Positions 1-64,000 of a DNA stretch of 64,000 bases are shown here, in pieces (within the stretch, counting starts at the first letter, position 1; each line of letters begins with the position of its first letter). A program made the position numbers and the translations under genes. The stretch lies in NCBI RefSeq assembly GCF_036711975.1, contig NC_091976.1, forward strand, positions 34,720,001 to 34,784,000, in the 5' to 3' direction. This DNA is from Onthophagus taurus. Taxonomy: Eukaryota; Arthropoda; Insecta; Coleoptera; Scarabaeidae. The notes beneath the pieces are model-generated. The model was not told the DNA's origin. It did no database searches and saw only the letters and a program-made list of their open reading frames with translations.

Positions 1-70
1 ACCAAGCTGATTCATAGTTATACAAGAATAAACTTGTTACAAAAAATATTAATTTTTTAACATCAATATA

Positions 71-2224
71 CAGGATGATTCATAAGTAATGGGCCAAATT
101 GTAAATGTACGTTCAGGAGGCCAAAATAATAATATTTTCATTAACAATAATGGGTCTTAGTCTGCTCCTTACTGAGATACAGGATGTTAAAGCGAAAAAA
201 ATAAAATAGATTTTTGTTAATAGATCAGCTACTTTTCTACATAATGACTCATAGTTGACTTATAGTTTTTGTAAGGGTAAACAATAATGTGTGAGGGGAT
301 TTGAGTTAACTCGTAGATGTCGCCACATGCGCCATATGAATTAGATGAAATCAGCTACAAATTTTTTATCGCTCATTATTTTACAACATACTTGTTTAAT
401 TTGGATAGCCCCATCATTTCTGTAGAAAAAAGCTATACTTCTTTGATCTTGAAAATATTAACGATTTTCGAGATATTTGAATTTTACTAATTCACTACAC
501 TACATTTCACGGTGGTCGACGTAGCATTAATCTGTTAAGACACAAGCATGGCATGGAATGTTGACATTTACCTAACCGTAATTGATAATTGATAACAATA
601 TTAAACTGAAACCATAAAAAAATTACGTAATAAAACAATTTATTGTACGCCAGTTAATAAAACGAAATACAACATTAGAACAGACTTGAACTAAGACCAC
701 TTACGACAACTGTTATCAAAACCTACATGTTAATGTTGTGCGAAGTTAAATTAAATTTAAGCTTAATTATGAGCTACTGCAAAAGGTTTTCAACATGACT
801 ACCACCAGCATTTATACACGCATTTAACCGTTTGGTTAAGGATTGTCTGACTTTAAAAAACGTAGCGGGATTATTTCGTATTGAATTGGCTGCATCTTGA
901 ATTCTATTCCATAACTCGTCTCGTGTATTTATAGTAGGTTCAGCATAGACCATTGATTTCATGTAACCCCACACATAAAAATCAAGTGGATTAAAATCGG
1001 GACTGCGAGGTGGCCACTGAAATTCACTACCACGTCCAATCCAACGGTGAGGGAATGTTTCATTCAGATGTTCGCGCACAGCACGTGAAAAATGTGGAGG
1101 AGCACCATCTTGCATGAACCACATATTTCTTCTTAGTTGTAATGGAAGATCTCCCAAGAGGTCGACTAAGTCATTATTTAAAAAAATTAAATATGACTCT
1201 CCATTTAAATTAGGAGGTAATTCAACTGGGCCCAGTAATGTATTGCCTATTACACCGCACCACACATTTATTTTAAACTCGTGCTGGAAATGTCTATCTT
1301 TTTTTAAACGAGGGTTTTCGGTTTCCCAGGCATGACTATTTCGCCAATTAAAAACTCCGCGTCTGGTAAAGGTTGCTTCATCCGTGAAAAGAATGTTATT
1401 TAGGAATGTTGGATTATTATTCAATTTTCCTTTTAGCCACTGACAAAATTGAACTCTGATTCGATAATCTGTTGGAAGTAAATTTTGCACAGGTATAAAA
1501 TGATAGGGATATAAATTTTCCTTGTGTAAAATTCTAGTCACGGATGGTTGGCTTATTCCAGTTGCTGCAGACAATCGACGAGTGCTTATTTCAGAATTTT
1601 GCGCAATTCTTACCAAAATTTCATATTCTTGCTGCGTAGTGATAATCTTAGGACGTCCTGTATGATATTTTGGACGAAATGAACCTGTTTCACCCAATCG
1701 ATTATAAATATTTTGAAATATCTTCCGGTTTGGCTGCCTTCTGTAAGGGTACATTTCACGATATTTTCTGGATGCTGCTTGCCCAGAAAAACGTTCTTGT
1801 GCGTAAACGCATAACATGTCTCTCATTTCTTCGTTTGAAAAGTGATTATGTCTCGGCATTTTGATTTATGTTAGGACAAGAATGAATCAGTTTACTTAAC
1901 AATAAAATGTTTTAAACTATTCATTAAACGTAAAAGCTCATTGACGTTTCATAATTCATATGGCGCATGTGGCGACATCTACGAGTTAACTCAAATCCTC
2001 TCACACATTATTGTTTACCCTTACAAAAACTATAAGTCAACTATGAGTCATTATGTAGAAAAGTAGCTGATCTATTAACAAAAATCTATTTTATTTTTTT
2101 CGCTTTAACATCCTGTATCTCAGTAAGGAGCAGACTAAGACCCATTATTGTTAATGAAAATATTATTATTTTGGCCTCCTGAACGTACATTTACAATTTG
2201 GCCCATTACTTATGAATCACCCTG
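71..2224 (-). mobile_element. Complete Tc1/mariner-superfamily transposon with 273-bp TIRs
   Basis: The element is bounded by TA dinucleotides (69-70 and 2225-2226). Its terminal inverted repeats run 71-343 and 1952-2224 and differ by only about two bases that I can see, one in the fifth base of the terminus (CAGGATGATTCATAAG against CAGGGTGATTCATAAG). It contains one uninterrupted transposase gene on the minus strand and sits inside the left arm of the larger fold-back element. Near-identical arms and an intact gene indicate a very recent insertion. Confidence 0.93.
774..1859 (-). CDS. Mariner-like transposase, 361 aa, intact
   Basis: This gene encodes the enzyme that cuts and re-inserts the surrounding element. 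Residues 1-60 form the DUF4817-type helix-turn-helix found in insect mariner-like transposases, and about 70-115 a second helix-turn-helix (motif ISQPSVTRIL). The DDE/D catalytic domain shows D160 (LFTDEATF), D251 (MQDGAPPHF) and D288 (PRSPDFNPLDF), with 36 residues between the second and third acids. No stop or frameshift is present. The start MPRHNHF is the first Met and lies close to the right TIR. The family level is certain; the exact clade (a DD36-37D type) is inferred from spacing. Confidence 0.93.
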   Translation of the reverse strand: MPRHNHFSNEEMRDMLCVYAQERFSGQAASRKYREMYPYRRQPNRKIFQNIYNRLGETGSFRPKYHTGRPKIITTQQEYEILVRIAQNSEISTRRLSAATGISQPSVTRILHKENLYPYHFIPVQNLLPTDYRIRVQFCQWLKGKLNNNPTFLNNILFTDEATFTRRGVFNWRNSHAWETENPRLKKDRHFQHEFKINVWCGVIGNTLLGPVELPPNLNGESYLIFLNNDLVDLLGDLPLQLRRNMWFMQDGAPPHFSRAVREHLNETFPHRWIGRGSEFQWPPRSPDFNPLDFYVWGYMKSMVYAEPTINTRDELWNRIQDAANSIRNNPATFFKVRQSLTKRLNACINAGGSHVENLLQ

Positions 2225-3164
2225 TATAAAACCCGTGCGACAATAGCAACAAACCTCCCAGCAACAAACTTTTACCCGTAATTTCCTATTTACTTTCTTA
2301 GCTGATATCTTCCTTATAATTAGGGATAGCGAAAAACTAAATGCACCACTTGAAAGCTTAAATCTTTCTCTATCTAAAATCAGGTTTTCGTCTGCCGATA
2401 AGTTGATATTAAGATCAATAAAAAATGAAGAACACCGCGCTGTACTTAAAAGAGCTCAAAATTACCAAACTTCAAGGCCTTGTGCAATTGTTACGAAACC
2501 GAATTTTAAAAAACTGTTATCACAGTCAGAAAGGGCGCTCCTTCTGCTATCTTAATCCGGGTTTTCGTCGGTCAATATCTATCGGCGTCATGCTTAAATC
2601 ACCCTTAATGTCCATCCCTACACGCAGAAACGCTTAAGTACTCTTCCTCTAAATAACTTTCTTATATGAGCAGGAGAAAACTCTAGAACTATATCTATCT
2701 TATCGAAAATTTCCTGCTCTTTCTAGTGGTGTATAACACGCGACGATCGCGCGCTTGCACATACACGTTTTGTGCCAAAAACTACTAACGTTGTGGATTT
2801 TTCTGTTTCTAGTTAACTCCTATTTGTGACAGAGTCTGTCACGACGACCTGAGTGAAAATCATTATAAACGATTTATGGAAAAATCCCTGAAATCGGTCT
2901 AAAGATTTAACTTTTGTGCAATTTTTTGGTATAGATTTCAAAATTGTTCCCTCATTTTTAACCCTTTAACGGTTAGCGGCTTTTATAGAGACCACTTGTC
3001 AATAAGGTCAAATAGTTGCATTACCATAACTAAATCGTTTCTAAAAACGAAAAAATAATGTACCCGTTAAACGGTTTAACGAGTTATGACGCAATCGATA
3101 TTTTTTTCAAATGGCAATCCCCCATTTTTATTACGGAATACAAAAGAAGATTTTTTTCTGAATC

Positions 3165-3572
3165 TATACTCTGTTTTTAAACCGGGAGGAGTAAACGCGA
3201 AAGTCAGATTTACACTAGGAAAAATCACCAGAAAATATCACTAGATATTTTGGCGGTAAATTTAAATTAATAATTATTATTATTTATTTATTTACTTATT
3301 ATTGTATTTATTTTCGTTTGTTATCGTCAACACTAAACATACAAATTAACATTGAAGTTATGAGTGTATTTATTTCAAAATATAATAAAGAAGGGTTTAA
3401 GAACACAAAATTTACAATAATGACACGAAACTGTCGAATTGTCAATAACCTAACCTTCAAATTCAAATTCAAAATTGCCTGTGTGTGAACCTTCCTCGCA
3501 TTCAACCAATCACGTGCAAGATCAATCTGGTGACAAATTTAAAATACTCCTCCTGGTTTAAAAACAGAGTAT
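3165..3572 (+). repeat. MITE copy A (TIR CTCTGTTTTTAAACC)
   Basis: A 0.4-kb non-coding repeat bounded by TATA and the imperfect inverted pair TATACTCTGTTTTTAAACC / GGTTTAAAAACAGAGTAT. Three further copies lie at 4965-5364 (same orientation), 52632-53019 and 53546-53925 (opposite orientation), all with the same internal sequence. No ORF of note. It forms the left border of a composite that includes the 122-bp array. Confidence 0.85.
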
Positions 3573-4612
3573 CATTGCCAAAGAAAACTTCAAGGTATAA
3601 TTAATGTTTGTAAACAAAACTAACCTTACCTAACATTCCTTCACGCTATAATTGACATTACAAAAGAAAACTTCACGCTATAATTGCCATTACTAATTGC
3701 TAAAGAAAACTTCATGGTATAATTAATGTTTGTAAACAAAACTAACCTTACCTCACATTCCTTCACGCTATAATTGACATTACAAAAGAAAACTTCACGC
3801 TATAATTGCCATTACTAATTGTCAAAGAAAACTTCATGGTATAATTAATGTTTGTAAACAAAACTAACCTTACCTCACATTCCTTCACGCTATAATTGAC
3901 ATTACAAAAGAAAACTTCGCGCTATAATTGCCATTACTAATTGCCAAAGAAAACTTCATGGTATAATTAATGTTTGTAAACAAAACTAACCTTACCTCAC
4001 ATTCCTTCACGCTATAATTGACATTACAAAAGAAAACTTCACGCTATAATTGCCATTACTAATTGCTAAAGAAAACTTCATGGTATAATTAATGTTTGTA
4101 AACAAAACTAACCTTACCGAACATTCCTTCACGCTATAATTGACATTACAAAAGAAAACTTCACGCTATAATTGCCATTACAAATTGCCAAAAAAAACTT
4201 CATGGTATAATTAATGTTTGTAAACAAAACTAACCTTACCTCACATTCCTTCACGCTATAATTGACATTACAAAAGAAAACTTCACGCTATAATTGCCAT
4301 TACTAATTGCCAAAAAAAACTTCATGGTATAATTAATGTTTGTAAACAAAACTAACCTTACCTCACATTCCTTCACGCTATAATTGACATTACAAAAGAA
4401 AACTTCACGCTATAATTGCCATTACTAATTGCCAAAAAAAACTTCATGGTATAATTAATGTTTGTAAACAAAACTAACCTTACCTCACATTCCTTCACGC
4501 TATAATTGACATTACAAAAGAAAACTTCACGCTATAATTGCCATTACTAATTGCCAAAGAATACTTCATGGTATAATTAATGTTTGTAAACAAAACTAAC
4601 CTTACCTAACAT
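3573..4612 (+). repeat. Tandem array, 122-bp unit, about 8.5 copies
   Basis: The phrase TTCATGGTATAATTAATG recurs at 3711, 3833 and 3955 and so on at a spacing of 121-123 bases up to about 4567; the first unit (3589) has TTCAAGG. Each unit contains two related half-units (CTTCACGCTATAATTG). Units are nearly identical, which implies recent amplification or homogenisation. The array abuts MITE A directly. A shorter inverted array lies at 53111-53545. Confidence 0.92.
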
Positions 4613-4658
4613 TCAGCGTCTGAAGACACAGGGCTAAACCCGAAACTTAAAAATATAC

Positions 4659-4909
4659 TGTTACCAGACGCGTAGAAAGGATAACACCAACAAGTGGCTG
4701 TAATCCGAAACCAGAAGAAGAGATAAACGTAAAAAAGTATAAAAGCACGTACAAATCTATTGTTTATTCAATTATTAATCAACTTCTTAATAACCCACAT
4801 ATTAATTCGTTAAAATTGTAATTCGTAGTTACTTTAATTTTCTGTGTGATTGTTTTTTGAAAATAAAACTCTTTTTAAAAACAAACCAACGCGGTCGGTT
4901 ATTGTAATT
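4659..4909 (+). mobile_element. Solo LTR, 251 bp, with 4-bp ATAC duplication
   Basis: A fossil LTR-retroelement trace, not a full element. It begins TGTTACCAGACG, carries a TATA-like box (about 4737) and a polyadenylation signal (about 4859), and is flanked by ATAC at 4655-4658 and 4910-4913. The other copy of this composite (around 53060-53085) lacks it and keeps one ATAC, giving an empty site. A 4-bp duplication suggests the Gypsy group. It is younger than the composite it sits in. Confidence 0.7.
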
Positions 4910-4964
4910 ATACAACTTAGGGCTGAATAACAATTAAAACTAGAACTAACACTTGCACTAGAAC

Positions 4965-5364
4965 TATACTCTGTTTTTAAACCAGGAGGAGTAAACGCGA
5001 AAGTCAGATTTACACTGGAAAAAATCACCAGAAAATATCACTAGATATTTTGGCGGTAAATTTAAATTAATAATTATTATTTATTTATTTACTTATTATT
5101 GTATTTATTTTCGTTTGTTATCGTCAACACTATACATACAAATTAACATTGAAGTTATGAGTGTATTTATTTCAAAATATAATAAAAAAGGGTTTAAGAA
5201 CACAAAATATACAATAATGACACGAAACTGTCGAATTATCAATTACCTAACCTTCAAATTCAAAATTGCCTGTGTGTGAACCTTCCTCGCATTCAACCAA
5301 TCACGTGCAAGGTCAATCTGGTGACAAATTTAAAATACTCCTCCTGGTTTAAAAACAGAGTATA
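4965..5364 (+). repeat. MITE copy B, right border of the composite
   Basis: Same family and orientation as copy A, with TATA on both sides (4965-4968, 5361-5364). Between it and the array lies a tail containing the motif AACTAGAACTAACACT, a piece of a dispersed repeat seen elsewhere in the window. Confidence 0.85.
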
Positions 5365-5384
5365 GTACATTCAATATTAATATT

Positions 5385-5905
5385 GGTTACATAAGAAAAT
5401 TTTCGAGAAAAATTAGTTTAAACTTTAATTATTTCAAATTTATATAAATGATAAAAATAGCAGTAGCCATGAGTAACTATGGTAACCAATAATTTTTAAC
5501 AATTCCCTGTTTGTCAAAAACTGATTTAGTAGCTTCTTGAGGTGTGGTGGCGCGCCATCTTGTTGGAATAACTGCCGTTGGAATTGAGTTGGGTCAAAAT
5601 TAGCGGGATGGAAGGAATAGCACAGTTTTCAAAAATTTAAACATGTCTTTCCAGTTAAGGTTTCCTCAAATCTTTTGCGGATATTGGGTGTGCGCATCAT
5701 AATGTCTACAGTAAAGTAACTAAATTTAAAGTCTACTAGTATGTTTACTAGTAACTCTACTAGTATGGGATGTAATCACAAAGTGTCCTGATTTTTCAGC
5801 ATATAATACGGTGGTGAGGGAAAAAAGTAGAGTTGCCATTTAAAAAAATAAACTTTTTGAGATACGGAAATTTGACGCACATTTCTGACCATCCCGTATA
5901 ACTTT
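5385..5905 (-). mobile_element. Relic mariner-like transposon fragment
   Basis: On the minus strand around 5545-5575 the sequence encodes QQDGAPPH, the hallmark around the second catalytic Asp of mariner transposases, with flanking plausible but broken coding. Further right is a terminus-like stretch (about 5885-5905, CATCCCGTATA). The MITE/array composite separates it from similar-looking AT-rich sequence at about 2870-3164, so the composite probably landed in this old element. No intact ORF. Confidence 0.5.
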
Positions 5906-6584
5906 AATTAACAATTGTTGTTAAATTAAAGTGTATAATTGTTATTAAAAGACACCATTAGAAAGAGCAGAAAATTTTCAATAAGATAGATATGTTTCTA
6001 TAGTTTTCTCCCGATCAAATAAGAAGGTTGTTTAGAGGAAGAGTATTTAAGCGTTTCTGCGTGTAGGGATGGACATTAAGGGTGATTTAAGCATGACGCC
6101 GATAGATATTGACCGACGAAAACCCGGATTGAGATAGCTGAAGAAGCGCCCTTTCTGACTGTGATAACAGTTTTTTAAAATTCGGTTTCGTAACAATTGC
6201 ACAAGGCCTTGAAGTTTGATAATTTTGAGCTATTTTAAGTACAGCGCGGTGTTCTTCATTTTTTATTGATCTTAATATCAACTTATCGGCAGACGAAAAC
6301 CCGGTTTTAGATAGAGAAAGATTCAAGCTTTCAAGTGGTGCATTTAGTTTTTCGCTATACCTAATTATAAGGAAGATATCAGCTAAGAAAGTAGATAGGT
6401 TGTTGCTATTGTCGCACGGGTTTTATATATTGATGTTAAGAAATTAAAATTTTTTGTAACAAGTTTATTCTTGTATAACTATGAATCAGCGGTTGTCACC
6501 ATCACTTTATCCACCTTTATAAGTGTCACCTCGTCATAGCTTGTAAGCTAAGAATAAAACAACAATTTTCTACAATCATTTTTA

Positions 6585-6890
6585 AAAAAATCGTCAAAAA
6601 TGGAATTCTTAAGATATATTCATGAAATACTCACATATTATAGAGCAAAGCATGTACTTTCTAATAAACGAAACCATACTTGAATATCTCTATTCGTTCG
6701 TGAGATATTAATTTTTTAAATTAGCCCGAATTTTTATTATTTTATAAATACAATTTTTTGAAAAACTCGCCAAAAATCGAATTTTTACGTTATCTTGATG
6801 AAACACGCAGGATTTATGGAGTAAAGCATGTACTTTTATATAAAGAAAACCGTAGTTGAAAATCCTTATTCGTTGGTGAGATGTATAATT
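6585..6890. repeat. Two diverged direct repeats, about 130-150 bp each
   Basis: 6585-6712 and 6762-6885 align along their length, sharing AGCATGTACTTT and TATTCGTT.GTGAGAT. This is an old tandem duplication just upstream of painless copy 1. Function unknown; it may be part of an old transposon terminus. Confidence 0.6.
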
Positions 6891-6963
6891 ATTACCTCAA
6901 TTTGAAACGATTATTTTAAGTACTTTTTAATGAACTATTTATTTTTTCTATTTTTAGATAAAA

Positions 6964-9630
6964 ATGGATCGTTCGGACAGCTCATTTTGTAAATCGCCAG
7001 CTGATCAACTATTAAAAGCAGTTCAAACAAATGCAATTTCAACGATAAAAACCATCATTGACGAAAATAACGATTTAATCAATGAAATTTATCCGAAATT
7101 TCAAAAATCGATCGTTCAAATTGCAGTTTCAAATTATTCTAAAACCGTTTCAAAAGAAACAGTTTCTTGTTTAATAGAACTCGGAGCCGATCTTTATTTA
7201 AATGTAAGCGATAATAATAATCAACAAACCGTGCATTTCGCCGTTTTGGGTCAAAACCCAACAATTTTAAAAACGATCGTAAATAAACTTGGTAAAAATC
7301 GGATTAACGATGTCACAAAAATGAAAGAAACTGCTTTACATTTATTGATACGAGATGGTGATGGGAAATCAAAAGATTTTGAGAATTGTTTGGATGTTTT
7401 ATTAGAAAGCAACGATGTTGATGTTAACAAAGAAGATAGAAATGGGAATACGCCTATTTTCATTAGCGTTCGAAAAGGTTATAAGAACGTTGTTGCAAAA
7501 TTATTGGGTTCAGGAAAAAGAGTTGATGTGGATAATTATAGTTATCGAGGGAAAACTTTGAGGGAAATCATTTTGAGTTGGAACATTGAAATTAACGACC
7601 AAAATTTTAACCGAAACCCGCATGAAAATTTAATCAGTTTCATTAATACGAAGAATGAAGATGGATTTATAAATTATTTTAATCAAAACGAAGATAATTT
7701 TGATTTTAATGACGCTATTTTCAACAACGAGACGATCCTTCAAAGCGTGTGTGAAAAAAATTTAATCAAAATCGTCGATTTTTTATTAACTAAAGAAATC
7801 GATGTCAATCAAATTGGGAATTTAAATCGAAAATCGCCCTTAGAGATTGCATCTGAAAATGGGTTTCACGCGATTTTTAAAAAATTATTACAACAACCAT
7901 CAATAAAAATCAACGAAAACATCTTAATAAATCTATTACAAAACGTTATTTATAAACCAAACGAAGATTGCAACCACAAAGATTGCTTAAAATTTTTATT
8001 GAATCAAAACAACGTTAACATCCCTATTAACGTTTATAAAGATGGAAACACCCCGTTACATTACGCCGTGAAATATTCAGATCGCGAAACGATTATTAAT
8101 TTATTAAAACGCGGAGCTTCGTTGGGAAACAAAAACGTTGAGGGTGTTATGCCGATCGATGATATTTACGCGGGAACTTTAGAAACGCATTTAAATAATT
8201 GCATAAAAACGAAGAATAACCCACCGTGTGATCGTCAAAGCACAATCGTTTCGTTTGATTATTCCACGTTATTTTGTAATTACCCCAATGAGGGGTTAAA
8301 AAATTACGAGAACGTTTCATTAATCGATGGGAAAAATCAAAAAATTATTCCGGAAAGTGATGTAATTTTATCGATAAGTAAAAATTCGGATTTAAAATAT
8401 TTGCTGAAACATCCCGTTGTTTCCGGGTTGTTGTATTTAAAATGGGAAAAAATGAAACCGGTTTTTGTTATTAATTTCATTTTTTATTTAATTTTTATGA
8501 TGTCTTTAATCGGATTTATTTTTTTTAAGGAATATTCAATTTTTTATTATTTGTTATCGTTTACATTTACTGTATTAGTTTTAAGGGAAATTATTGAATT
8601 GTTTTTGGCCCCATTAGTTTACGTTAAAGATACAGAGAATTATATCGAATTCTTTTTAATCCTCGCAACATTTTTAACTATATTTTATAAAAATAACGAA
8701 TCAGATTTATGTTATAAACAAATCTCCGCCAGCTCAATCGTGTTGGGCTCTATTGAGATGATGTTATTAATCGGGCAATTACCACTATTTTCGACTTATA
8801 TCTCAGTGATTAAAACGGTTACTTGGAATTTTTTTAAGTTTATAATTTGGTCGATATTTTTACTTATCGCTTTTACCCTTGGCTTTTATATCATTTATCA
8901 CGAACCAAAAGAAATCAATAAAAATAACTCAACAAAACCCGAAGAAACCGACTTTTTCGCCGACCCTACATTAACTTTCATCAAAGTAATCGTAATGAAA
9001 ATTGGGGAATTGGACGCGAGTTCTTTAACATTAGAAACTTATTTAAGCAAAATATTTTTTTTATTTTTCATATTTATGGTAACAATAACCCTTTCGAATG
9101 TGCTTAACGGTTTAGCTGTAAGTGATATACAAACCATAAAAAATAACGCGGAAATCGTAAGTTTAGTTGAACGAATCGACCGGATTGTTTATGTAGAAAA
9201 AATGCTTCTTGGTGATACATTATTATCAAAAATTTTAAGAGCTTTTGTGCGCTATTTTTGTTGTTGTAATGATAATTGGACTGATCACGAAATCCCAACG
9301 TCGATTGCTAAGAAAATATTTTTGTTTCCTTACACATTCAAAAATAACCAAATTGAAATGTTACTTTATTACAAAGGCGAAATTGTTAAAGAAAATAAAC
9401 TAACTGGTTGTTATAAAAAATGTGATAAAACTCGCATGAATTCCAAGGTAATGAAGAGTACCAAAGAGATTGTATTGAAACGATTAAATTCGGACCGAGA
9501 AATTGTCGAAGAACGGTTATTAAATGTTAAAAGAAGTATTGATAAAATTGTTGATGAATCGAAAAAAGGGAGTGTTGAGTATTTGGACGTTATAAATAAT
9601 TTGAATGCTTTAGAAAAGAATTTTTGTTAA
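6964..9630 (+). CDS. pain: Painless-type TRPA cation channel, 888 aa (copy 1)
   Basis: A plasma-membrane cation channel of the TRPA family; Drosophila painless serves noxious heat and mechanical sensing. The N-terminal half (about residues 50-410) is made of degenerate ankyrin repeats. Six membrane segments follow: about 499-521, 527-551, 558-576, 585-607, 619-645 and 695-722. The conserved S6 end NGLAVSD is present. The C-terminus is lysine-rich and helical. The whole protein lies in one exon; the ATG is preceded by a likely 3' splice site (CTATTTTTAG at about 6950-6959), so a non-coding 5' exon probably lies upstream. AATAAA lies at about 9712. The pore reads MKIGELD, where copy 2 and Drosophila have MLTGEFD. 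Confidence 0.93.
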   Translation: MDRSDSSFCKSPADQLLKAVQTNAISTIKTIIDENNDLINEIYPKFQKSIVQIAVSNYSKTVSKETVSCLIELGADLYLNVSDNNNQQTVHFAVLGQNPTILKTIVNKLGKNRINDVTKMKETALHLLIRDGDGKSKDFENCLDVLLESNDVDVNKEDRNGNTPIFISVRKGYKNVVAKLLGSGKRVDVDNYSYRGKTLREIILSWNIEINDQNFNRNPHENLISFINTKNEDGFINYFNQNEDNFDFNDAIFNNETILQSVCEKNLIKIVDFLLTKEIDVNQIGNLNRKSPLEIASENGFHAIFKKLLQQPSIKINENILINLLQNVIYKPNEDCNHKDCLKFLLNQNNVNIPINVYKDGNTPLHYAVKYSDRETIINLLKRGASLGNKNVEGVMPIDDIYAGTLETHLNNCIKTKNNPPCDRQSTIVSFDYSTLFCNYPNEGLKNYENVSLIDGKNQKIIPESDVILSISKNSDLKYLLKHPVVSGLLYLKWEKMKPVFVINFIFYLIFMMSLIGFIFFKEYSIFYYLLSFTFTVLVLREIIELFLAPLVYVKDTENYIEFFLILATFLTIFYKNNESDLCYKQISASSIVLGSIEMMLLIGQLPLFSTYISVIKTVTWNFFKFIIWSIFLLIAFTLGFYIIYHEPKEINKNNSTKPEETDFFADPTLTFIKVIVMKIGELDASSLTLETYLSKIFFLFFIFMVTITLSNVLNGLAVSDIQTIKNNAEIVSLVERIDRIVYVEKMLLGDTLLSKILRAFVRYFCCCNDNWTDHEIPTSIAKKIFLFPYTFKNNQIEMLLYYKGEIVKENKLTGCYKKCDKTRMNSKVMKSTKEIVLKRLNSDREIVEERLLNVKRSIDKIVDESKKGSVEYLDVINNLNALEKNFC

Positions 9631-9769
9631 TATTTTTATTAAATTTATTTTTTAATTATTCTTTTTTTAGTAGAACGTCTCTTTTTTGTTGTACAATTTA
9701 TGTAACGTTTAAATAAATGTCTTAAAACTCTTGTATGTGGGGCCTTTGTACATCCCCACACATTATAAT

Positions 9770-10120
9770 TCATTCAGGGGTCAGAAAACCAGCCCAAAGT
9801 TTTAATAAACGTTAATATAGAACAGAAGGGTATGTTATTTATATCCGAAATTTGGTCTTCCATTTCACACCCTCTACAGAGGGATGTGGTTGCCAGCTTC
9901 ATGTAGAACATGTGCTTATTACGTAACCTGCAGTGCCCAATCAGGAAGTGGGTGAGGAGCCTCAAATCACTTTTTAATTTTCCCAGGAACTGAGTAAATC
10001 CCTTCCGGTCATGTCTTTGCAAAGACTGCTACTGCAGTCTCATCCGATCTATCGCAAAAAGCTCGATGGGAGATGGAGTTGATGAGCTTTGATGCTGTAT
10101 GCTGTATTATCTAGCCGTCT
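9770..10120 (-). mobile_element. Degenerate LINE 3'-end fragment
   Basis: The minus strand encodes an 82-residue piece resembling the end of the RNase H region and the terminal Cys/His motif of non-LTR retrotransposons (LTHFLIGHCRLRNKHMF, then CRGCEMEDQI). The reading frame is broken upstream. A 5'-truncated old insertion; clade cannot be set. Confidence 0.5.
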
Positions 10121-10585
10121 TGAGAGACGTGCTGCTTCAATTGGTCTCCTTATTGTGCTCTCAAACCCGACAATATCGACACGATCCATCAAATGATTCT
10201 TCATTCATTCATGTCCTAAGAAATTGTTAGAGCCCAGGCTCCTCATTCATTGTTACCAATGTTCTAACATCAAATCCAGATATTGACTGGCTCTTATGGT
10301 CCCTACAGACGCTCCGACTTATCCGACGACTTGCCTGCGCAGTTCCGGTTTGCGTAGGCAAGTCCTAGCAATTTTTCGCGATTCAGGCAGCCTGTGCAGG
10401 CGGATGACCTGGCCTGTGCTAAATCCGTCTTGTTTGATATTTTTATAAAACTGTGCAGGCAAGTTCGTACGTGTGTAGGCAAGCTCAGTCCGTTACCTCA
10501 GTTTTTGTCGTAAAGTAACTAGTTAAAATACTTAACTTAACCTATAAAGTGAACATACTTAGTTTTCTTTACGTAAATTTACAAA

Positions 10586-12365
10586 ATGGATACCAGAAGT
10601 ATGTCAAAAGACTTTTTATTGAGTTTCATCGAACATTACAAAAACTTTCCATGTCTTTGGAAAGTGAAATCCAAAGAATATAGTGATAAACATAAAAAAT
10701 CTGCGGCATACGATGTGTTGGTCAACAAAATGCAGGAAGTAGATCCAAACGCCACAAGAGAAAGTGTAGTAAAAAAAATAAATAACCTGCGCAGTGCATA
10801 CAGAAAGGAAGTGAAAAAGGTAATAGCCAGTAAACGTAGCGGTGCTGGTGAGGATGAAGTACATATTCCTAATCTTTAGTATTACGAATATTTAACATTC
10901 CTCGCCGATCAAGAGGTTCCAAGATCTTCCTGCAGTAATGTTGATACACCACTAGAAGATTCAGAAGATATATCTGAGGTTAGTGTTAAACAATTATTTG
11001 TTAATGATAAGAAGTACAGATCGGTTTCTATGTATTTTATTTACAAATAAAAACATCATATTTATGTAGATGTAAAGTAATACTTATACATGCATAAGTT
11101 TGGTTTTCTTATCAACAGATTTTATTCTAACATTGAATAATTTTATTCTGCCACTCCACTGCACCTTCATTATTAAAATAAGAAACAAACATTTCACGAA
11201 CCCGTTTTGGATCTGCCGCTGGATTTCGATTTATACTAGTTTGCAAATTCATAAAACATCTTGTATCTATATTATCTAAATCTTCCGTTCGTATATAATC
11301 ATTTGAACACTTTCTTCTTAAGTAATTGTGTAAAACACAGTAGCAAGCAACTGCGGTATCGGTGTTATGTAATTGTAAAGGTATGGCTGTATGAAATATG
11401 CGAAATCTGGCAGCTAAAATGCCAAAAACATTTTCAATAATTCGTCGCGCTCGTGATAGCCGATAGTTATATATTTTAGATTCTTTGTTTAATTCACGTT
11501 GAGGAAATGGTTTTAATATATCTGCTCGTAGGGAGAACGCTTCATCACCTATAAATACATATGGTAATTCTTCACAACTGTTTAAAACTTTTGTAGCAGG
11601 AGGTATATTCAGTTCTTGGTTTACTAATTTATTAAACAAGTTAGTATATTCAAGTACACCACCATCAGCGATTCTACCATTTACTCCGTAGTCAATCATA
11701 ATAAATTCATAATTTGCATTTGCAATAGCCATTAAGACTAAGCTGTGTGTTCCCTTGTAGTTGTAATAATAGGAACCACTTCCAGATGGAGGTACTATTT
11801 GGACGTGTTTTCCATCAATTGCACCTAATAAATGAGGAAAGTTCCACCTTCGTTCAAATGCTTGTGCAATTGATCTCCATTCATCCTCTGAGTTAGGAAA
11901 CTGAAAATAAAAAAAATATATATAAAAGTTAAGATTTGTAGCAAATGTATTTTTTGCTTTTTAGACCCATGAGAATTTAATTGAACACTCCTTGCCAAAA
12001 ACTCCAAGTTCAGTCGAATCACGACCTAGGAGTAGTGCGGAAAACCAAAAGTAAGTAATAAACTACAAAATATTAAAGAAGATGATCAATTTGACTGCAT
12101 TGGAAAAACAGTTGCGGTAAAACTGCGAATGTTACCAAATGACCAAAGGATTTTCGCAGAGAAATTAATAAATGATGTTTTATTTGAGGCAGAATTAAGT
12201 GCTTTAAATAGAACGAGTAAAGTAGTTGCCAATAATAATAATCAAGAAAATGTCGGTTATCCTAGCAATAACCAAAATCATAGAAATGGCAACTGGGGCG
12301 AACACCAAAATTACAACAACACATTAGTTGGATACATCACAAATTTTGATACAGAAAAATATTAA
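10586..12365 (+). pseudogene. Harbinger MADF (Myb/SANT-like) DNA-binding protein, broken
   Basis: Exon 1 (10586 to about 10980) encodes a MADF domain (FIEHYKNFPCLWKVKS). A Trp codon has become TAG at about 10877, after which the same frame continues with YYEYLTFLADQE. A GTTAGT donor (about 10980) and a TTTTTAG acceptor (about 11965) define an intron. Exon 2 ends in a BESS-like C-terminus (12050-12365, IGKTVAVKLRMLPNDQRIFA). A frame change near 12045 separates the start of exon 2 from this tail. The MADF partner normally brings the nuclease to the transposon ends and into the nucleus. The nuclease gene lies inside the intron on the other strand. Confidence 0.75.
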
Positions 12366-12832
12366 TAAAGAACCTAACTTGTGTAATGATTTTGTAATAT
12401 ATGAAATAATATATTCGTTACTTACCTTTAAATAATCTTTTCTTAAAGCCTTCCAAATAGCATGACAAGTATCTGGAATTATATAGCTTGAGGTGATATT
12501 ATAGTAGAATATTTTAAACCTGCGTATGTTCTTCCCGTTGCTATGTATCGAAGTGTTACGGTGAGACGCTCATGACAACTTACAGCTTGTCGCATAACTG
12601 TGCTCTGCTTTTTTATATAAGGTGACACTACCCTTAATAATTCGAGATAAGTTTCTTCATCCATTCTTAGGTAATTAAACCAGTCGCCCTTTTCAATTCT
12701 TAATTCCGATAATAAATTTGTATGGGAAAAACTATTTCTTTTGAGCAACCACTCTTTTTTGAATTTATATTTCTTCTTTAATAAGCTTATTATTAGAGCA
12801 CTTAACAATAGAACATCACTACTTCCCTCCAT
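11127..12832 (-). pseudogene. Harbinger DDE_4 nuclease, two exons, one frameshift
   Basis: Exon 1 (12426-12832) starts MEGSSDVLLL and carries the N-terminal helical region (RMDEETYLELL; LRYIATGRTY). Exon 2 (11127-11900) holds the nuclease core: first Asp in GAIDGKH, second in the IADGGV region, third acid in FIGDEAF. The intron 11901-12425 has clean GTAAG and TTTTCAG ends. Joining the exons leaves the length off by one frame; the break is near 12480, where ISPQAI runs into a stop while IIPDTCHAIW continues in another frame. The last exon of the MADF gene lies inside this intron on the opposite strand. Confidence 0.8.
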
Positions 12833-12967
12833 GCTGAAAAACTGAGCTAATCCAGCAAATGGGACTGTACGTGTGGAGGCAATTCCATGGTTCAGGCGGC
12901 CTGTGCAGGCCAAAACTGCGCCGTAAGTGCCTGTACCGGTAAGTCGGAGCGTCTGTAGGGGCCTTTA

Positions 12968-13503
12968 CAACCTTCGCTTAATATCACCATCAACCTCGTT
13001 AATCAACGTTCCTGACTTCGTCAAAATCGTCTCGAACATCTAACATCATCTCAGCTTTCTACATAGTTCTAAACAATCTTCAATATGGTCGCTAACAACG
13101 AAAAATATCTTTTAGCATCTTCGTGAACATCTCTGGTACTTCATAACATCTTTTATAATTAACAACAAATTAAAATATAAATATGAAATGATGCAACCCA
13201 AATTGCACAAAGAAAAATATAAATAAAATACAAATTTATTTAAGAGCAACGGTTGGAATTAATCAATGGTCCATAAACTTTTTGGAATAGGATTACGTGA
13301 TCAAATAATATGTTAAAACGCCGCATAAAGAATACCTACTGTTACCAAGACAAAACACAACAAGAAAATAAGGAAATGTATAAAAAATCAATAAGGAAAT
13401 TAAGTGTTTAAAGGTGACGAACATTAATTAGCAATAAAAAATTCCAAAAACATACTAAAACATTAATTTATTTTATACCTACTTCATTGTTTTTAAAATA
13501 ACC
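12968..13503. other. Intergenic, no gene seen
   Basis: AT-rich sequence between the Harbinger element and the 3' end of the first THEM6-like gene. It probably includes that gene's 3' untranslated region. No ORF, repeat or RNA gene recognised. Confidence 0.6.
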
Positions 13504-14208
13504 TTAAAAAGTAAACACGTTTTCAACACTTCTTAATTTATCACTCGATATTCGAATCGATTCCAACCACGCTAACAATTCTTCGGGTGGATTCGGAGAT
13601 TTCGGTTCGTTCTCTTTCAACAATTCCCTCAGAACTTGTCTAGCATTGACAACGAGAAATTTTTGTTGACTCATGCAGACGGCCAAAACGAAACCATCGC
13701 GTAAATTAATCATTTGATGTTCCAAATAAAACGATTGTTCGTCCCAATAAATAATTTTCGTTGTGATCTTAAACGAAGTAAAAAGAGGAATTGGTCTTCG
13801 ATAACGAACGTTGCAAGCCGTTTGTAAAACGTCTCCGCCAACGTTTCGAACGATTCGGGTAACCCCGATTCGTGAGTAAAATAGTATTCTTGCAAAATCC
13901 ATTTCGCGTAAAAATCGGGCGTTGTTCATGTGGCGAAAAACTGTATCTAAATCGTTTGTTGTACAAATTCCTATTTAAAAAATTTAATTAATTCATTCAC
14001 TTTTGATTTGATAATGTATTTATTTACCATAAGTTAAACTTGTGTCTAAAATATTAATTGGTTCCTCATAAATCGCACAAAACCACAAATTGTAAGATAT
14101 CCGTAAAAAATAATGCACATCAAAAAGATTAAATAACCCCAAAATAATTGAAAGAGTAATTATTGCGTATAAATTAAATTGATCCAAATCAATTTCTAAC
14201 TTAAACAT
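13504..14208 (-). CDS. THEM6-like hotdog-fold protein, copy 1, 215 aa
   Basis: Exon 1 is 14028-14208 and exon 2 is 13504-13970, joined across a 57-bp intron with GTAAAT and AATAG ends; the joined length is 648 bases. The N-terminus is a membrane anchor (about residues 10-30, IITLSIILGLFNLFDVHYFL), as in vertebrate THEM6, an ER-membrane protein. The body is a 4HBT-like hotdog domain: THEM6 signatures HMNNARFLREMDFAR and the strand motif VRYRRPIPLF are clear. The catalytic role of THEM6 proteins is poorly known, so no substrate is assigned. The gene stands head-to-tail with copy 2; intron 1 is at the same phase in both. Confidence 0.88.
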
Positions 14209-14576
14209 TTTCTTGGTTTCGTTAACTCAACTTGTTATTGAGTTGAACTGAATTTTTTATTTGATTTATGCCATTCTTTTCCATACAATTAAGTAAAAAT
14301 TGTAGGTTGCGATCATAAAAATGTTTTTAATTTTTTTAAGGCGAGTTTAAACTTGAGAAATTTAATGAAAACGAAAATTACTTAGTTATACATTTAATTT
14401 TTTTTAATAACATCTTATTTCTAGGAATATTTTCTAATAACAAAAAATAATATAAACTCTTCTTATCCATCAATACTGATTCTTTCATATTTTAACATAA
14501 TCTTTATCTAAACTTTATTTATATACGGTAACGGGTGCATCACAGAGAAAAAAAGTGCTGAAATATCAATTCTTTT
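14209..14576. other. Spacer between the THEM6-like genes
   Basis: 368 bases of AT-rich DNA between the 3' end of copy 2 and the start of copy 1. It must hold the copy-2 3' untranslated region and the copy-1 promoter. No repeat recognised. Confidence 0.5.
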
Positions 14577-17500
14577 TTAAACGACTCCTCTTAAAGCTTG
14601 ACTAGAAATTGTGTTACTCTCCATCCATTTTTCTAAATCGGGTGGAATCTCCGGCCGAGTTTTCCCTCGATATTCTGGGTCATTTTTCGAAAGAATCATT
14701 TCTTGCATAATTTCTTCTGCGTTACAATTAATCAATCGCGTTTTAGTCATGACAATCGCATTAATAAAACGATCCCCAGGTGAAATAAATCTGTGTTCCA
14801 TATAAATATTTTGATCGTCCCAATAAGTAACCTACAAAAAAAATAAATATATTGGTGTTAAATGGGTTGCTTATATTTCCAAATTACCTTTGACGTCAAA
14901 ATGTATTTATGAAACAACTTTACGAATCTTCTATATCTTATTGTTGTGGCCCCCATAACCAATCCACCTCCTTTGCTTTTAATACACCTATACAAACCGG
15001 TCCGTTCGTAAAAATCAACACGTGCAAAATCCAACTCTCGCATATATCTCGCATTGTTCATGTGAAATAACAATGTATCGATGTCGGAAGTAACACAAAT
15101 TCCTAAAAGAATTAATTATTATTAAAAATTATTTTTTTTGAAACATAACTTTATTATTTATACATTAAATTTCATTTAAAATGTAATATATGTACAGGAT
15201 GTCCCAATTTCGATGTCCGCATAGGCTATCTCCGAAACTAAAAGAGATAGAAAAAAAGTAGCTTACATGTCATGATCTCGTTTTTTGAGAAAATGTTAAT
15301 GCCGAAAACTCCGAACAGCTATCGTCTTTTGTTTTCGCCCTATCGGCAAAAACTGAAAATTTTGCGAAAACGACATTCGCAAATATCTCACTTATTATCA
15401 AAGATGGAGTATTATAAATAAAACATTATATGGGCTACTTTTTACGAAGAATTCAGTGGCGTAGGTAGAATTTTTTTCCCATCTTTTATTTTCGAGATTT
15501 TAGACGTAACTTTATTTTTTTAAATGGAAACCATAGTTGGCTATGACTTAAAATAATTTGTTATTTTCTTCTGATAACAAATATATATAGTTTGTAGGGT
15601 ATATTTCTTATGGTTATTGAATAATTAACAAAAATTCATTTTGTTCTGTCTAAAACTAATGTATGTATTTAAAAGTTAATGTTGCTATGGTGATAACCAT
15701 ACATACTATGATGGAACATAATGTATCAAATAATTGCCAAAGTTTGTATTTAAAAATTCGATATCAACTCTGGCATTATGTGCTGGAATTATGCACCAGC
15801 GTGTTAAGTGTCAAAGTATAACAAAACTGAATAAAACTTTACAATGAATTTCGAAAATTATGAAAAATGTAACATGATGGAATGCTATATGTTATCAGAT
15901 AACAATACGACGTTAGCCGCGGAATTTTATTTCACAAGATATCCAGAAAGAAGACAACCGCACGTAAGAACCTTCAGCCGGTCAGCAGAAAATTTAATAG
16001 ATATTTGGTCCTTCCCCAAACCACATACAAAAACATACCAAAATGACCTGCAAGAGAAATTGCAACAAGACGTCTGACCCAAAAGACGCTGTTCCCGAAT
16101 ATGAAAGAAAAATAAGTATAAACCATACAAAGCGGGGCTAACTCATTATCTACGTGCCGGAGATGTCAATCGAAGATTAGAATTTTGTAGATGATATTTA
16201 AAAAAATTAAATAATCTGCTGTTTGTTCAAAATGTAATCTGGACCGATGAAGTCTCTGAGTGTTCAAAGAAGATTGGGGTTCAATGTATGGTGTGCCCTT
16301 TTAGATAATAGAATTTTGGCATATAGTGTCTACCATAAAAACTTAAACTCAGGGAAATACCTCAATATATTAAGGCAGCACATTGAGCCTTTGGACGACA
16401 ATTTGCCACTAAATATGTCTCAAATGATATATTTTCAATATGACGAAGCACCAGCACATAATGCCAGAGTTGTTAGTGAATTTTTAAATACTACTACAAA
16501 CTCAAGGACAGTAGAATCTAACAGGACTGCTACATCCATTGTTGTGACAGCCTACCAGCAAACTACGTCACACCATTTTCCACGCCTAGCTGTTGTTATA
16601 GTCTATGCGTTTGCTGTGTGTTTTTAGAGGTTATATCCTAGACGTATTCATATTAGTTTTGAAGTTTTATGTTTTTAGACGTATTAATGTCTATCATATA
16701 ACCTCTAAAAACATAGACAGTTATCAGGCGTGGCAAATAGTGTGACGTAGAGTGCGGGCAACCAACCCGTAGTCGACTACAAAAATACAATGGATGTAGC
16801 AGTCCTGTTAGATTCTACTGTCCTTGCTACAAACTTTGGCAATAATTGGAAACAATGCTTTCCCTCATGGTATGGTTATCACCATAACAACATTAAGTTT
16901 TAAATACATACAATAGTTTTAGAATGAACAAACAAATTGATACATTATATTCCATCATAGTATGTATGGTTATCACCATAGCAACATTAACTTTTAAATA
17001 CATACATTAGATTTAGATGGAACAAAATGAATTTTTGTTAATTATTCAATAACTATAAGAAATATACCCCACAAACTATATATATTTGTTATCAGAAGAA
17101 AATAACAAATTATTTTAAGTCATAGCCAACTATGGTTTCCATTTAAAAAAATAAAGTTACGTCTAAAATCTCGAAAATAAAAGATGGGAAAAAAATTCTA
17201 CCTACGCCACTGAATTCTTCGTAAAAAGTTGCCCATATAATGTTTTATTTATAATACTCCATCTTTGATAATAAGTGAGATATTCGCGATTGTCGTTTTT
17301 GCAAAATTTTCAGTTTTTGCCGATAGGGTGAAAACAAAAGACGATAGCTGTTCGGAGTTTTCGGCATTAGCATTTTCTCGAAAAACGGGATCATGACATG
17401 TAAGCTACTTTTTTTCTATCTCTTTTAGTTTCGGAGATAGCCTATGCGGACATCGAAATTGGGACACCTGTACAAAAATATATTTCCAAAGAAACAAATT

Positions 17501-18378
17501 ACTTTGTCCCACATAAAATATAACATGTCTACATGTTTCTGATTGTAGGTCTAATGTTAATTCTAGTGCCAGTGGTAGGTAGCATTAGTTTTTATTGGAC
17601 TAAAACTAGAACTATCATTTAAACTAACACGAGACCTAGAACAAGAATCATTCGAGTTAAGCCGCACGTCTCTCTTCTTAGCGATTAAAAACTCATAATA
17701 ATTCAAAAACGCGAGAGGTCGTGTCCCTTGTAGAATTTTATTGAGATAATATTTTATTTGAGGGGTATGTCAAAGTCATCTAGTATGCGGAGGGTTAAAT
17801 TAATTATAATTATTGTTGATTTTTAGAGATTTTGCTTGGGAAACCTTATAAAATACAAATCAAAAAATATCTCGTAATTTAATTAAAAACCACGTTACCA
17901 GCTACGTGTATCTAATGTAAACAAAAGGGGAAAATATTTATAAAAATGTTTATCTTTCGATTTAATTAGAACTTAATATTATCGTTTCTAAACGAACAAG
18001 TAGTAGCAAGGTCTGCTGCGTTTACAAATTTTTGCCTTTAATTTTGCTTTATTTAAATTTTCATCATTCCCTCGATTAAATGTCCGTGAAGTTCTTGGCC
18101 AAAAAATTAACATAACTCAGTTACACGTCTGTGTTATAAATGTATAGTATCATCATTAACATCAATCGACCTTTGAATTTCTTAATAAACCATAAAATCT
18201 TAATAGAAATTAAAATTAACTCACCTCTAACTGTTGCTTCATCCAAAACGTGAATTTTCGTTTTAAACCTGGCTAAAATTACACTTAAACAAATCCTTAA
18301 GAAATAATGCAGTTCGAATAACCCATAAAGAATGAGGATGAGGGCACAAACACCAACCAATGCAAAGCAAAAGACCAT
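14577..18378 (-). CDS. THEM6-like hotdog-fold protein, copy 2, 207 aa
   Basis: Three exons: 18225-18378 (membrane anchor, MVFCFALVGVCALIL), 14888-15102 (HMNNARYMRELDFAR) and 14577-14831 (TYWDDQNIYMEHRF to the stop). All junctions are GT/AG and the sum, 624 bases, keeps frame. Intron 1 is 3.1 kb because it carries the 2.3-kb transposon at 15195-17470 and a CTAGAAC-type repeat; intron 2 is 56 bp and is absent from copy 1. The length matches human THEM6 (208 aa). The two genes are tandem duplicates with moderate protein identity. Confidence 0.87.
15195..17470 (+). mobile_element. Long-TIR mariner-like transposon, copy 1 (2276 bp)
   Basis: TA borders (15193-15194, 17471-17472) and termini CAGGATGTCCCAATTTCG / its complement with one base missing. 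The arms are about 500 bp or more. Two broken coding pieces remain: 15844-16077 (DUF4817-like helix-turn-helix, ERRQPHVRTFSR) and 16247-16627 (second-Asp region written YDEAPAHNAR). The third catalytic region is missing. An internal inverted repeat (about 16503-16545 against 16787-16830) suggests rearrangement inside the element. Near-identical twin at 57185-59399. It lies in intron 1 of THEM6-like copy 2. Confidence 0.88.
17560..17665. repeat. Dispersed CTAGAAC-type repeat, intronic copy
   Basis: Contains AACTAGAACTATCA, GACCTAGAACAAG and AATCATTCGAGTTAAGCC, diverged versions of a repeat found at 24099-24300, 35110-35150, 38190-38260, 38336-38484 and 38755-38875. Confidence 0.55.
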
Positions 18379-19227
18379 ATTTTCTTTTAAACTTTAACAC
18401 TCAATACTATCACAGCCGAATTTTGGAATAAAATCATTCGATTAAATTGTTTTTCAATCGAAAGTGTTGATTCTTGATTTATTCGTTCGGTGTGCAATCG
18501 ATCGGGACATATTCAGCGTTGAGGGGAACGATTTAAAATAAGAAAACTGCGATCGAAACGATTTCGGCATCGTCTTTGACGATCGTCAGCAGAAATATCG
18601 CAAACCGAGCTTGAGTTCATTCGAATATCAATATTTGGTGCGCATGCGATGATTGACTCTTTTCTTCGTCTATTTTCAAAGTTGCGCAATGTAAACAGTT
18701 TGTTTAAACAATACTACCTGTAAAAGATTAATTAAAAAAAATCTTAAATTATTATTAAAAAAATAAAATGATTAAAATAATCATCAATATTCGTCAAAAT
18801 AAACACTAATTTCAATTTTAACACTTCAAAATTAATAAAATGTTGAAAATTCTTGGTAATTTACGAATAGGTTTGCCATCTAAACGTCAAAAATGACGTT
18901 TTTAGTATATATTCACATTTATCCATCAAAAATGACAGTTTGTGTCATATTTGACATTTAATCAATACTTTTTCAAAATTATTTAGGAAAATCTCGATAA
19001 TTAATCAATGTAACGCTATTAAATCTTTGGATAGTTATAAAGAAGATTAAATAAGGTTTTAAGTTTTAATAAAGAACAATTATTGTATTATCCCTTAAAG
19101 AATTGATTTTTTATCAAGGTTATGTTAAAAATTTCAATAAATTTAAACCATTACTTTCTTTAAAATACTTTATTTTCAAAATCATTCAAATCCAAAATAA
19201 AAAAATATACAAACACAATTTTCTTCT
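18379..19227. other. Intergenic region between THEM6-like copy 2 and eIF3f
   Basis: Holds the upstream region of THEM6-like copy 2 and the eIF3f 3' untranslated region (minus-strand AATAAA near 19170). Several TGACA/TGTCA words occur at 18890-18960. No gene seen. Confidence 0.5.
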
Positions 19228-20190
19228 TTACATAGATGTCAATAATGTAAGTTTTTCATTTAATTGCAATTGTGTTTTCAATAGTTGCGACAAAGAAATA
19301 ACCATTAATAAATCTTTAACGTTACTGTTAAACATCTCAGAGAATTGTTCGTTACTCATATGAGGTATAGAATTAACCAAATCGAGTAACGATCGTCCCA
19401 CTGCGTTATTGGTGGGGACACGATTAGCTAAAACATCTTCAACGAAAACCAAAACTTGATCTAACAAAACCGTCAATTTTGAGCCAGCTTCAGAAACTTG
19501 GGCTAAATCGGACATTGGATGAACAGTTCTGAAGGTTCGTTCTCTAACGTTACCAGCCCCAATCGTTTTTTGACACAATTGTAATCCAAAGACTTCGGGA
19601 TCATAACAAGTTATCTCAACAGAAACTGGGGTAAACATACATCCTTGTTTTCCACCTGGTACACCTAATGGGACACAAATGTATGCTTTTAAGCCCATTC
19701 TAGCACCTTGTAAACTCGTATCAAGCGTAACATGAACCGGATTGTTACATTCCCTTGAATAATACTCGTGGATTACTGAACTATGATTAGTTACTTCATG
19801 TCCTGTGGCCCACCAACCAACGATATTTTCGCTCGAGTTAACTTTTCTGTTTAATTCATATACATCCATGGCATAACTAAGTTCCGCTTCAACTTGATCA
19901 TCATATTCTTTATGAGGTACACAGAAGCAATTTGTTACTTCTACGATGCCTTTATCCGCGGTACCTAAAATAAAAAAATGTTGACGTTTTAATTGTCAAA
20001 TTTAATGACATGATAGAGGTTATGTAAATACATGCTGCATATAAATAAATGTATGAAGATGATAAAAAGTTTTTAACTTACCAAGTAAAGTACCGATAAC
20101 ACGTTGTGAATCGGCATTTCGTCGTTCGTAAGCATCGACAATTTGAAATAAAACGACCGGATGAACCTTAACCAACAAGTTAAGCGCCAT
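19228..20190 (-). CDS. eIF3f: Eukaryotic translation initiation factor 3 subunit F, 281 aa
   Basis: Subunit F of the eIF3 complex, which helps recruit the 40S ribosome to mRNA. Exon 1 is 20082-20190 ([21 protein letters not shown]) and exon 2 is 19228-19964; the 117-bp intron has GTAAG and TTTTAG ends and the sum is 846 bases. Residues about 5-140 are an MPN domain ([30 protein letters not shown]) of the MPN-minus type. The C-terminal helical part ends [14 protein letters not shown], as in animal eIF3f. The length equals that of the fly protein and lacks the Pro/Ala-rich N-terminal extension of mammals. The gene is divergent from NFRKB. Confidence 0.96.
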
Positions 20191-20895
20191 TTTGACGAGT
20201 GAAATCAATACAACGCATCCAACATAACGGCGAGAAAATTCCCCATGTCGGTTTAAACTTGGTTATGCCGTAACGTTATTTGAACTCGTTATTAATGTAA
20301 AATTAATAGAAAAATTTTGTTAAATAATGTTTATGAGGATGTTGATGAGATAAATGAGGAATGTTAGCGAAAAATATAGTTTTATTTGTCCCCGGTCCTC
20401 TCCTAGAGTATTGATGGCTTCGCTCAAAATGGTTTCATTGCCCACCACTACCAAAACTGCCTCTGTGTATGCGTTGTTCTGGTATATCTGCAATGCAGGC
20501 GTGCCTCAACGACACCAGTTTGTAGTGAGTGCGGCCGTATTTTTTCCACGAATTACAGGTCTGTTTGAATTACAAATTCTAGACCGAAAATACGACCCCC
20601 TCCCGACCCCCCTCGCGTTTTCATTTCAAAATGCGATTGTTTATTGATAGACCCAGATAGATATTCCGGAGTCGCTTTAAAAACGTTTTTCGTATACTTT
20701 ATGTGTGTTATATGCTATGGTTTGATTGAGACTCAAATATAAACATATGCGTAAGGTGACCTTCGTCGCGTACGTTAAAAAACGAAGGGAAATTAACCAA
20801 AAAGAAAAATTTTTTTCTTGTTATCATAAAGATATATTATAGAGGCAAGGAAATGAACTCAACTAATCCTATTATGTCATTTCGCAGGAGGAAAA
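20191..20895. promoter_or_regulatory. Divergent eIF3f/NFRKB upstream region
   Basis: 705 bases between the two start codons. A likely 3' splice site (TTTCGCAG, ending 20887) just before the NFRKB ATG suggests a non-coding first exon within this region. The stretch 20390-20620 is more GC-rich than its surroundings and looks like old inserted sequence, but I cannot classify it. Confidence 0.5.
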
Positions 20896-23800
20896 ATGAA
20901 TAGTGACAGTTCCTCAGAATACACCAGTTCGGAGAGCACCACATCAGATAGTTCTGATTATGAAAGGTTCGAGTCAGTGCAAGCCTGTGGGGTTCGTTTA
21001 CAATTACCGGAACCGTTGTGCCGCCAAAAGGAGATATTCGACAAGTTTTTTTCATCCCACGCTTGGAACTCCTTAACCGATAACAGCAGGCAACAATTAA
21101 GCAGGTTGTTGCCAACGTTCCCCGAAGACGATGAACACGAAAAGTACGTGACCCTACAAAGACTATTAGGAGGTGATTCTTTTAGGTTTTCAAGTCCTTT
21201 ATTACAATTTCACGAGCGATTAAAAGCGGGGTATTACCGCCCGGAAATCTCCAAAATGAGGTACATGATACGTAAAGCTGAACGTGCCGAAGCTAAACAA
21301 CGTTACAGGCGGTTTCGTGAACAATTAAAAAACGATGTATTGGAATCTCGACGTTCTTTGTTAAGTGCGGTTAGTTCTGTGCCCCAAATTGAGCCACAAA
21401 GTGCGAACGTTTCGTCGTTGTATGTGAGTTCGATTTCTTATAGGACTAAGGTGAGGTATTTTCAAGAATTAGCCACGATTAAATCGAAAATGGATGAAAC
21501 GGGGTTTTCTTCGGACGATAATTATCCGGACGGGCCCCCGATTCCTTTATCGAGGAAACAGAAACGTCAGTTGAACAGTTTAAGGAATTCATATCCGGGG
21601 AACGTGGTTGTTTCAACGATGGCCTCGAAACCGTGTTTAGATTTAGAGAGACATGTCACGGCTCATTATAATCCTTTTTTAATAAACGATGAAATGTACA
21701 AAAAATTACTTTTAAGTCATAAAAGATTGAAATTGGACGATGTTTCTTCGCACGAGTATAACACTAAAGGATTAACGATCGGAGATGTAATTAATCGGAC
21801 GAAATTGTCTTATATTAAAAAGGTTCCGCCTCAACCAATTAAGAGGCGCATGGAGAAGAAGATTAAAAGTAGGAAAAAAATATTAAAAGCAACCCCACAA
21901 GTTGTTCGAAGTAAATCGCCGGAAGTTATCACGAAGGCTAATCCATTTTTTGGGTTGAGTTCTCATTCGGAGATCGAATCCGATTCGGATTCGTTGTTGG
22001 AAAGGAATTTGTTTAAAAGTAAAAAGTTGTCCCCCGTTTTGCAGGAAAATCATTTTATAAAGTCGCCGGAAAAAGTTTCTAGTCCAATTTTAAACAGTAT
22101 GAAGAGCCCTTATACGCCTTCTTACGGCAAAATCATTCCAGCCACATTTTCCGATTTGGACGCAATCGGAATGATGAATTTACCAATCGACTTTGAGGAC
22201 GATTGTTGTATCGATATCTTAGAAACGAATAATCGAGTGGAATTGATGCAAAAAACCCACACAAATTTCTTATCGGTCATCCGAGACTTGATTTGTTCAA
22301 CTTCCGAGCATCGAATGGATTATAACACGCTAGAGGAACGATTAAAACAATGGCAAGAGAATCCCATTAGCACCTTAAACGATTGGTACAGCTCCGCGGA
22401 TAATTGGATACAATTATTGAAGTCGGCCGTTGATTTTTTGAGCGGGAACTCGTCCGAATTACCCCCAGATTTCGTGCCGTACATAGAATATAAATCCCAA
22501 TTAGATATGTATCAATGGATCGGAGCCGGGAGAGATTCGGACACCTCGTTATCATCGTTAGCTAAATATTGGTTGGACCATCGAAACGAATCCAAAAATT
22601 TGATCCACATAAAAGAAGAAAAGGAGGAAATCGAAGTTTCCGATCGCTCCCAAACCCCTCCACCCCCTCGATACCCCACAAATTGGAGCGTGCGTCGTGC
22701 AGACCCCGAGGAAATTCGAAGTTACCAAGAGCAAGAACGAAAAAGATACGACAACCCACATAAAGCATTTACTTTTCGTTGTAACGGTTACGAAAGCGTT
22801 GTGGGGCCTTTAAAAGGGATTTACAGCGCGGGATCTGGCAGTACTAAAGCGAGGGGGCACACGATGTTGAGCGCGGATCGACCCAATTTCGTAACAATTT
22901 TATCATTGGTAAGAGACGCAACAGCACGTTTGCCAAATGGCGAAGGAACGCGAGCCGATATTTGCGAATTATTAAAATCGTCCCAGTATATATCTCCGAC
23001 AGCCCCGGATAGCGTTTTGCAATCGGTGGTGAGCGGGGCTTTAGATCGGATGCACACTCAATTCGATCCTTGCGTTAAATATGACCCAAAAAGAAAAATT
23101 TGGATTTATTTGCATCGAAATCGCTCCGAAGAGGATTTTGAGCGGATTCATCAACAATATCAAAACGTGGGAAAAGCACCAAAGAAAATCAACAAAAATA
23201 AGACTCCCATTAAAGAGAAAAGTCGAAATTTGAACAAAATTAAAAAAGAATCGACTCCGCCATCTCTCGAAAATAAACAAAAACACCACCAGAAAAATAA
23301 ATTAAATTCAGATTTAACCTCAAATTCGGAACTAAATAATCCGGGGACTTCAAGTGCTGTTTCGCCGGGAACTTCGCTTCTTCTACCTCAATTAAATAAA
23401 TTAGCAAAATTAGAATCGAACGAAATTCGAACTCAATCTCCGACGAAAATATCAAAACAAGAGGAAAAAGAAATTAACGACGCCTTACAAACTATCATGC
23501 AAATTCCGAGCCCAAAACAAAAAAGTTTGGTTAAAATTATATCGACGCCTACTCAGGGAAAATCTTTAATAATACCAACTTCGAAATCAGAAAATTCAAA
23601 AACACCCCAAATTATTCAACAGAAACTTCAACAACAACCGATTAAATTGGAATTAAATGAAAAATCTGATGTTAATAAAGTACAAACAAAAGTGCCGATT
23701 TCGGTGCAACAACAAATTTTGCAATCAATCACCGGTCAACAACAAATTCAACAGTTTAAAAACGTCGCGTTAATTCGGAACGTTTCCCAAAAATTGAACA

Positions 23801-26800
23801 CAAATCAAACGATTCAAATTCAAAATACACAACAACAACCAATTCAAGTGAGCACCCCGATTTCTGTAACGAGAAACTCCGAAACGGGGTTACAACAAAT
23901 CCGGGTACAACAAACCGCTTTGACACCGTCGCAACAACAGCAAATTTTACAAAGTTTAAAACAAAAAGTTGTTCCAGTTCAATCTTCAGTTTTGGGGGGA
24001 CAACAACAGGTTGTTGTTAAACATAAAGGGATACAGAAAAATGTTGCTTCGGGGACGTCGTTGTTGGGATCAAATCGGATTAATACAGGTTTGTGGAGAT
24101 TTCTGGGTCTAGTGTTAGTTCAACTTTTTGTTCAATATACCGCTGAATAACAATTAAAACTAGAACTAACACTTGACCTGGAACTGGAAAGACATTCTAG
24201 TTTTACACTATCACTAGAACTAACACAAGACCTAGAACTAGAATCATTCGGGTTTAGACTTTACGTGCGAATAAACCCGAATGATTTGAGTTTTAGTTCA
24301 ATAAAAAATTTAAAATTAATTTTTTTTTGTAGATAACGTTTCGAAATCAATTATTAATAGTAATCAAACCCCTTTGGTGGCTAAAGTGTTAACGAACGCC
24401 GCTGGGCAGGTTATTTCCGTTGAGAGTCTTTTAGCTCATCAAAAACAACACGGTTCTTTACCGCAAGGTTAAAATTTTTTCTTTTATATTAACATAAAGA
24501 TAATTTTAACTTTTTATAGGAACAACGGTTCGTGTTTCTGGCATGAAAGGTTCCCCAACGAACATAATTCAATTAGCTCCCACAAAACAATCTGGAGGAG
24601 TAACTCAATTAGTCGGTTCTCAAAATAACATCATAGCAATCACGAATCAACCAAAATTGGTGTTTTCCTCGCAAGCGATGACCAACACAACCGTAACGAC
24701 GACGAGTACAACGACGAAAAGCAACGCGAAAAGCTTAAAAACGCAAACGGTGACGAAGTTTACCCCAAAAATCGCCCAACAATTAATCAACGCGAAATTT
24801 GTGCAAAACGTTGATAATAAATCGAAAATGTTGTTGGGCCAAAACCAATTAAAAACAACACCGAAATCGATCACCGTTACAAATAAATCAATGCCAACTC
24901 AAGGAAATACGAACGCTATAAGAATGGTGAACGCCGCGAATTTAAATTTAACGCATATCGGAGGGAAACCCGTTTTATTAGCGTCAAAAGGAGGTTCGTT
25001 ACAAAATTTACAAGGTCAAAATGTGATCATACAATCGACTTCACCTCAAAACACCAGCTCCGTTAACGTGATTAACCAAGGAAACACTCAGTACGTTTTG
25101 GCCCCACAAATTAAAGTACAACAAAGTCCTCAAGTTTTATTGAGTTCTTCAAACGTGAAGGGGAGCGTTCAACAAGTGGGGCAAAGCGGGCAAAGTCAAT
25201 TGGTGTTGGGAGGACAACAAGTGAGGTTACAAAGCGGTGGTACGTCTAATCAACGAGTTGTACTCGCAAGTCAAGGACAAAGTGGACAAATTGTTGCTCA
25301 ACAAATTCTTTTACCCGCCGGGTTTCAAGGAACCGCAATTAATATTAAAGCGTTACAAGGGGTTAAAGTTATTCCTATTGCGCAAGCTCAACAAACTGCA
25401 AAAGGTAAATGTTAGTAAAATTAGTTTTAATTAATTACTTTAATTGCTTTAATTATTATTAAGAGTTTATTGTATACAGTAATTGTTTACAATTCTTTAC
25501 ATTATTCAAATATTACTTTCACTCTCTACCCTCTTCCTCCATTTCCACGCCCTCGGCTCCTCGGCCCAATCATCCCCTCACCCATCCCTTTGTCTCCTCA
25601 CCCCCATCACCATTCTCATCCATCGTTTCGCCTCTCCCCCCTCTCCTAAGATCTGCCTTCGGTCCATCTCCTCCTCCCTCAACTCACTGCACCCATTCAG
25701 CATGTGTTCTAACGTTTCCCATTCCTCCCTGCACAGCCTACACCACCTCTCCTCATCGGCCATCCAGTATTTGTTGGCTCTCTCCTCGTTTACACAACGG
25801 AACCTAGCCACCAACTTTTTCACTTCCTCATCTCTTTCCAATATATAATTATGTCCCTGTATCTTTCGTTATACTTTCCCTCTTTTATTTGTGTCCTTCT
25901 TTCCTGTCTCTGCACATCTCGGTCCCTGTCTCTCAACTCCCTCCACATCTCCCTACCCACCCTTCGTCTACTATTTATCTCCGTTACCGAGTAACCCGCT
26001 CGTCTATAATAGTTGTCTCTGTGTCCTTTCCCATATCTGACCTTTCCCTCTCTAATTTCCCTCCAACATTCCCCCAGGATCCCGCAGCTTGGCCTCCCTT
26101 CTATTCTTTCTTCATATTTCACTGCCCTCCTGCTCGCCTCCACCCTGACCTTATCCACCTTTACCTCTTCCCTCACTATATACCCCGGTGTTTCTCTCGC
26201 CACCCCAAGCATCCATCTCCAATATCTAGCCTGCACGTCCTCCAGCGGTCCCTGCTCCCTCCATCCCCATACCTCTGCCCCATACATCATCACACTGCTA
26301 ACCAGACCTTCAAACATAATCTTCCTCGCTGCCACATTCCTTCCAAAGACTCTCTTCCCCCAACCCCATACTTGTCCCATCACCTTATTCGCCTTTTTTG
26401 CCATAGCTATCACATGCGACCCCTCCCTGTTATCCTCCCTAAACACATACCCCAAGTAAGTATACTCCCTAACCTCCTCGATCTCCTTTCCCTCCCATCT
26501 CCAGTTTTCTGTTCTTTTTCTCCCACCCTTACAAAACTTCATCATCCTTGTCTTCCCCACATTCACTTCCAGCCCCTTCCCCCTAAAATATCTTTCCAAT
26601 GTCTTTATCATCTCCTTCATCTCCACCGCTTCTCTCGCCATGACCACGATGTCATCCGCGTATGCTAAAATATGCACCTTTCTACCTCCCACCACCAATC
26701 CTCCCATCTGCCCCTTCCCCAATCTTTCCTCCAGGTCCGCCGTATACAGTGCAAACAGACTTGGGCTCAGCGGACATCCCTGCCTCAGTCCCTTCGTCGT

Positions 26801-27558
26801 CCAGAACACGTCGCTCAGCTTATCTCCCACTTTTATCCTAGCCATCGTCTCCATGTATATTTCCTTCACTCTCGCAATTAGGTGTTCCGTTATCCCCCTC
26901 TTATCCAGCTCTCTATCTGCCAAATGCTTCAACACATACACGTTGTCGATTGCTCCCCTTCCCTTCCGAAAGCCTGTCTGCCCATCCGGCAAAATTCCCC
27001 CCAACTCGATCTCCTCCTCCAATCTTCCCAGCAGTATCTTCGTGTATACCACCTTGTATGCCGAGTCTAGTAGGTTAATTTCCCTGTAGCTCTCTACACT
27101 TCCCTTATTACCCTTTTTATATACTGGGCAAATTACCCCCACTTTCCATCCCTCCGGAATCCCACCCCCTCTCCATACGATATTCATCCCCTCATCCACC
27201 CTTGATGCTTCCAACCATGCTTCGTTATGTATCCCATCTTCACCTGGCGCCTTTCCCTTCTTCAATCTCCTAAGCACCGCCTCCATCTCCTCTTCTGCTA
27301 TCTCCTCTCCCCCATCTCCCTCATATCCTCCCAACCCCGTTAGCCTCGTTTCAACCCCTCCCAATAATCCCATAAAGTAACTCTTCCATTCTGTCATGTG
27401 TATTTCGCTGGTTATCGTCTCCTAATTGACGATAAATAATTGTTTTAATTGTAGGTGTACAAAATAGGCAAGTTTTTGCAAGAGTAATGGCGCCAAATAT
27501 AGTAAGAACAGTACAAGCAACGCCGGAAACTGAAGGAACGGCTCCAACTTCAGAATAA
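20896..27558 (+). CDS. NFRKB: NFRKB, INO80 chromatin-remodelling complex subunit, 1438 aa
   Basis: Nuclear subunit of INO80 (INO80G); its DEUBAD domain binds the deubiquitinase UCH37. Exons: 20896-24088, 24333-24467, 24520-25404, 27455-27558; all introns are phase 1 and the total is 4317 bases. The acidic Ser-rich N-terminus is followed by the DEUBAD-like region (about 30-150, QKEIFDKFFSSHAW), a long basic linker, and the winged-helix domain (about 640-760, FVTILSLVRDATARLPNGEG). The rest is Gln/Thr/Ser-rich low complexity. The length slightly exceeds the human protein (1299 aa). The third intron holds a LINE, and the first a CTAGAAC-type repeat. Confidence 0.93.
24099..24300. repeat. CTAGAAC-type repeat filling NFRKB intron 1
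   Basis: Most of the 244-bp intron 24089-24332 is this repeat: AACTAGAACTAACACT, GACCTAGAACTAG, AATCATTCGGGTTTAG and then a second inverted AAACCCGAATGAT. Together these form a terminal hairpin. It has the same layout as copies in the GPCR intron. Confidence 0.7.
25455..27436 (-). mobile_element. 5'-truncated LINE in NFRKB intron 3
   Basis: Flanked by TAATTGCTTTAATT (25441-25454) and TAATTGTTTTAATT (27437-27450), a 14-bp target duplication with one mismatch. The minus strand encodes a reverse transcriptase (25820-27397): GKAPGEDGIHNEAW, RQGCPLSPSLF and the catalytic AYADDIVV, then a C-terminal region with a CRLCREEWETLEHML motif in another frame (25578-25841), so at least one frameshift. About 35-40 residues including RT motif A are missing between DRELDKRG and ITEHLI. 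The sense strand is very G-rich, unlike the host DNA. The 3' end carries AATAAA. Clade not assigned. Confidence 0.88.
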
Positions 27559-28353
27559 GGTTAAAAAAAATTAAAATTAAGATATCGTGTAGTGTTTACG
27601 GTGAGTTGTGGACTAAAAAAAATTAATTAATTACTAAATTAATTGTTGAAATTGGCGATTGTAAATAGTAGGTTTTTTAGTGAATAATTTTTTTTTCTCT
27701 AAAAAATGAGAGAAAATGTGGAATTTGTAAATAAATAGTTTATATTTTTATTATCATCATGATTATCTCCTTTTTGGTGTAATATTAAAATCGGATTAAT
27801 TAATTAATTATTTATATGTTGTGTACAAGTGTAAAGTAAAAAGTAATCTTAAAACGAAAATATGAAACGTTAGTTACATTAATAACAAGAAGTTGTTTTT
27901 GTATAAGAAATAAATTAATTGAGACACTTAGAAGGAAAAACACTGTAGCGTATCGTATGGTTTTACCAATTAAATTATAACATATATTTTTTACACAATC
28001 ACTGAGAAATAAATAAAATAATTTAAGTGAAATGAATAAAATAGCAGTGCGAATCAGCCCCACGAAATGTTCTTATACATTGAAATACAATTCTGTTTCT
28101 AGATGAAAATAAAGACAACTATTTTCCTAAATCGTTCTATAATTTTAATTATTGTCAATAACGTAAATTTTCCAACAGCCATCTTACGATTGCTTTGTGA
28201 AGCACTGCTAAATTACAGTTTTCTGTATTAAAAATCTAATTTCATTTTTCTTATTATCAAGCAAATTTAGAAGCATTCGCAAAAATCATTTCATCATTTA
28301 AATTATGTTTATTAAGATAAGATTGAATATCTACTAACCTTTGATTATATATG
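27559..28353. other. NFRKB 3' UTR and AT-rich spacer
   Basis: A polyadenylation signal AATAAA lies at about 27731. Beyond it nothing gene-like is visible up to the MITE at 28354. Confidence 0.6.
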
Positions 28354-28788
28354 ATATGGATTGAGCTAACTGAATATATCTACTAACAAAAATGTGGCTC
28401 AAGGTGAATAGACGCAGATGGAAAGCGATAATGTGAAAGTGTAACAAAGATAGACATAAAACGGTACTAAACAGACGGGCGCATTCGCACAAAAGTGTCA
28501 AACCTCTTCCATTTGACGTTTATCGTTTTGTTGTCACAGCCAGTCACACCGTTATGTTTAAAAATGTATTGTTTCGTGTGCAAAGTTCGCGATAATACAG
28601 TTTCACATCACCTGTAAGTATTATAAATAATAAGGAAATTTTATTTTATTTTATTTTTTCATTTATTAATTTTGTTTTAAATTTACCGCCAAAATTAACG
28701 CACGCCCATTATATGTCAGTACGCTTCTATGTCTATCTCGGTTCGATCACCTTGCGCAAGCTATCTCTCTCGTTGGCTCAATCCATAT
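28354..28788. repeat. MITE, 435 bp, TIR ATATGGATTGAGCYAAC
   Basis: Inverted ends of 17 bp with one difference (28354-28370 and 28772-28788). In the middle is a short ATG-led stretch (about 28565-28615) reading MYCFVCKVRDNTVSHHL, followed by a perfect donor GTAAGT. This resembles the first exon of a zinc-finger (THAP-like) transposase. Target duplication uncertain. Confidence 0.55.
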
Positions 28789-28792
28789 TATA

Positions 28793-29997
28793 CAGGTGTA
28801 TCTGAATGACATGCCCAAACTTCAGGGGGTGTCTTTAGGCAATTTTAAGGGTACTTTGATATATAAACCATGGGCGACTTGGGCTCCCCTAAGGAGCTAC
28901 ACCCCTCCAAAAATGGCGGAAAATTTTGGTTTAATTTTTTTTTCTCAAAAACCATAAACGCTAGGAAAATGAAATTTGGGGAATATGTTTAACTGGTAGT
29001 AGGGCACGTTTTCACCCTATTTGTACTTTCAACCTATCCTTCTAAACTACTAAACGTAACCACCCCCTTTACATTTTTACTAAAATTTTTTTATGCAGAG
29101 AGTAAATACATTAAAAAAAAAATTACATAGGTAGATGAAAGTATTCTAAAACTTTTTTGTCTCTCTAAAATTTTTCCAAAAACGACTAATTTTTGAGAAA
29201 AAAAATAATAAAGTAAACACTGCCCGTTCAACAACGGGGTTGTCGATCAAAAGTTGGAATGAATTTTTAATGAAAAAATCTTAGTAGGCTTTGTAATCTT
29301 TGTCAGAAATATTTTTGACGTTTAAATGTCAGTGGTTTTCTTACTATTATTATTGTTTTTCAAATTAATTTATGAATAAAGTTTTACCGCATTTACGCTC
29401 GTTCACTCGACGTTTCAAAATTTTAAATAAACCAATAATAATAGTAAGAAAACCACTGACATTTAAACGTCAAAAATATTTCTGACAAAGATTGCTAAGC
29501 ATGCTAAGATTTTTTCTTTCAAAATTCATTCCAACTTTCGATTAACAACGCTACAGCTTAACATTAGTGTTTACTTAATTAATTTTTTTCTCAGAAACTA
29601 TTAACTTTTCGAAGAACATCAGAGAGGCAAAAAAGTTTTAGAATATTTTCGTTTATCTAAATAAAATATTTCCAATGTATTTATCATCGTCATAAAAAAG
29701 ATCTAGACAAAAATTGAACGGGGGTGGTTATGTTTAGTAACTTAGAAGGAAAGATTGAAAGTACAAATAGGCTCGAAACATGCCCTATTATAAGCTAAAC
29801 ATATTTCCCAAATTTCATTTTCTTGGTGTTAATGGTTTTCGGGAAAAATAAAATAAACCAAAATTTTTCGCCATTTTTGAAGGAGCGTAGCTCCGCAGGG
29901 GAGTCGAAATCGCTGATAGTTTATATGAGAAAGTACCCTTAAAATTGCCTAAAGAATCACCCCCTGAAGTTTGGGCACGTCATTCAGATACATCCTG
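28793..29997. mobile_element. Fold-back mariner-type element, 1205-bp near-palindrome
   Basis: TA on both sides (28791-28792, 29998-29999). The two arms are about 560 bp and meet around 29390: TTTCTTACTATTATTATTG at about 29337 pairs with its complement at about 29431. The termini are CAGGTGTATCTGAATGAC and, on the other side, CAGGATGTATCTGAATGAC. No coding capacity. Arms show scattered mismatches, so it is older than the element at 71-2224. Confidence 0.87.
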
Positions 29998-30124
29998 TAT
30001 ATAATCAAAGGTCTGAACTAAAACTAGAAATTCCGGGGTTATGAAACACCAGTAATGAAAGTTTACAAATTTATAGTAGAGTTTGTCTTGTAGAAGACAA
30101 TTCCTCATTTTGGGACTTCATATG

Positions 30125-30200
30125 ATGATGAAACCACTTTTTCCATATTAATTTAGGCGTTAAAATAAATCAGTTGTCAAAAATATAACCCAAAATTTTT
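30125..30200 (-). pseudogene. Degenerate duplicate of XRCC1 exon 1 and upstream DNA
   Basis: Positions about 30128-30198 match 33395-33511 (XRCC1 first exon and upstream) with a deletion of about 45 bases and several substitutions: GATGAAACCACT, ATATTAATTT, AAAATAAATCAG and TATAACC blocks occur in the same order. The start codon region is degraded. It lies about 60 bases beyond the XRCC1 stop, in the same orientation as the gene. Confidence 0.6.
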
Positions 30201-30256
30201 TTTGTGTTATATTTTTGACAATTTAAGTCTAGTTATAGTTCAAGAAATCATTTATT

Positions 30257-33200
30257 TTAATCTTTTGTCGTCTTTAAACAAAAATCTTCATCAACATCAG
30301 TATCACAATCATATACACTCAAAGCCTCTTTAATAATCAACGCTTTTTCACCTTCATTTTCAAGGTTATCGTTAACATTGCTAGGAATTAATTCGTTCTC
30401 ATCGATTTCAAAGACTGGGGATGGAGTTCCACTTGGTGAATCTACGATAACCCGGTTTCTTTTAAATTTCTTTTGTGAATTTTCTAATTCTGTGTCAGAT
30501 CCACTAAAACAGAAATAAATTATACAGGTGTTTCAGCGAGACCGGTCATTAGACGTTTCTGGGGTTCTGGCCAAACAAAAAATTTGAGAATGCAGACTTA
30601 AGTATTATCAATTACGTTCTCTTCATCTAAAATATTTTCAAATTTCTAGTACTTCCGCTTATACCGCAAGTCGCCACCTACTTTATTTTTTTAAATGGAA
30701 CACCCTGTATATTTTTACATATTTGGATTTGTCTGTTTTCAAGGTTTATAAATAACTTTACTTTTTGCAATTTAATTCGAAGGTTCTCGAGTTATTCGAA
30801 TTTTTCCAGAAAAATCTGCTCCAGCAGACATTTCTTCAAAAAATCAGAGAACACTCGATTTTTGGGATATCAATTTAGGATTGAGAACATGCTTAAGCAA
30901 CATGATGGGGTATGTTTTGGTGCCGAGAACTGCTGTCTAGAACGTTTGGTCACTTTACTATGGCACGTTAACTTTTCAAATTTTGGAAGTACCATAACTT
31001 CATTTTTTTAAATGGTACCCCCCATATTTTATTTCTTAGTCGTCTTCGGTGGTTCATTCTACATCTTTTATATCCCATATGTCCCATACCTAATATTAAT
31101 AGTTTGGGAGATAATTAGGGGTTTTTGAAAAATGCACACATATCATATGGATATTTAGCCTAGTGTGCCATGAAAAACAAGCCTCAATGAGTTCTTGTCA
31201 AAGACTCACTTGTTTACGTCACTTGATGCATGTGAGCTAATAATTATCTGTTATGTCCCTTAATATTAGTACTGAAACGAGTTAAAATCGATAACAATAA
31301 CGAAAGTAATATTTACACAATTCCATTTTAACTGGTTTTAGACTCACAAGCATCAAACAACGTAAATCAGACTTTGACGTTTATCAATAAGTCATTAAAC
31401 ATTTGTTTTCCATGGCACACTAGGTTAATATCGATATGATATGTGAGCATTTTTCAAAAAACCCTAATTATTTCTCAAACTATTAATGTTAGGCATAGGA
31501 CATATGGAATATAAAAGATGTAAAATGAGACGCCGAAGACGACTAAGTAATAAAATATGGGGGGTGCCATTTAAAAAAATGAAGTTACGATGCTTCCAAA
31601 TTTCGAAAAGTTAACATGTCATAGTAGAGTGACCAAACGATCTAGACAGCCGTTCTCGGCACCAAAACATACTCCATCATGTTGTTTAAGCATGTTCTGA
31701 ATCCTAAATTGATATCTCAAAAATCGAGTGTTCTATGATTTTTTGAACAAATGTCCACTGGAGCAGATTTTTCTAGAAAAATTCGAATAACCCGAGAATG
31801 GCCGAGTCAAATTGCAAAAAGTAAAGTTATTTATAAACCTTAAAAACAGACAAATCCAAATATGTAAAAATATACAGGGTGTTCCACTTAAAAAAATAAA
31901 GTTGGTGGGGACTTCCGGTATTATAACCGGAAGTGCAAGAAATGTGAAAATATTTTAGACGAAGAGATCGTAATTGATAATACTTAAGTCTGAATTCTCA
32001 AATTTTTATTTTCGCCAGAACCCCAGAAACGTCTAATGACCGGTCTCGCTGAGACACCCCTGTATAAGAATTCTCCCTTAATTTTTGTATTTACTTAAAA
32101 TTTGTTTCATCCGATGATTCACCATCAATTTCTTCACCGATTTCTTCCTCACTTTCTGGTTTATTTTGATCGTTTCGATCTAAAGCGTATCGTCTCCAAG
32201 GAAGACGTTTTCTTTGTGCGTAACAATCCGGGATCCAATCCTTTGTAACTATTTTTCCTTTTCCTTGGACTTGATTAAATTTTGGGGTATTTGCAAAAGC
32301 ACAACTAAATAAAAACAATTATTATTTCATTAATTAATCAGCTAAAAAATTCTTACATTAAGTGAGTACAATTATTATCCCAATCGGGACGATATTTAGC
32401 CCCTATTGATAAAGCCATACTACGTAAATTCCCTCTTTCTGGGTTTTGAATACCACTAATAGTAAAAACGACTCCTTTTAAAAGTTCTTGATATGGTAAA
32501 GATCGTTTTTTCGCTTTTCTTTTTGTGGGTTTGAATTTCATGCTATTTTTTGAAGTATTTGGAGAAGCAATTTTCTTTTTCCTTTCTTCCTCCTCTTTAA
32601 TTTTTTTCATTTTCGACTCTTTCTCTAATTTCTCAATAAATTCTCTTGCCTCTTTCTCCTTTTTCTCTTGATCTCGTTTAGCAATTAAAGCATCAATTTT
32701 TGAATTCTTTTTAATTTCATCCTCTTCATACAACAATTCATCACGATTCCTCATTTGAGGGCTTTTTTGCGCTTGTACAGATGCCTCTCGTATAGCCGCC
32801 GTTAAAGTTTTCTTTTCCTCAAACTCATTTCTTCGTGCAAATAAACTCCCCGCTCCTAAATTTGTTGGGGATTCGCTTCGAACCAAAAACTTTCCGATAT
32901 GTGGTGTAACCGCGTCTAATTTACCTTCGTTTGAAGTTAAACTTATGAATGCTAAACCATATTGAACGTGACGGTTAAAAGGTTGTGTACAAACAATTTT
33001 AATTCGGTCCCATTTTTCATCTCGCTCCGGTGAGGACAATTGATCGTAAGTGAACATTCGTACTTTTGTTGTATTGGAACTCTGACGAGCTTCGATGGGT
33101 GTCATAAAAGAAGACATAACCAAAAGGACTTTGTAATCATCGTTTGAACTTGAGCGGGATACCAAAACTTCTATGTAAGCGGAATGCTCATTTCCAATAT

Positions 33201-33435
33201 CGATGGATGTGATTTGTGTGGCTTTTTCTAGTTGGAGGACTATATTTGCTGATTTTTCACCTTGCGAATGAGTTTTCCATTTCTTTGTTGGATCAGGATT
33301 TAATATATTAGATGCGGGAAATACCTAATAAAAAAATTAAATTATTAAAGCGGGAAAAAATAATTAAATTATTAATAATCTTACGGGATCTTCTGTGCTA
33401 AATGAAACCACTGTTTCGATATTAATTTTAGGCAT
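30257..33435 (-). CDS. XRCC1: DNA repair scaffold XRCC1, 491 aa
   Basis: Nuclear scaffold of single-strand break and base-excision repair. Exons: 33385-33435, 32357-33324, 32095-32304, 30257-30503; joined length 1476 bases, all junctions GT/AG. Residues 1 to about 150 are the XRCC1 N-terminal domain, the DNA polymerase beta partner surface (start MPKINIETVVSFSTEDP). A charged coiled linker (about 190-270) is followed by BRCT1 (about 285-370; GVVFTISGIQNPERG, CTHLICAFANTPKFNQV), the PARP1/poly-ADP-ribose binding domain. The C-terminus is acidic and stops about 110 residues later, with no second BRCT. The last intron is almost entirely a transposon palindrome. Confidence 0.93.
30525..32062. mobile_element. 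Fold-back mariner-type element, 1538-bp near-palindrome, in XRCC1 intron 3
   Basis: TA on both sides (30523-30524, 32063-32064). The ends CAGGTGTTTCAGCGAGACC / GGTCTCGCTGAGACACCCCTG are inverted, and the arms (about 750 bp each) pair to a centre near 31280. No coding capacity. It starts 21 bases upstream of the last exon's splice acceptor and fills all but about 50 bases of the intron. Confidence 0.88.
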
Positions 33436-33824
33436 TTCTTCGATTATCAAAAACGTTTTAAGTTAAAACAAGCTTTAAAATAAATCAGCTATCAAAAACA
33501 TAACCTCAAAACATTCATTATCACTATACTTAGGCAACCAAGTACACATTTATGTTATTTAATTAATTATTGTGTTATTTTATAAACAATTTATTTATTT
33601 AGTTTCGATTTCATCATTTCAATCAATTTTATTATATCATACAGCTTCCTTTTGTATTAAGTGGGCAAATATTGGTGGAAATTCATGAAGCGTTTAATCC
33701 AATCTTGTTATAAACCCATAAAATGATTGTCCCCATATCGAATTACATCCACGAGCTTTTATTAAAGTGATTTTGCTTATTCCTTTCGAGTTCAACTTTG
33801 ATCGTCGCAAGAAACACTCCAAAA
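33436..33824. promoter_or_regulatory. Divergent XRCC1/GPCR upstream region
   Basis: 389 bases between start codons. Contains ATAACCTCAAAA at 33500-33511, a 12-mer also present upstream of calnexin (47561) and in USF intron 2 (48795). A stop at 33768 is in frame with the GPCR start, so the coding part cannot extend far unless an upstream exon exists. Confidence 0.5.
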
Positions 33825-36800
33825 ATGATTGATTTTGAAGCTGCTTGTTTATCACAAAATATTTCAGAGTTTTTAACGGGTGGAGCTTTTTGCGACCCAG
33901 TTTTTGATGGGTTCTTGTGTTGGCCAGCTACGAAAGAAGGCCAATTAGCTTCACAGGAATGCCCATCAGCAAAAAGCAAGGTAAGATAATTTTGAATTTC
34001 TCAAAACGAAATGAAGGCAACCAATTTAACACCTATCCAAAAAAAATTTAAAATCTGACTTTGATTTAAGAAAAACGCAACTAAATTCTGTACCTCATCT
34101 GGATATTGGAAAGGAACGAATTACACTCAATGTTGGGTCTATTACGACGCTTCGAGTTATGCCGTTGAGTTTTCAAAGAACGAAAATGAATCTCCCGATT
34201 ATAAATGGTGGTCGATTATGAAAAATATTTCTCATATTGGTTATTGGTGCTCTTTAATTGTTTTGGTCGTTTCAATGTTAATCTTTCTCACTATGAGGTG
34301 AGATTCATTGTTGTGATGAAGTCGATGATTAATTGATGATGTTTGAATTTTTTAGGAGATTATATTGCGCTAGAAATCGCCTTCACATGCATCTTTTCGC
34401 CTCGTTTATTTTAAGAACAACCATGTTTTTGTTAAAAGGATTTTTATTTTTTGAAAACGTCGCATTTTATTCCGATATTATTTATATCCCTGGGAAGGGG
34501 TACTTTATACGCGATCAATTTGTATGAATTTGTATTTGTTATTAATTAATTTTTGAAGTATTTTTTGTTATAGAATTGGGTTTGTAAGTTATTCATCAGC
34601 ATTTGGAATTACTCTATTTTAGCTAATTATATGTTAATTTTAATGGAAGGGGTGTATTTACACAATTTAATGTATTCAAAGCTTTTTTCCGATAATAATA
34701 GGATCACTTTTTATTACTGCTTTGGATGGGGTAAATATAAGTTATAAAACATCGAATTTTTAAACTAATTTCATTCTTTTAGGTGTGCCGTTTATATTTT
34801 TAATCCCTTGGGTGATTTTAAGGGCTCAATTGGATAATTTGATGTGTTGGACCATGTCAACTAACTCAACCATCTCGATGTTGGTTCAAAAACCTTTGGA
34901 GATTGCAGTTATAGTTCGTATTATTATTTAAATGAAAATAAAAATATATATAACTTTGTTTTTCAGATAAATTTCATTTTATTCATCATGATTGTTAAAG
35001 TTTTATGTACAAAAGTAAATTCAATGAATTTACAGCAAAGAAAAAATAAATACAGGTAAAATCATAGCGGGAATTTCATATACCTCGCAATATATAAATG
35101 CAGTAACCATACTAACGTCTTCAGACGCAGAGCTAAACCCGAATGATTCTAGTTCTAGGTAGCTCATTGGTTCCCAAGTATAATCTAATAAAATCCTTAA
35201 TCCTTGATAACAATATTGATATTTTTGCGATGACGGAAACCTGGTTAACTCTTAATATATCCAACTCTTTAGTTAATATTCCTGGCTACAATCTGGTTCG
35301 TAGGGATCGTGGGGGCGCGGTGGAGGTGTTGCTGTGTACATAAGAAGCTCAATACGATTTCAGCTTCTAAACAGTTCCTGCTCTATTGAGCAACTATTTT
35401 TTACCGTTGATGCAGGAAAAAAACTCTGTATTACTTTTGGAGTGGTTTATAGGCCACCTAATTTTAATCTTCCTCTTTTTATCGAAACACTGGAGAGTAC
35501 CCTTTGTGAGAGTATTGTTACATCTCACTCGACAATTATCGTGGGCGATATTAATGTTGATCTTCTTAAGCTTGATTCTCTCTCAACAACACTTCTTCAC
35601 TCATTTGCGACTTCTATTGGCTTACATCAGTTAGTCACCGAACCCACAAGAATTACACAAAATTCGCAAACTTTACTCGATCCAGTTTTTACAACAAATG
35701 ATAAGCTGTTTACTAGTATTGATGTTGTAAATGTACCTAATATATCTGATCATGAACTAGTAAAGTGTGAGCTGGCATTTGATATCGGTAGGCCTGCTGC
35801 AATTTATCGTACATACAGGGATGTGAAAAACATTAATTATCCACAATTCTTGAACGATCTGAAATCAATTCCGTGGAGAAACATATATGATCAAGAAAAT
35901 GTGAATGATAAAATAACTTTTTTCAATAATTGTTTACTTACTCTGATGGATTTGCATGCACCTTTAAAAACTAGACGGTTTACAAAGCCTCCCAGTCCCT
36001 GGCTAACAGATAATACTAAACTACTAATGTCTATTCGAGATGATGCGCTTAAAAAATTCAAAAAGTCTAAGCTAACTCAAGACTGGGTTTCATACAAGTT
36101 GCATCGCAATCTGGTAACATCAACGGTGCGGGCTGAAAAGAAGGCATACTATGATTACGCCTTACGTAGTAAAGATCCAAAGGCTCTTTGGAGAAAGATT
36201 AAACTTCTAAATATAAATAAAAAAATCGATAACAAAGTGCCTAACATTTTTCTTCCAAACGATTTAAATAATTATTTTGTTCACGGTGATTCTTCACTTT
36301 ATATCCAGACTGATCCCGAATTACCCATATTTTATCAAAATAATGTAAACCCTAGAGTGCAGATAATGCAAGCTTTTATGCCTGTTGATGAACATGAAGT
36401 ATCTATAATAATTAATAACATTAAAACTGCAGCGGTGGGTTCTGATGGTATCTCAATCTGGATGATTGACTTGTGTACCCCTTTTCTCATCCCTTATATT
36501 ACTCATGTAATAAACGCTGCTGTTCATCAATCAGTTTTTCCGGATGCCTGGAAAATGGCTGAAGTAATTGCATTACCTAAAGTATCTTCCCCTTCTGCCC
36601 TAAGGGATTTCAGACCGATCAGTATCCTCCCAGTAATGTCAAAAATTTTAGAGAGAGTCTTGGAAAAGCAACTTAGAGCACACTGCGAAAGGTATAGTAT
36701 ACTGCCAGATCAACAATCTGGGTTTCGTTCGGGTTTCAGCTGCGCAACAGCTTTATTGAACCTTACTGATGATGTATTTGCTTCTAGAGAGGCCGGGCAA

Positions 36801-39315
36801 GCCGCACTTTTGTTATCGTTGGACTTCACCAAAGCATTTGATACAATAAATCATAATATACTTGCATCTAAACTTAATTATTTTGGTCTTGAAAATCAAG
36901 CCGCAATTTTGATAAAGTCATTTTTGTCGGACAGGTCTCAGGTTGTGAAGATTAATAGTCAAGTGTCGAGCGCTCTGTCTGTTACTCGTGGAGTCCCTCA
37001 GGGGTCCATTTTGGGGCCACTATTGTTCTCTATTTATACATCTGATTTTGACCAGGTTCTCGAGCATTCGCAGATTCACTTGTATGCAGACGATACACAG
37101 CTTCTGCTGAATTTTAATCCAAATAATTGGGTTGATGCCTGCATAAAATTTAACTCAGATATAGCATTATTTTCTGATGTTGCGAAACGCCATGAACTTG
37201 TGCTAAATCCATTTAAGTCTTCTGTTCTTCTGTTTTGCGGTAGTGTCACAAGGAGAGCGATTAAGCCTTTGATATCCGGTCAATTGGTGGTGGATGGCGA
37301 ACCTCTTACTGTTTCTGATGATATAAAAATTTTAGGAGTCACATTGGATCATCAGTTGAGGTTTGAGGAGCATGTGGCCAGGTGCTTGAGGGGTGGGTAT
37401 GGCGCCCTGCGTCTCTTGTATGCCCATAGGGATGTCTTAAGTAAAAAATTAAAAATTATGCTGTGGTTCTAAGCAAATTAAATCACTGCGACGTTGTTTA
37501 TGGTCCAAATTTAACGGAGGCGAGTGGGCGTCGTATCCAGAACCTTCAGAACGGTTGTCTGAGGGTTATTTATGGAATTCGTAAATATGACCATATTAGT
37601 CATAAATTGGCAGAGACTGGGTGGTTGAACATGAAAATCAGACGTAAACTGCATGCAACTTGCGTTTATTATAAAATTATTAAAAGTCAGCGGCCTCCTT
37701 ACTTGCTGCAACGTCTATCTTTCAGAAGCGATGTCCATAACATTAATATAAGGAGGAAAGATGTATTGACGGTAGCACGCCGCGCTTCGCACCGATCCTT
37801 TTCCTACCAGATAGCTAAAACGTACAATGATCTACCTATGAACCTTATAGGATTGAACTGTATTTCGTTCAAGAGTAAATTAAAATCCTCCCTCCTGCTT
37901 GAGTCATCATGATTACATGAGTTACTAATGTATCGCTTTATACTGGCATGTCGTCGTATTTTGTTATTTTGTTTTTTTTTTTCATTTTGTTTATTAGTAT
38001 TGTTAAAAACATTATCATTTTTGCTTTATATATATATTTTCTATATATTCTGGATTAAGTGGAAAAGCAGTTGGTTAATAACCAAACTGAACTTCGTCCA
38101 GAAAATAAGTCTATTTTCTAAGAGTGTATTATTATTTTCTTTCCTTTTTTTGCGACTTATTAATAAAGGCATTATTATTATTATTATAGTGTTAGTTCTA
38201 GTTTTACACTATCACTAAAACTAACATTAGACCTAGAACTAAAATCATTTGTATGATCAATGTTGATTGTGTAATCCATTTACTAGTATATTATAATTAG
38301 TTTTAAAAATGAAAATTATAATAAATATAGTTTCTTAAACTAAAATTAGAACTAACACTAGAAACTTTCGGGTTTTGCCGTGCGTCTTTTAAGAAAAGGT
38401 TTGACGTTTTGGATGTCATGTTGCAACCTTCTTCAGAAACTGGTAACCCTGAAAGTTTCTAGTGTTAGTTCTAATTTTAGTTTAATTAACTCCGGCCGTA
38501 AAAACCTTCGTACTTATAATATAGTTTCTGTACTTTATTACTGGTTTATTATTCGTATTTATTAAGTCATCATTATTAAAATAGAATGACTCATAGTCGA
38601 AACATGTTAAGCTAAATTTTATACTTAATCCTACAGAGAATACATGATTAAAATGTTACAGCAAAACATACAACGGCCCAACGTATTCACTGTAGGGTTA
38701 ATAAACCAGTAATAAAGTACAAAAACTGTATTTATTATAATTTTCACCTTTAAAACTAATTAAAATCATTTGAGTTTTGTCGCACGTCTCTAAAAACGGC
38801 TAAACCAGAATGATTCTACATCTAGGTATAGTGTTAGTTCTAGTTTTACACTTGCACTAAATTCATAGACTTTTAGGACCGGTGTTATTAGTAATAATTT
38901 TATAAAGTACTTTTAATTTATTTCTTTTTAGTCGCTTAATTCGATCAACTTTAACATTACTATTACTTTTTGGTGTTCCTTACGTTATATTCATCGTAGT
39001 TTATTTTTGTGAGAACGAAACTTTGTTGTACATCTGGTTATTTTACGACCAAGTTTTCACAGCGTTTCAAGTAAGCAAATTAAAACATTTAATGTTACTA
39101 ATGTAATTAATCTCAATTTTCATTAGGGTTTCTTCGTTTCATTACTTTATTGCTTATTAAACAAGGAAGTCCAAACAGAAATTAAAAATAAATACGAAAT
39201 CTTAAAAATCAAGCACAAATTTCCACGAAGATCAAGAAATTCATCGCACGATGATGCAACCAGGGAATCTTTTGAGTCGAGGATTAAAAATTGGTTTAGT
39301 TCCACCGAGTTTTAA
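33825..39315 (+). CDS. Class B1 (secretin-family) GPCR, PTH-receptor-like, 417 aa
   Basis: A peptide-hormone receptor of the plasma membrane. Exons: 33825-33980, 34071-34297, 34356-34521, 34574-34730, 34783-34913, 34967-35055, 38932-39070, 39127-39315 (1254 bases, in frame). The extracellular hormone-binding domain has the six expected cysteines (FCDPVFDGFLCWP; KFCTSSGYW; TQCW). All seven membrane segments are present: MHLFASFILR in TM2, SILANYMLILMEGVYLHNL in TM3, FGVPYVIF in TM6 and FFVSLLYCLLNKEVQ in TM7. The closest family by eye is PTH receptor; PDF and other B1 receptors are not excluded. No signal peptide follows the first in-frame Met, so a 5' exon may be missing. Intron 6 is 3.9 kb because of a LINE. 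Confidence 0.88.
35155..38190 (+). mobile_element. LINE (APE endonuclease + RT), 5'-truncated, in the GPCR intron
   Basis: 35155-35330 encodes the start of an AP-type endonuclease (NNIDIFAMTETWL, IPGYNLVRRDR). The frame changes near 35330, then 35334-37472 carries the rest of the endonuclease and the reverse transcriptase: SLDFTKAFDTINH (motif A), RGVPQGSILGPLLF and LYADDTQLL (catalytic). A second break near 37470 leads to the C-terminal region (37463-37912). The 3' end is a short ATT repeat. CR1/L2-like by eye; clade uncertain. It sits inside a CTAGAAC-type repeat: the left part ends at TTCTAGTTCTAGG (about 35150), and the right resumes GTGTTAGTTCTAG (about 38190). Confidence 0.88.
38190..38262. 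repeat. Right half of the CTAGAAC-type repeat split by the LINE
   Basis: Contains TAGTTTTACACTATCACT, AAACTAACATTAGACC and AGAACTAAAATCAT, the inverted continuation of the left half at about 35110-35150. Confidence 0.7.
38336..38484. repeat. Hairpin repeat of the CTAGAAC family
   Basis: A 149-bp inverted repeat: AAATTAGAACTAACACTAG at about 38341 pairs with CTAGTGTTAGTTCTAATTT at about 38460. The loop contains GCCGTGCGTCTT. A complete small fold-back member of the family. A related hairpin follows at 38755-38875. Confidence 0.75.
38755..38875. repeat. CTAGAAC-family hairpin copy
   Basis: AATCATTTGAGTTTTGTCGC pairs imperfectly with GGCTAAACCAGAATGATT across CACGTCTC; CTAGTTTTACACTTGCAC follows. 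It ends about 60 bases before a GPCR exon. Confidence 0.6.
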
Positions 39316-39564
39316 TTAATTTATATCATTTAATCACTAAAATATTTATAAATAAATAAAAGAAAGTATTCACTCTGAAAAAAAATTTATTTATTTTAAT
39401 TCTTTTTATTTAGTTTAAACTCAAAGTTTAAACACTTCCTTTTTACTAATCAAATCTATCTACTCTCCAAATCGTAATAACTTTATAAATTAATAAATTA
39501 TAAAAATTTACGGAACGGATATTAAAAATAAAAAACGTGCAAATGTTTTACACCCAATTTAATT
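39316..39564. terminator. Convergent 3' ends of the GPCR and calnexin genes
   Basis: Both genes end here tail to tail, 249 bases apart. AATAAATAAAAG at about 39350 serves the GPCR; minus-strand AATAAA candidates near 39390-39415 may serve calnexin. Confidence 0.55.
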
Positions 39565-42500
39565 TTACTCCTTTCGCGGTTTTCGTTTCCTCGTTTCCGG
39601 CACATTAGGAGGTATCTAAACACAAAGCAATTAGAAGAATAAAAATTAATTTATGAAAATTATTTTTTACCTCTTCCACTATTTCAGGTGCAACTTCCGG
39701 CTCAACTTCACCTTCAACTTGGTCTTTTTCCTCTTCCTCTTCACCTTCTTGGTCTGAATACTTCTCTTTATCTTCGTCCTCTTCGTTATTTATTGGTTCC
39801 GCCGGTGGAATATCATCGGGGGTTAAATCGTCAGTCTTTTTCTTAGTTGAAACCGGTTCTGCATTTGACTAAAATTTTTTTTGTTTATATACAAGTTAAA
39901 AGGATATATTTTTAGCAGCTTACCTCTTGACTAGCAGGCGAACTAGGTTTACAACAAACATACAAGATAAGTATAACGGGAATGCTCAACCCTAAAATAT
40001 ACACAATCCAAAGTGCAGGGTATTCTGTGGTCAATTTAGCTAATTTTTCTACGATACTTTCCTACAAGAAAAATGTCAAAATTAAATAAAGAATAAGCTA
40101 ATAAACTAATTAAAGGGAATGAGGCTTAAAAAAACCAACCTCAGCTGATTTTACACTGTTGGAAATAATTCACGAGCACACCCTGTATAATCTGAACGCG
40201 TGTGTCTAGCGGAATATAATTTGGTATTGAAGTAGTACTAAAGTAGTGTAACTTACTCTCACATGGAGAGCGGCACAACTCTGCTGGGAGATGAAACATC
40301 AATAGCGAGAGTATCCCCCGTGAGCTTCGCGTACCATCGCTACACGACGTGGCATGGAGTCTATAAGTCGCTGTTTTGTAGCGAGAGGGATGGCCAACTA
40401 TGCCACCTCAACTCGCCTCCATAGCACCAAAACGTTAGGCTAAACACATACTGGAGCGACGAGCAAAGCGGCGAGGAGAGCGGTGAAGAAAGCGGCGAGG
40501 AGAGCGGTGAAGAAAGCGGCGAGGAGAGCGGTGAAGAAAGCGGCGACCGAGAATCGCGGTAATAAAAGAGTTGCATTCACATAGTGGCGCGTCTAATAAG
40601 GAGGTATGGATTTATTACTATTAGAAAATTCTTCCCTGAAATTTTGGTATTTATTAAAATATAAAAGGAAGAGAAGTTGTAATGTACATGAAATAAATAA
40701 AAGTAGACATATACATGGCGAATTTCATCATTTGTATGAACAACTACGCCATTATTCAATGATAAATTTTACCAATACAATGAGGGTCTTCCAATGGGAT
40801 CCCCCTTGGTCTACTCTCCGACATATTCCTTAATAATATAGAAAACAAAATTTTACACAAAGATAACATTAACAATAATAATATAGTCCTGTGGCTCAGA
40901 TATGTTGATGATATTTTGATAATTTGGGATGATGACGGATTCAATTTGATAGATGATTTCCATAAATACATTAATAACCTCCATAAAAATCATAAATTTA
41001 CTATAGAAATTGAAAAACATAAACAACTAAACTCAATTATCCCAAATTGACAAAATAATTAATAAATTCATTTTTAAACAAAACCTTAACAACTCTACAG
41101 GTCTTCAACCTATAACTCAAAACTTTGATACATACAGATCAATTACTTATCCCGGCAAAATAGCTCACAATATCAGAAACATTTTCAATAAATATGGAAT
41201 CAGCATATCTTACAAAAACAATCACACCTTACAAAAACTTTTGCATAATGCAAAAGATAAGCTAGACTTGTTGGAACTTAACGGTGTTTACAGTTTAGAA
41301 TGTAATATTTGCGGAGCCACATATATTGGCAAAACAATGAGAGCCCTAAAAACAAGAATTAGAGAACATTTAATAAAACCCAACTCTAATTTTGGTAAAC
41401 ACCTATCTCTGCACAACCACACTTTTGATATTAAAGAAAATGTAACACTGATACATAAACAAAATAAAGGCCACAAACTTGAGCTTTTAGAGAGCTATGA
41501 AATAGACAAATTCATAAAAACTAATACAAGACTTGAGTGCCATAATGACCAGGTCCTCCCCTTAAAGCCACCCTTATACAAATGCCCCCAAAATACCGAG
41601 GATCAGTGTACTTAGCCGCACACACTGTTCGCAGATTTTGGGGTCCCTGCGGCAATACCCAACTCCTGTCTACACCCTATCCTTGTATTCCCTATCCTAT
41701 ATTTTTCTATTAATTTAAAAATCCAAATTTTATTATCCCCTTCCCTTACCTTACTATTCAACGCCTGGAAATATTAACTATAAAATACAAATTATATACA
41801 TTACATACATTTTTAAAAAACAGATTTTAGAGTTGTTGCCTCGCAGACAATTATACTCGCAGAAGGGATTTGTTTCATCTGAACACCCTCTATGTAACTT
41901 TATTTTATTTTCAACACATGCGCATTTATACATTTTATTTCTGGTTTTCGCGAACTCATAAAAAGTGGTTACCTCTTGCAATTTCTCAACCATTTTATTT
42001 TATTTTTGTAACTTTTCATGTAACGTTTTCATGTATTAAAGCTTCAACATCCATTTTGTATCAAAGAGGAGAGCGGAGAAAACAAACTTGCTTGAACGCG
42101 CCGCTATAGTCTCTTATGACCACACTGCTACTTGGCGCCGCGCCGCACCACTATGTTCTACTCATTTGGATATGTATAGTTTGTTTTCGCCGCTTTCCTC
42201 ACCGCTCTGCTCACCGCTTTGCTCGTCGCGTCAGTATGTGTTTAGCATTAGCCGGGGAAGCCGGATAACGTTGAAGTCTCCGACCAGTCATTTCCCAAAC
42301 ATGCTCGATTGGACTCAGATCCGGAAAACGAGCTAATCTAGGAAGCATTCGTATACGATGCTCTTCCACAAAGGTCTGTACAATACGCCCGATGTGCGTT
42401 CGGACGTTGTCGTGCATGTATAGGAGACCTGGACGCCGCCGAACGTAGGGAAGCACAACGGACCGTAGCACCTCATCTACGTATCGTTGACCCGTCATGG

Positions 42501-45500
42501 TCTGCTATACACGCAGCAGACATGTACGTCCACCATGTGTAATAGCACCCCATACCATAATGCTCGGTTGTCGGTGGATAGGGCATTCTTGCACGCACTG
42601 CTCGAGTAGACGATCACCACGTCTCCGACGAACTAAAATTCGCGCATCACCGGTGCTCAATTCGAATCTTGATTCGTCAGAAAACAAAATGTCCCTCTAC
42701 TCGGCAACCCACTAATGCCTAGCGTTGACCCACTCGTGACGTATGCTGCGGTGCTCGGGTGTTACACTATCTACCAAACACCGCCATACAGTTCGCGTAG
42801 TGAGTGAGTCTTCCCCTGCCGGTGGCCAAACAGCTCCAAGTTGCCTCGAGGAGGACGCACACGACGCTAAAGCGCTGAGCACAAGAGTGCGATCCTCGTG
42901 TGCTGGGGTCGCGCAGGGCCGTCCCGGCCGCGGCTGTAGGTACCTATGTCCTACCTCAGACCATTCTCGCCATGCCCGTTGCACTGCCGATAACGACCGC
43001 TCGAGACGACGCACACAGGCGAATTTTTTAAAAATTTTGGCCAAAATTGGAAACATTTAAGGAATAAGATTGAAAATGTAATTATTGCTATTTGATTAAG
43101 TAAACCCCAAGGTGCCTTGAAACACCTTCTTTATAATTATTGTAACAATCGCCGCCAAAATATTTTAGTTGTCAATTGATTGTTTAGTAAACAGTTATCA
43201 CCTAGATAAAACGTCGGTAAAAATTGTGGTTTTTAATTAATTTTTTCCTTTACACTTTTTTTATGTATTTCGAAAATTTATCATAGAACCTATTGCTGGC
43301 GGTAAGTAGAATTGTATAATATACAGAAAGTAACAATTCGGTTATTAGTTTTTTTGTAATATTGTTTGATTACATCATATGTTCAAATTGAGAAAATAAT
43401 TTATTTTACGATATTTAGATGGGCAAAAAAAAATTGTTTAACATTGTTCAAAAGTAATATTGTATACGTGTTGTAGTATAAGGCCTACGATTGTAGATTT
43501 TGCTAGAAATTCTTGCGGTATTACCTTAAAATAAATTTTTATTGTAGTTGTGTATAAAGTTCGGAAAAAAATCATAATTCTGTGATGTGCTGTTTGTTTG
43601 GGGAGCGCATTTGCTGTTAGATAATAAACATAAAGGGATACTTTTTCACCATTAAATTGATATAATATAGGTGTCCACAAAAAAGTTTCTAACCAAAATT
43701 ACAATTTATTTTCTGAAACACTAATTAATTTTAGTATGAGATGTTAGCGTTCTAAAGTTAATAATTTTAGAAAGAAATTAAAAAATTGAATTGACACACT
43801 GAGTTTTCGGTAAAATATTAAAAGTTGTTATTGTGTCAATTCAATTTAATATTTGCAAGATTTTTTCTTGAAAATTATTAACCATAAGTCTTATACAGGG
43901 ATGGTCCGTTACTAATGATGGACACAGAGCAACAGTGAATTCCTTACATTAAATCATTATGATTTAACCCAATTTATCTTAGTCCACTTGTTAATAATAA
44001 TGAAGATACAGATGGGTAAAGTTTATACAGGCTGCGGCGAAACTCCGTCCCTAATTTGAAGGTTGAATAGATGGTACAAATTAACGAAACTGTATTAACA
44101 CGAATGGAATCTACAGAATGGGAAGTTACGTTATTATGTTTTCCTTCGTTATCAATGCATTGCCGAATGCGAGTTCGGAAGTTACCATTATTGGAGTGCA
44201 CAAAACCCTCGGGAACTCCATGAAAAGCGTCTGCATAGACGTGTTACCGTGTGGTGAGTGATAAACAGTGTCGGGATCATCGGCCGGTACTTTTTTGAAG
44301 AAGGAGGAGTGGCAGTGACTGTTCACTCGGATCGATATATTCAAATGCTTGAAACTTTTATGGCACCACTATTCAATGCGATACAGATTCAACAGGATGT
44401 GTGGCTTCAGCAGGACGGGGTCACTGCTCACACAAGCAGGAGATCTCTTCAAGAACTGAGACAGCTGTTTCCAGAACGCTTCATGTCTTTGCGCGAACAT
44501 CCACTAGCCAGTACGATCTCCAGACCTTATACCCTGTGATTTTTTTGTATGGGGGTTTCTTAAGACTGAAGTTTACAAACATCATCCGAGGACTCTACCA
44601 GCCCTACGACAAACGATTCAAGAAGAGGTTGCTCGTATTCCTCAAGAAATGTTGATTAGAGTAATGGCGAACTTCCGAACTCGCATTCCGAACTTGTAAA
44701 ACATATAACGTAACTTCCCAGATTGACCAAATAAAATCATTTTTAACGATAATTTATTAATGTTTACTGAACATAATTAAATTTTGCAAAGTGCCCTTAA
44801 ACAGTGATTATCTTGGAAACAGAGAACTTTAGAGAAGATTGTCTGAAAGATGTCTGAAAAAAGTTGTGTGAGTTGCAAAAATTTTAACGATGAAAAAGAT
44901 ATGTCTACTTGAAAGGGGTTTTTTAAGGCAGGCAGCGCCATCTGAACTATAAATCAAAACTAATACCAAATTATTATTTATCGTCTTAAAAAATGGTAAT
45001 ATACAAATTTTCATGGCCATAATGTAAAAGAAAACAAAGTTATTAAAGAAAAGCGAAGATAACGTATTAACTTTAATCATCTGTATTTTACTGGCATAAA
45101 TTGGGTTAAATCGTGACAATTTAATGTAAGGAATTCCCTGTTCCTCTGTGTTTCATTAGTAACGGACCACCCTGTATATAAAAATATAGGTAGATACAAT
45201 TAAGTAAAATAGCAGTATATCATAAAATACTTTATCCTTGTTAATTGTATAGATATTTTTTAATTTCCACCAATTTTGAAGTAAAAAATTGACAAAAATA
45301 TCTTTTTGGCCAAGATTTTTAACTAATTCGCTTCTGTGCGACGCGCAATTTCACGGAACGATACACCCTCAATGTACATACCCACAAACATTCCTCGCCC
45401 AAACTCACTTAAGAAATGCGATCGCTCATCCATTGCGCACAGAGTACGATAACAATGTGGTCCCTCACACCACACTAAAAACGACCGGTATTTTCCATCC

Positions 45501-47370
45501 ACTTCGGTCTCCATAGCGACGGAATGTTCCACTTGGAAGGGCGGCTCAGTCAACAATGCCGCGACGGAACAACTCGAAACTCGCTGAATAAACTCGTCTA
45601 CAGTAAAGCTTTGTGCTTCGCAAATATTATGGATTTATCTTCACGCGTTCAGATTATATAGGGTGTGCTCGTGAATTATTTCCAACAGTGTAAATTAAAT
45701 AAAAAATAAGTTAATAAGCCAATGAAGAAATTAGGCTTAAAAAATTGAAACCTCTTTCATCCATATGTTAAAGTACCAGATATAAACACCGATTGCGAAC
45801 AATATGTAGATGAAATAGATGGTGTATTGACCGGGTCTGTAGTCTAAACGTTTTAAAATTCTTTCCCACAAAGTATTCTAAACGTTAATTGTTAAATGTT
45901 AAAAAAAAATGAATTCCAACATAGCAATTTATCATCATTATTGTTTTACTTACAGAATCTTTGGCAATTTTCAACCTCTTTTTCTCAAAAGTAGCTGCCG
46001 CCCATTCATCAGCAATCCTCATCTCCTCTGTAATAATCAAATTATCAAACAAAATATTATCGGACATTGACCAAAGTTCAAATCCGACAGCGGAAATTGA
46101 TTGCATTTTAAACGGATGTTTATCTTCAAAATAATCGGGATTTGGAATACGTTTTGGTTTCCATTTTCCTTTATAATTTGGATTATCGATTAGTGGGGCG
46201 TTCCATTTCCCTTTATATTTCGGGTTATTAATTAAAGGCGGTTCCCATTTACCACACCCAGGGGAATTAGCACAAGTTGGGTTATCAATGAGGGGGGCTT
46301 CCCAATCGCCGTCCATTTCCGTGTCCCAATCGTCCGGTTTAATCGCGTCAGGATCTGGAATGTGTTTGGGTTCTTCTTCCAACCAACCGTCGGGGATCTC
46401 CGCGTTTTCATCGACAATTTGCGCTGGGGCATCTTCGTCCCAATCCTCCGGTTTAACAGCTTCTGGATCGGGAATTTTTTCTCTTTCATCCCAATCGGCG
46501 GGTTTTTTATCTTTTGGGTCGTCAATTTCTTCTGGGGGATTAACCGGTGGGGTGAAATCATCCAATAAACTTCCCGAATTAATTAATTTATTATCAACCA
46601 TAACTTCAAAAGAGTTATCAGGTTTTAAAATTAACGTATACAAATGGGGCAATTTATCGGTAAAGAAATCGTCGATTCTTTCCTTTGGTTTTTTACAATG
46701 CTTTTCTTCGATTGAAGCATTTTTCGGGTTCACGTGTCTAAAGATAAAGTGTAATTTGTGATCAGTTCCGCACTTATCAGGTCCAAACATGATAGTATAT
46801 GGTGTTTTATCGTGAAAATGATTCAGGTTTTTTGTTTCGACACCGTCCGTTAGCAATTTTAGATAAGCTCCACCACATTCTTGGCCGTCTTGAAATAATA
46901 CCTCATATTGTACCACCAACGGTTTAGTGTTAAAAATAAACGGACGAGATAATCGGGAGGATATCGCTGAATGTTTTGCTTTCGATTTCAACACCAAACC
47001 CTTATCACCTTTTAATCCATCCTTTGTCGGAGATTCGATCGCCCAAAAACCATCGTATTTAGATATATCTTCGGAGATTCCCTCTTTTTTCGCTTCCGAT
47101 TTCACCCAAGTTTTTGCAAATTTCGATTCATCATCAAAGTGTTCTGCTATGTAGACTTTATTGCTATCAGATGGTGTTGGACTAGAATATGTTACTTCTT
47201 CTATTGGTTCTTCTTCAATTTCTACTGTTACTTCGTCCTAATTCACAAAAATCAAAATTTTAATTTAAAAAAAAATAAATTGTTGTTCATCTTACCGAAT
47301 CATCTATATCATCCGCATAAGTTAAGGCAAGTACAAGGCAGAATAAACCTAAATAGTGATGAACCTTCAT
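39565..47370 (-). CDS. CANX: Calnexin, 581 aa (alternative end 499 aa)
   Basis: ER-membrane lectin chaperone for monoglucosylated glycoproteins. Exons: 47296-47370 (signal peptide [19 protein letters not shown]), 45954-47237 (lumenal lectin domain and P-domain), then 39924-40061 (membrane segment, [18 protein letters not shown]), 39671-39868 (acidic tail) and 39565-39615 (ending RKRKPRKE, an ER-retention-type basic tail). The sum is 1746 bases. The P-domain repeats [13 protein letters not shown] and [13 protein letters not shown] are clear. A further possible terminal exon, 45737-45877, encodes a different membrane segment ([16 protein letters not shown]) and ends WMKEVSIF without an acidic or basic tail; it joins exon 2 in frame. 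The 5.5-kb transposon nest lies between the two options. Confidence 0.94.
40467..40545. repeat. 24-bp minisatellite, about 3 units
   Basis: Unit begins AGCGGCGAGGAGAGCGG and ends TGAAGAA; three almost perfect copies in the left subterminal region of the enclosing element. It produces a meaningless Ser/Pro/Leu-repeat ORF on the other strand. Confidence 0.88.
40600..41640 (+). mobile_element. Penelope-like retroelement fragment
   Basis: The YVDD region of a reverse transcriptase is visible at about 40890-40920 ([15 protein letters not shown]), preceded by GLPMGSPL at about 40780. 41241-41615 is open and carries a GIY-YIG nuclease ([18 protein letters not shown], then R-x-R-EHL), the arrangement specific to Penelope-like elements. 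The 5' part is missing and the RT frame is broken in several places. It lies inside the element 40441-42244. Confidence 0.82.
43028..45331. mobile_element. TIR element (TTAAAAAT.TTGGCCAAAA) inserted in the Tc1 N-terminal region
   Basis: The sequence TTAAAAATTTTGGCCAAAA at about 43028 is inverted at about 45313-45331. Tc1 coding sequence resumes on both sides. Apart from the mariner-type element it contains, the remaining about 1 kb is AT-rich and non-coding. Superfamily and exact borders uncertain. Confidence 0.55.
43896..45174. mobile_element. Mariner-type element with long TIRs, 1279 bp, third-level insertion
   Basis: TA borders (43894-43895, 45175-45176); ends CAGGGATGGTCCGTTACTAA / TTAGTAACGGACCACCCTG. 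44258-44539 keeps part of a transposase (second Asp region [15 protein letters not shown]); the frame then changes and the C-terminus continues to about 44700 (VMANFRTRI). The same C-terminal stretch is repeated inverted at 44090-44201 ([15 protein letters not shown]), so the arms have grown into the gene. The N-terminal half is gone. Confidence 0.83.
45692..45751. repeat. Direct repeat flanking the transposon nest (partner 40078-40139)
   Basis: AAATTAAATAAA.AATAAG, TTAATAA and GGCTTAAAAAA blocks occur in the same order and orientation on both sides of the nest, with about 80% identity by eye. Far too long for a Tc1 target duplication (TA). On the right side it overlaps the end of the alternative calnexin exon. 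Confidence 0.65.
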
Positions 47371-48391
47371 GGCAACTTGCTATTTCTTCATGAGCCTCAA
47401 TATGATTCAATTTGAAAGCTATAAAATATAATTAATCACAATTAATTCATCGAAAGCGTTTACATAACATTTATAATTAAAAGATTTATTTATAAACAAC
47501 AAATTAGTTTTCGCTTTAAAATTTTTTGACGTTTAACTAATTGTCATAATTGAATTAGACATAACCTCAAAACATGTTTTTTCCGTACCAATAATAAGGC
47601 GTAATAATGAAATAAATTAATCGTCTAATACTTAATGAGTAATCTTCGTTAATTTTTAGATAAAAAATAAACCTTTTTACCTTCTTTTTAAGGATGTTTC
47701 GCAGATCTATAAACCGGACGGTGTCATGCACACTAGAATAAACAGTTTGCTTGTCGACCAATCAGAAGCCACCAAATGGCATAGACACTTTGAATTAACG
47801 CGCGAACGGATATTGGGAATTAAAACTAGTTAAAACTTGCCTGTTCACAATCTCGTTAATCTTTATAAAACGAATTACGAAATAAATTTACGTTAAAAAT
47901 ATCCCTTTCTTTTAAATTAAAGCACTTAGACAAAAAATAACCTAAATAAATGCTTTATCTACTACAATCCATTTATTTACTTTAAAGCGTGTTTAATCTC
48001 ACGTAATAAAGATAAATAATCGTAAAGATTAAAAGAAGTAAGTAAAATAAAAAGAATTAGTCGCCATCTTATGATTGAAATGCGAATTAATTGACACTTG
48101 AATATAAATTAGGTTATGATGACTATTTTGACAACCAAATTTTCTTTTGCATTCTATCAAAATCGATTCGCCTAAGTTATATATATATATACATACATAT
48201 ATATAGTCGAGAGATAATTAAAAATTAATTAAACTCTGACGCGATAATTATTGTAAACATGGTGAAAGGCGCGTGCGCGTAAGATATTTATCAAAAGTTA
48301 CTGTCGCGTCACATGACCCGATTTTGTCCCCGTGACCAAAATTGACGGAAAATTCAAATATCCGCAGCTAAGACGGACCGGGACGGCTGTT
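47371..48391. promoter_or_regulatory. Divergent calnexin/USF upstream region
   Basis: About 1 kb between start codons. Contains ATAACCTCAAAA at 47561-47572 on the calnexin side, a TA microsatellite at about 48180-48205, and on the USF side the E-box GTCACATGAC at about 48307, close to the optimal USF site GTCACGTGAC. AT-rich otherwise; no gene seen. Confidence 0.55.
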
Positions 48392-49446
48392 ATGGATATC
48401 TTGGATCCCCTCGAAGCGAGGTAAAGTCCGCTTTTCTGGACCGCAAACCATGTTTCGCACCGTAAAGATGTTATGTAATATGGCTAATTTGCAAGGTCAT
48501 TTTAATGCGCTACCATATAGTTCTAGATAAAGAAGCAGTTATTATGGGCGCTTTTAACAATTTCGATGTGTTTTAGCGTAGCCACTGACAATGGGGAAGC
48601 CAAGGTTATTATAAACGATGGTTTAAGTATTGTCGATGACCAAAGTATGGAGAGCGATGATGAACAACGAGTTGTCGATCATTTATCACCACAAACGTTG
48701 CTTGAAACACCACCAGATGATGTACAATATTCTTTTCATCGTTCACCAGAAGGTATTTAAAAATTTTTTAGGTTAAATTTAACATGTCAAAAAAATAACC
48801 TCAAAAAAAATAATTTTTTAATTTCGAAATTAATTTAGGTACAATAACATATGGAGTATTAAAAGTGGAAGATACAGTTGATAATGTTTCTCAAATAGTA
48901 ACGACGGGAACAAATTTTACCAGTCCGGGAAGTGTTCAACAAGTCCTAACCAGTAACATAAACGGACAACTATACGTGATAGGAAGTTCGAATGATGTAT
49001 TTGTAAGTCAAACGGGTACAAGGGCGATAGCCCCGCGTTCTACGATAGTTGAGGGAACCCCAACAGTATCGACAGCTAGTAAAAAAAGAGATGAACGACG
49101 AAGAGCAACTCATAACGAGGTTGAAAGACGACGTAGAGATAAAATAAATAATTGGATAGTGAAACTTTCAAAGATAATCCCCGAAAATAATCAAGCGGAA
49201 ATGAAAGGTAACGGTTATTACGATGGTCAATCAAAAGGTGGAATTTTAGCAAAGGCTTGTGAATATATTATGGAGTTAAAAGATAGCCAACAGTACCTTG
49301 AGGATTCATTAAAACAAGTTCGACAACACGAGCAGACAATAGACAGTTTAAAGCTACGAAATAATGCTTTGGAGAGTGAAAATAGTGAATTAAGAGAGTT
49401 GCTGAAAAGGCACGGAATAGATATTTCCACGGTGGAATTATCATAG
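48392..49446 (+). CDS. Usf: Upstream stimulatory factor (USF), bHLH-leucine zipper, 270 aa
   Basis: Nuclear transcription factor binding E-boxes (CACGTG) as a dimer. Exons: 48392-48420 (MDILDPLEA), 48577-48752, 48839-49446; joined length 813 bases with GT/AG junctions. The basic region and helix-loop-helix lie at about 150-215: KKRDERRRATHNEVERRRRD, INNWIVKLSKIIPE, then the loop and GGILAKACEYIMEL. A leucine zipper fills the C-terminus (residues about 220-262). The USF-specific region before the basic region is short. AATAAA lies at about 49769. Divergent from calnexin. Confidence 0.95.
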
Positions 49447-50309
49447 TTTTTAAGGAAAAAATTAAAGTCTAATTAAAGTAAAAAAAGAAACGAAAGAAGA
49501 AACCTACAAAAAGTGTACATTTGCTATTTCTCAATATGATTATAATTAAAAACATTATTTTTTATTTACATTACTGATATACCACTTTATATATAATATT
49601 GTTATCGATTTATTACGCATTATTATTCGTTGCGCTCAGATTTTCTTTTTTAAATTGGGTTTTCCAATACATTTATTATTGATACACTGTAAAGTTTAAA
49701 ATTAATGCCTAATGTTTAGTTGTTAGTCTTGTTATTTTTTGTTTGTAAATAATATCTACATTAAAGAAAAATAAAATTTGTTTTTTAGATTATCTTGTTG
49801 ATTTATAGATAATAATGATCATATTTTATTTAGAAAATATTTACATCTTTTCTATTTTAAAGTTGCTTTAAAACAATTCTTTATTAGATTAAATCCTTTG
49901 CGATGGAGGGCCTACATTGTTTGACACCAATTCTGTGATGATATGGTTTATTTAGCCGAGATCGCTTGCTTTGTTGATTTTTCAACATTTATGTAGTCGG
50001 TAAAATAGGGTACTGTTGCTAGCATGTAATTTTGGTTGCATAACTACAAAATCATGGTGTGCAATCTCAAGGTTTATATGTTAAAGGTTATCTAAGTTCC
50101 TATGCTGCAATACTTTGATTTTAGTTTGTAGGCGAGGAGTAAGAGCAGGAGTGTTTCGTGACGTAAGCGATCACAGATTGCGCACGCAACCGCATGGCCA
50201 TATGGTGCTCCATGCATTTGTTTAATTTGAATTGCTTGGCGGTATTATTTTCCACATGTGACGTAATGCGCAGTATGGTTGCGTACGAACCTAGACAACC
50301 TTTTATATA
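49447..50309. other. USF 3' UTR and spacer
   Basis: The 3' UTR ends near 49790. 49890-50309 is less AT-rich, with no ORF of note; it may be old inserted DNA but shows no recognisable ends. Confidence 0.5.
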
Positions 50310-51933
50310 CAAGTGTCCCGCAACGATTGTACAAAACTGCATCAGCGTATTCTATGATCGAAAATAAACAAAAAAAGCCTAATAAACATAGGTCCGAAAA
50401 TGGACCATTTTTGAGATATTCAAAGATTTAGTTTCATAAGTTGATATTGTTAACATCATGAATTTAAATTTGTTTTTATAATAATTAAATCGTTACTATG
50501 ATTACGATAAGTTGTCTAATCAAAAAAAAATAATACTTGACGAAATTATTATTTTACTATTTAATTTAATGAAACTATTAAGTATTGCTCCTATTAATTA
50601 CTCCAAGGAAGAGATGGCGGATTGGTGTATCGTTACGGACTAGCTGATGGAACTGCGTCGTTAGCAGCTCGTCATTACGCGCAAAGGTTCCCGAACAGAC
50701 GATTGCTTAATAGTCACACCTTTAGCAGACTATTTCTCAGATTAAAAGAAACGGGAAGCGTTCCACGGAGAGACATTACACAAGGCCGGTGGAATTAGAA
50801 GAAGCAGTTTTGAGAAGAGTCGATGAAAATGCCTCAACCAGCATTAGAAGAATTTCTGCACAAGAAAACATTAACAAAACAACCGTTCACCGCATTTTAA
50901 GGGAGCAGTTGCTTTATCCTTATCATTACAACACCGTTCAAGCTCTAACAGAAAATGATGGCGAAAAAAGAGAGATTTTTTGTAGGTGGGCCATATTTAC
51001 GGATGAAGCAACATTTACTCAAAGCGGAATTTTTAATATTCATAATGCGCACGTTTGGAGCGATGAAAATCCCCATGCAATACTAGAAACTCATCATCAG
51101 TGGCGATTCAGTGTTAATGTATGGGCTGGAGTTATAGGCGATCAGTTATTAGGTCTATTTTTTCTTCCAAAGAGATTGACAGCCGATGCCTACATACATT
51201 TTTTACAAAACGACCTTACAGAGGCATTTGATGAATTACCTCAACAAATTCTAGAAGATTGCTACTTTATGCACGATTATGCACGCGCTACTCGAGCATA
51301 CTTAAATAACAGATTTGGCAATAAGTGGATTGGCCGAGGAGGGCCACCTCGTTCACCAGATTTAAATCCGTTAGATTTTTGGTTTTGGGGACATTTAAAA
51401 CAAATTGTTTATTCTGAAGACGTTCAAAATGTGCAGGATTTGAAGAATAAAATTAGTAACGCATTTGACACAGTAAAACAAATTCCTGGTATCTTTGAAC
51501 GCATTAGAAGTTCATTTAGAAAACGTATCCGTTTGTGTTTAGAAGTAAATGGTGCGCATATTGAACATTTATTATGACATGAATCTTTTCCAATTTGTTA
51601 AATATTCCTTGTTTTTATGCTGGTTGAACGATTTTTTTCGACAATCTTTGTTACTTGTTTTGTTAAATTATTAATGAACTGTATTAATTAACTTAATATT
51701 ATCTTATTATTTATTAAACTTTATCTTAACCATCGTAACCATGGTAATCATATAATTACTGCATCTAAATCGTTAGAATTAATGATGTTTACAATAGGTC
51801 AGCTTATGAAACTAAAACTTTGAATATCTCGAAATTGGTCCATCTTCGGACCTATGTTTATTAGACTTTTCTTGTCTGTTTTCGATCAGAGAATACGCTG
51901 ATGCAGTATTGTACAATCGTTGCGGGACATCTG
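50310..51933 (+). mobile_element. Mariner-type transposon, 1624 bp, decayed
   Basis: TA borders (50308-50309, 51934-51935). The inverted ends CAAGTGTCCCGCAACGATTG / CAATCGTTGCGGGACATCTG extend about 150 bp into matching arms with many differences, so it is an older copy. It carries the transposase remnant at 50600-51577. Confidence 0.88.
50600..51577 (+). pseudogene. DUF4817-type mariner transposase, frameshifted
   Basis: The N-terminal helix-turn-helix (GLADGTASLAARHYAQRF, LFLRLKETGSV) lies at about 50640-50765 in a different frame from the rest (50789-51577, 262 codons). The first Asp (IFTDEATF) and third (PRSPDLNPLDF) are present, but the region of the second is altered from the family's QDGAPPH to HDYARAT. 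Some residues before FTDEATF are missing. Related to the intact transposase at 774-1859 but from another subfamily. Confidence 0.85.
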
Positions 51934-51935
51934 TA

Positions 51936-52631
51936 TAAACCTTGGTGAAATCTTACTACTATAAAAATGTAGACCGAGTTTTAGTACCCTCACAATCCAC
52001 TGGATGACGTTGTAGACTGAATTTGCAGCAATCTGCATTATCTACACAAACAAAGCGCTTGAAACCATAGAAAAATTTATGTGTAACGTCAAACCACGTC
52101 AAACTCACAATCAGAGGTGAAAGCAAACGTCACATTTTTGTTTTGTCGTTTAGTGTGATAACCCCGTTGTATAAGCAAATTTTCTTCCTTACGTTCATTT
52201 GGCTTAGTGTTTTATATTCTTTAGTTAAGTATTTAAATAAGTTAGGGCCACTTTTACCACCTCTTGATAAGTTTATCCGATAGATAAATTGGCGCTCTCA
52301 GCCAATGAGAGCAATATACGTTAAAAATCATGAATATTATCTTGGAAAAACTTTAAATTAATATTTTTTCCTATTTATTTGGAAAATGCGCATTACCTCC
52401 TCAAAATAAAGTAATGGTATAAACCGGTATAGAAATACCTATATTTAAATTTCGCGCTTTAACTTAATTAGTTCCCTCACAATCCCCTTGGGAGCGCTTG
52501 TACCAAAAAATAGTGGGGAGATCACCTTCTATATACATAATACATATAAATTTTTCTATGTACAAAATGTTTGCAATTTAATTTATGTAAGTTTCGAAAG
52601 TTTTTTACAATCTATAATATCGTATCATAAC
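51936..52631. other. Gene-free stretch
   Basis: About 700 bases with no ORF or recognisable repeat ends. It lies between the mariner element and the second MITE/array composite. Confidence 0.5.
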
Positions 52632-53019
52632 TATACTCTGTTTTTAAACTAGGAGGAGTATTTTAAATTTGTCACCAGATTGACCTTGCACGTGATTGGT
52701 TGAATGCGAGGAAGGTTCACACACAGGCAATTTTGAATTTTGAATTTGAAGGTTAGGTTATTGACAATTCGACAGTTTCGTGTCATTATTGTATTTCTTT
52801 ATTATATTTTGAAATAAATACACTCATAACTTCAATGTTAATTTGTATGTATAGTGTTGACGATAACAAACGAAAATAAATACAATAATAAGTAAATAAA
52901 TAAATAATAATTATTAATTTAAATTTACCGCCAAAATATCTAGTGATATTTTCTGGTGATTTTTCCCAGTGTAAATCTGACTTTCGCGTTTACTCCACCT
53001 GGTTTAAAAACAGAGTATA
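52632..53019 (-). repeat. MITE copy C (inverted orientation)
   Basis: TATA borders; the same family as copies A and B, here reversed. Followed at 53020-53110 by the composite tail (CTAGTGCAAGTGTTAGTTC, CGCTGAATG), without the solo LTR present in the other copy. Confidence 0.85.
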
Positions 53020-53110
53020 GTTCTAGTGCAAGTGTTAGTTCTAGTTTTAATTGTTATTCAGCGCTAAGTTGTATATTTTTAAATTTCGAGTTTAGCCCTG
53101 TGTCTTCAAA

Positions 53111-53545
53111 CGCTGAATGTTAGGTAAGGTTAGTTTTGTTTACAAACATTAATTATACCATGAAGTATTTTTTGGCAATTAGTAATGGCAATTATAGCGT
53201 GAAGTTTTCTTTTGTAATGTCAATTATAGCGTGAAGGAATGTTCGGTAAGGTTAGTTTTGTTTACAAACATTAATTATACCATGAAGTTTTCTTTGGCAA
53301 TTAGTAATGGCAATTATAGCGTGAAGTTTTCTTTTGTAATGTCAATTATAGCGTGAAGGAATGTTAGGTAAGGTTAGTTTTGTTTACAAACATTAATTAT
53401 ACCATGAAGTTTTCTTTGGCAATTAGTAATGGCAATTATAGCGTGAAGTTTTCTTTTGTAATGTCAATTATAGCGTGAAGGAATGTGAGGTAAGGTTAGT
53501 TTTGTTTACAAACATTAATTATACCTTGAAGTTTTCTTTGGCAAT
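53111..53545 (-). repeat. Inverted 122-bp tandem array, about 3.5 units
   Basis: The same unit as 3573-4612, reversed; the TTAATTATACCATGAAG phrase recurs every 122 bases. It abuts MITE D through the same GGCAATTA junction seen next to MITE A, so the composite was copied as a block. Confidence 0.9.
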
Positions 53546-53925
53546 TATACTCTGTTTTTAAACCAGGAGGAGTATTTTAAATTTGTCACCAGATTGACCT
53601 TGCACATGATTGGTTGAATGCGAGGAAGGTTCACACACAGGCAATTTTGAATTTTGATTTTGAATTGACAATTCGACAGTTTCGTGTCATTATTGTATTT
53701 CTTTATTATATTTTGAAATAAATACACTCATACTTCAATGTTAATTTGTATGTTTAGTGTTGACGATAACAAACGAAAATAAATACAATAATAAGTAAAT
53801 AAATAAATAATAATAATTACTAATTTAAATTTACCGCCAAAATATCTAGTGATATTTTCTGGTGACTTTTCCTAGTGTAAATCTGACTTTCGCGTTTACT
53901 CCTCCTGGTTTAAAAACAGAGTATA
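53546..53925 (-). repeat. MITE copy D (inverted orientation)
   Basis: TATA at 53546-53549 and 53922-53925. Closes the second composite. Confidence 0.85.
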
Positions 53926-54300
53926 GTATCCACAATTAAAAAAACACGAAAAATTTAAAAAATGTTATGTTTTATTTCTCATAAATATTTTTGGTTTTAT
54001 TTGCTCATAAACGTATATATTATTATATCTTTAAGATGTGTTATATATAAATGGTGTATTTTAAACAATTTATAATCTCTTTTGACCTAAATCTAGAGAA
54101 TTGACCTTATAAAATCCCTCTCTCGTTGCCAAGGTAACCCGCCCCTATTTTAAAAGTCAGATCAATTCCACCTTTTACCTGTGATGAAATCGTTTGGAAG
54201 GAAAAAGAATCGGGTTTTGGATGTAAAATAAAAACCAAATAAATAGAGTATATTAAACAAAACGATTTATTGATAAATATTTTAAAAGAAACAAAATTAT

Positions 54301-56991
54301 TTAATGACAAGTACATTTATTGCATTTAGCCATTTCATTAATTGTTTTTTGAAGCATTTTTATTTGTTTCAAATAATTGTTTTCCTCAATCAATTCATCC
54401 TCTTTATCATTTTTCATTTGCAACATCTTTTTAATGTTTTTAACCGTTTTTTCATCCAAATAGATCTCTTTTAATCGTTTACACCCACCGTTAACATCCC
54501 TTTTTACTTTCCCATTCATGTTTAATAACATAACCATTTTGTAGTCGGGATAATTTCTTGGAAACAAACATATTTTTTGCGCCAACCATTTCATTACCGT
54601 TCTTTGTTGTTGAAACTCGACGGGCGTGTTAAAGCAACAAGCACATTTTCTAAATAACCACAGCAAAGTTGAGGGAATTAAACTTCCCAACATCATATTC
54701 TCAATGTAAACGATGTGATTAATCCTTTCGATATAACCAATGATTTCTGCGTCATTTTTAATCATTTGGGTATCGCTTACGGCTAAGCCGTTTAAAAGGT
54801 TGAAGAGGATTATTGGGATGAGGAACACGAAGACTAGGAAGAGGAGTTTGTTTGAGAGGGTGTCAAGGTTTAAATTGCTGGCGTCAAATTCGCCGGTTAA
54901 CATTATTATGATTTTGATGAATGTTAAATCGGGTTCTGTGAAGAAATCATTATCGGACTCTTCTTTTGTGCAGTTTTTAATTGGAGTTGAATCGGTGGAT
55001 TTGAAGAGTTTATAAAAACTAAAAGCGAAAGCTAAGATTAAAATGGCGTACCATAAAAGGAATTTAAAGAAATTGCACGAAACCGTTCGAAAAATCACGA
55101 TGTAAGTTGATAAACGAGGATGTTGCCCGATCAATAACATTAATTCTAACGCTGATAACAAAATTGCGATGGCCGAAAATTGCTTAATAACATCATCGTC
55201 GCTGCTAGAATTGATAATAATTCCCGTTGCAACGAGTAATCCTAATTCCAACCAATTTTCAAAGCTTAAAAAATAAATTTTTGGTGAAATCATAATTTGG
55301 GAGAATTCCCTCAATAATAAAATTCCCCAAGTTATAATTAAAACACCAAAAACTAACGAATTTGTAAACTTGTAATAATCACTTTTCGTTAAAAAAATAT
55401 GCGAATACAACGATATTACAAAAACACAATAAAAAATTAAATTCAAATAAAAAAACGTTCGAATTTTGTGCCATTTCAAATACAAAAAACTCGAAATTAA
55501 CGGATGTTTTAAAAGGTGTCTTAATTCTTTTATTCGCGCTAATTCCTGAACGGTATCAGTTTCTATAGTAAACTCATCCTTTCGGTAACTTTCGTCTAAG
55601 TTAATATAACTTTCAACGGGATTTCCCCCTAAATCGGCGTCGATTTGATTTAATTTTTTGCCGGAAACGGTCGGCATTAAACTTTTATAATAAAACGTAA
55701 CGATGGTGTTTTCCTTATCAAAAGCGGGGTTATGAGTTATTTCGATACAATTATCGAAATGTTTTTCTAAAACTTTCGAGGAGATATCCTGAATGGGAAG
55801 AAAATTATATTTATTTTTATTCGCCAAGGAAGCACCCCGATTTAACATACTCAAAACGATGCGAGAATTTGTGTATTTCGCAGCAAAGTGTAAAGCGGAG
55901 GTGCCATCTTGAAATGTGTTAACGAGAAATTGCTTCTCACTTTCGAAGAGGATGTTTAAACATTTTCTATGGTTTATGGTTGGGGTGGTTTCATGGATAG
56001 AATTTGAGAGTAAAGGGATTAAAAGGTTTTTGGGGATTTTATTGTAATGGGGTAATAAAAGTTGGAAAATTTTCCAAAAGCCGTTTAATGCGGCTATTTC
56101 GATTGGAGTTTTTTCATTTTTCGCTGTTATTTTAGTCACATCAACTCGGTTATCCAACAAATATTCAACGACTTGTTCTAAATTTCGTTCTGAAGCTATT
56201 TGCAAATAAGTCGATCCCGAAGATGCTTCATCAAAGTCGGCAATCGACGAAGAAATAAATCCATTTTGATCGTTTTGAATTAAATAAGAAAATTTATCGA
56301 TTTTATTATTATTATTTATTATCTCAGGTAAATCGCCATCGTATAAATTATGTTTTATTATCAACTCCCTCACTGGAATTTTCATATATTTATAATCATC
56401 AATATTAATAAATTTTCCCGAATTAAACAAAGTTGTAACAGCTATTTTATTTCTTTTCCCCGCAGCGATAACAATCGGGGTTTGATTACTTTTATTCGGT
56501 TGATTCACATCGATTTCGGTCCCCAACAAAATTTTTAAGCACTTCTCAAAGTTCGTTGATTCAAGTTCAGTATCAATTCTTGCGTTTTTAATTAAAACGC
56601 TTAAAGCAGTCGAATTATTCGAAGTTGTCGCTTTGATTTGATTGGAATTTAAATTTTTTATAATCGTAGCCAAAATCGATGGGTTTTGGCCGATTGCAGC
56701 GAAATGAATTGCTTCTTGATTATCATCTTCAGGGATCTTGTAAAAAAGATTAGCCCCTAAATCAATTAAAGTTTGTACGGTTTCGCTTAAAACGGTTTCT
56801 GCATAATTATTTATTGCGATGTAGAGAATTGGGTTGTGATAAGGATAAGGATAAACATAGTTAATTAAATCTTGATTTTCAAAGATTAATTTCCTTATTA
56901 AATTTATGTTGTTTTGTTCGACTGCTTTTAATAAAGTTTCGGATGGTGATGGACACAAACTGTCCATTCTGCTTAAATTTGATTTACTCAT
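54301..56991 (-). CDS. pain: Painless-type TRPA cation channel, 896 aa (copy 2)
   Basis: Same family and architecture as 6964-9630: degenerate ankyrin repeats (about 30-430), the pre-S1 signature LLKHPLISSFLYLKWHK (about 490-507) that is almost identical to Drosophila painless, six membrane segments (about 512-745), pore MLTGEFDAS (about 692-700) and LLNGLAVSD at the end of S6. The C-terminus is a short coiled coil ending KCNKCTCH. The coding region is one exon; the ATG follows directly on a splice acceptor (CTTTTTAG), so a non-coding 5' exon is likely. It keeps the canonical pore and so is the more conserved copy. About 45 kb and many genes separate the copies, in opposite orientation. Confidence 0.94.
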   Translation of the reverse strand: MSKSNLSRMDSLCPSPSETLLKAVEQNNINLIRKLIFENQDLINYVYPYPYHNPILYIAINNYAETVLSETVQTLIDLGANLFYKIPEDDNQEAIHFAAIGQNPSILATIIKNLNSNQIKATTSNNSTALSVLIKNARIDTELESTNFEKCLKILLGTEIDVNQPNKSNQTPIVIAAGKRNKIAVTTLFNSGKFINIDDYKYMKIPVRELIIKHNLYDGDLPEIINNNNKIDKFSYLIQNDQNGFISSSIADFDEASSGSTYLQIASERNLEQVVEYLLDNRVDVTKITAKNEKTPIEIAALNGFWKIFQLLLPHYNKIPKNLLIPLLSNSIHETTPTINHRKCLNILFESEKQFLVNTFQDGTSALHFAAKYTNSRIVLSMLNRGASLANKNKYNFLPIQDISSKVLEKHFDNCIEITHNPAFDKENTIVTFYYKSLMPTVSGKKLNQIDADLGGNPVESYINLDESYRKDEFTIETDTVQELARIKELRHLLKHPLISSFLYLKWHKIRTFFYLNLIFYCVFVISLYSHIFLTKSDYYKFTNSLVFGVLIITWGILLLREFSQIMISPKIYFLSFENWLELGLLVATGIIINSSSDDDVIKQFSAIAILLSALELMLLIGQHPRLSTYIVIFRTVSCNFFKFLLWYAILILAFAFSFYKLFKSTDSTPIKNCTKEESDNDFFTEPDLTFIKIIIMLTGEFDASNLNLDTLSNKLLFLVFVFLIPIILFNLLNGLAVSDTQMIKNDAEIIGYIERINHIVYIENMMLGSLIPSTLLWLFRKCACCFNTPVEFQQQRTVMKWLAQKICLFPRNYPDYKMVMLLNMNGKVKRDVNGGCKRLKEIYLDEKTVKNIKKMLQMKNDKEDELIEENNYLKQIKMLQKTINEMAKCNKCTCH

Positions 56992-57184
56992 CTAAAAAGA
57001 AAATAAAAATTATAATTAATATTGTCCTTGATTGATTGCATAACTCAAATATTAAAAACAAATCTTGACGGAGAAAATAATTTGTATATAACACAAAAGA
57101 ATTTATTTAGAAAAGTTATTTTTAATGCTGAAATAACACTTTCAACCTCAAAACCTACGCGTTAATTTGCAATTCATGTAACTA

Positions 57185-59399
57185 CAGGATGTCCCAATTT
57201 CGATGTCCGCATAGGCTATCTCCGAAACTAAAAGAGATAGAAAAAAAGTAGCTTACATGTCATGATCTCGTTTTTTGAGAAAATGTTAATGCCGAAAACT
57301 CCGAACAGCTATCGTCTTTTGTTTTCGGCAAAAACTGAAAATTTTGCGAAAACGACATTCGCAAATATCTCACTTATTATCAAAGATGGAGTATTATAAA
57401 TAAAACATTATATAGGCTACTTTTTACGAAGAATTCAGTGGCGTAGGTAGAATTTTTTTTCCCATTTTTTATTTTCGAGATTTTAGACGTAACTTTATTT
57501 TTTTAAATGGAAACCATAGTTGGCTATGACTTAAAATAATTTGTTATTTTCTTCTGATAACAAATATATATAGTTTATAGGGTATATTTCTTATGGTTAT
57601 TGAATAATTAACAAAAATTCATTTTGTTCTGTCTAAAACTAATGTATGTATTTAAAAGTTAATGTTGCTATGGTGATAACCATACATACTATGATGGAAC
57701 ATAATGTATCAAATAATTGCCAAAGTTTGTATTTAAAAATTCGATATCAACTCTGGCAAAGTGGTTAAGTGTCAAAGTATAACAAAACTGAATAAAACTT
57801 TACAATGAATTTCGAAAATTATGAAAAATGTAACATGATGGAATGCTATATGTTATCAGATAACAATGCGACGTTAGCCGCAGAATTTTATTTCACAAGA
57901 TATCCAGAAAGAAGACAACCGCACGTACGAACCTTCAGCCGGTCAGCAGAAAATTTAATAGATATTTGGTGCTTCCCCAAACCACATACAAAAACATACC
58001 AAAATGACCTGCAAGAGAAATTGCAACAAGACGTCTGACCCAAAAGACGCTGCTCCCGAATATGAAAGAAAAATAAGTATAAACCATACAAAGCGGGACT
58101 AACTCATTATTTACGTGCCGGAGATGTCAATCGAAGATTAGAATTTTGTAGATGATATTTAAAAAAATTAAATAATCTGCTGTTTGTTCAAAATGTAATC
58201 TGGACCGATGAAGTCTCTGAGTGTTCAAAGAAGATTGGGGTTCAATGTATGGTGTGCCCTTTTAGATAATAGAATTTTGGCATATAGTATCTACCATAAA
58301 AACTTAAACTCAGGGAAATACCTCAATATATTAAGGCAGCACATTGAGCCTTTGGACGACAATTTGCCACTAAATATGTCTCAAATGATATATTTTCAAT
58401 ATGACGAAGCACCAGCACATAATGCCAGAGTTGTTAGTGAATTTTTAAATACTACTACAAACTCAAGGACAGTAGAATCTAACAGGACTGCTACATCTAT
58501 TGTTGTGACAGCCTACCCGCAAACTACGTCACACCATTTTCCACGCCTAGCTGTTGTTATAGTCTATGCGTTTGCTGTGTGTTTTTAGAGGTTATATCCT
58601 AGACGTATTCATATTAGTTTTGAAGTTTTATGTTTTTAGACGTATTAATGTCTATCATATAACCTCTAAAAACATAGACAGTTATCAGGCGTGGCAAATA
58701 GTGTGACGTAGAGTGCAGGCAACCAACCCGTAGTCGACTACAAAAATACAATGGATGTAGCAGTCCTGTTAGATTCTACTGTCCTTGCTACAAACTTTGG
58801 CAATAATTGGAAACAATGCTTTCCCTCATGGTATGGTTATTACCATAACAACATTAAGTTTTAAATACATACAATAGTTTTAGAAAGAACACACAAATTG
58901 ATACATTATATTCCATCATAGTATGTATGGTTATCACCATAGCAACATTAACTTTTAAATACATACATTAGATTTAGATGGAATAAGAAATATACCAGAC
59001 AAACTATATATATTTGTTATCAGAAGAAAATAACAAATTATTTTAAGTCATAGCCAACTATGGTTTCCATTTAAAAAAATAAAGTTACGTCTAAAATCTC
59101 GAAAATAAAAGATGGGAAAAAAATTCTACCTACGCCACTGAATTCTTCGTAAAAAGTTGCCCATATAATGTTTTATTTATAATACTCCATCTTTGATAAT
59201 AAGTGAGATATTCGCGATTGTCGTTTTTGCAAAATTTTCAGTTTTTGCCGATAGGGTGAAAACAAAAGACGATAGCTGTTCGGAGTTTTCGGCATTAGCA
59301 TTTTCTCGAAAAACGGGATCATGACATGTAAGCTACTTTTTTTCTATCTCTTTTAGTTTCGGAGATAGCCTATGCGGACATCGAAATTGGGACATCCTG
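57185..59399 (+). mobile_element. Long-TIR mariner-like transposon, copy 2 (2215 bp)
   Basis: Near-identical to 15195-17470, with TA borders (57183-57184, 59400-59401). The same two broken coding pieces occur at 57805-58038 and 58208-58588. Small indels distinguish the copies: 8 bases missing near 57327, about 20 near 57756, and a deletion of about 45 in the right arm near 58983. Inserted about 190 bases upstream of painless copy 2. Confidence 0.9.
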
Positions 59400-59401
59400 T
59401 A

Positions 59402-61882
59402 CATAGTTGTGTTTTGAACGAACATTTAGTTGGGTTTTTATCAAAAATATTACCAAATTTTTTCATCCCACATTTGTTATCAATTAAAAAAGTAATCTTA
59501 AATACTACAAAAATAATTTAAATATTATTTTATGAGAAAATCGTAAAATTATTTAAACTGTTTCGAATTCAATGCGAATTTATTAAGCTATATTATAATG
59601 TTGGTTGTAGATACAGGTCGCTGGTGGCTTAGGTGTTTTACTTTATAGCCGAGGTTGCTTGTAGCCGAGGCATTACAGTTTAAAGTCAAATACTACCCGT
59701 AAAAAAACTACCCGTCACCTCCGCCTTTGTCTAACGACATAGAAGCAGAATGAGTTAGTTTTCGAACGATAAACTTCCAGCTGTATCATTTTTTAATGCG
59801 GTTATAATTGCAAGCAGATCTCCGACTCTTCATTTTCCACCTTTTACTCTTGTAATTCATCTATCTACTCACTCCTTTGGATTTCAGAGTCTAATTTATT
59901 CGTAAATTTTATTTGTATTTACAGATTCTAGGCAAAATCTCGTTCTGTATTGTGAACTTTTATAACCATATCAGATTGCAAGGGATTTAATTTGATTCAA
60001 TAGTTTGGTCCGATATTAAACTATACTGGTGATGTATAATGATAAATTTGTAACGTATGCGGTAACAAAGTAAAAATAAAAGTTATAGGTCTGCAAGAAG
60101 TAAGTGCAATCTGTGCAAAACTTGGAAGTGCCAGCGATTAAGTCATTTTTTAATCTCGTAGTGTAGATTTTTGTAGTTAGTAAACTGATACTAATTAATT
60201 TTCTTTTTTTCATCAATAATCTATCTTTAAAGTTACTGATTATATTAATACGAGATACAATTTCATTATTATCGATTGCTTTTTTATCTTCCCTATTGAT
60301 TCAATAACGTTAACGTGTTTTCCCACTTTTCCGAGGGACACTTTTGCTAATGGATACTTTATCGGGTTGTTTGCTCAAGACGAAACTTTGAAACATTCGA
60401 ATTGAAAACTTTTTTTATTACTCCAATAAATAATTTCAGTTAAAAAACATTTATATTTATCAAACCAGAAGCTTTACATATTGATTAGATCAACTTAAAT
60501 TAATCGGAATAAATAAAAAAATATGTTGACTTTATGATAAACCTCAGTATTTGAAACCTAATATCTTAAACAGAGAACTCCATTCTTTGCTTACGTATGC
60601 AGATTAGAAGTTTACGTTACATTTACCACAAGAAATTCCTTATAAACATTTTTCGATTAATGAATCACTTTTTATGATCAATTTTAAAAACTAGTTTTTT
60701 CTATTCTTAACAAATTAATTAATATAATTTCTTTCTAATCATACCTAAAATGATCTAACATGTCACCAAGAACCAGATGAAATCATCTAATTAACCACTT
60801 AGGTACTGTTAGTATTAATTAAGACACAAAAAACTACATTTTACGTTTTTGAAATATATTAATCGTTTCTTGTTCACGGTTAAAACTCAACTGGTGGAAG
60901 TATTCCGTGCTTCGGTAGCATTGAATGGAAGCAAGAGAAAGAGTGGGAGTTAAAATGCGTCCTTTTTAGGCGCAAAAAAAACCTTCGGCAATCGAGACGC
61001 CTTTTTTGTGGGCTTCAATGACAATAAAAAGTTGTGATGATATTAAAAATAATAAATTTGTTGGAACTGTTTTTATATTGAGCGATGATTTATTAAAGAC
61101 ATCGATTTAAAATAATCTCTATTTTCTGTTGACAGTCTTTTTACGGCGATGGAAACAGTTTTAATAATTAATGGGTTTTTTAATAATTCATGAGAAAACT
61201 AGCTTGGGTGGTGTAACATCTGGGCTAGTTTACATACATTTACGTAAAGTGAAACAGTATTGATTTGAAGGATGTCATTTTCGACTCATTTTTAATAGGT
61301 ATTTAATTGGAAGCGTTCCAACTTCATTAAAATATTTCCCCTCGTATTTCCATTTTCATGCTTTAACGGCATTTCTGTGGTTGTGAAAGTCATGAATAAT
61401 AAAATTGAAATTAAATCCCCCATCATAAACATTTAATAATAAAAGTGTTGGTATTTATTTTTAAGTTTATTACAAAGAAAAGTGGGAAAAGCTGCGAACA
61501 ATCGGTTCAATAATAAATATTTATCTTGTTTTCTAAATTTAACTCTTCACAAACAGTTTGTAAGCCGCAGATTTCATATTTAGATTTAATTTATTGGTTT
61601 ATATATGTTTATTTTGATTTGGGTTATGATTTAGAAATGAAAATGGGGAGTGTTAACCACAAAATACAAAATTTTGTTTTAACTTTTTTATTACAACACA
61701 TATATTATAGAGAGATGTAATCATCACAAAACGTTGAAAACGATCACATTAAGATTAATATATGAAATTTTTACATTTAAAACATAAAAAAATAAAATTA
61801 TTAATTTTTTTTGAAGCTATTTTTGTGCTATCTCCCCAAACATTTTTCTTTAATAAAAATTCCACCGATATTTCACATAAAT
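59402..61882. other. 2.5-kb gene-free region
   Basis: AT-rich with no ORF longer than about 66 codons that looks coding, and no repeat ends that I can pair. It holds the painless copy 2 upstream region (far end) and the Ric-8 3' untranslated region. Confidence 0.5.
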
Positions 61883-62938
61883 TTAATCGCTATCATTATC
61901 CTCGCTTTTAATCTGTTGTGCTTTTAAACCTTGCTGTAACTGTAAAACATGCTCGATGGGTTTCGGTTTACCATCGGGACCAACCGTACATGGTTGTACA
62001 ATTCCCGTTTTAGTCAAATTATCCATTAAATTAACCAATTTCATCGCTTCATATTCTTTCTAAAAATCAAATCCTACTTTATCGACTTTGTACGTTTGGT
62101 TGCATATCATTTTAAATTTTAATAAACAATTATTTACCTGCTCATCAGTCATATTATCAGTAGCTTTTGGCGTATCAGGTTGATAACATCCCATAACCGG
62201 ATTAATTTGTGATTTTAATTGATTGTATTCATCAGTATCGCTATCGGAGCTATCGGAGCTATAATTATTTGAATTTTCCGTGTTTCCACCCAACATAAGA
62301 CCCCGTGAAGCGAACATTCCCGCTGCATTTCCATATCCGGTATATTTAATCATCCTATTTACGTTTTCTTTACATAAAATGAATAAGAAATCGGCCGATA
62401 AATCTCTAACTTCTGTAATGGGAGATGTCAAAAGTCGACAAAAATATCCGCGATAAGATTCTTCCTCCTCCGGTCGTGACCTAACATCCTTTAACGGGGG
62501 AAGTACTTGTGTTTTGAGATACTTTCTCATTCTGCGACAACTTCGTGCGCAATTTCTTAAAACGGTGATAACCGGAGATAACAACTCCAATTGTTTCGAA
62601 ACGGTACAGTTTTTGGTGAATTTAGCTTTCAAACATTCTAACATTGTATAGATCGCCGTCATATCGTACCCCATATATTGTAACGTTTCATTTGTGGGGG
62701 GTTCTGTGACGCATTCCAACATTAAATGGCCCAATTCGGTTTCGGGAACATTTATTAATAAATTTATTATGTGGTTATTTAATTCGTTGTTGTTATCGTC
62801 CTTGTTTTCAAATTCCCAAAGGAGATGGTCACGTAACAAAATGACGAGATCTCGACTCAAATCAGATTCAATTTCCGTTTTGACAGTTAAATTAAATAAG
62901 GTTTTTAAGAGTTCGCCAATCAATTCAACTTGCTTTAA
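61883..62938 (-). CDS. ric8a: Ric-8 (synembryn), C-terminal exons
   Basis: Cytosolic chaperone and nucleotide-exchange factor for G-protein alpha subunits. Two exons are visible: 62138-62938 (267 codons, entered through the acceptor TTTTTGTAG) and 61883-62059 (59 codons including the stop). Armadillo-like helices fill most of the first (NCARSCRRMRKYLKTQVLPP). The family signature MIKYTGYGNAAGMFASRGLM and the acidic SSDSSDSDTDEYNQLKSQIN follow. The C-terminus has the Ric-8A ending KEYEAMKLVNLMDNL and KPIEHVLQLQQG. The N-terminal half is missing from the window and must lie beyond the right edge. Confidence 0.94.
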
Positions 62939-62941
62939 CTA

Positions 62942-63274
62942 CAAAAATAAAAAAATTTAAAAGATAATTAGAGACGCGAGTGGATAAAGGTGTTATGTAA
63001 CAATTTTGAGAATTTTAGGATTTTTGGTCTAAAGATGTTTTGCAGATTAATTCTTACTTTTTTGCAAAGTACCGGTTGATAAAGGTGCTATGAGTTTCAC
63101 AATCTAAATTAAGTTAATGGATAAAGGTGCTATGTGACTTTAACACCTTTATCCATTTTGTTTCCTTCGGTAGTGCAGATCAAGTTACCGTGATTTGTTT
63201 GTATTTAACTAAATTTTGACAGGTGCTAAATCGTGTAAGTAAAAATAAATTCCACATGCTAATTTATGTTTCAA
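62942..63274. promoter_or_regulatory. Repeats and hairpin GGATAAAGGTG upstream of the right-edge ORF
   Basis: The word GATAAAGGTG followed by YTATG occurs at about 62984, 63079 and 63117, and its inverse CACCTTTATCC at about 63145. The last pair forms an 11-bp perfect stem with a 14-base loop. These may be terminal or subterminal sites of the transposon-like gene to the right. Confidence 0.45.
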
Positions 63275-64000
63275 ATGGCTGAATTACGTCCGGTTAATGG
63301 TGGTATGCGTTTTCCTCTTTTTGTATGGTTAAGTAACATGAATGTTGGGTTCATTTATCTTTAGATTCAGGTATGGGATTTGAGTTCTGTATTGGCCAAG
63401 ACGAATGTATAAGCACTGATTTAAATAAACATAATATTGCGGTACAAGAGAATAATTCAAGTGATTTGACAATGAAATTCAAAGGAAATGTATTGGCACA
63501 TATTGGCACACCTAAACACACAATGGGAGAAGATACCCCAAATAATTCAGATAGTATCTCGACAGAAAAAAATCAAAAACTAAAAAAGAAAATATTTGAA
63601 CCTTCAGAAAAGATTGCTAGGAAAAGGAAGAGGGATGCAAGTAAGTGGAAAAGGGAAACGGCAAGGATTGCAAGAGATCGAGGGGAAAAATATATTTCTC
63701 AAACGGGAAAAGAAATTGCCGCTAAGAGTCCAAATCTAAAATATGTACTGTGTACGGATCGTTGCAGATTAAATTGCGATGAGAAGTTTGAAGTCAACTC
63801 AAGAGAAAATATATTTAAAAGTTTCTACAAGTTAAATCAGAATTCCAAAAATATTTTACTTTTAAAAAGTATAAAAATTGGCCCAGTTCAGTGCCATAGA
63901 TCTTCAGCTAAAAATCCAAAACAGTTTTCATTTAAATATTTTATAACTTATAATGCAACACAAACGCAAGTTTGCAAACTTGCTTTTATGTCATTATATC
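63275..64000 (+). CDS. Transposon-like basic/Cys protein, runs off the right edge
   Basis: Exon 1 (63275-63299, MAELRPVN) can join exon 2 (from about 63367, after acceptor TATCTTTAG) in frame, giving MAELRPVNDSGMGFEF. From 63373 the frame is open for 209 codons to the window end. It contains a highly basic stretch (KIARKRKRDASKWKRETARI) and then CTDRCRLNCDEKF and FKSFYKLNQNSKN. This layout occurs in an uncharacterised protein family widely multiplied in insect genomes, probably transposon-borne. I do not know its enzymatic class. Its position on the strand opposite Ric-8, within a Ric-8 intron or just upstream of it, supports an insertion. Confidence 0.55.

Follow-up and report, generated by a model that had tools for sequence, protein, structure and literature searches.

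Tandem arrays between two directly oriented MITEs in Onthophagus taurus: a composite repeat family very probably dispersed en bloc

Introduction

How short satellite arrays are dispersed through genomes is an open question. The accessible portions of two reports describe arrays dispersed inside single MITEs or Helitrons (PMC12628747, PMC5139131). miDNA4 and Xstir of Xenopus (PMC12628747) and DTC84/pearl of bivalves (PMC5139131) resemble the repeats described here in that a non-autonomous element is associated with a satellite-like array of variable unit number, and miDNA4, a Tc1/mariner MITE, is thought to have captured an existing repeat (PMC12628747). In those systems, as far as these texts set them out, the array lies inside or beside one element (PMC12628747, PMC5139131), whereas here a complete, directly oriented MITE stands on each side of it. 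The family described here suggests a different route of dispersal, in which two such MITEs carry the array en bloc. In the open-access literature, a scope outside which most subscription papers fall, we found no report of two MITEs carrying a satellite between them, and the main text of one Tenebrio paper held no match to 122 bp or 186 bp.

TIME-COMP elements of bacteria are blocks bounded by two Tn3-derived MITEs (PMC13367494). According to the accessible text of that report, passenger DNA lies between the MITEs and target duplications lie outside the outermost ends, as in our repeats, and an autonomous relative supplies the transposase in trans (PMC13367494), which by analogy may also hold for the composites proposed here. 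The same text gives duplications of 5-6 bp, a resistance-gene cargo and, for the commonest block, three sites (PMC13367494). The composites described here, unlike TIME-COMP, are eukaryotic, have a TA duplication, carry tandem repeats and number roughly 200-250 copies. The elements of macrotransposons are reportedly in direct orientation, going by the title of Huang and Dooner 2008. In the available part of the account of Ac macrotransposons in maize (PMC9910405), the termini of two neighbouring elements likewise pair and carry the DNA between them; those have 8-bp duplications, a cargo of 10-28 kb and few loci, whereas ours have short MITEs and form a many-copy family. For AgaP2-P12MITE of Anopheles gambiae, en bloc transposition of two neighbours with the intervening DNA has also been proposed (PMC1562414). 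That case has a single MITE, two unlike ends and P-type 8-bp duplications, and the accessible text describes no complete MITE pair or tandem array (PMC1562414).

Here, we analysed a 64,000-nucleotide stretch of the Onthophagus taurus genome (C11:34720001-34784000 of the 290.8-Mb assembly), hereafter the window, and confirm and extend the observation of a block made up of MITE, 122-bp array, tail and MITE. The block is very probably a composite (macro-)transposon, in which two direct MITEs carry the array and the tail and move with them en bloc. We also lean towards regarding it as a natural eukaryotic two-MITE composite that has become a recently amplified repeat family; a pre-existing piece of tandem repeat would thereby have become mobile and been seeded at about two hundred places, where new arrays can grow. 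The presence in one genome of composites, diverse solo MITEs, MITE-free relatives of the cargo and empty sites makes the order of events testable.

Results

Two composites in the window

At positions 3165-5364 of the window (composite 1), two MITEs of the same orientation, both on the + strand, flank a tandem array and a tail, just as the original prediction had described (Table 1). The same arrangement recurs inverted at 52632-53925 (composite 2). It had also been claimed that the MITE/array junction recurs exactly; this is off by one base, the junction of composite 1 reading TATC and that of the family TATA. Tandem Repeats Finder gives 8.5 and 3.5 units for the two arrays, the difference in length that had been noticed at the outset.

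The MITE is about 380-410 bp long, and its TIRs of 28-29 bp consist of TACTCTGTTTTTAAACCAGGAGGAGTA and its complement, with small variants, adjoining TA. It is thus short, has TIRs and a target duplication, and occurs as dispersed solo copies, as described below. Counted with the adjoining TA, the left and right MITEs of composite 1 span 3165-3572 and 4965-5364. Relative to the left MITE of composite 1, the remaining three MITEs of the two composites show 91-96% identity; identity to the query unit is 94-99% for the units of both arrays.

The family tail is about 95 bp long, both in composite 2 and in 20/20 of the tail-selected loci introduced below. That of composite 1 is longer because a 243-bp insertion, which may be solo-LTR-like, sits inside it. 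The first 44 bases of the tail have no special fold, and its end resembles window repeats at 24142-24185 (93% identity to the last part of the composite 1 tail) and around 38188-38482. Repeat copies at 24100-24260 and 38186-38860, to which the tail end is related, are rich in CTAGAACTAACACTAG and partly hairpin-like.

The target duplications of LTR retrotransposons measure 4-6 bp, and their terminal repeats lack TIRs. We considered an LTR retrotransposon with terminal direct repeats and rejected it on account of the TA duplication and the 28-bp TIRs in each terminal repeat.

Table 1. Positions of the composites, their parts and related arrays (window coordinates unless a contig is named)
Feature	Position	Strand	Evidence or remark
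TA target duplication, left outer side of composite 1	3165..3166	.	Empty host copies with TA (6/7) or TT (1/7)
Left MITE of composite 1, TIR TACTCTGTTTTTAAACC(A/G)GGAGGAGTA	3167..3572	+	BLAST and TIR matches; L state at 9/9 diagnostic columns
Array of composite 1, 8.5 units of 122 bp	3574..4614	+	Tandem Repeats Finder
Tail of composite 1	4615..4964	+	Family form is 4615-4658 plus 4907-4964
Secondary 243-bp insertion in composite 1 tail	4659..4901	+	TATAC on both sides; absent from composite 2 and the 20 tail-selected loci
Right MITE of composite 1	4967..5362	+	R state at 9/9 diagnostic columns
TA target duplication, right outer side of composite 1	5363..5364	.	Empty host copies
Host repeat holding composite 1	2225..6427	.	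Inverted arms 2225-2732 / 5952-6427; composite-free copies elsewhere
Right MITE of composite 2	52632..53019	-	R state at 6/9 and L state at 3/9 diagnostic columns
Tail of composite 2	53020..53114	-	About 95 bp, as in the family
Array of composite 2, 3.5 units	53115..53547	-	Tandem repeat and similarity matches
Left MITE of composite 2	53546..53925	-	Joined outer flanks have no join-spanning copy elsewhere
Free arrays	C1:5094096-5095324 (L085-L087), L088, L089		Diverged 83/122-bp units

A genome-wide family with fixed junctions

The junctions of the block recur throughout the genome. The left MITE/array junction has 149 exact matches (205 at ≤3 mismatches), and the array/tail and tail/right-MITE junctions have 250 and 232 matches, respectively, at ≤2 mismatches; reversed control patterns of all junctions gave 0 matches genome-wide. 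Cores of the 122-bp unit number 1529 at ≤2 mismatches (control 0), about six per tail. MITE 5′ ends number 519 at ≤3 mismatches, suggesting that most close relatives of this MITE sit in composites, although this comparison is rough in that the patterns tolerate unequal numbers of mismatches.

Thirty loci selected by similarity to one window unit resolved into 17 distinct arrays, counting that of the window itself. The left MITE was present, whole or in part, in 16/17 of these (L031 keeps its last bases only) and the tail in 17/17, once at a distance of about 1 kb. The right MITE was seen in 11/17 and was absent behind the tail in five (L012, L027, L030, L032 and L036); the right side of L022 ran off the locus. 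The expectation that such arrays are regularly bordered by the MITE is supported, with the right MITEs of this sample speaking against full uniformity. The tail-selected sample comprised the first 20 of 100 listed matches, all on contig C1. The left MITE was present in 18 of these loci, the right MITE in 18 and both in 17, so that two related elements flank passenger DNA in 17/20; the exceptions are L043 (neither MITE), L053 (no left MITE) and L052 (no right MITE). Left MITEs also vary in position and state, being offset by about 170 bp in L044, diverged in L052 and truncated in L012 and L040. Two loci suspected of lacking MITEs, L083 and L084, proved to have both.

MITE interruptions could reflect a hidden long form of the MITE. 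We compared 11 inserts (that of L054 was dropped, as it starts with unit sequence) and found only those of L055 and L056 to be alike, and this possibility was ruled out.

Insertion sites and empty sites

The counts that follow pool MITE-, unit- and tail-chosen loci, of which the MITE-chosen ones are biased towards left MITEs that are intact. An array cut out more than once was counted once, and L006, a distinct composite, stands outside the MITE, flank and unit counts.

Among 39 arrays with a readable left flank, we found 25 distinct left outer edges (27 listed 8-mers, minus the internal tail junction of L040 and a one-base variant, L042, merged with the commonest edge). Distinct right outer edges number 18. 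Composite 1 lies within a long-TIR repeat (Table 1). When its flanks were joined, 40 join-spanning matches were scored among 948 first-look candidates. The copies of this host that were fetched are all empty of a composite (7/7), and none holds a solo MITE at the site (0/7); six read GAATC-TA-GTA and one reads GAATC-TT-GTA. The occupied site in the window reads GAATC-TATACTC...GAGTATA-GTA. Comparison of the two forms shows that the block went in whole and duplicated TA.

A second site lies in a hairpin repeat that holds a composite in one arm; the other, uninserted arm reads GCTAC-TA-GATTAAAA. A third lies in a 186-bp satellite at L041, whose other monomers have a single TA. Three places unrelated to one another thus have empty sites, which define the element as TACTCTG...CAGAGTA and its target duplication as TA. 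The target duplication thus lies outside the outermost MITE ends, as had been predicted, and the block occurs as a unit at unrelated sites. Of the distinct edges, 20/25 on the left have C before the TATA and 15/18 on the right have G after it.

The composite in L041 splits the 186-bp satellite array into two parts (1-732 and 3413-6114), one tandem repeat having been carried into another.

For composite 2, no copy in the genome spans the joined flanks, and only the outer 49-66 bases recur, which points to a separate insertion as judged by sequence comparison.

The flanks bear on whether the composite could have arisen a single time and then been multiplied solely within larger repeats or segmental duplications. 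Twelve of the 39 arrays share the flank of the hairpin host and four (composite 1, L007, L010 and L039) that of composite 1. Copies with the same host flank would be of common descent; we infer that two insertions were copied again with larger host repeats and that part of the copy number is hitchhiking. As an account of the whole family this is very unlikely, since each of the other 23 left flanks was seen only once, composite 2 has flanks without a site-spanning copy, and both hosts as well as the 186-bp satellite occur without a composite. Shared outer flanks, which the original prediction had named as the finding that would speak against it, thus explain a part of the arrays and not the 23/39 with a flank of their own.

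Left and right MITEs and their solo relatives

We compared 26 left and 20 right complete MITEs. Identity averaged 98.5% among left copies and 98.4% among right copies, and left-right identity was 97.0% between loci and 96.9% within a locus (11 loci). Nine diagnostic columns separate the two sides: 22/26 left copies have the L state at all nine, and 15/20 right copies have the R state at all nine. The left copies that are not fully L (L025, L045, L057 and composite 2) are L/R mosaics. Among the right copies that are not fully R, L054 and composite 2 are mosaics, and L023, L042 and L045 have ambiguous columns. The mosaics indicate that exchange between MITEs also happens. Given the side-specific states of the left and right MITEs, the block descends from one founder.

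Array length follows a regular phase, being n+0.5 units in 30/36 arrays with an abutting left MITE (46 rows). Unbroken composite-type arrays range from 0.5 to 13.5 units; the 14.75 units of L039 are a span with an interruption. This phase and the side-specific MITE states together indicate that the block was copied in one piece, with mainly the number of whole units varying.

Solo-type MITEs were read at 13 loci, their solo status being based on 0.6-1.05 kb read around each MITE. We compared the nine complete ones, leaving out L070, L071, L074 and L078 (truncated, split or interrupted). Solo-solo identity has a mean of 90.8% (range 82.5-98.3%), and the solos are more diverse than composite MITEs and mostly L-like; none of the nine has the full R state. 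Solo-type ends adjoin TA in 13/13 left-reading and 10/10 right-reading cases, with C before in 10/13 and G after in 6/10, and the target context of the composites is like that of the solo MITEs. Contig C1 has four solo-type MITEs at 13.8-29.8 Mb, and among the matches listed, no exact tail match lies between 9.5 and 34.7 Mb of this contig. The composites may be confined to its distal arms.

Recombination offers another route to the same anatomy, in which extrachromosomal circles of MITE, array and tail would integrate by homology into solo MITEs, with no block transposition. A similar circle route is the subject of speculation for directly oriented MITESen1 blocks in bacteria, in the accessible part of that report (PMC13367494). 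The direct orientation and some of the L/R mosaics fit this account, in which the TA borders would come from the solo MITE, and in L081 a MITE lies between two tails, as though two composites had this MITE in common. Yet the outer halves should then resemble the diverse solos, and the left and right MITEs are instead uniform; R stands at all four 3′-half columns in 16/20 right copies and in 0/9 solos, and the empty host sites hold no solo MITE. We consider recombination of this kind most improbable and retain transposition of the whole block between its outer ends.

Free arrays and the origin of the cargo

The three isolated unit-core matches on C1 that we read (three of three) are arrays of related, diverged units, 83 and 122 bp long, with about 87-96% identity to the window unit (Table 1). 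These free arrays are about 0.7-1.2 kb long at the three loci. Neither MITE nor tail was found in the stretches read, which include both borders of one array and one border of each of the others, with <0.2 kb beyond. We infer that the composite took up a piece of this diverged free-array family, the free arrays being the likely source of the passenger.

That MITEs instead inserted repeatedly beside satellite arrays at a favoured site is scarcely credible: the TA target, the C-TA-G preference, a matching TA in the array and the existence of diverged free arrays would permit it, but the side-specific MITE states, the fixed junctions, the n+0.5 phase and the absence of a MITE from the sequence read at the three free arrays all speak against it.

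At L043 (about 4131-4610), an array and tail have a MITE on neither side, and the array begins at the usual TA-ATTGCC junction. It is possible that this is a pre-MITE locus or that both MITEs were lost.

A model for en bloc dispersal

Under the composite transposon reading, two MITEs of the same family would have come to flank, in direct orientation, part of a tandem array together with a fragment from a different repeat. Acting in trans, a transposase would pair the left end of the left MITE with the right end of the right MITE, and the whole block, roughly 0.75-2.6 kb, would move, duplicating TA at targets that mostly read C-TA-G. The founder would have been amplified to roughly 200-250 copies. 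Later, array length would have changed by whole 122-bp units, individual MITEs would have been lost or split by other elements, and two of the insertions would have been multiplied again within larger host repeats.

The proposal that a MITE pair mobilizes the DNA between them, and so disperses a satellite, is supported by the fixed junctions, the unrelated flanks and the TA empty sites at three places. It needs qualifying in two respects, in that the array has diverged, MITE-free relatives and that its spread was also helped by larger host repeats.

Candidate transposases and neighbouring elements

The TA target duplication of the composites is that of Tc1/mariner elements and, as the one character used for this assignment, suggests a Tc1/mariner-like transposase. 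The TIR-pattern matches that were read yielded no autonomous element carrying these TIRs. With the MITE interior excluded, one TIR pattern gave 8 exact matches among 833 and a second gave 14 matches. With four of the 8 exact matches read, the autonomous candidates L076, L077 and L079 turned out to be MITE variants. In L078, the sequence after the TIR also starts a 1.5-kb insert in the MITE of L048 and is probably an insertion of another element. L059 was likewise rejected as an autonomous partner: the P-type transposase element nested in its solo MITE (386-4953 of the locus) has a 668-aa frame with TNP-like domains and inverted ends of its own, GGGGTCATACAC.

The DDE elements at 67-2228 and 50306-51937 of the window lie near the composites and were rejected as partners, as their inverted repeats differ. 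The first has 277-nt inverted repeats (99%) and ends at the start of the repeat that hosts composite 1; its open 361-aa frame (774-1859, minus strand) matches DUF4817, with DDE_3 below the cut-off. The second is DDE_3-like, with 139-nt inverted arms, and lies about 700 bp from composite 2. Two long frames, at 6964-9630 and 54301-56991, lie one near each composite and may encode TRPA/painless-type channels with ankyrin repeats, which they resemble.
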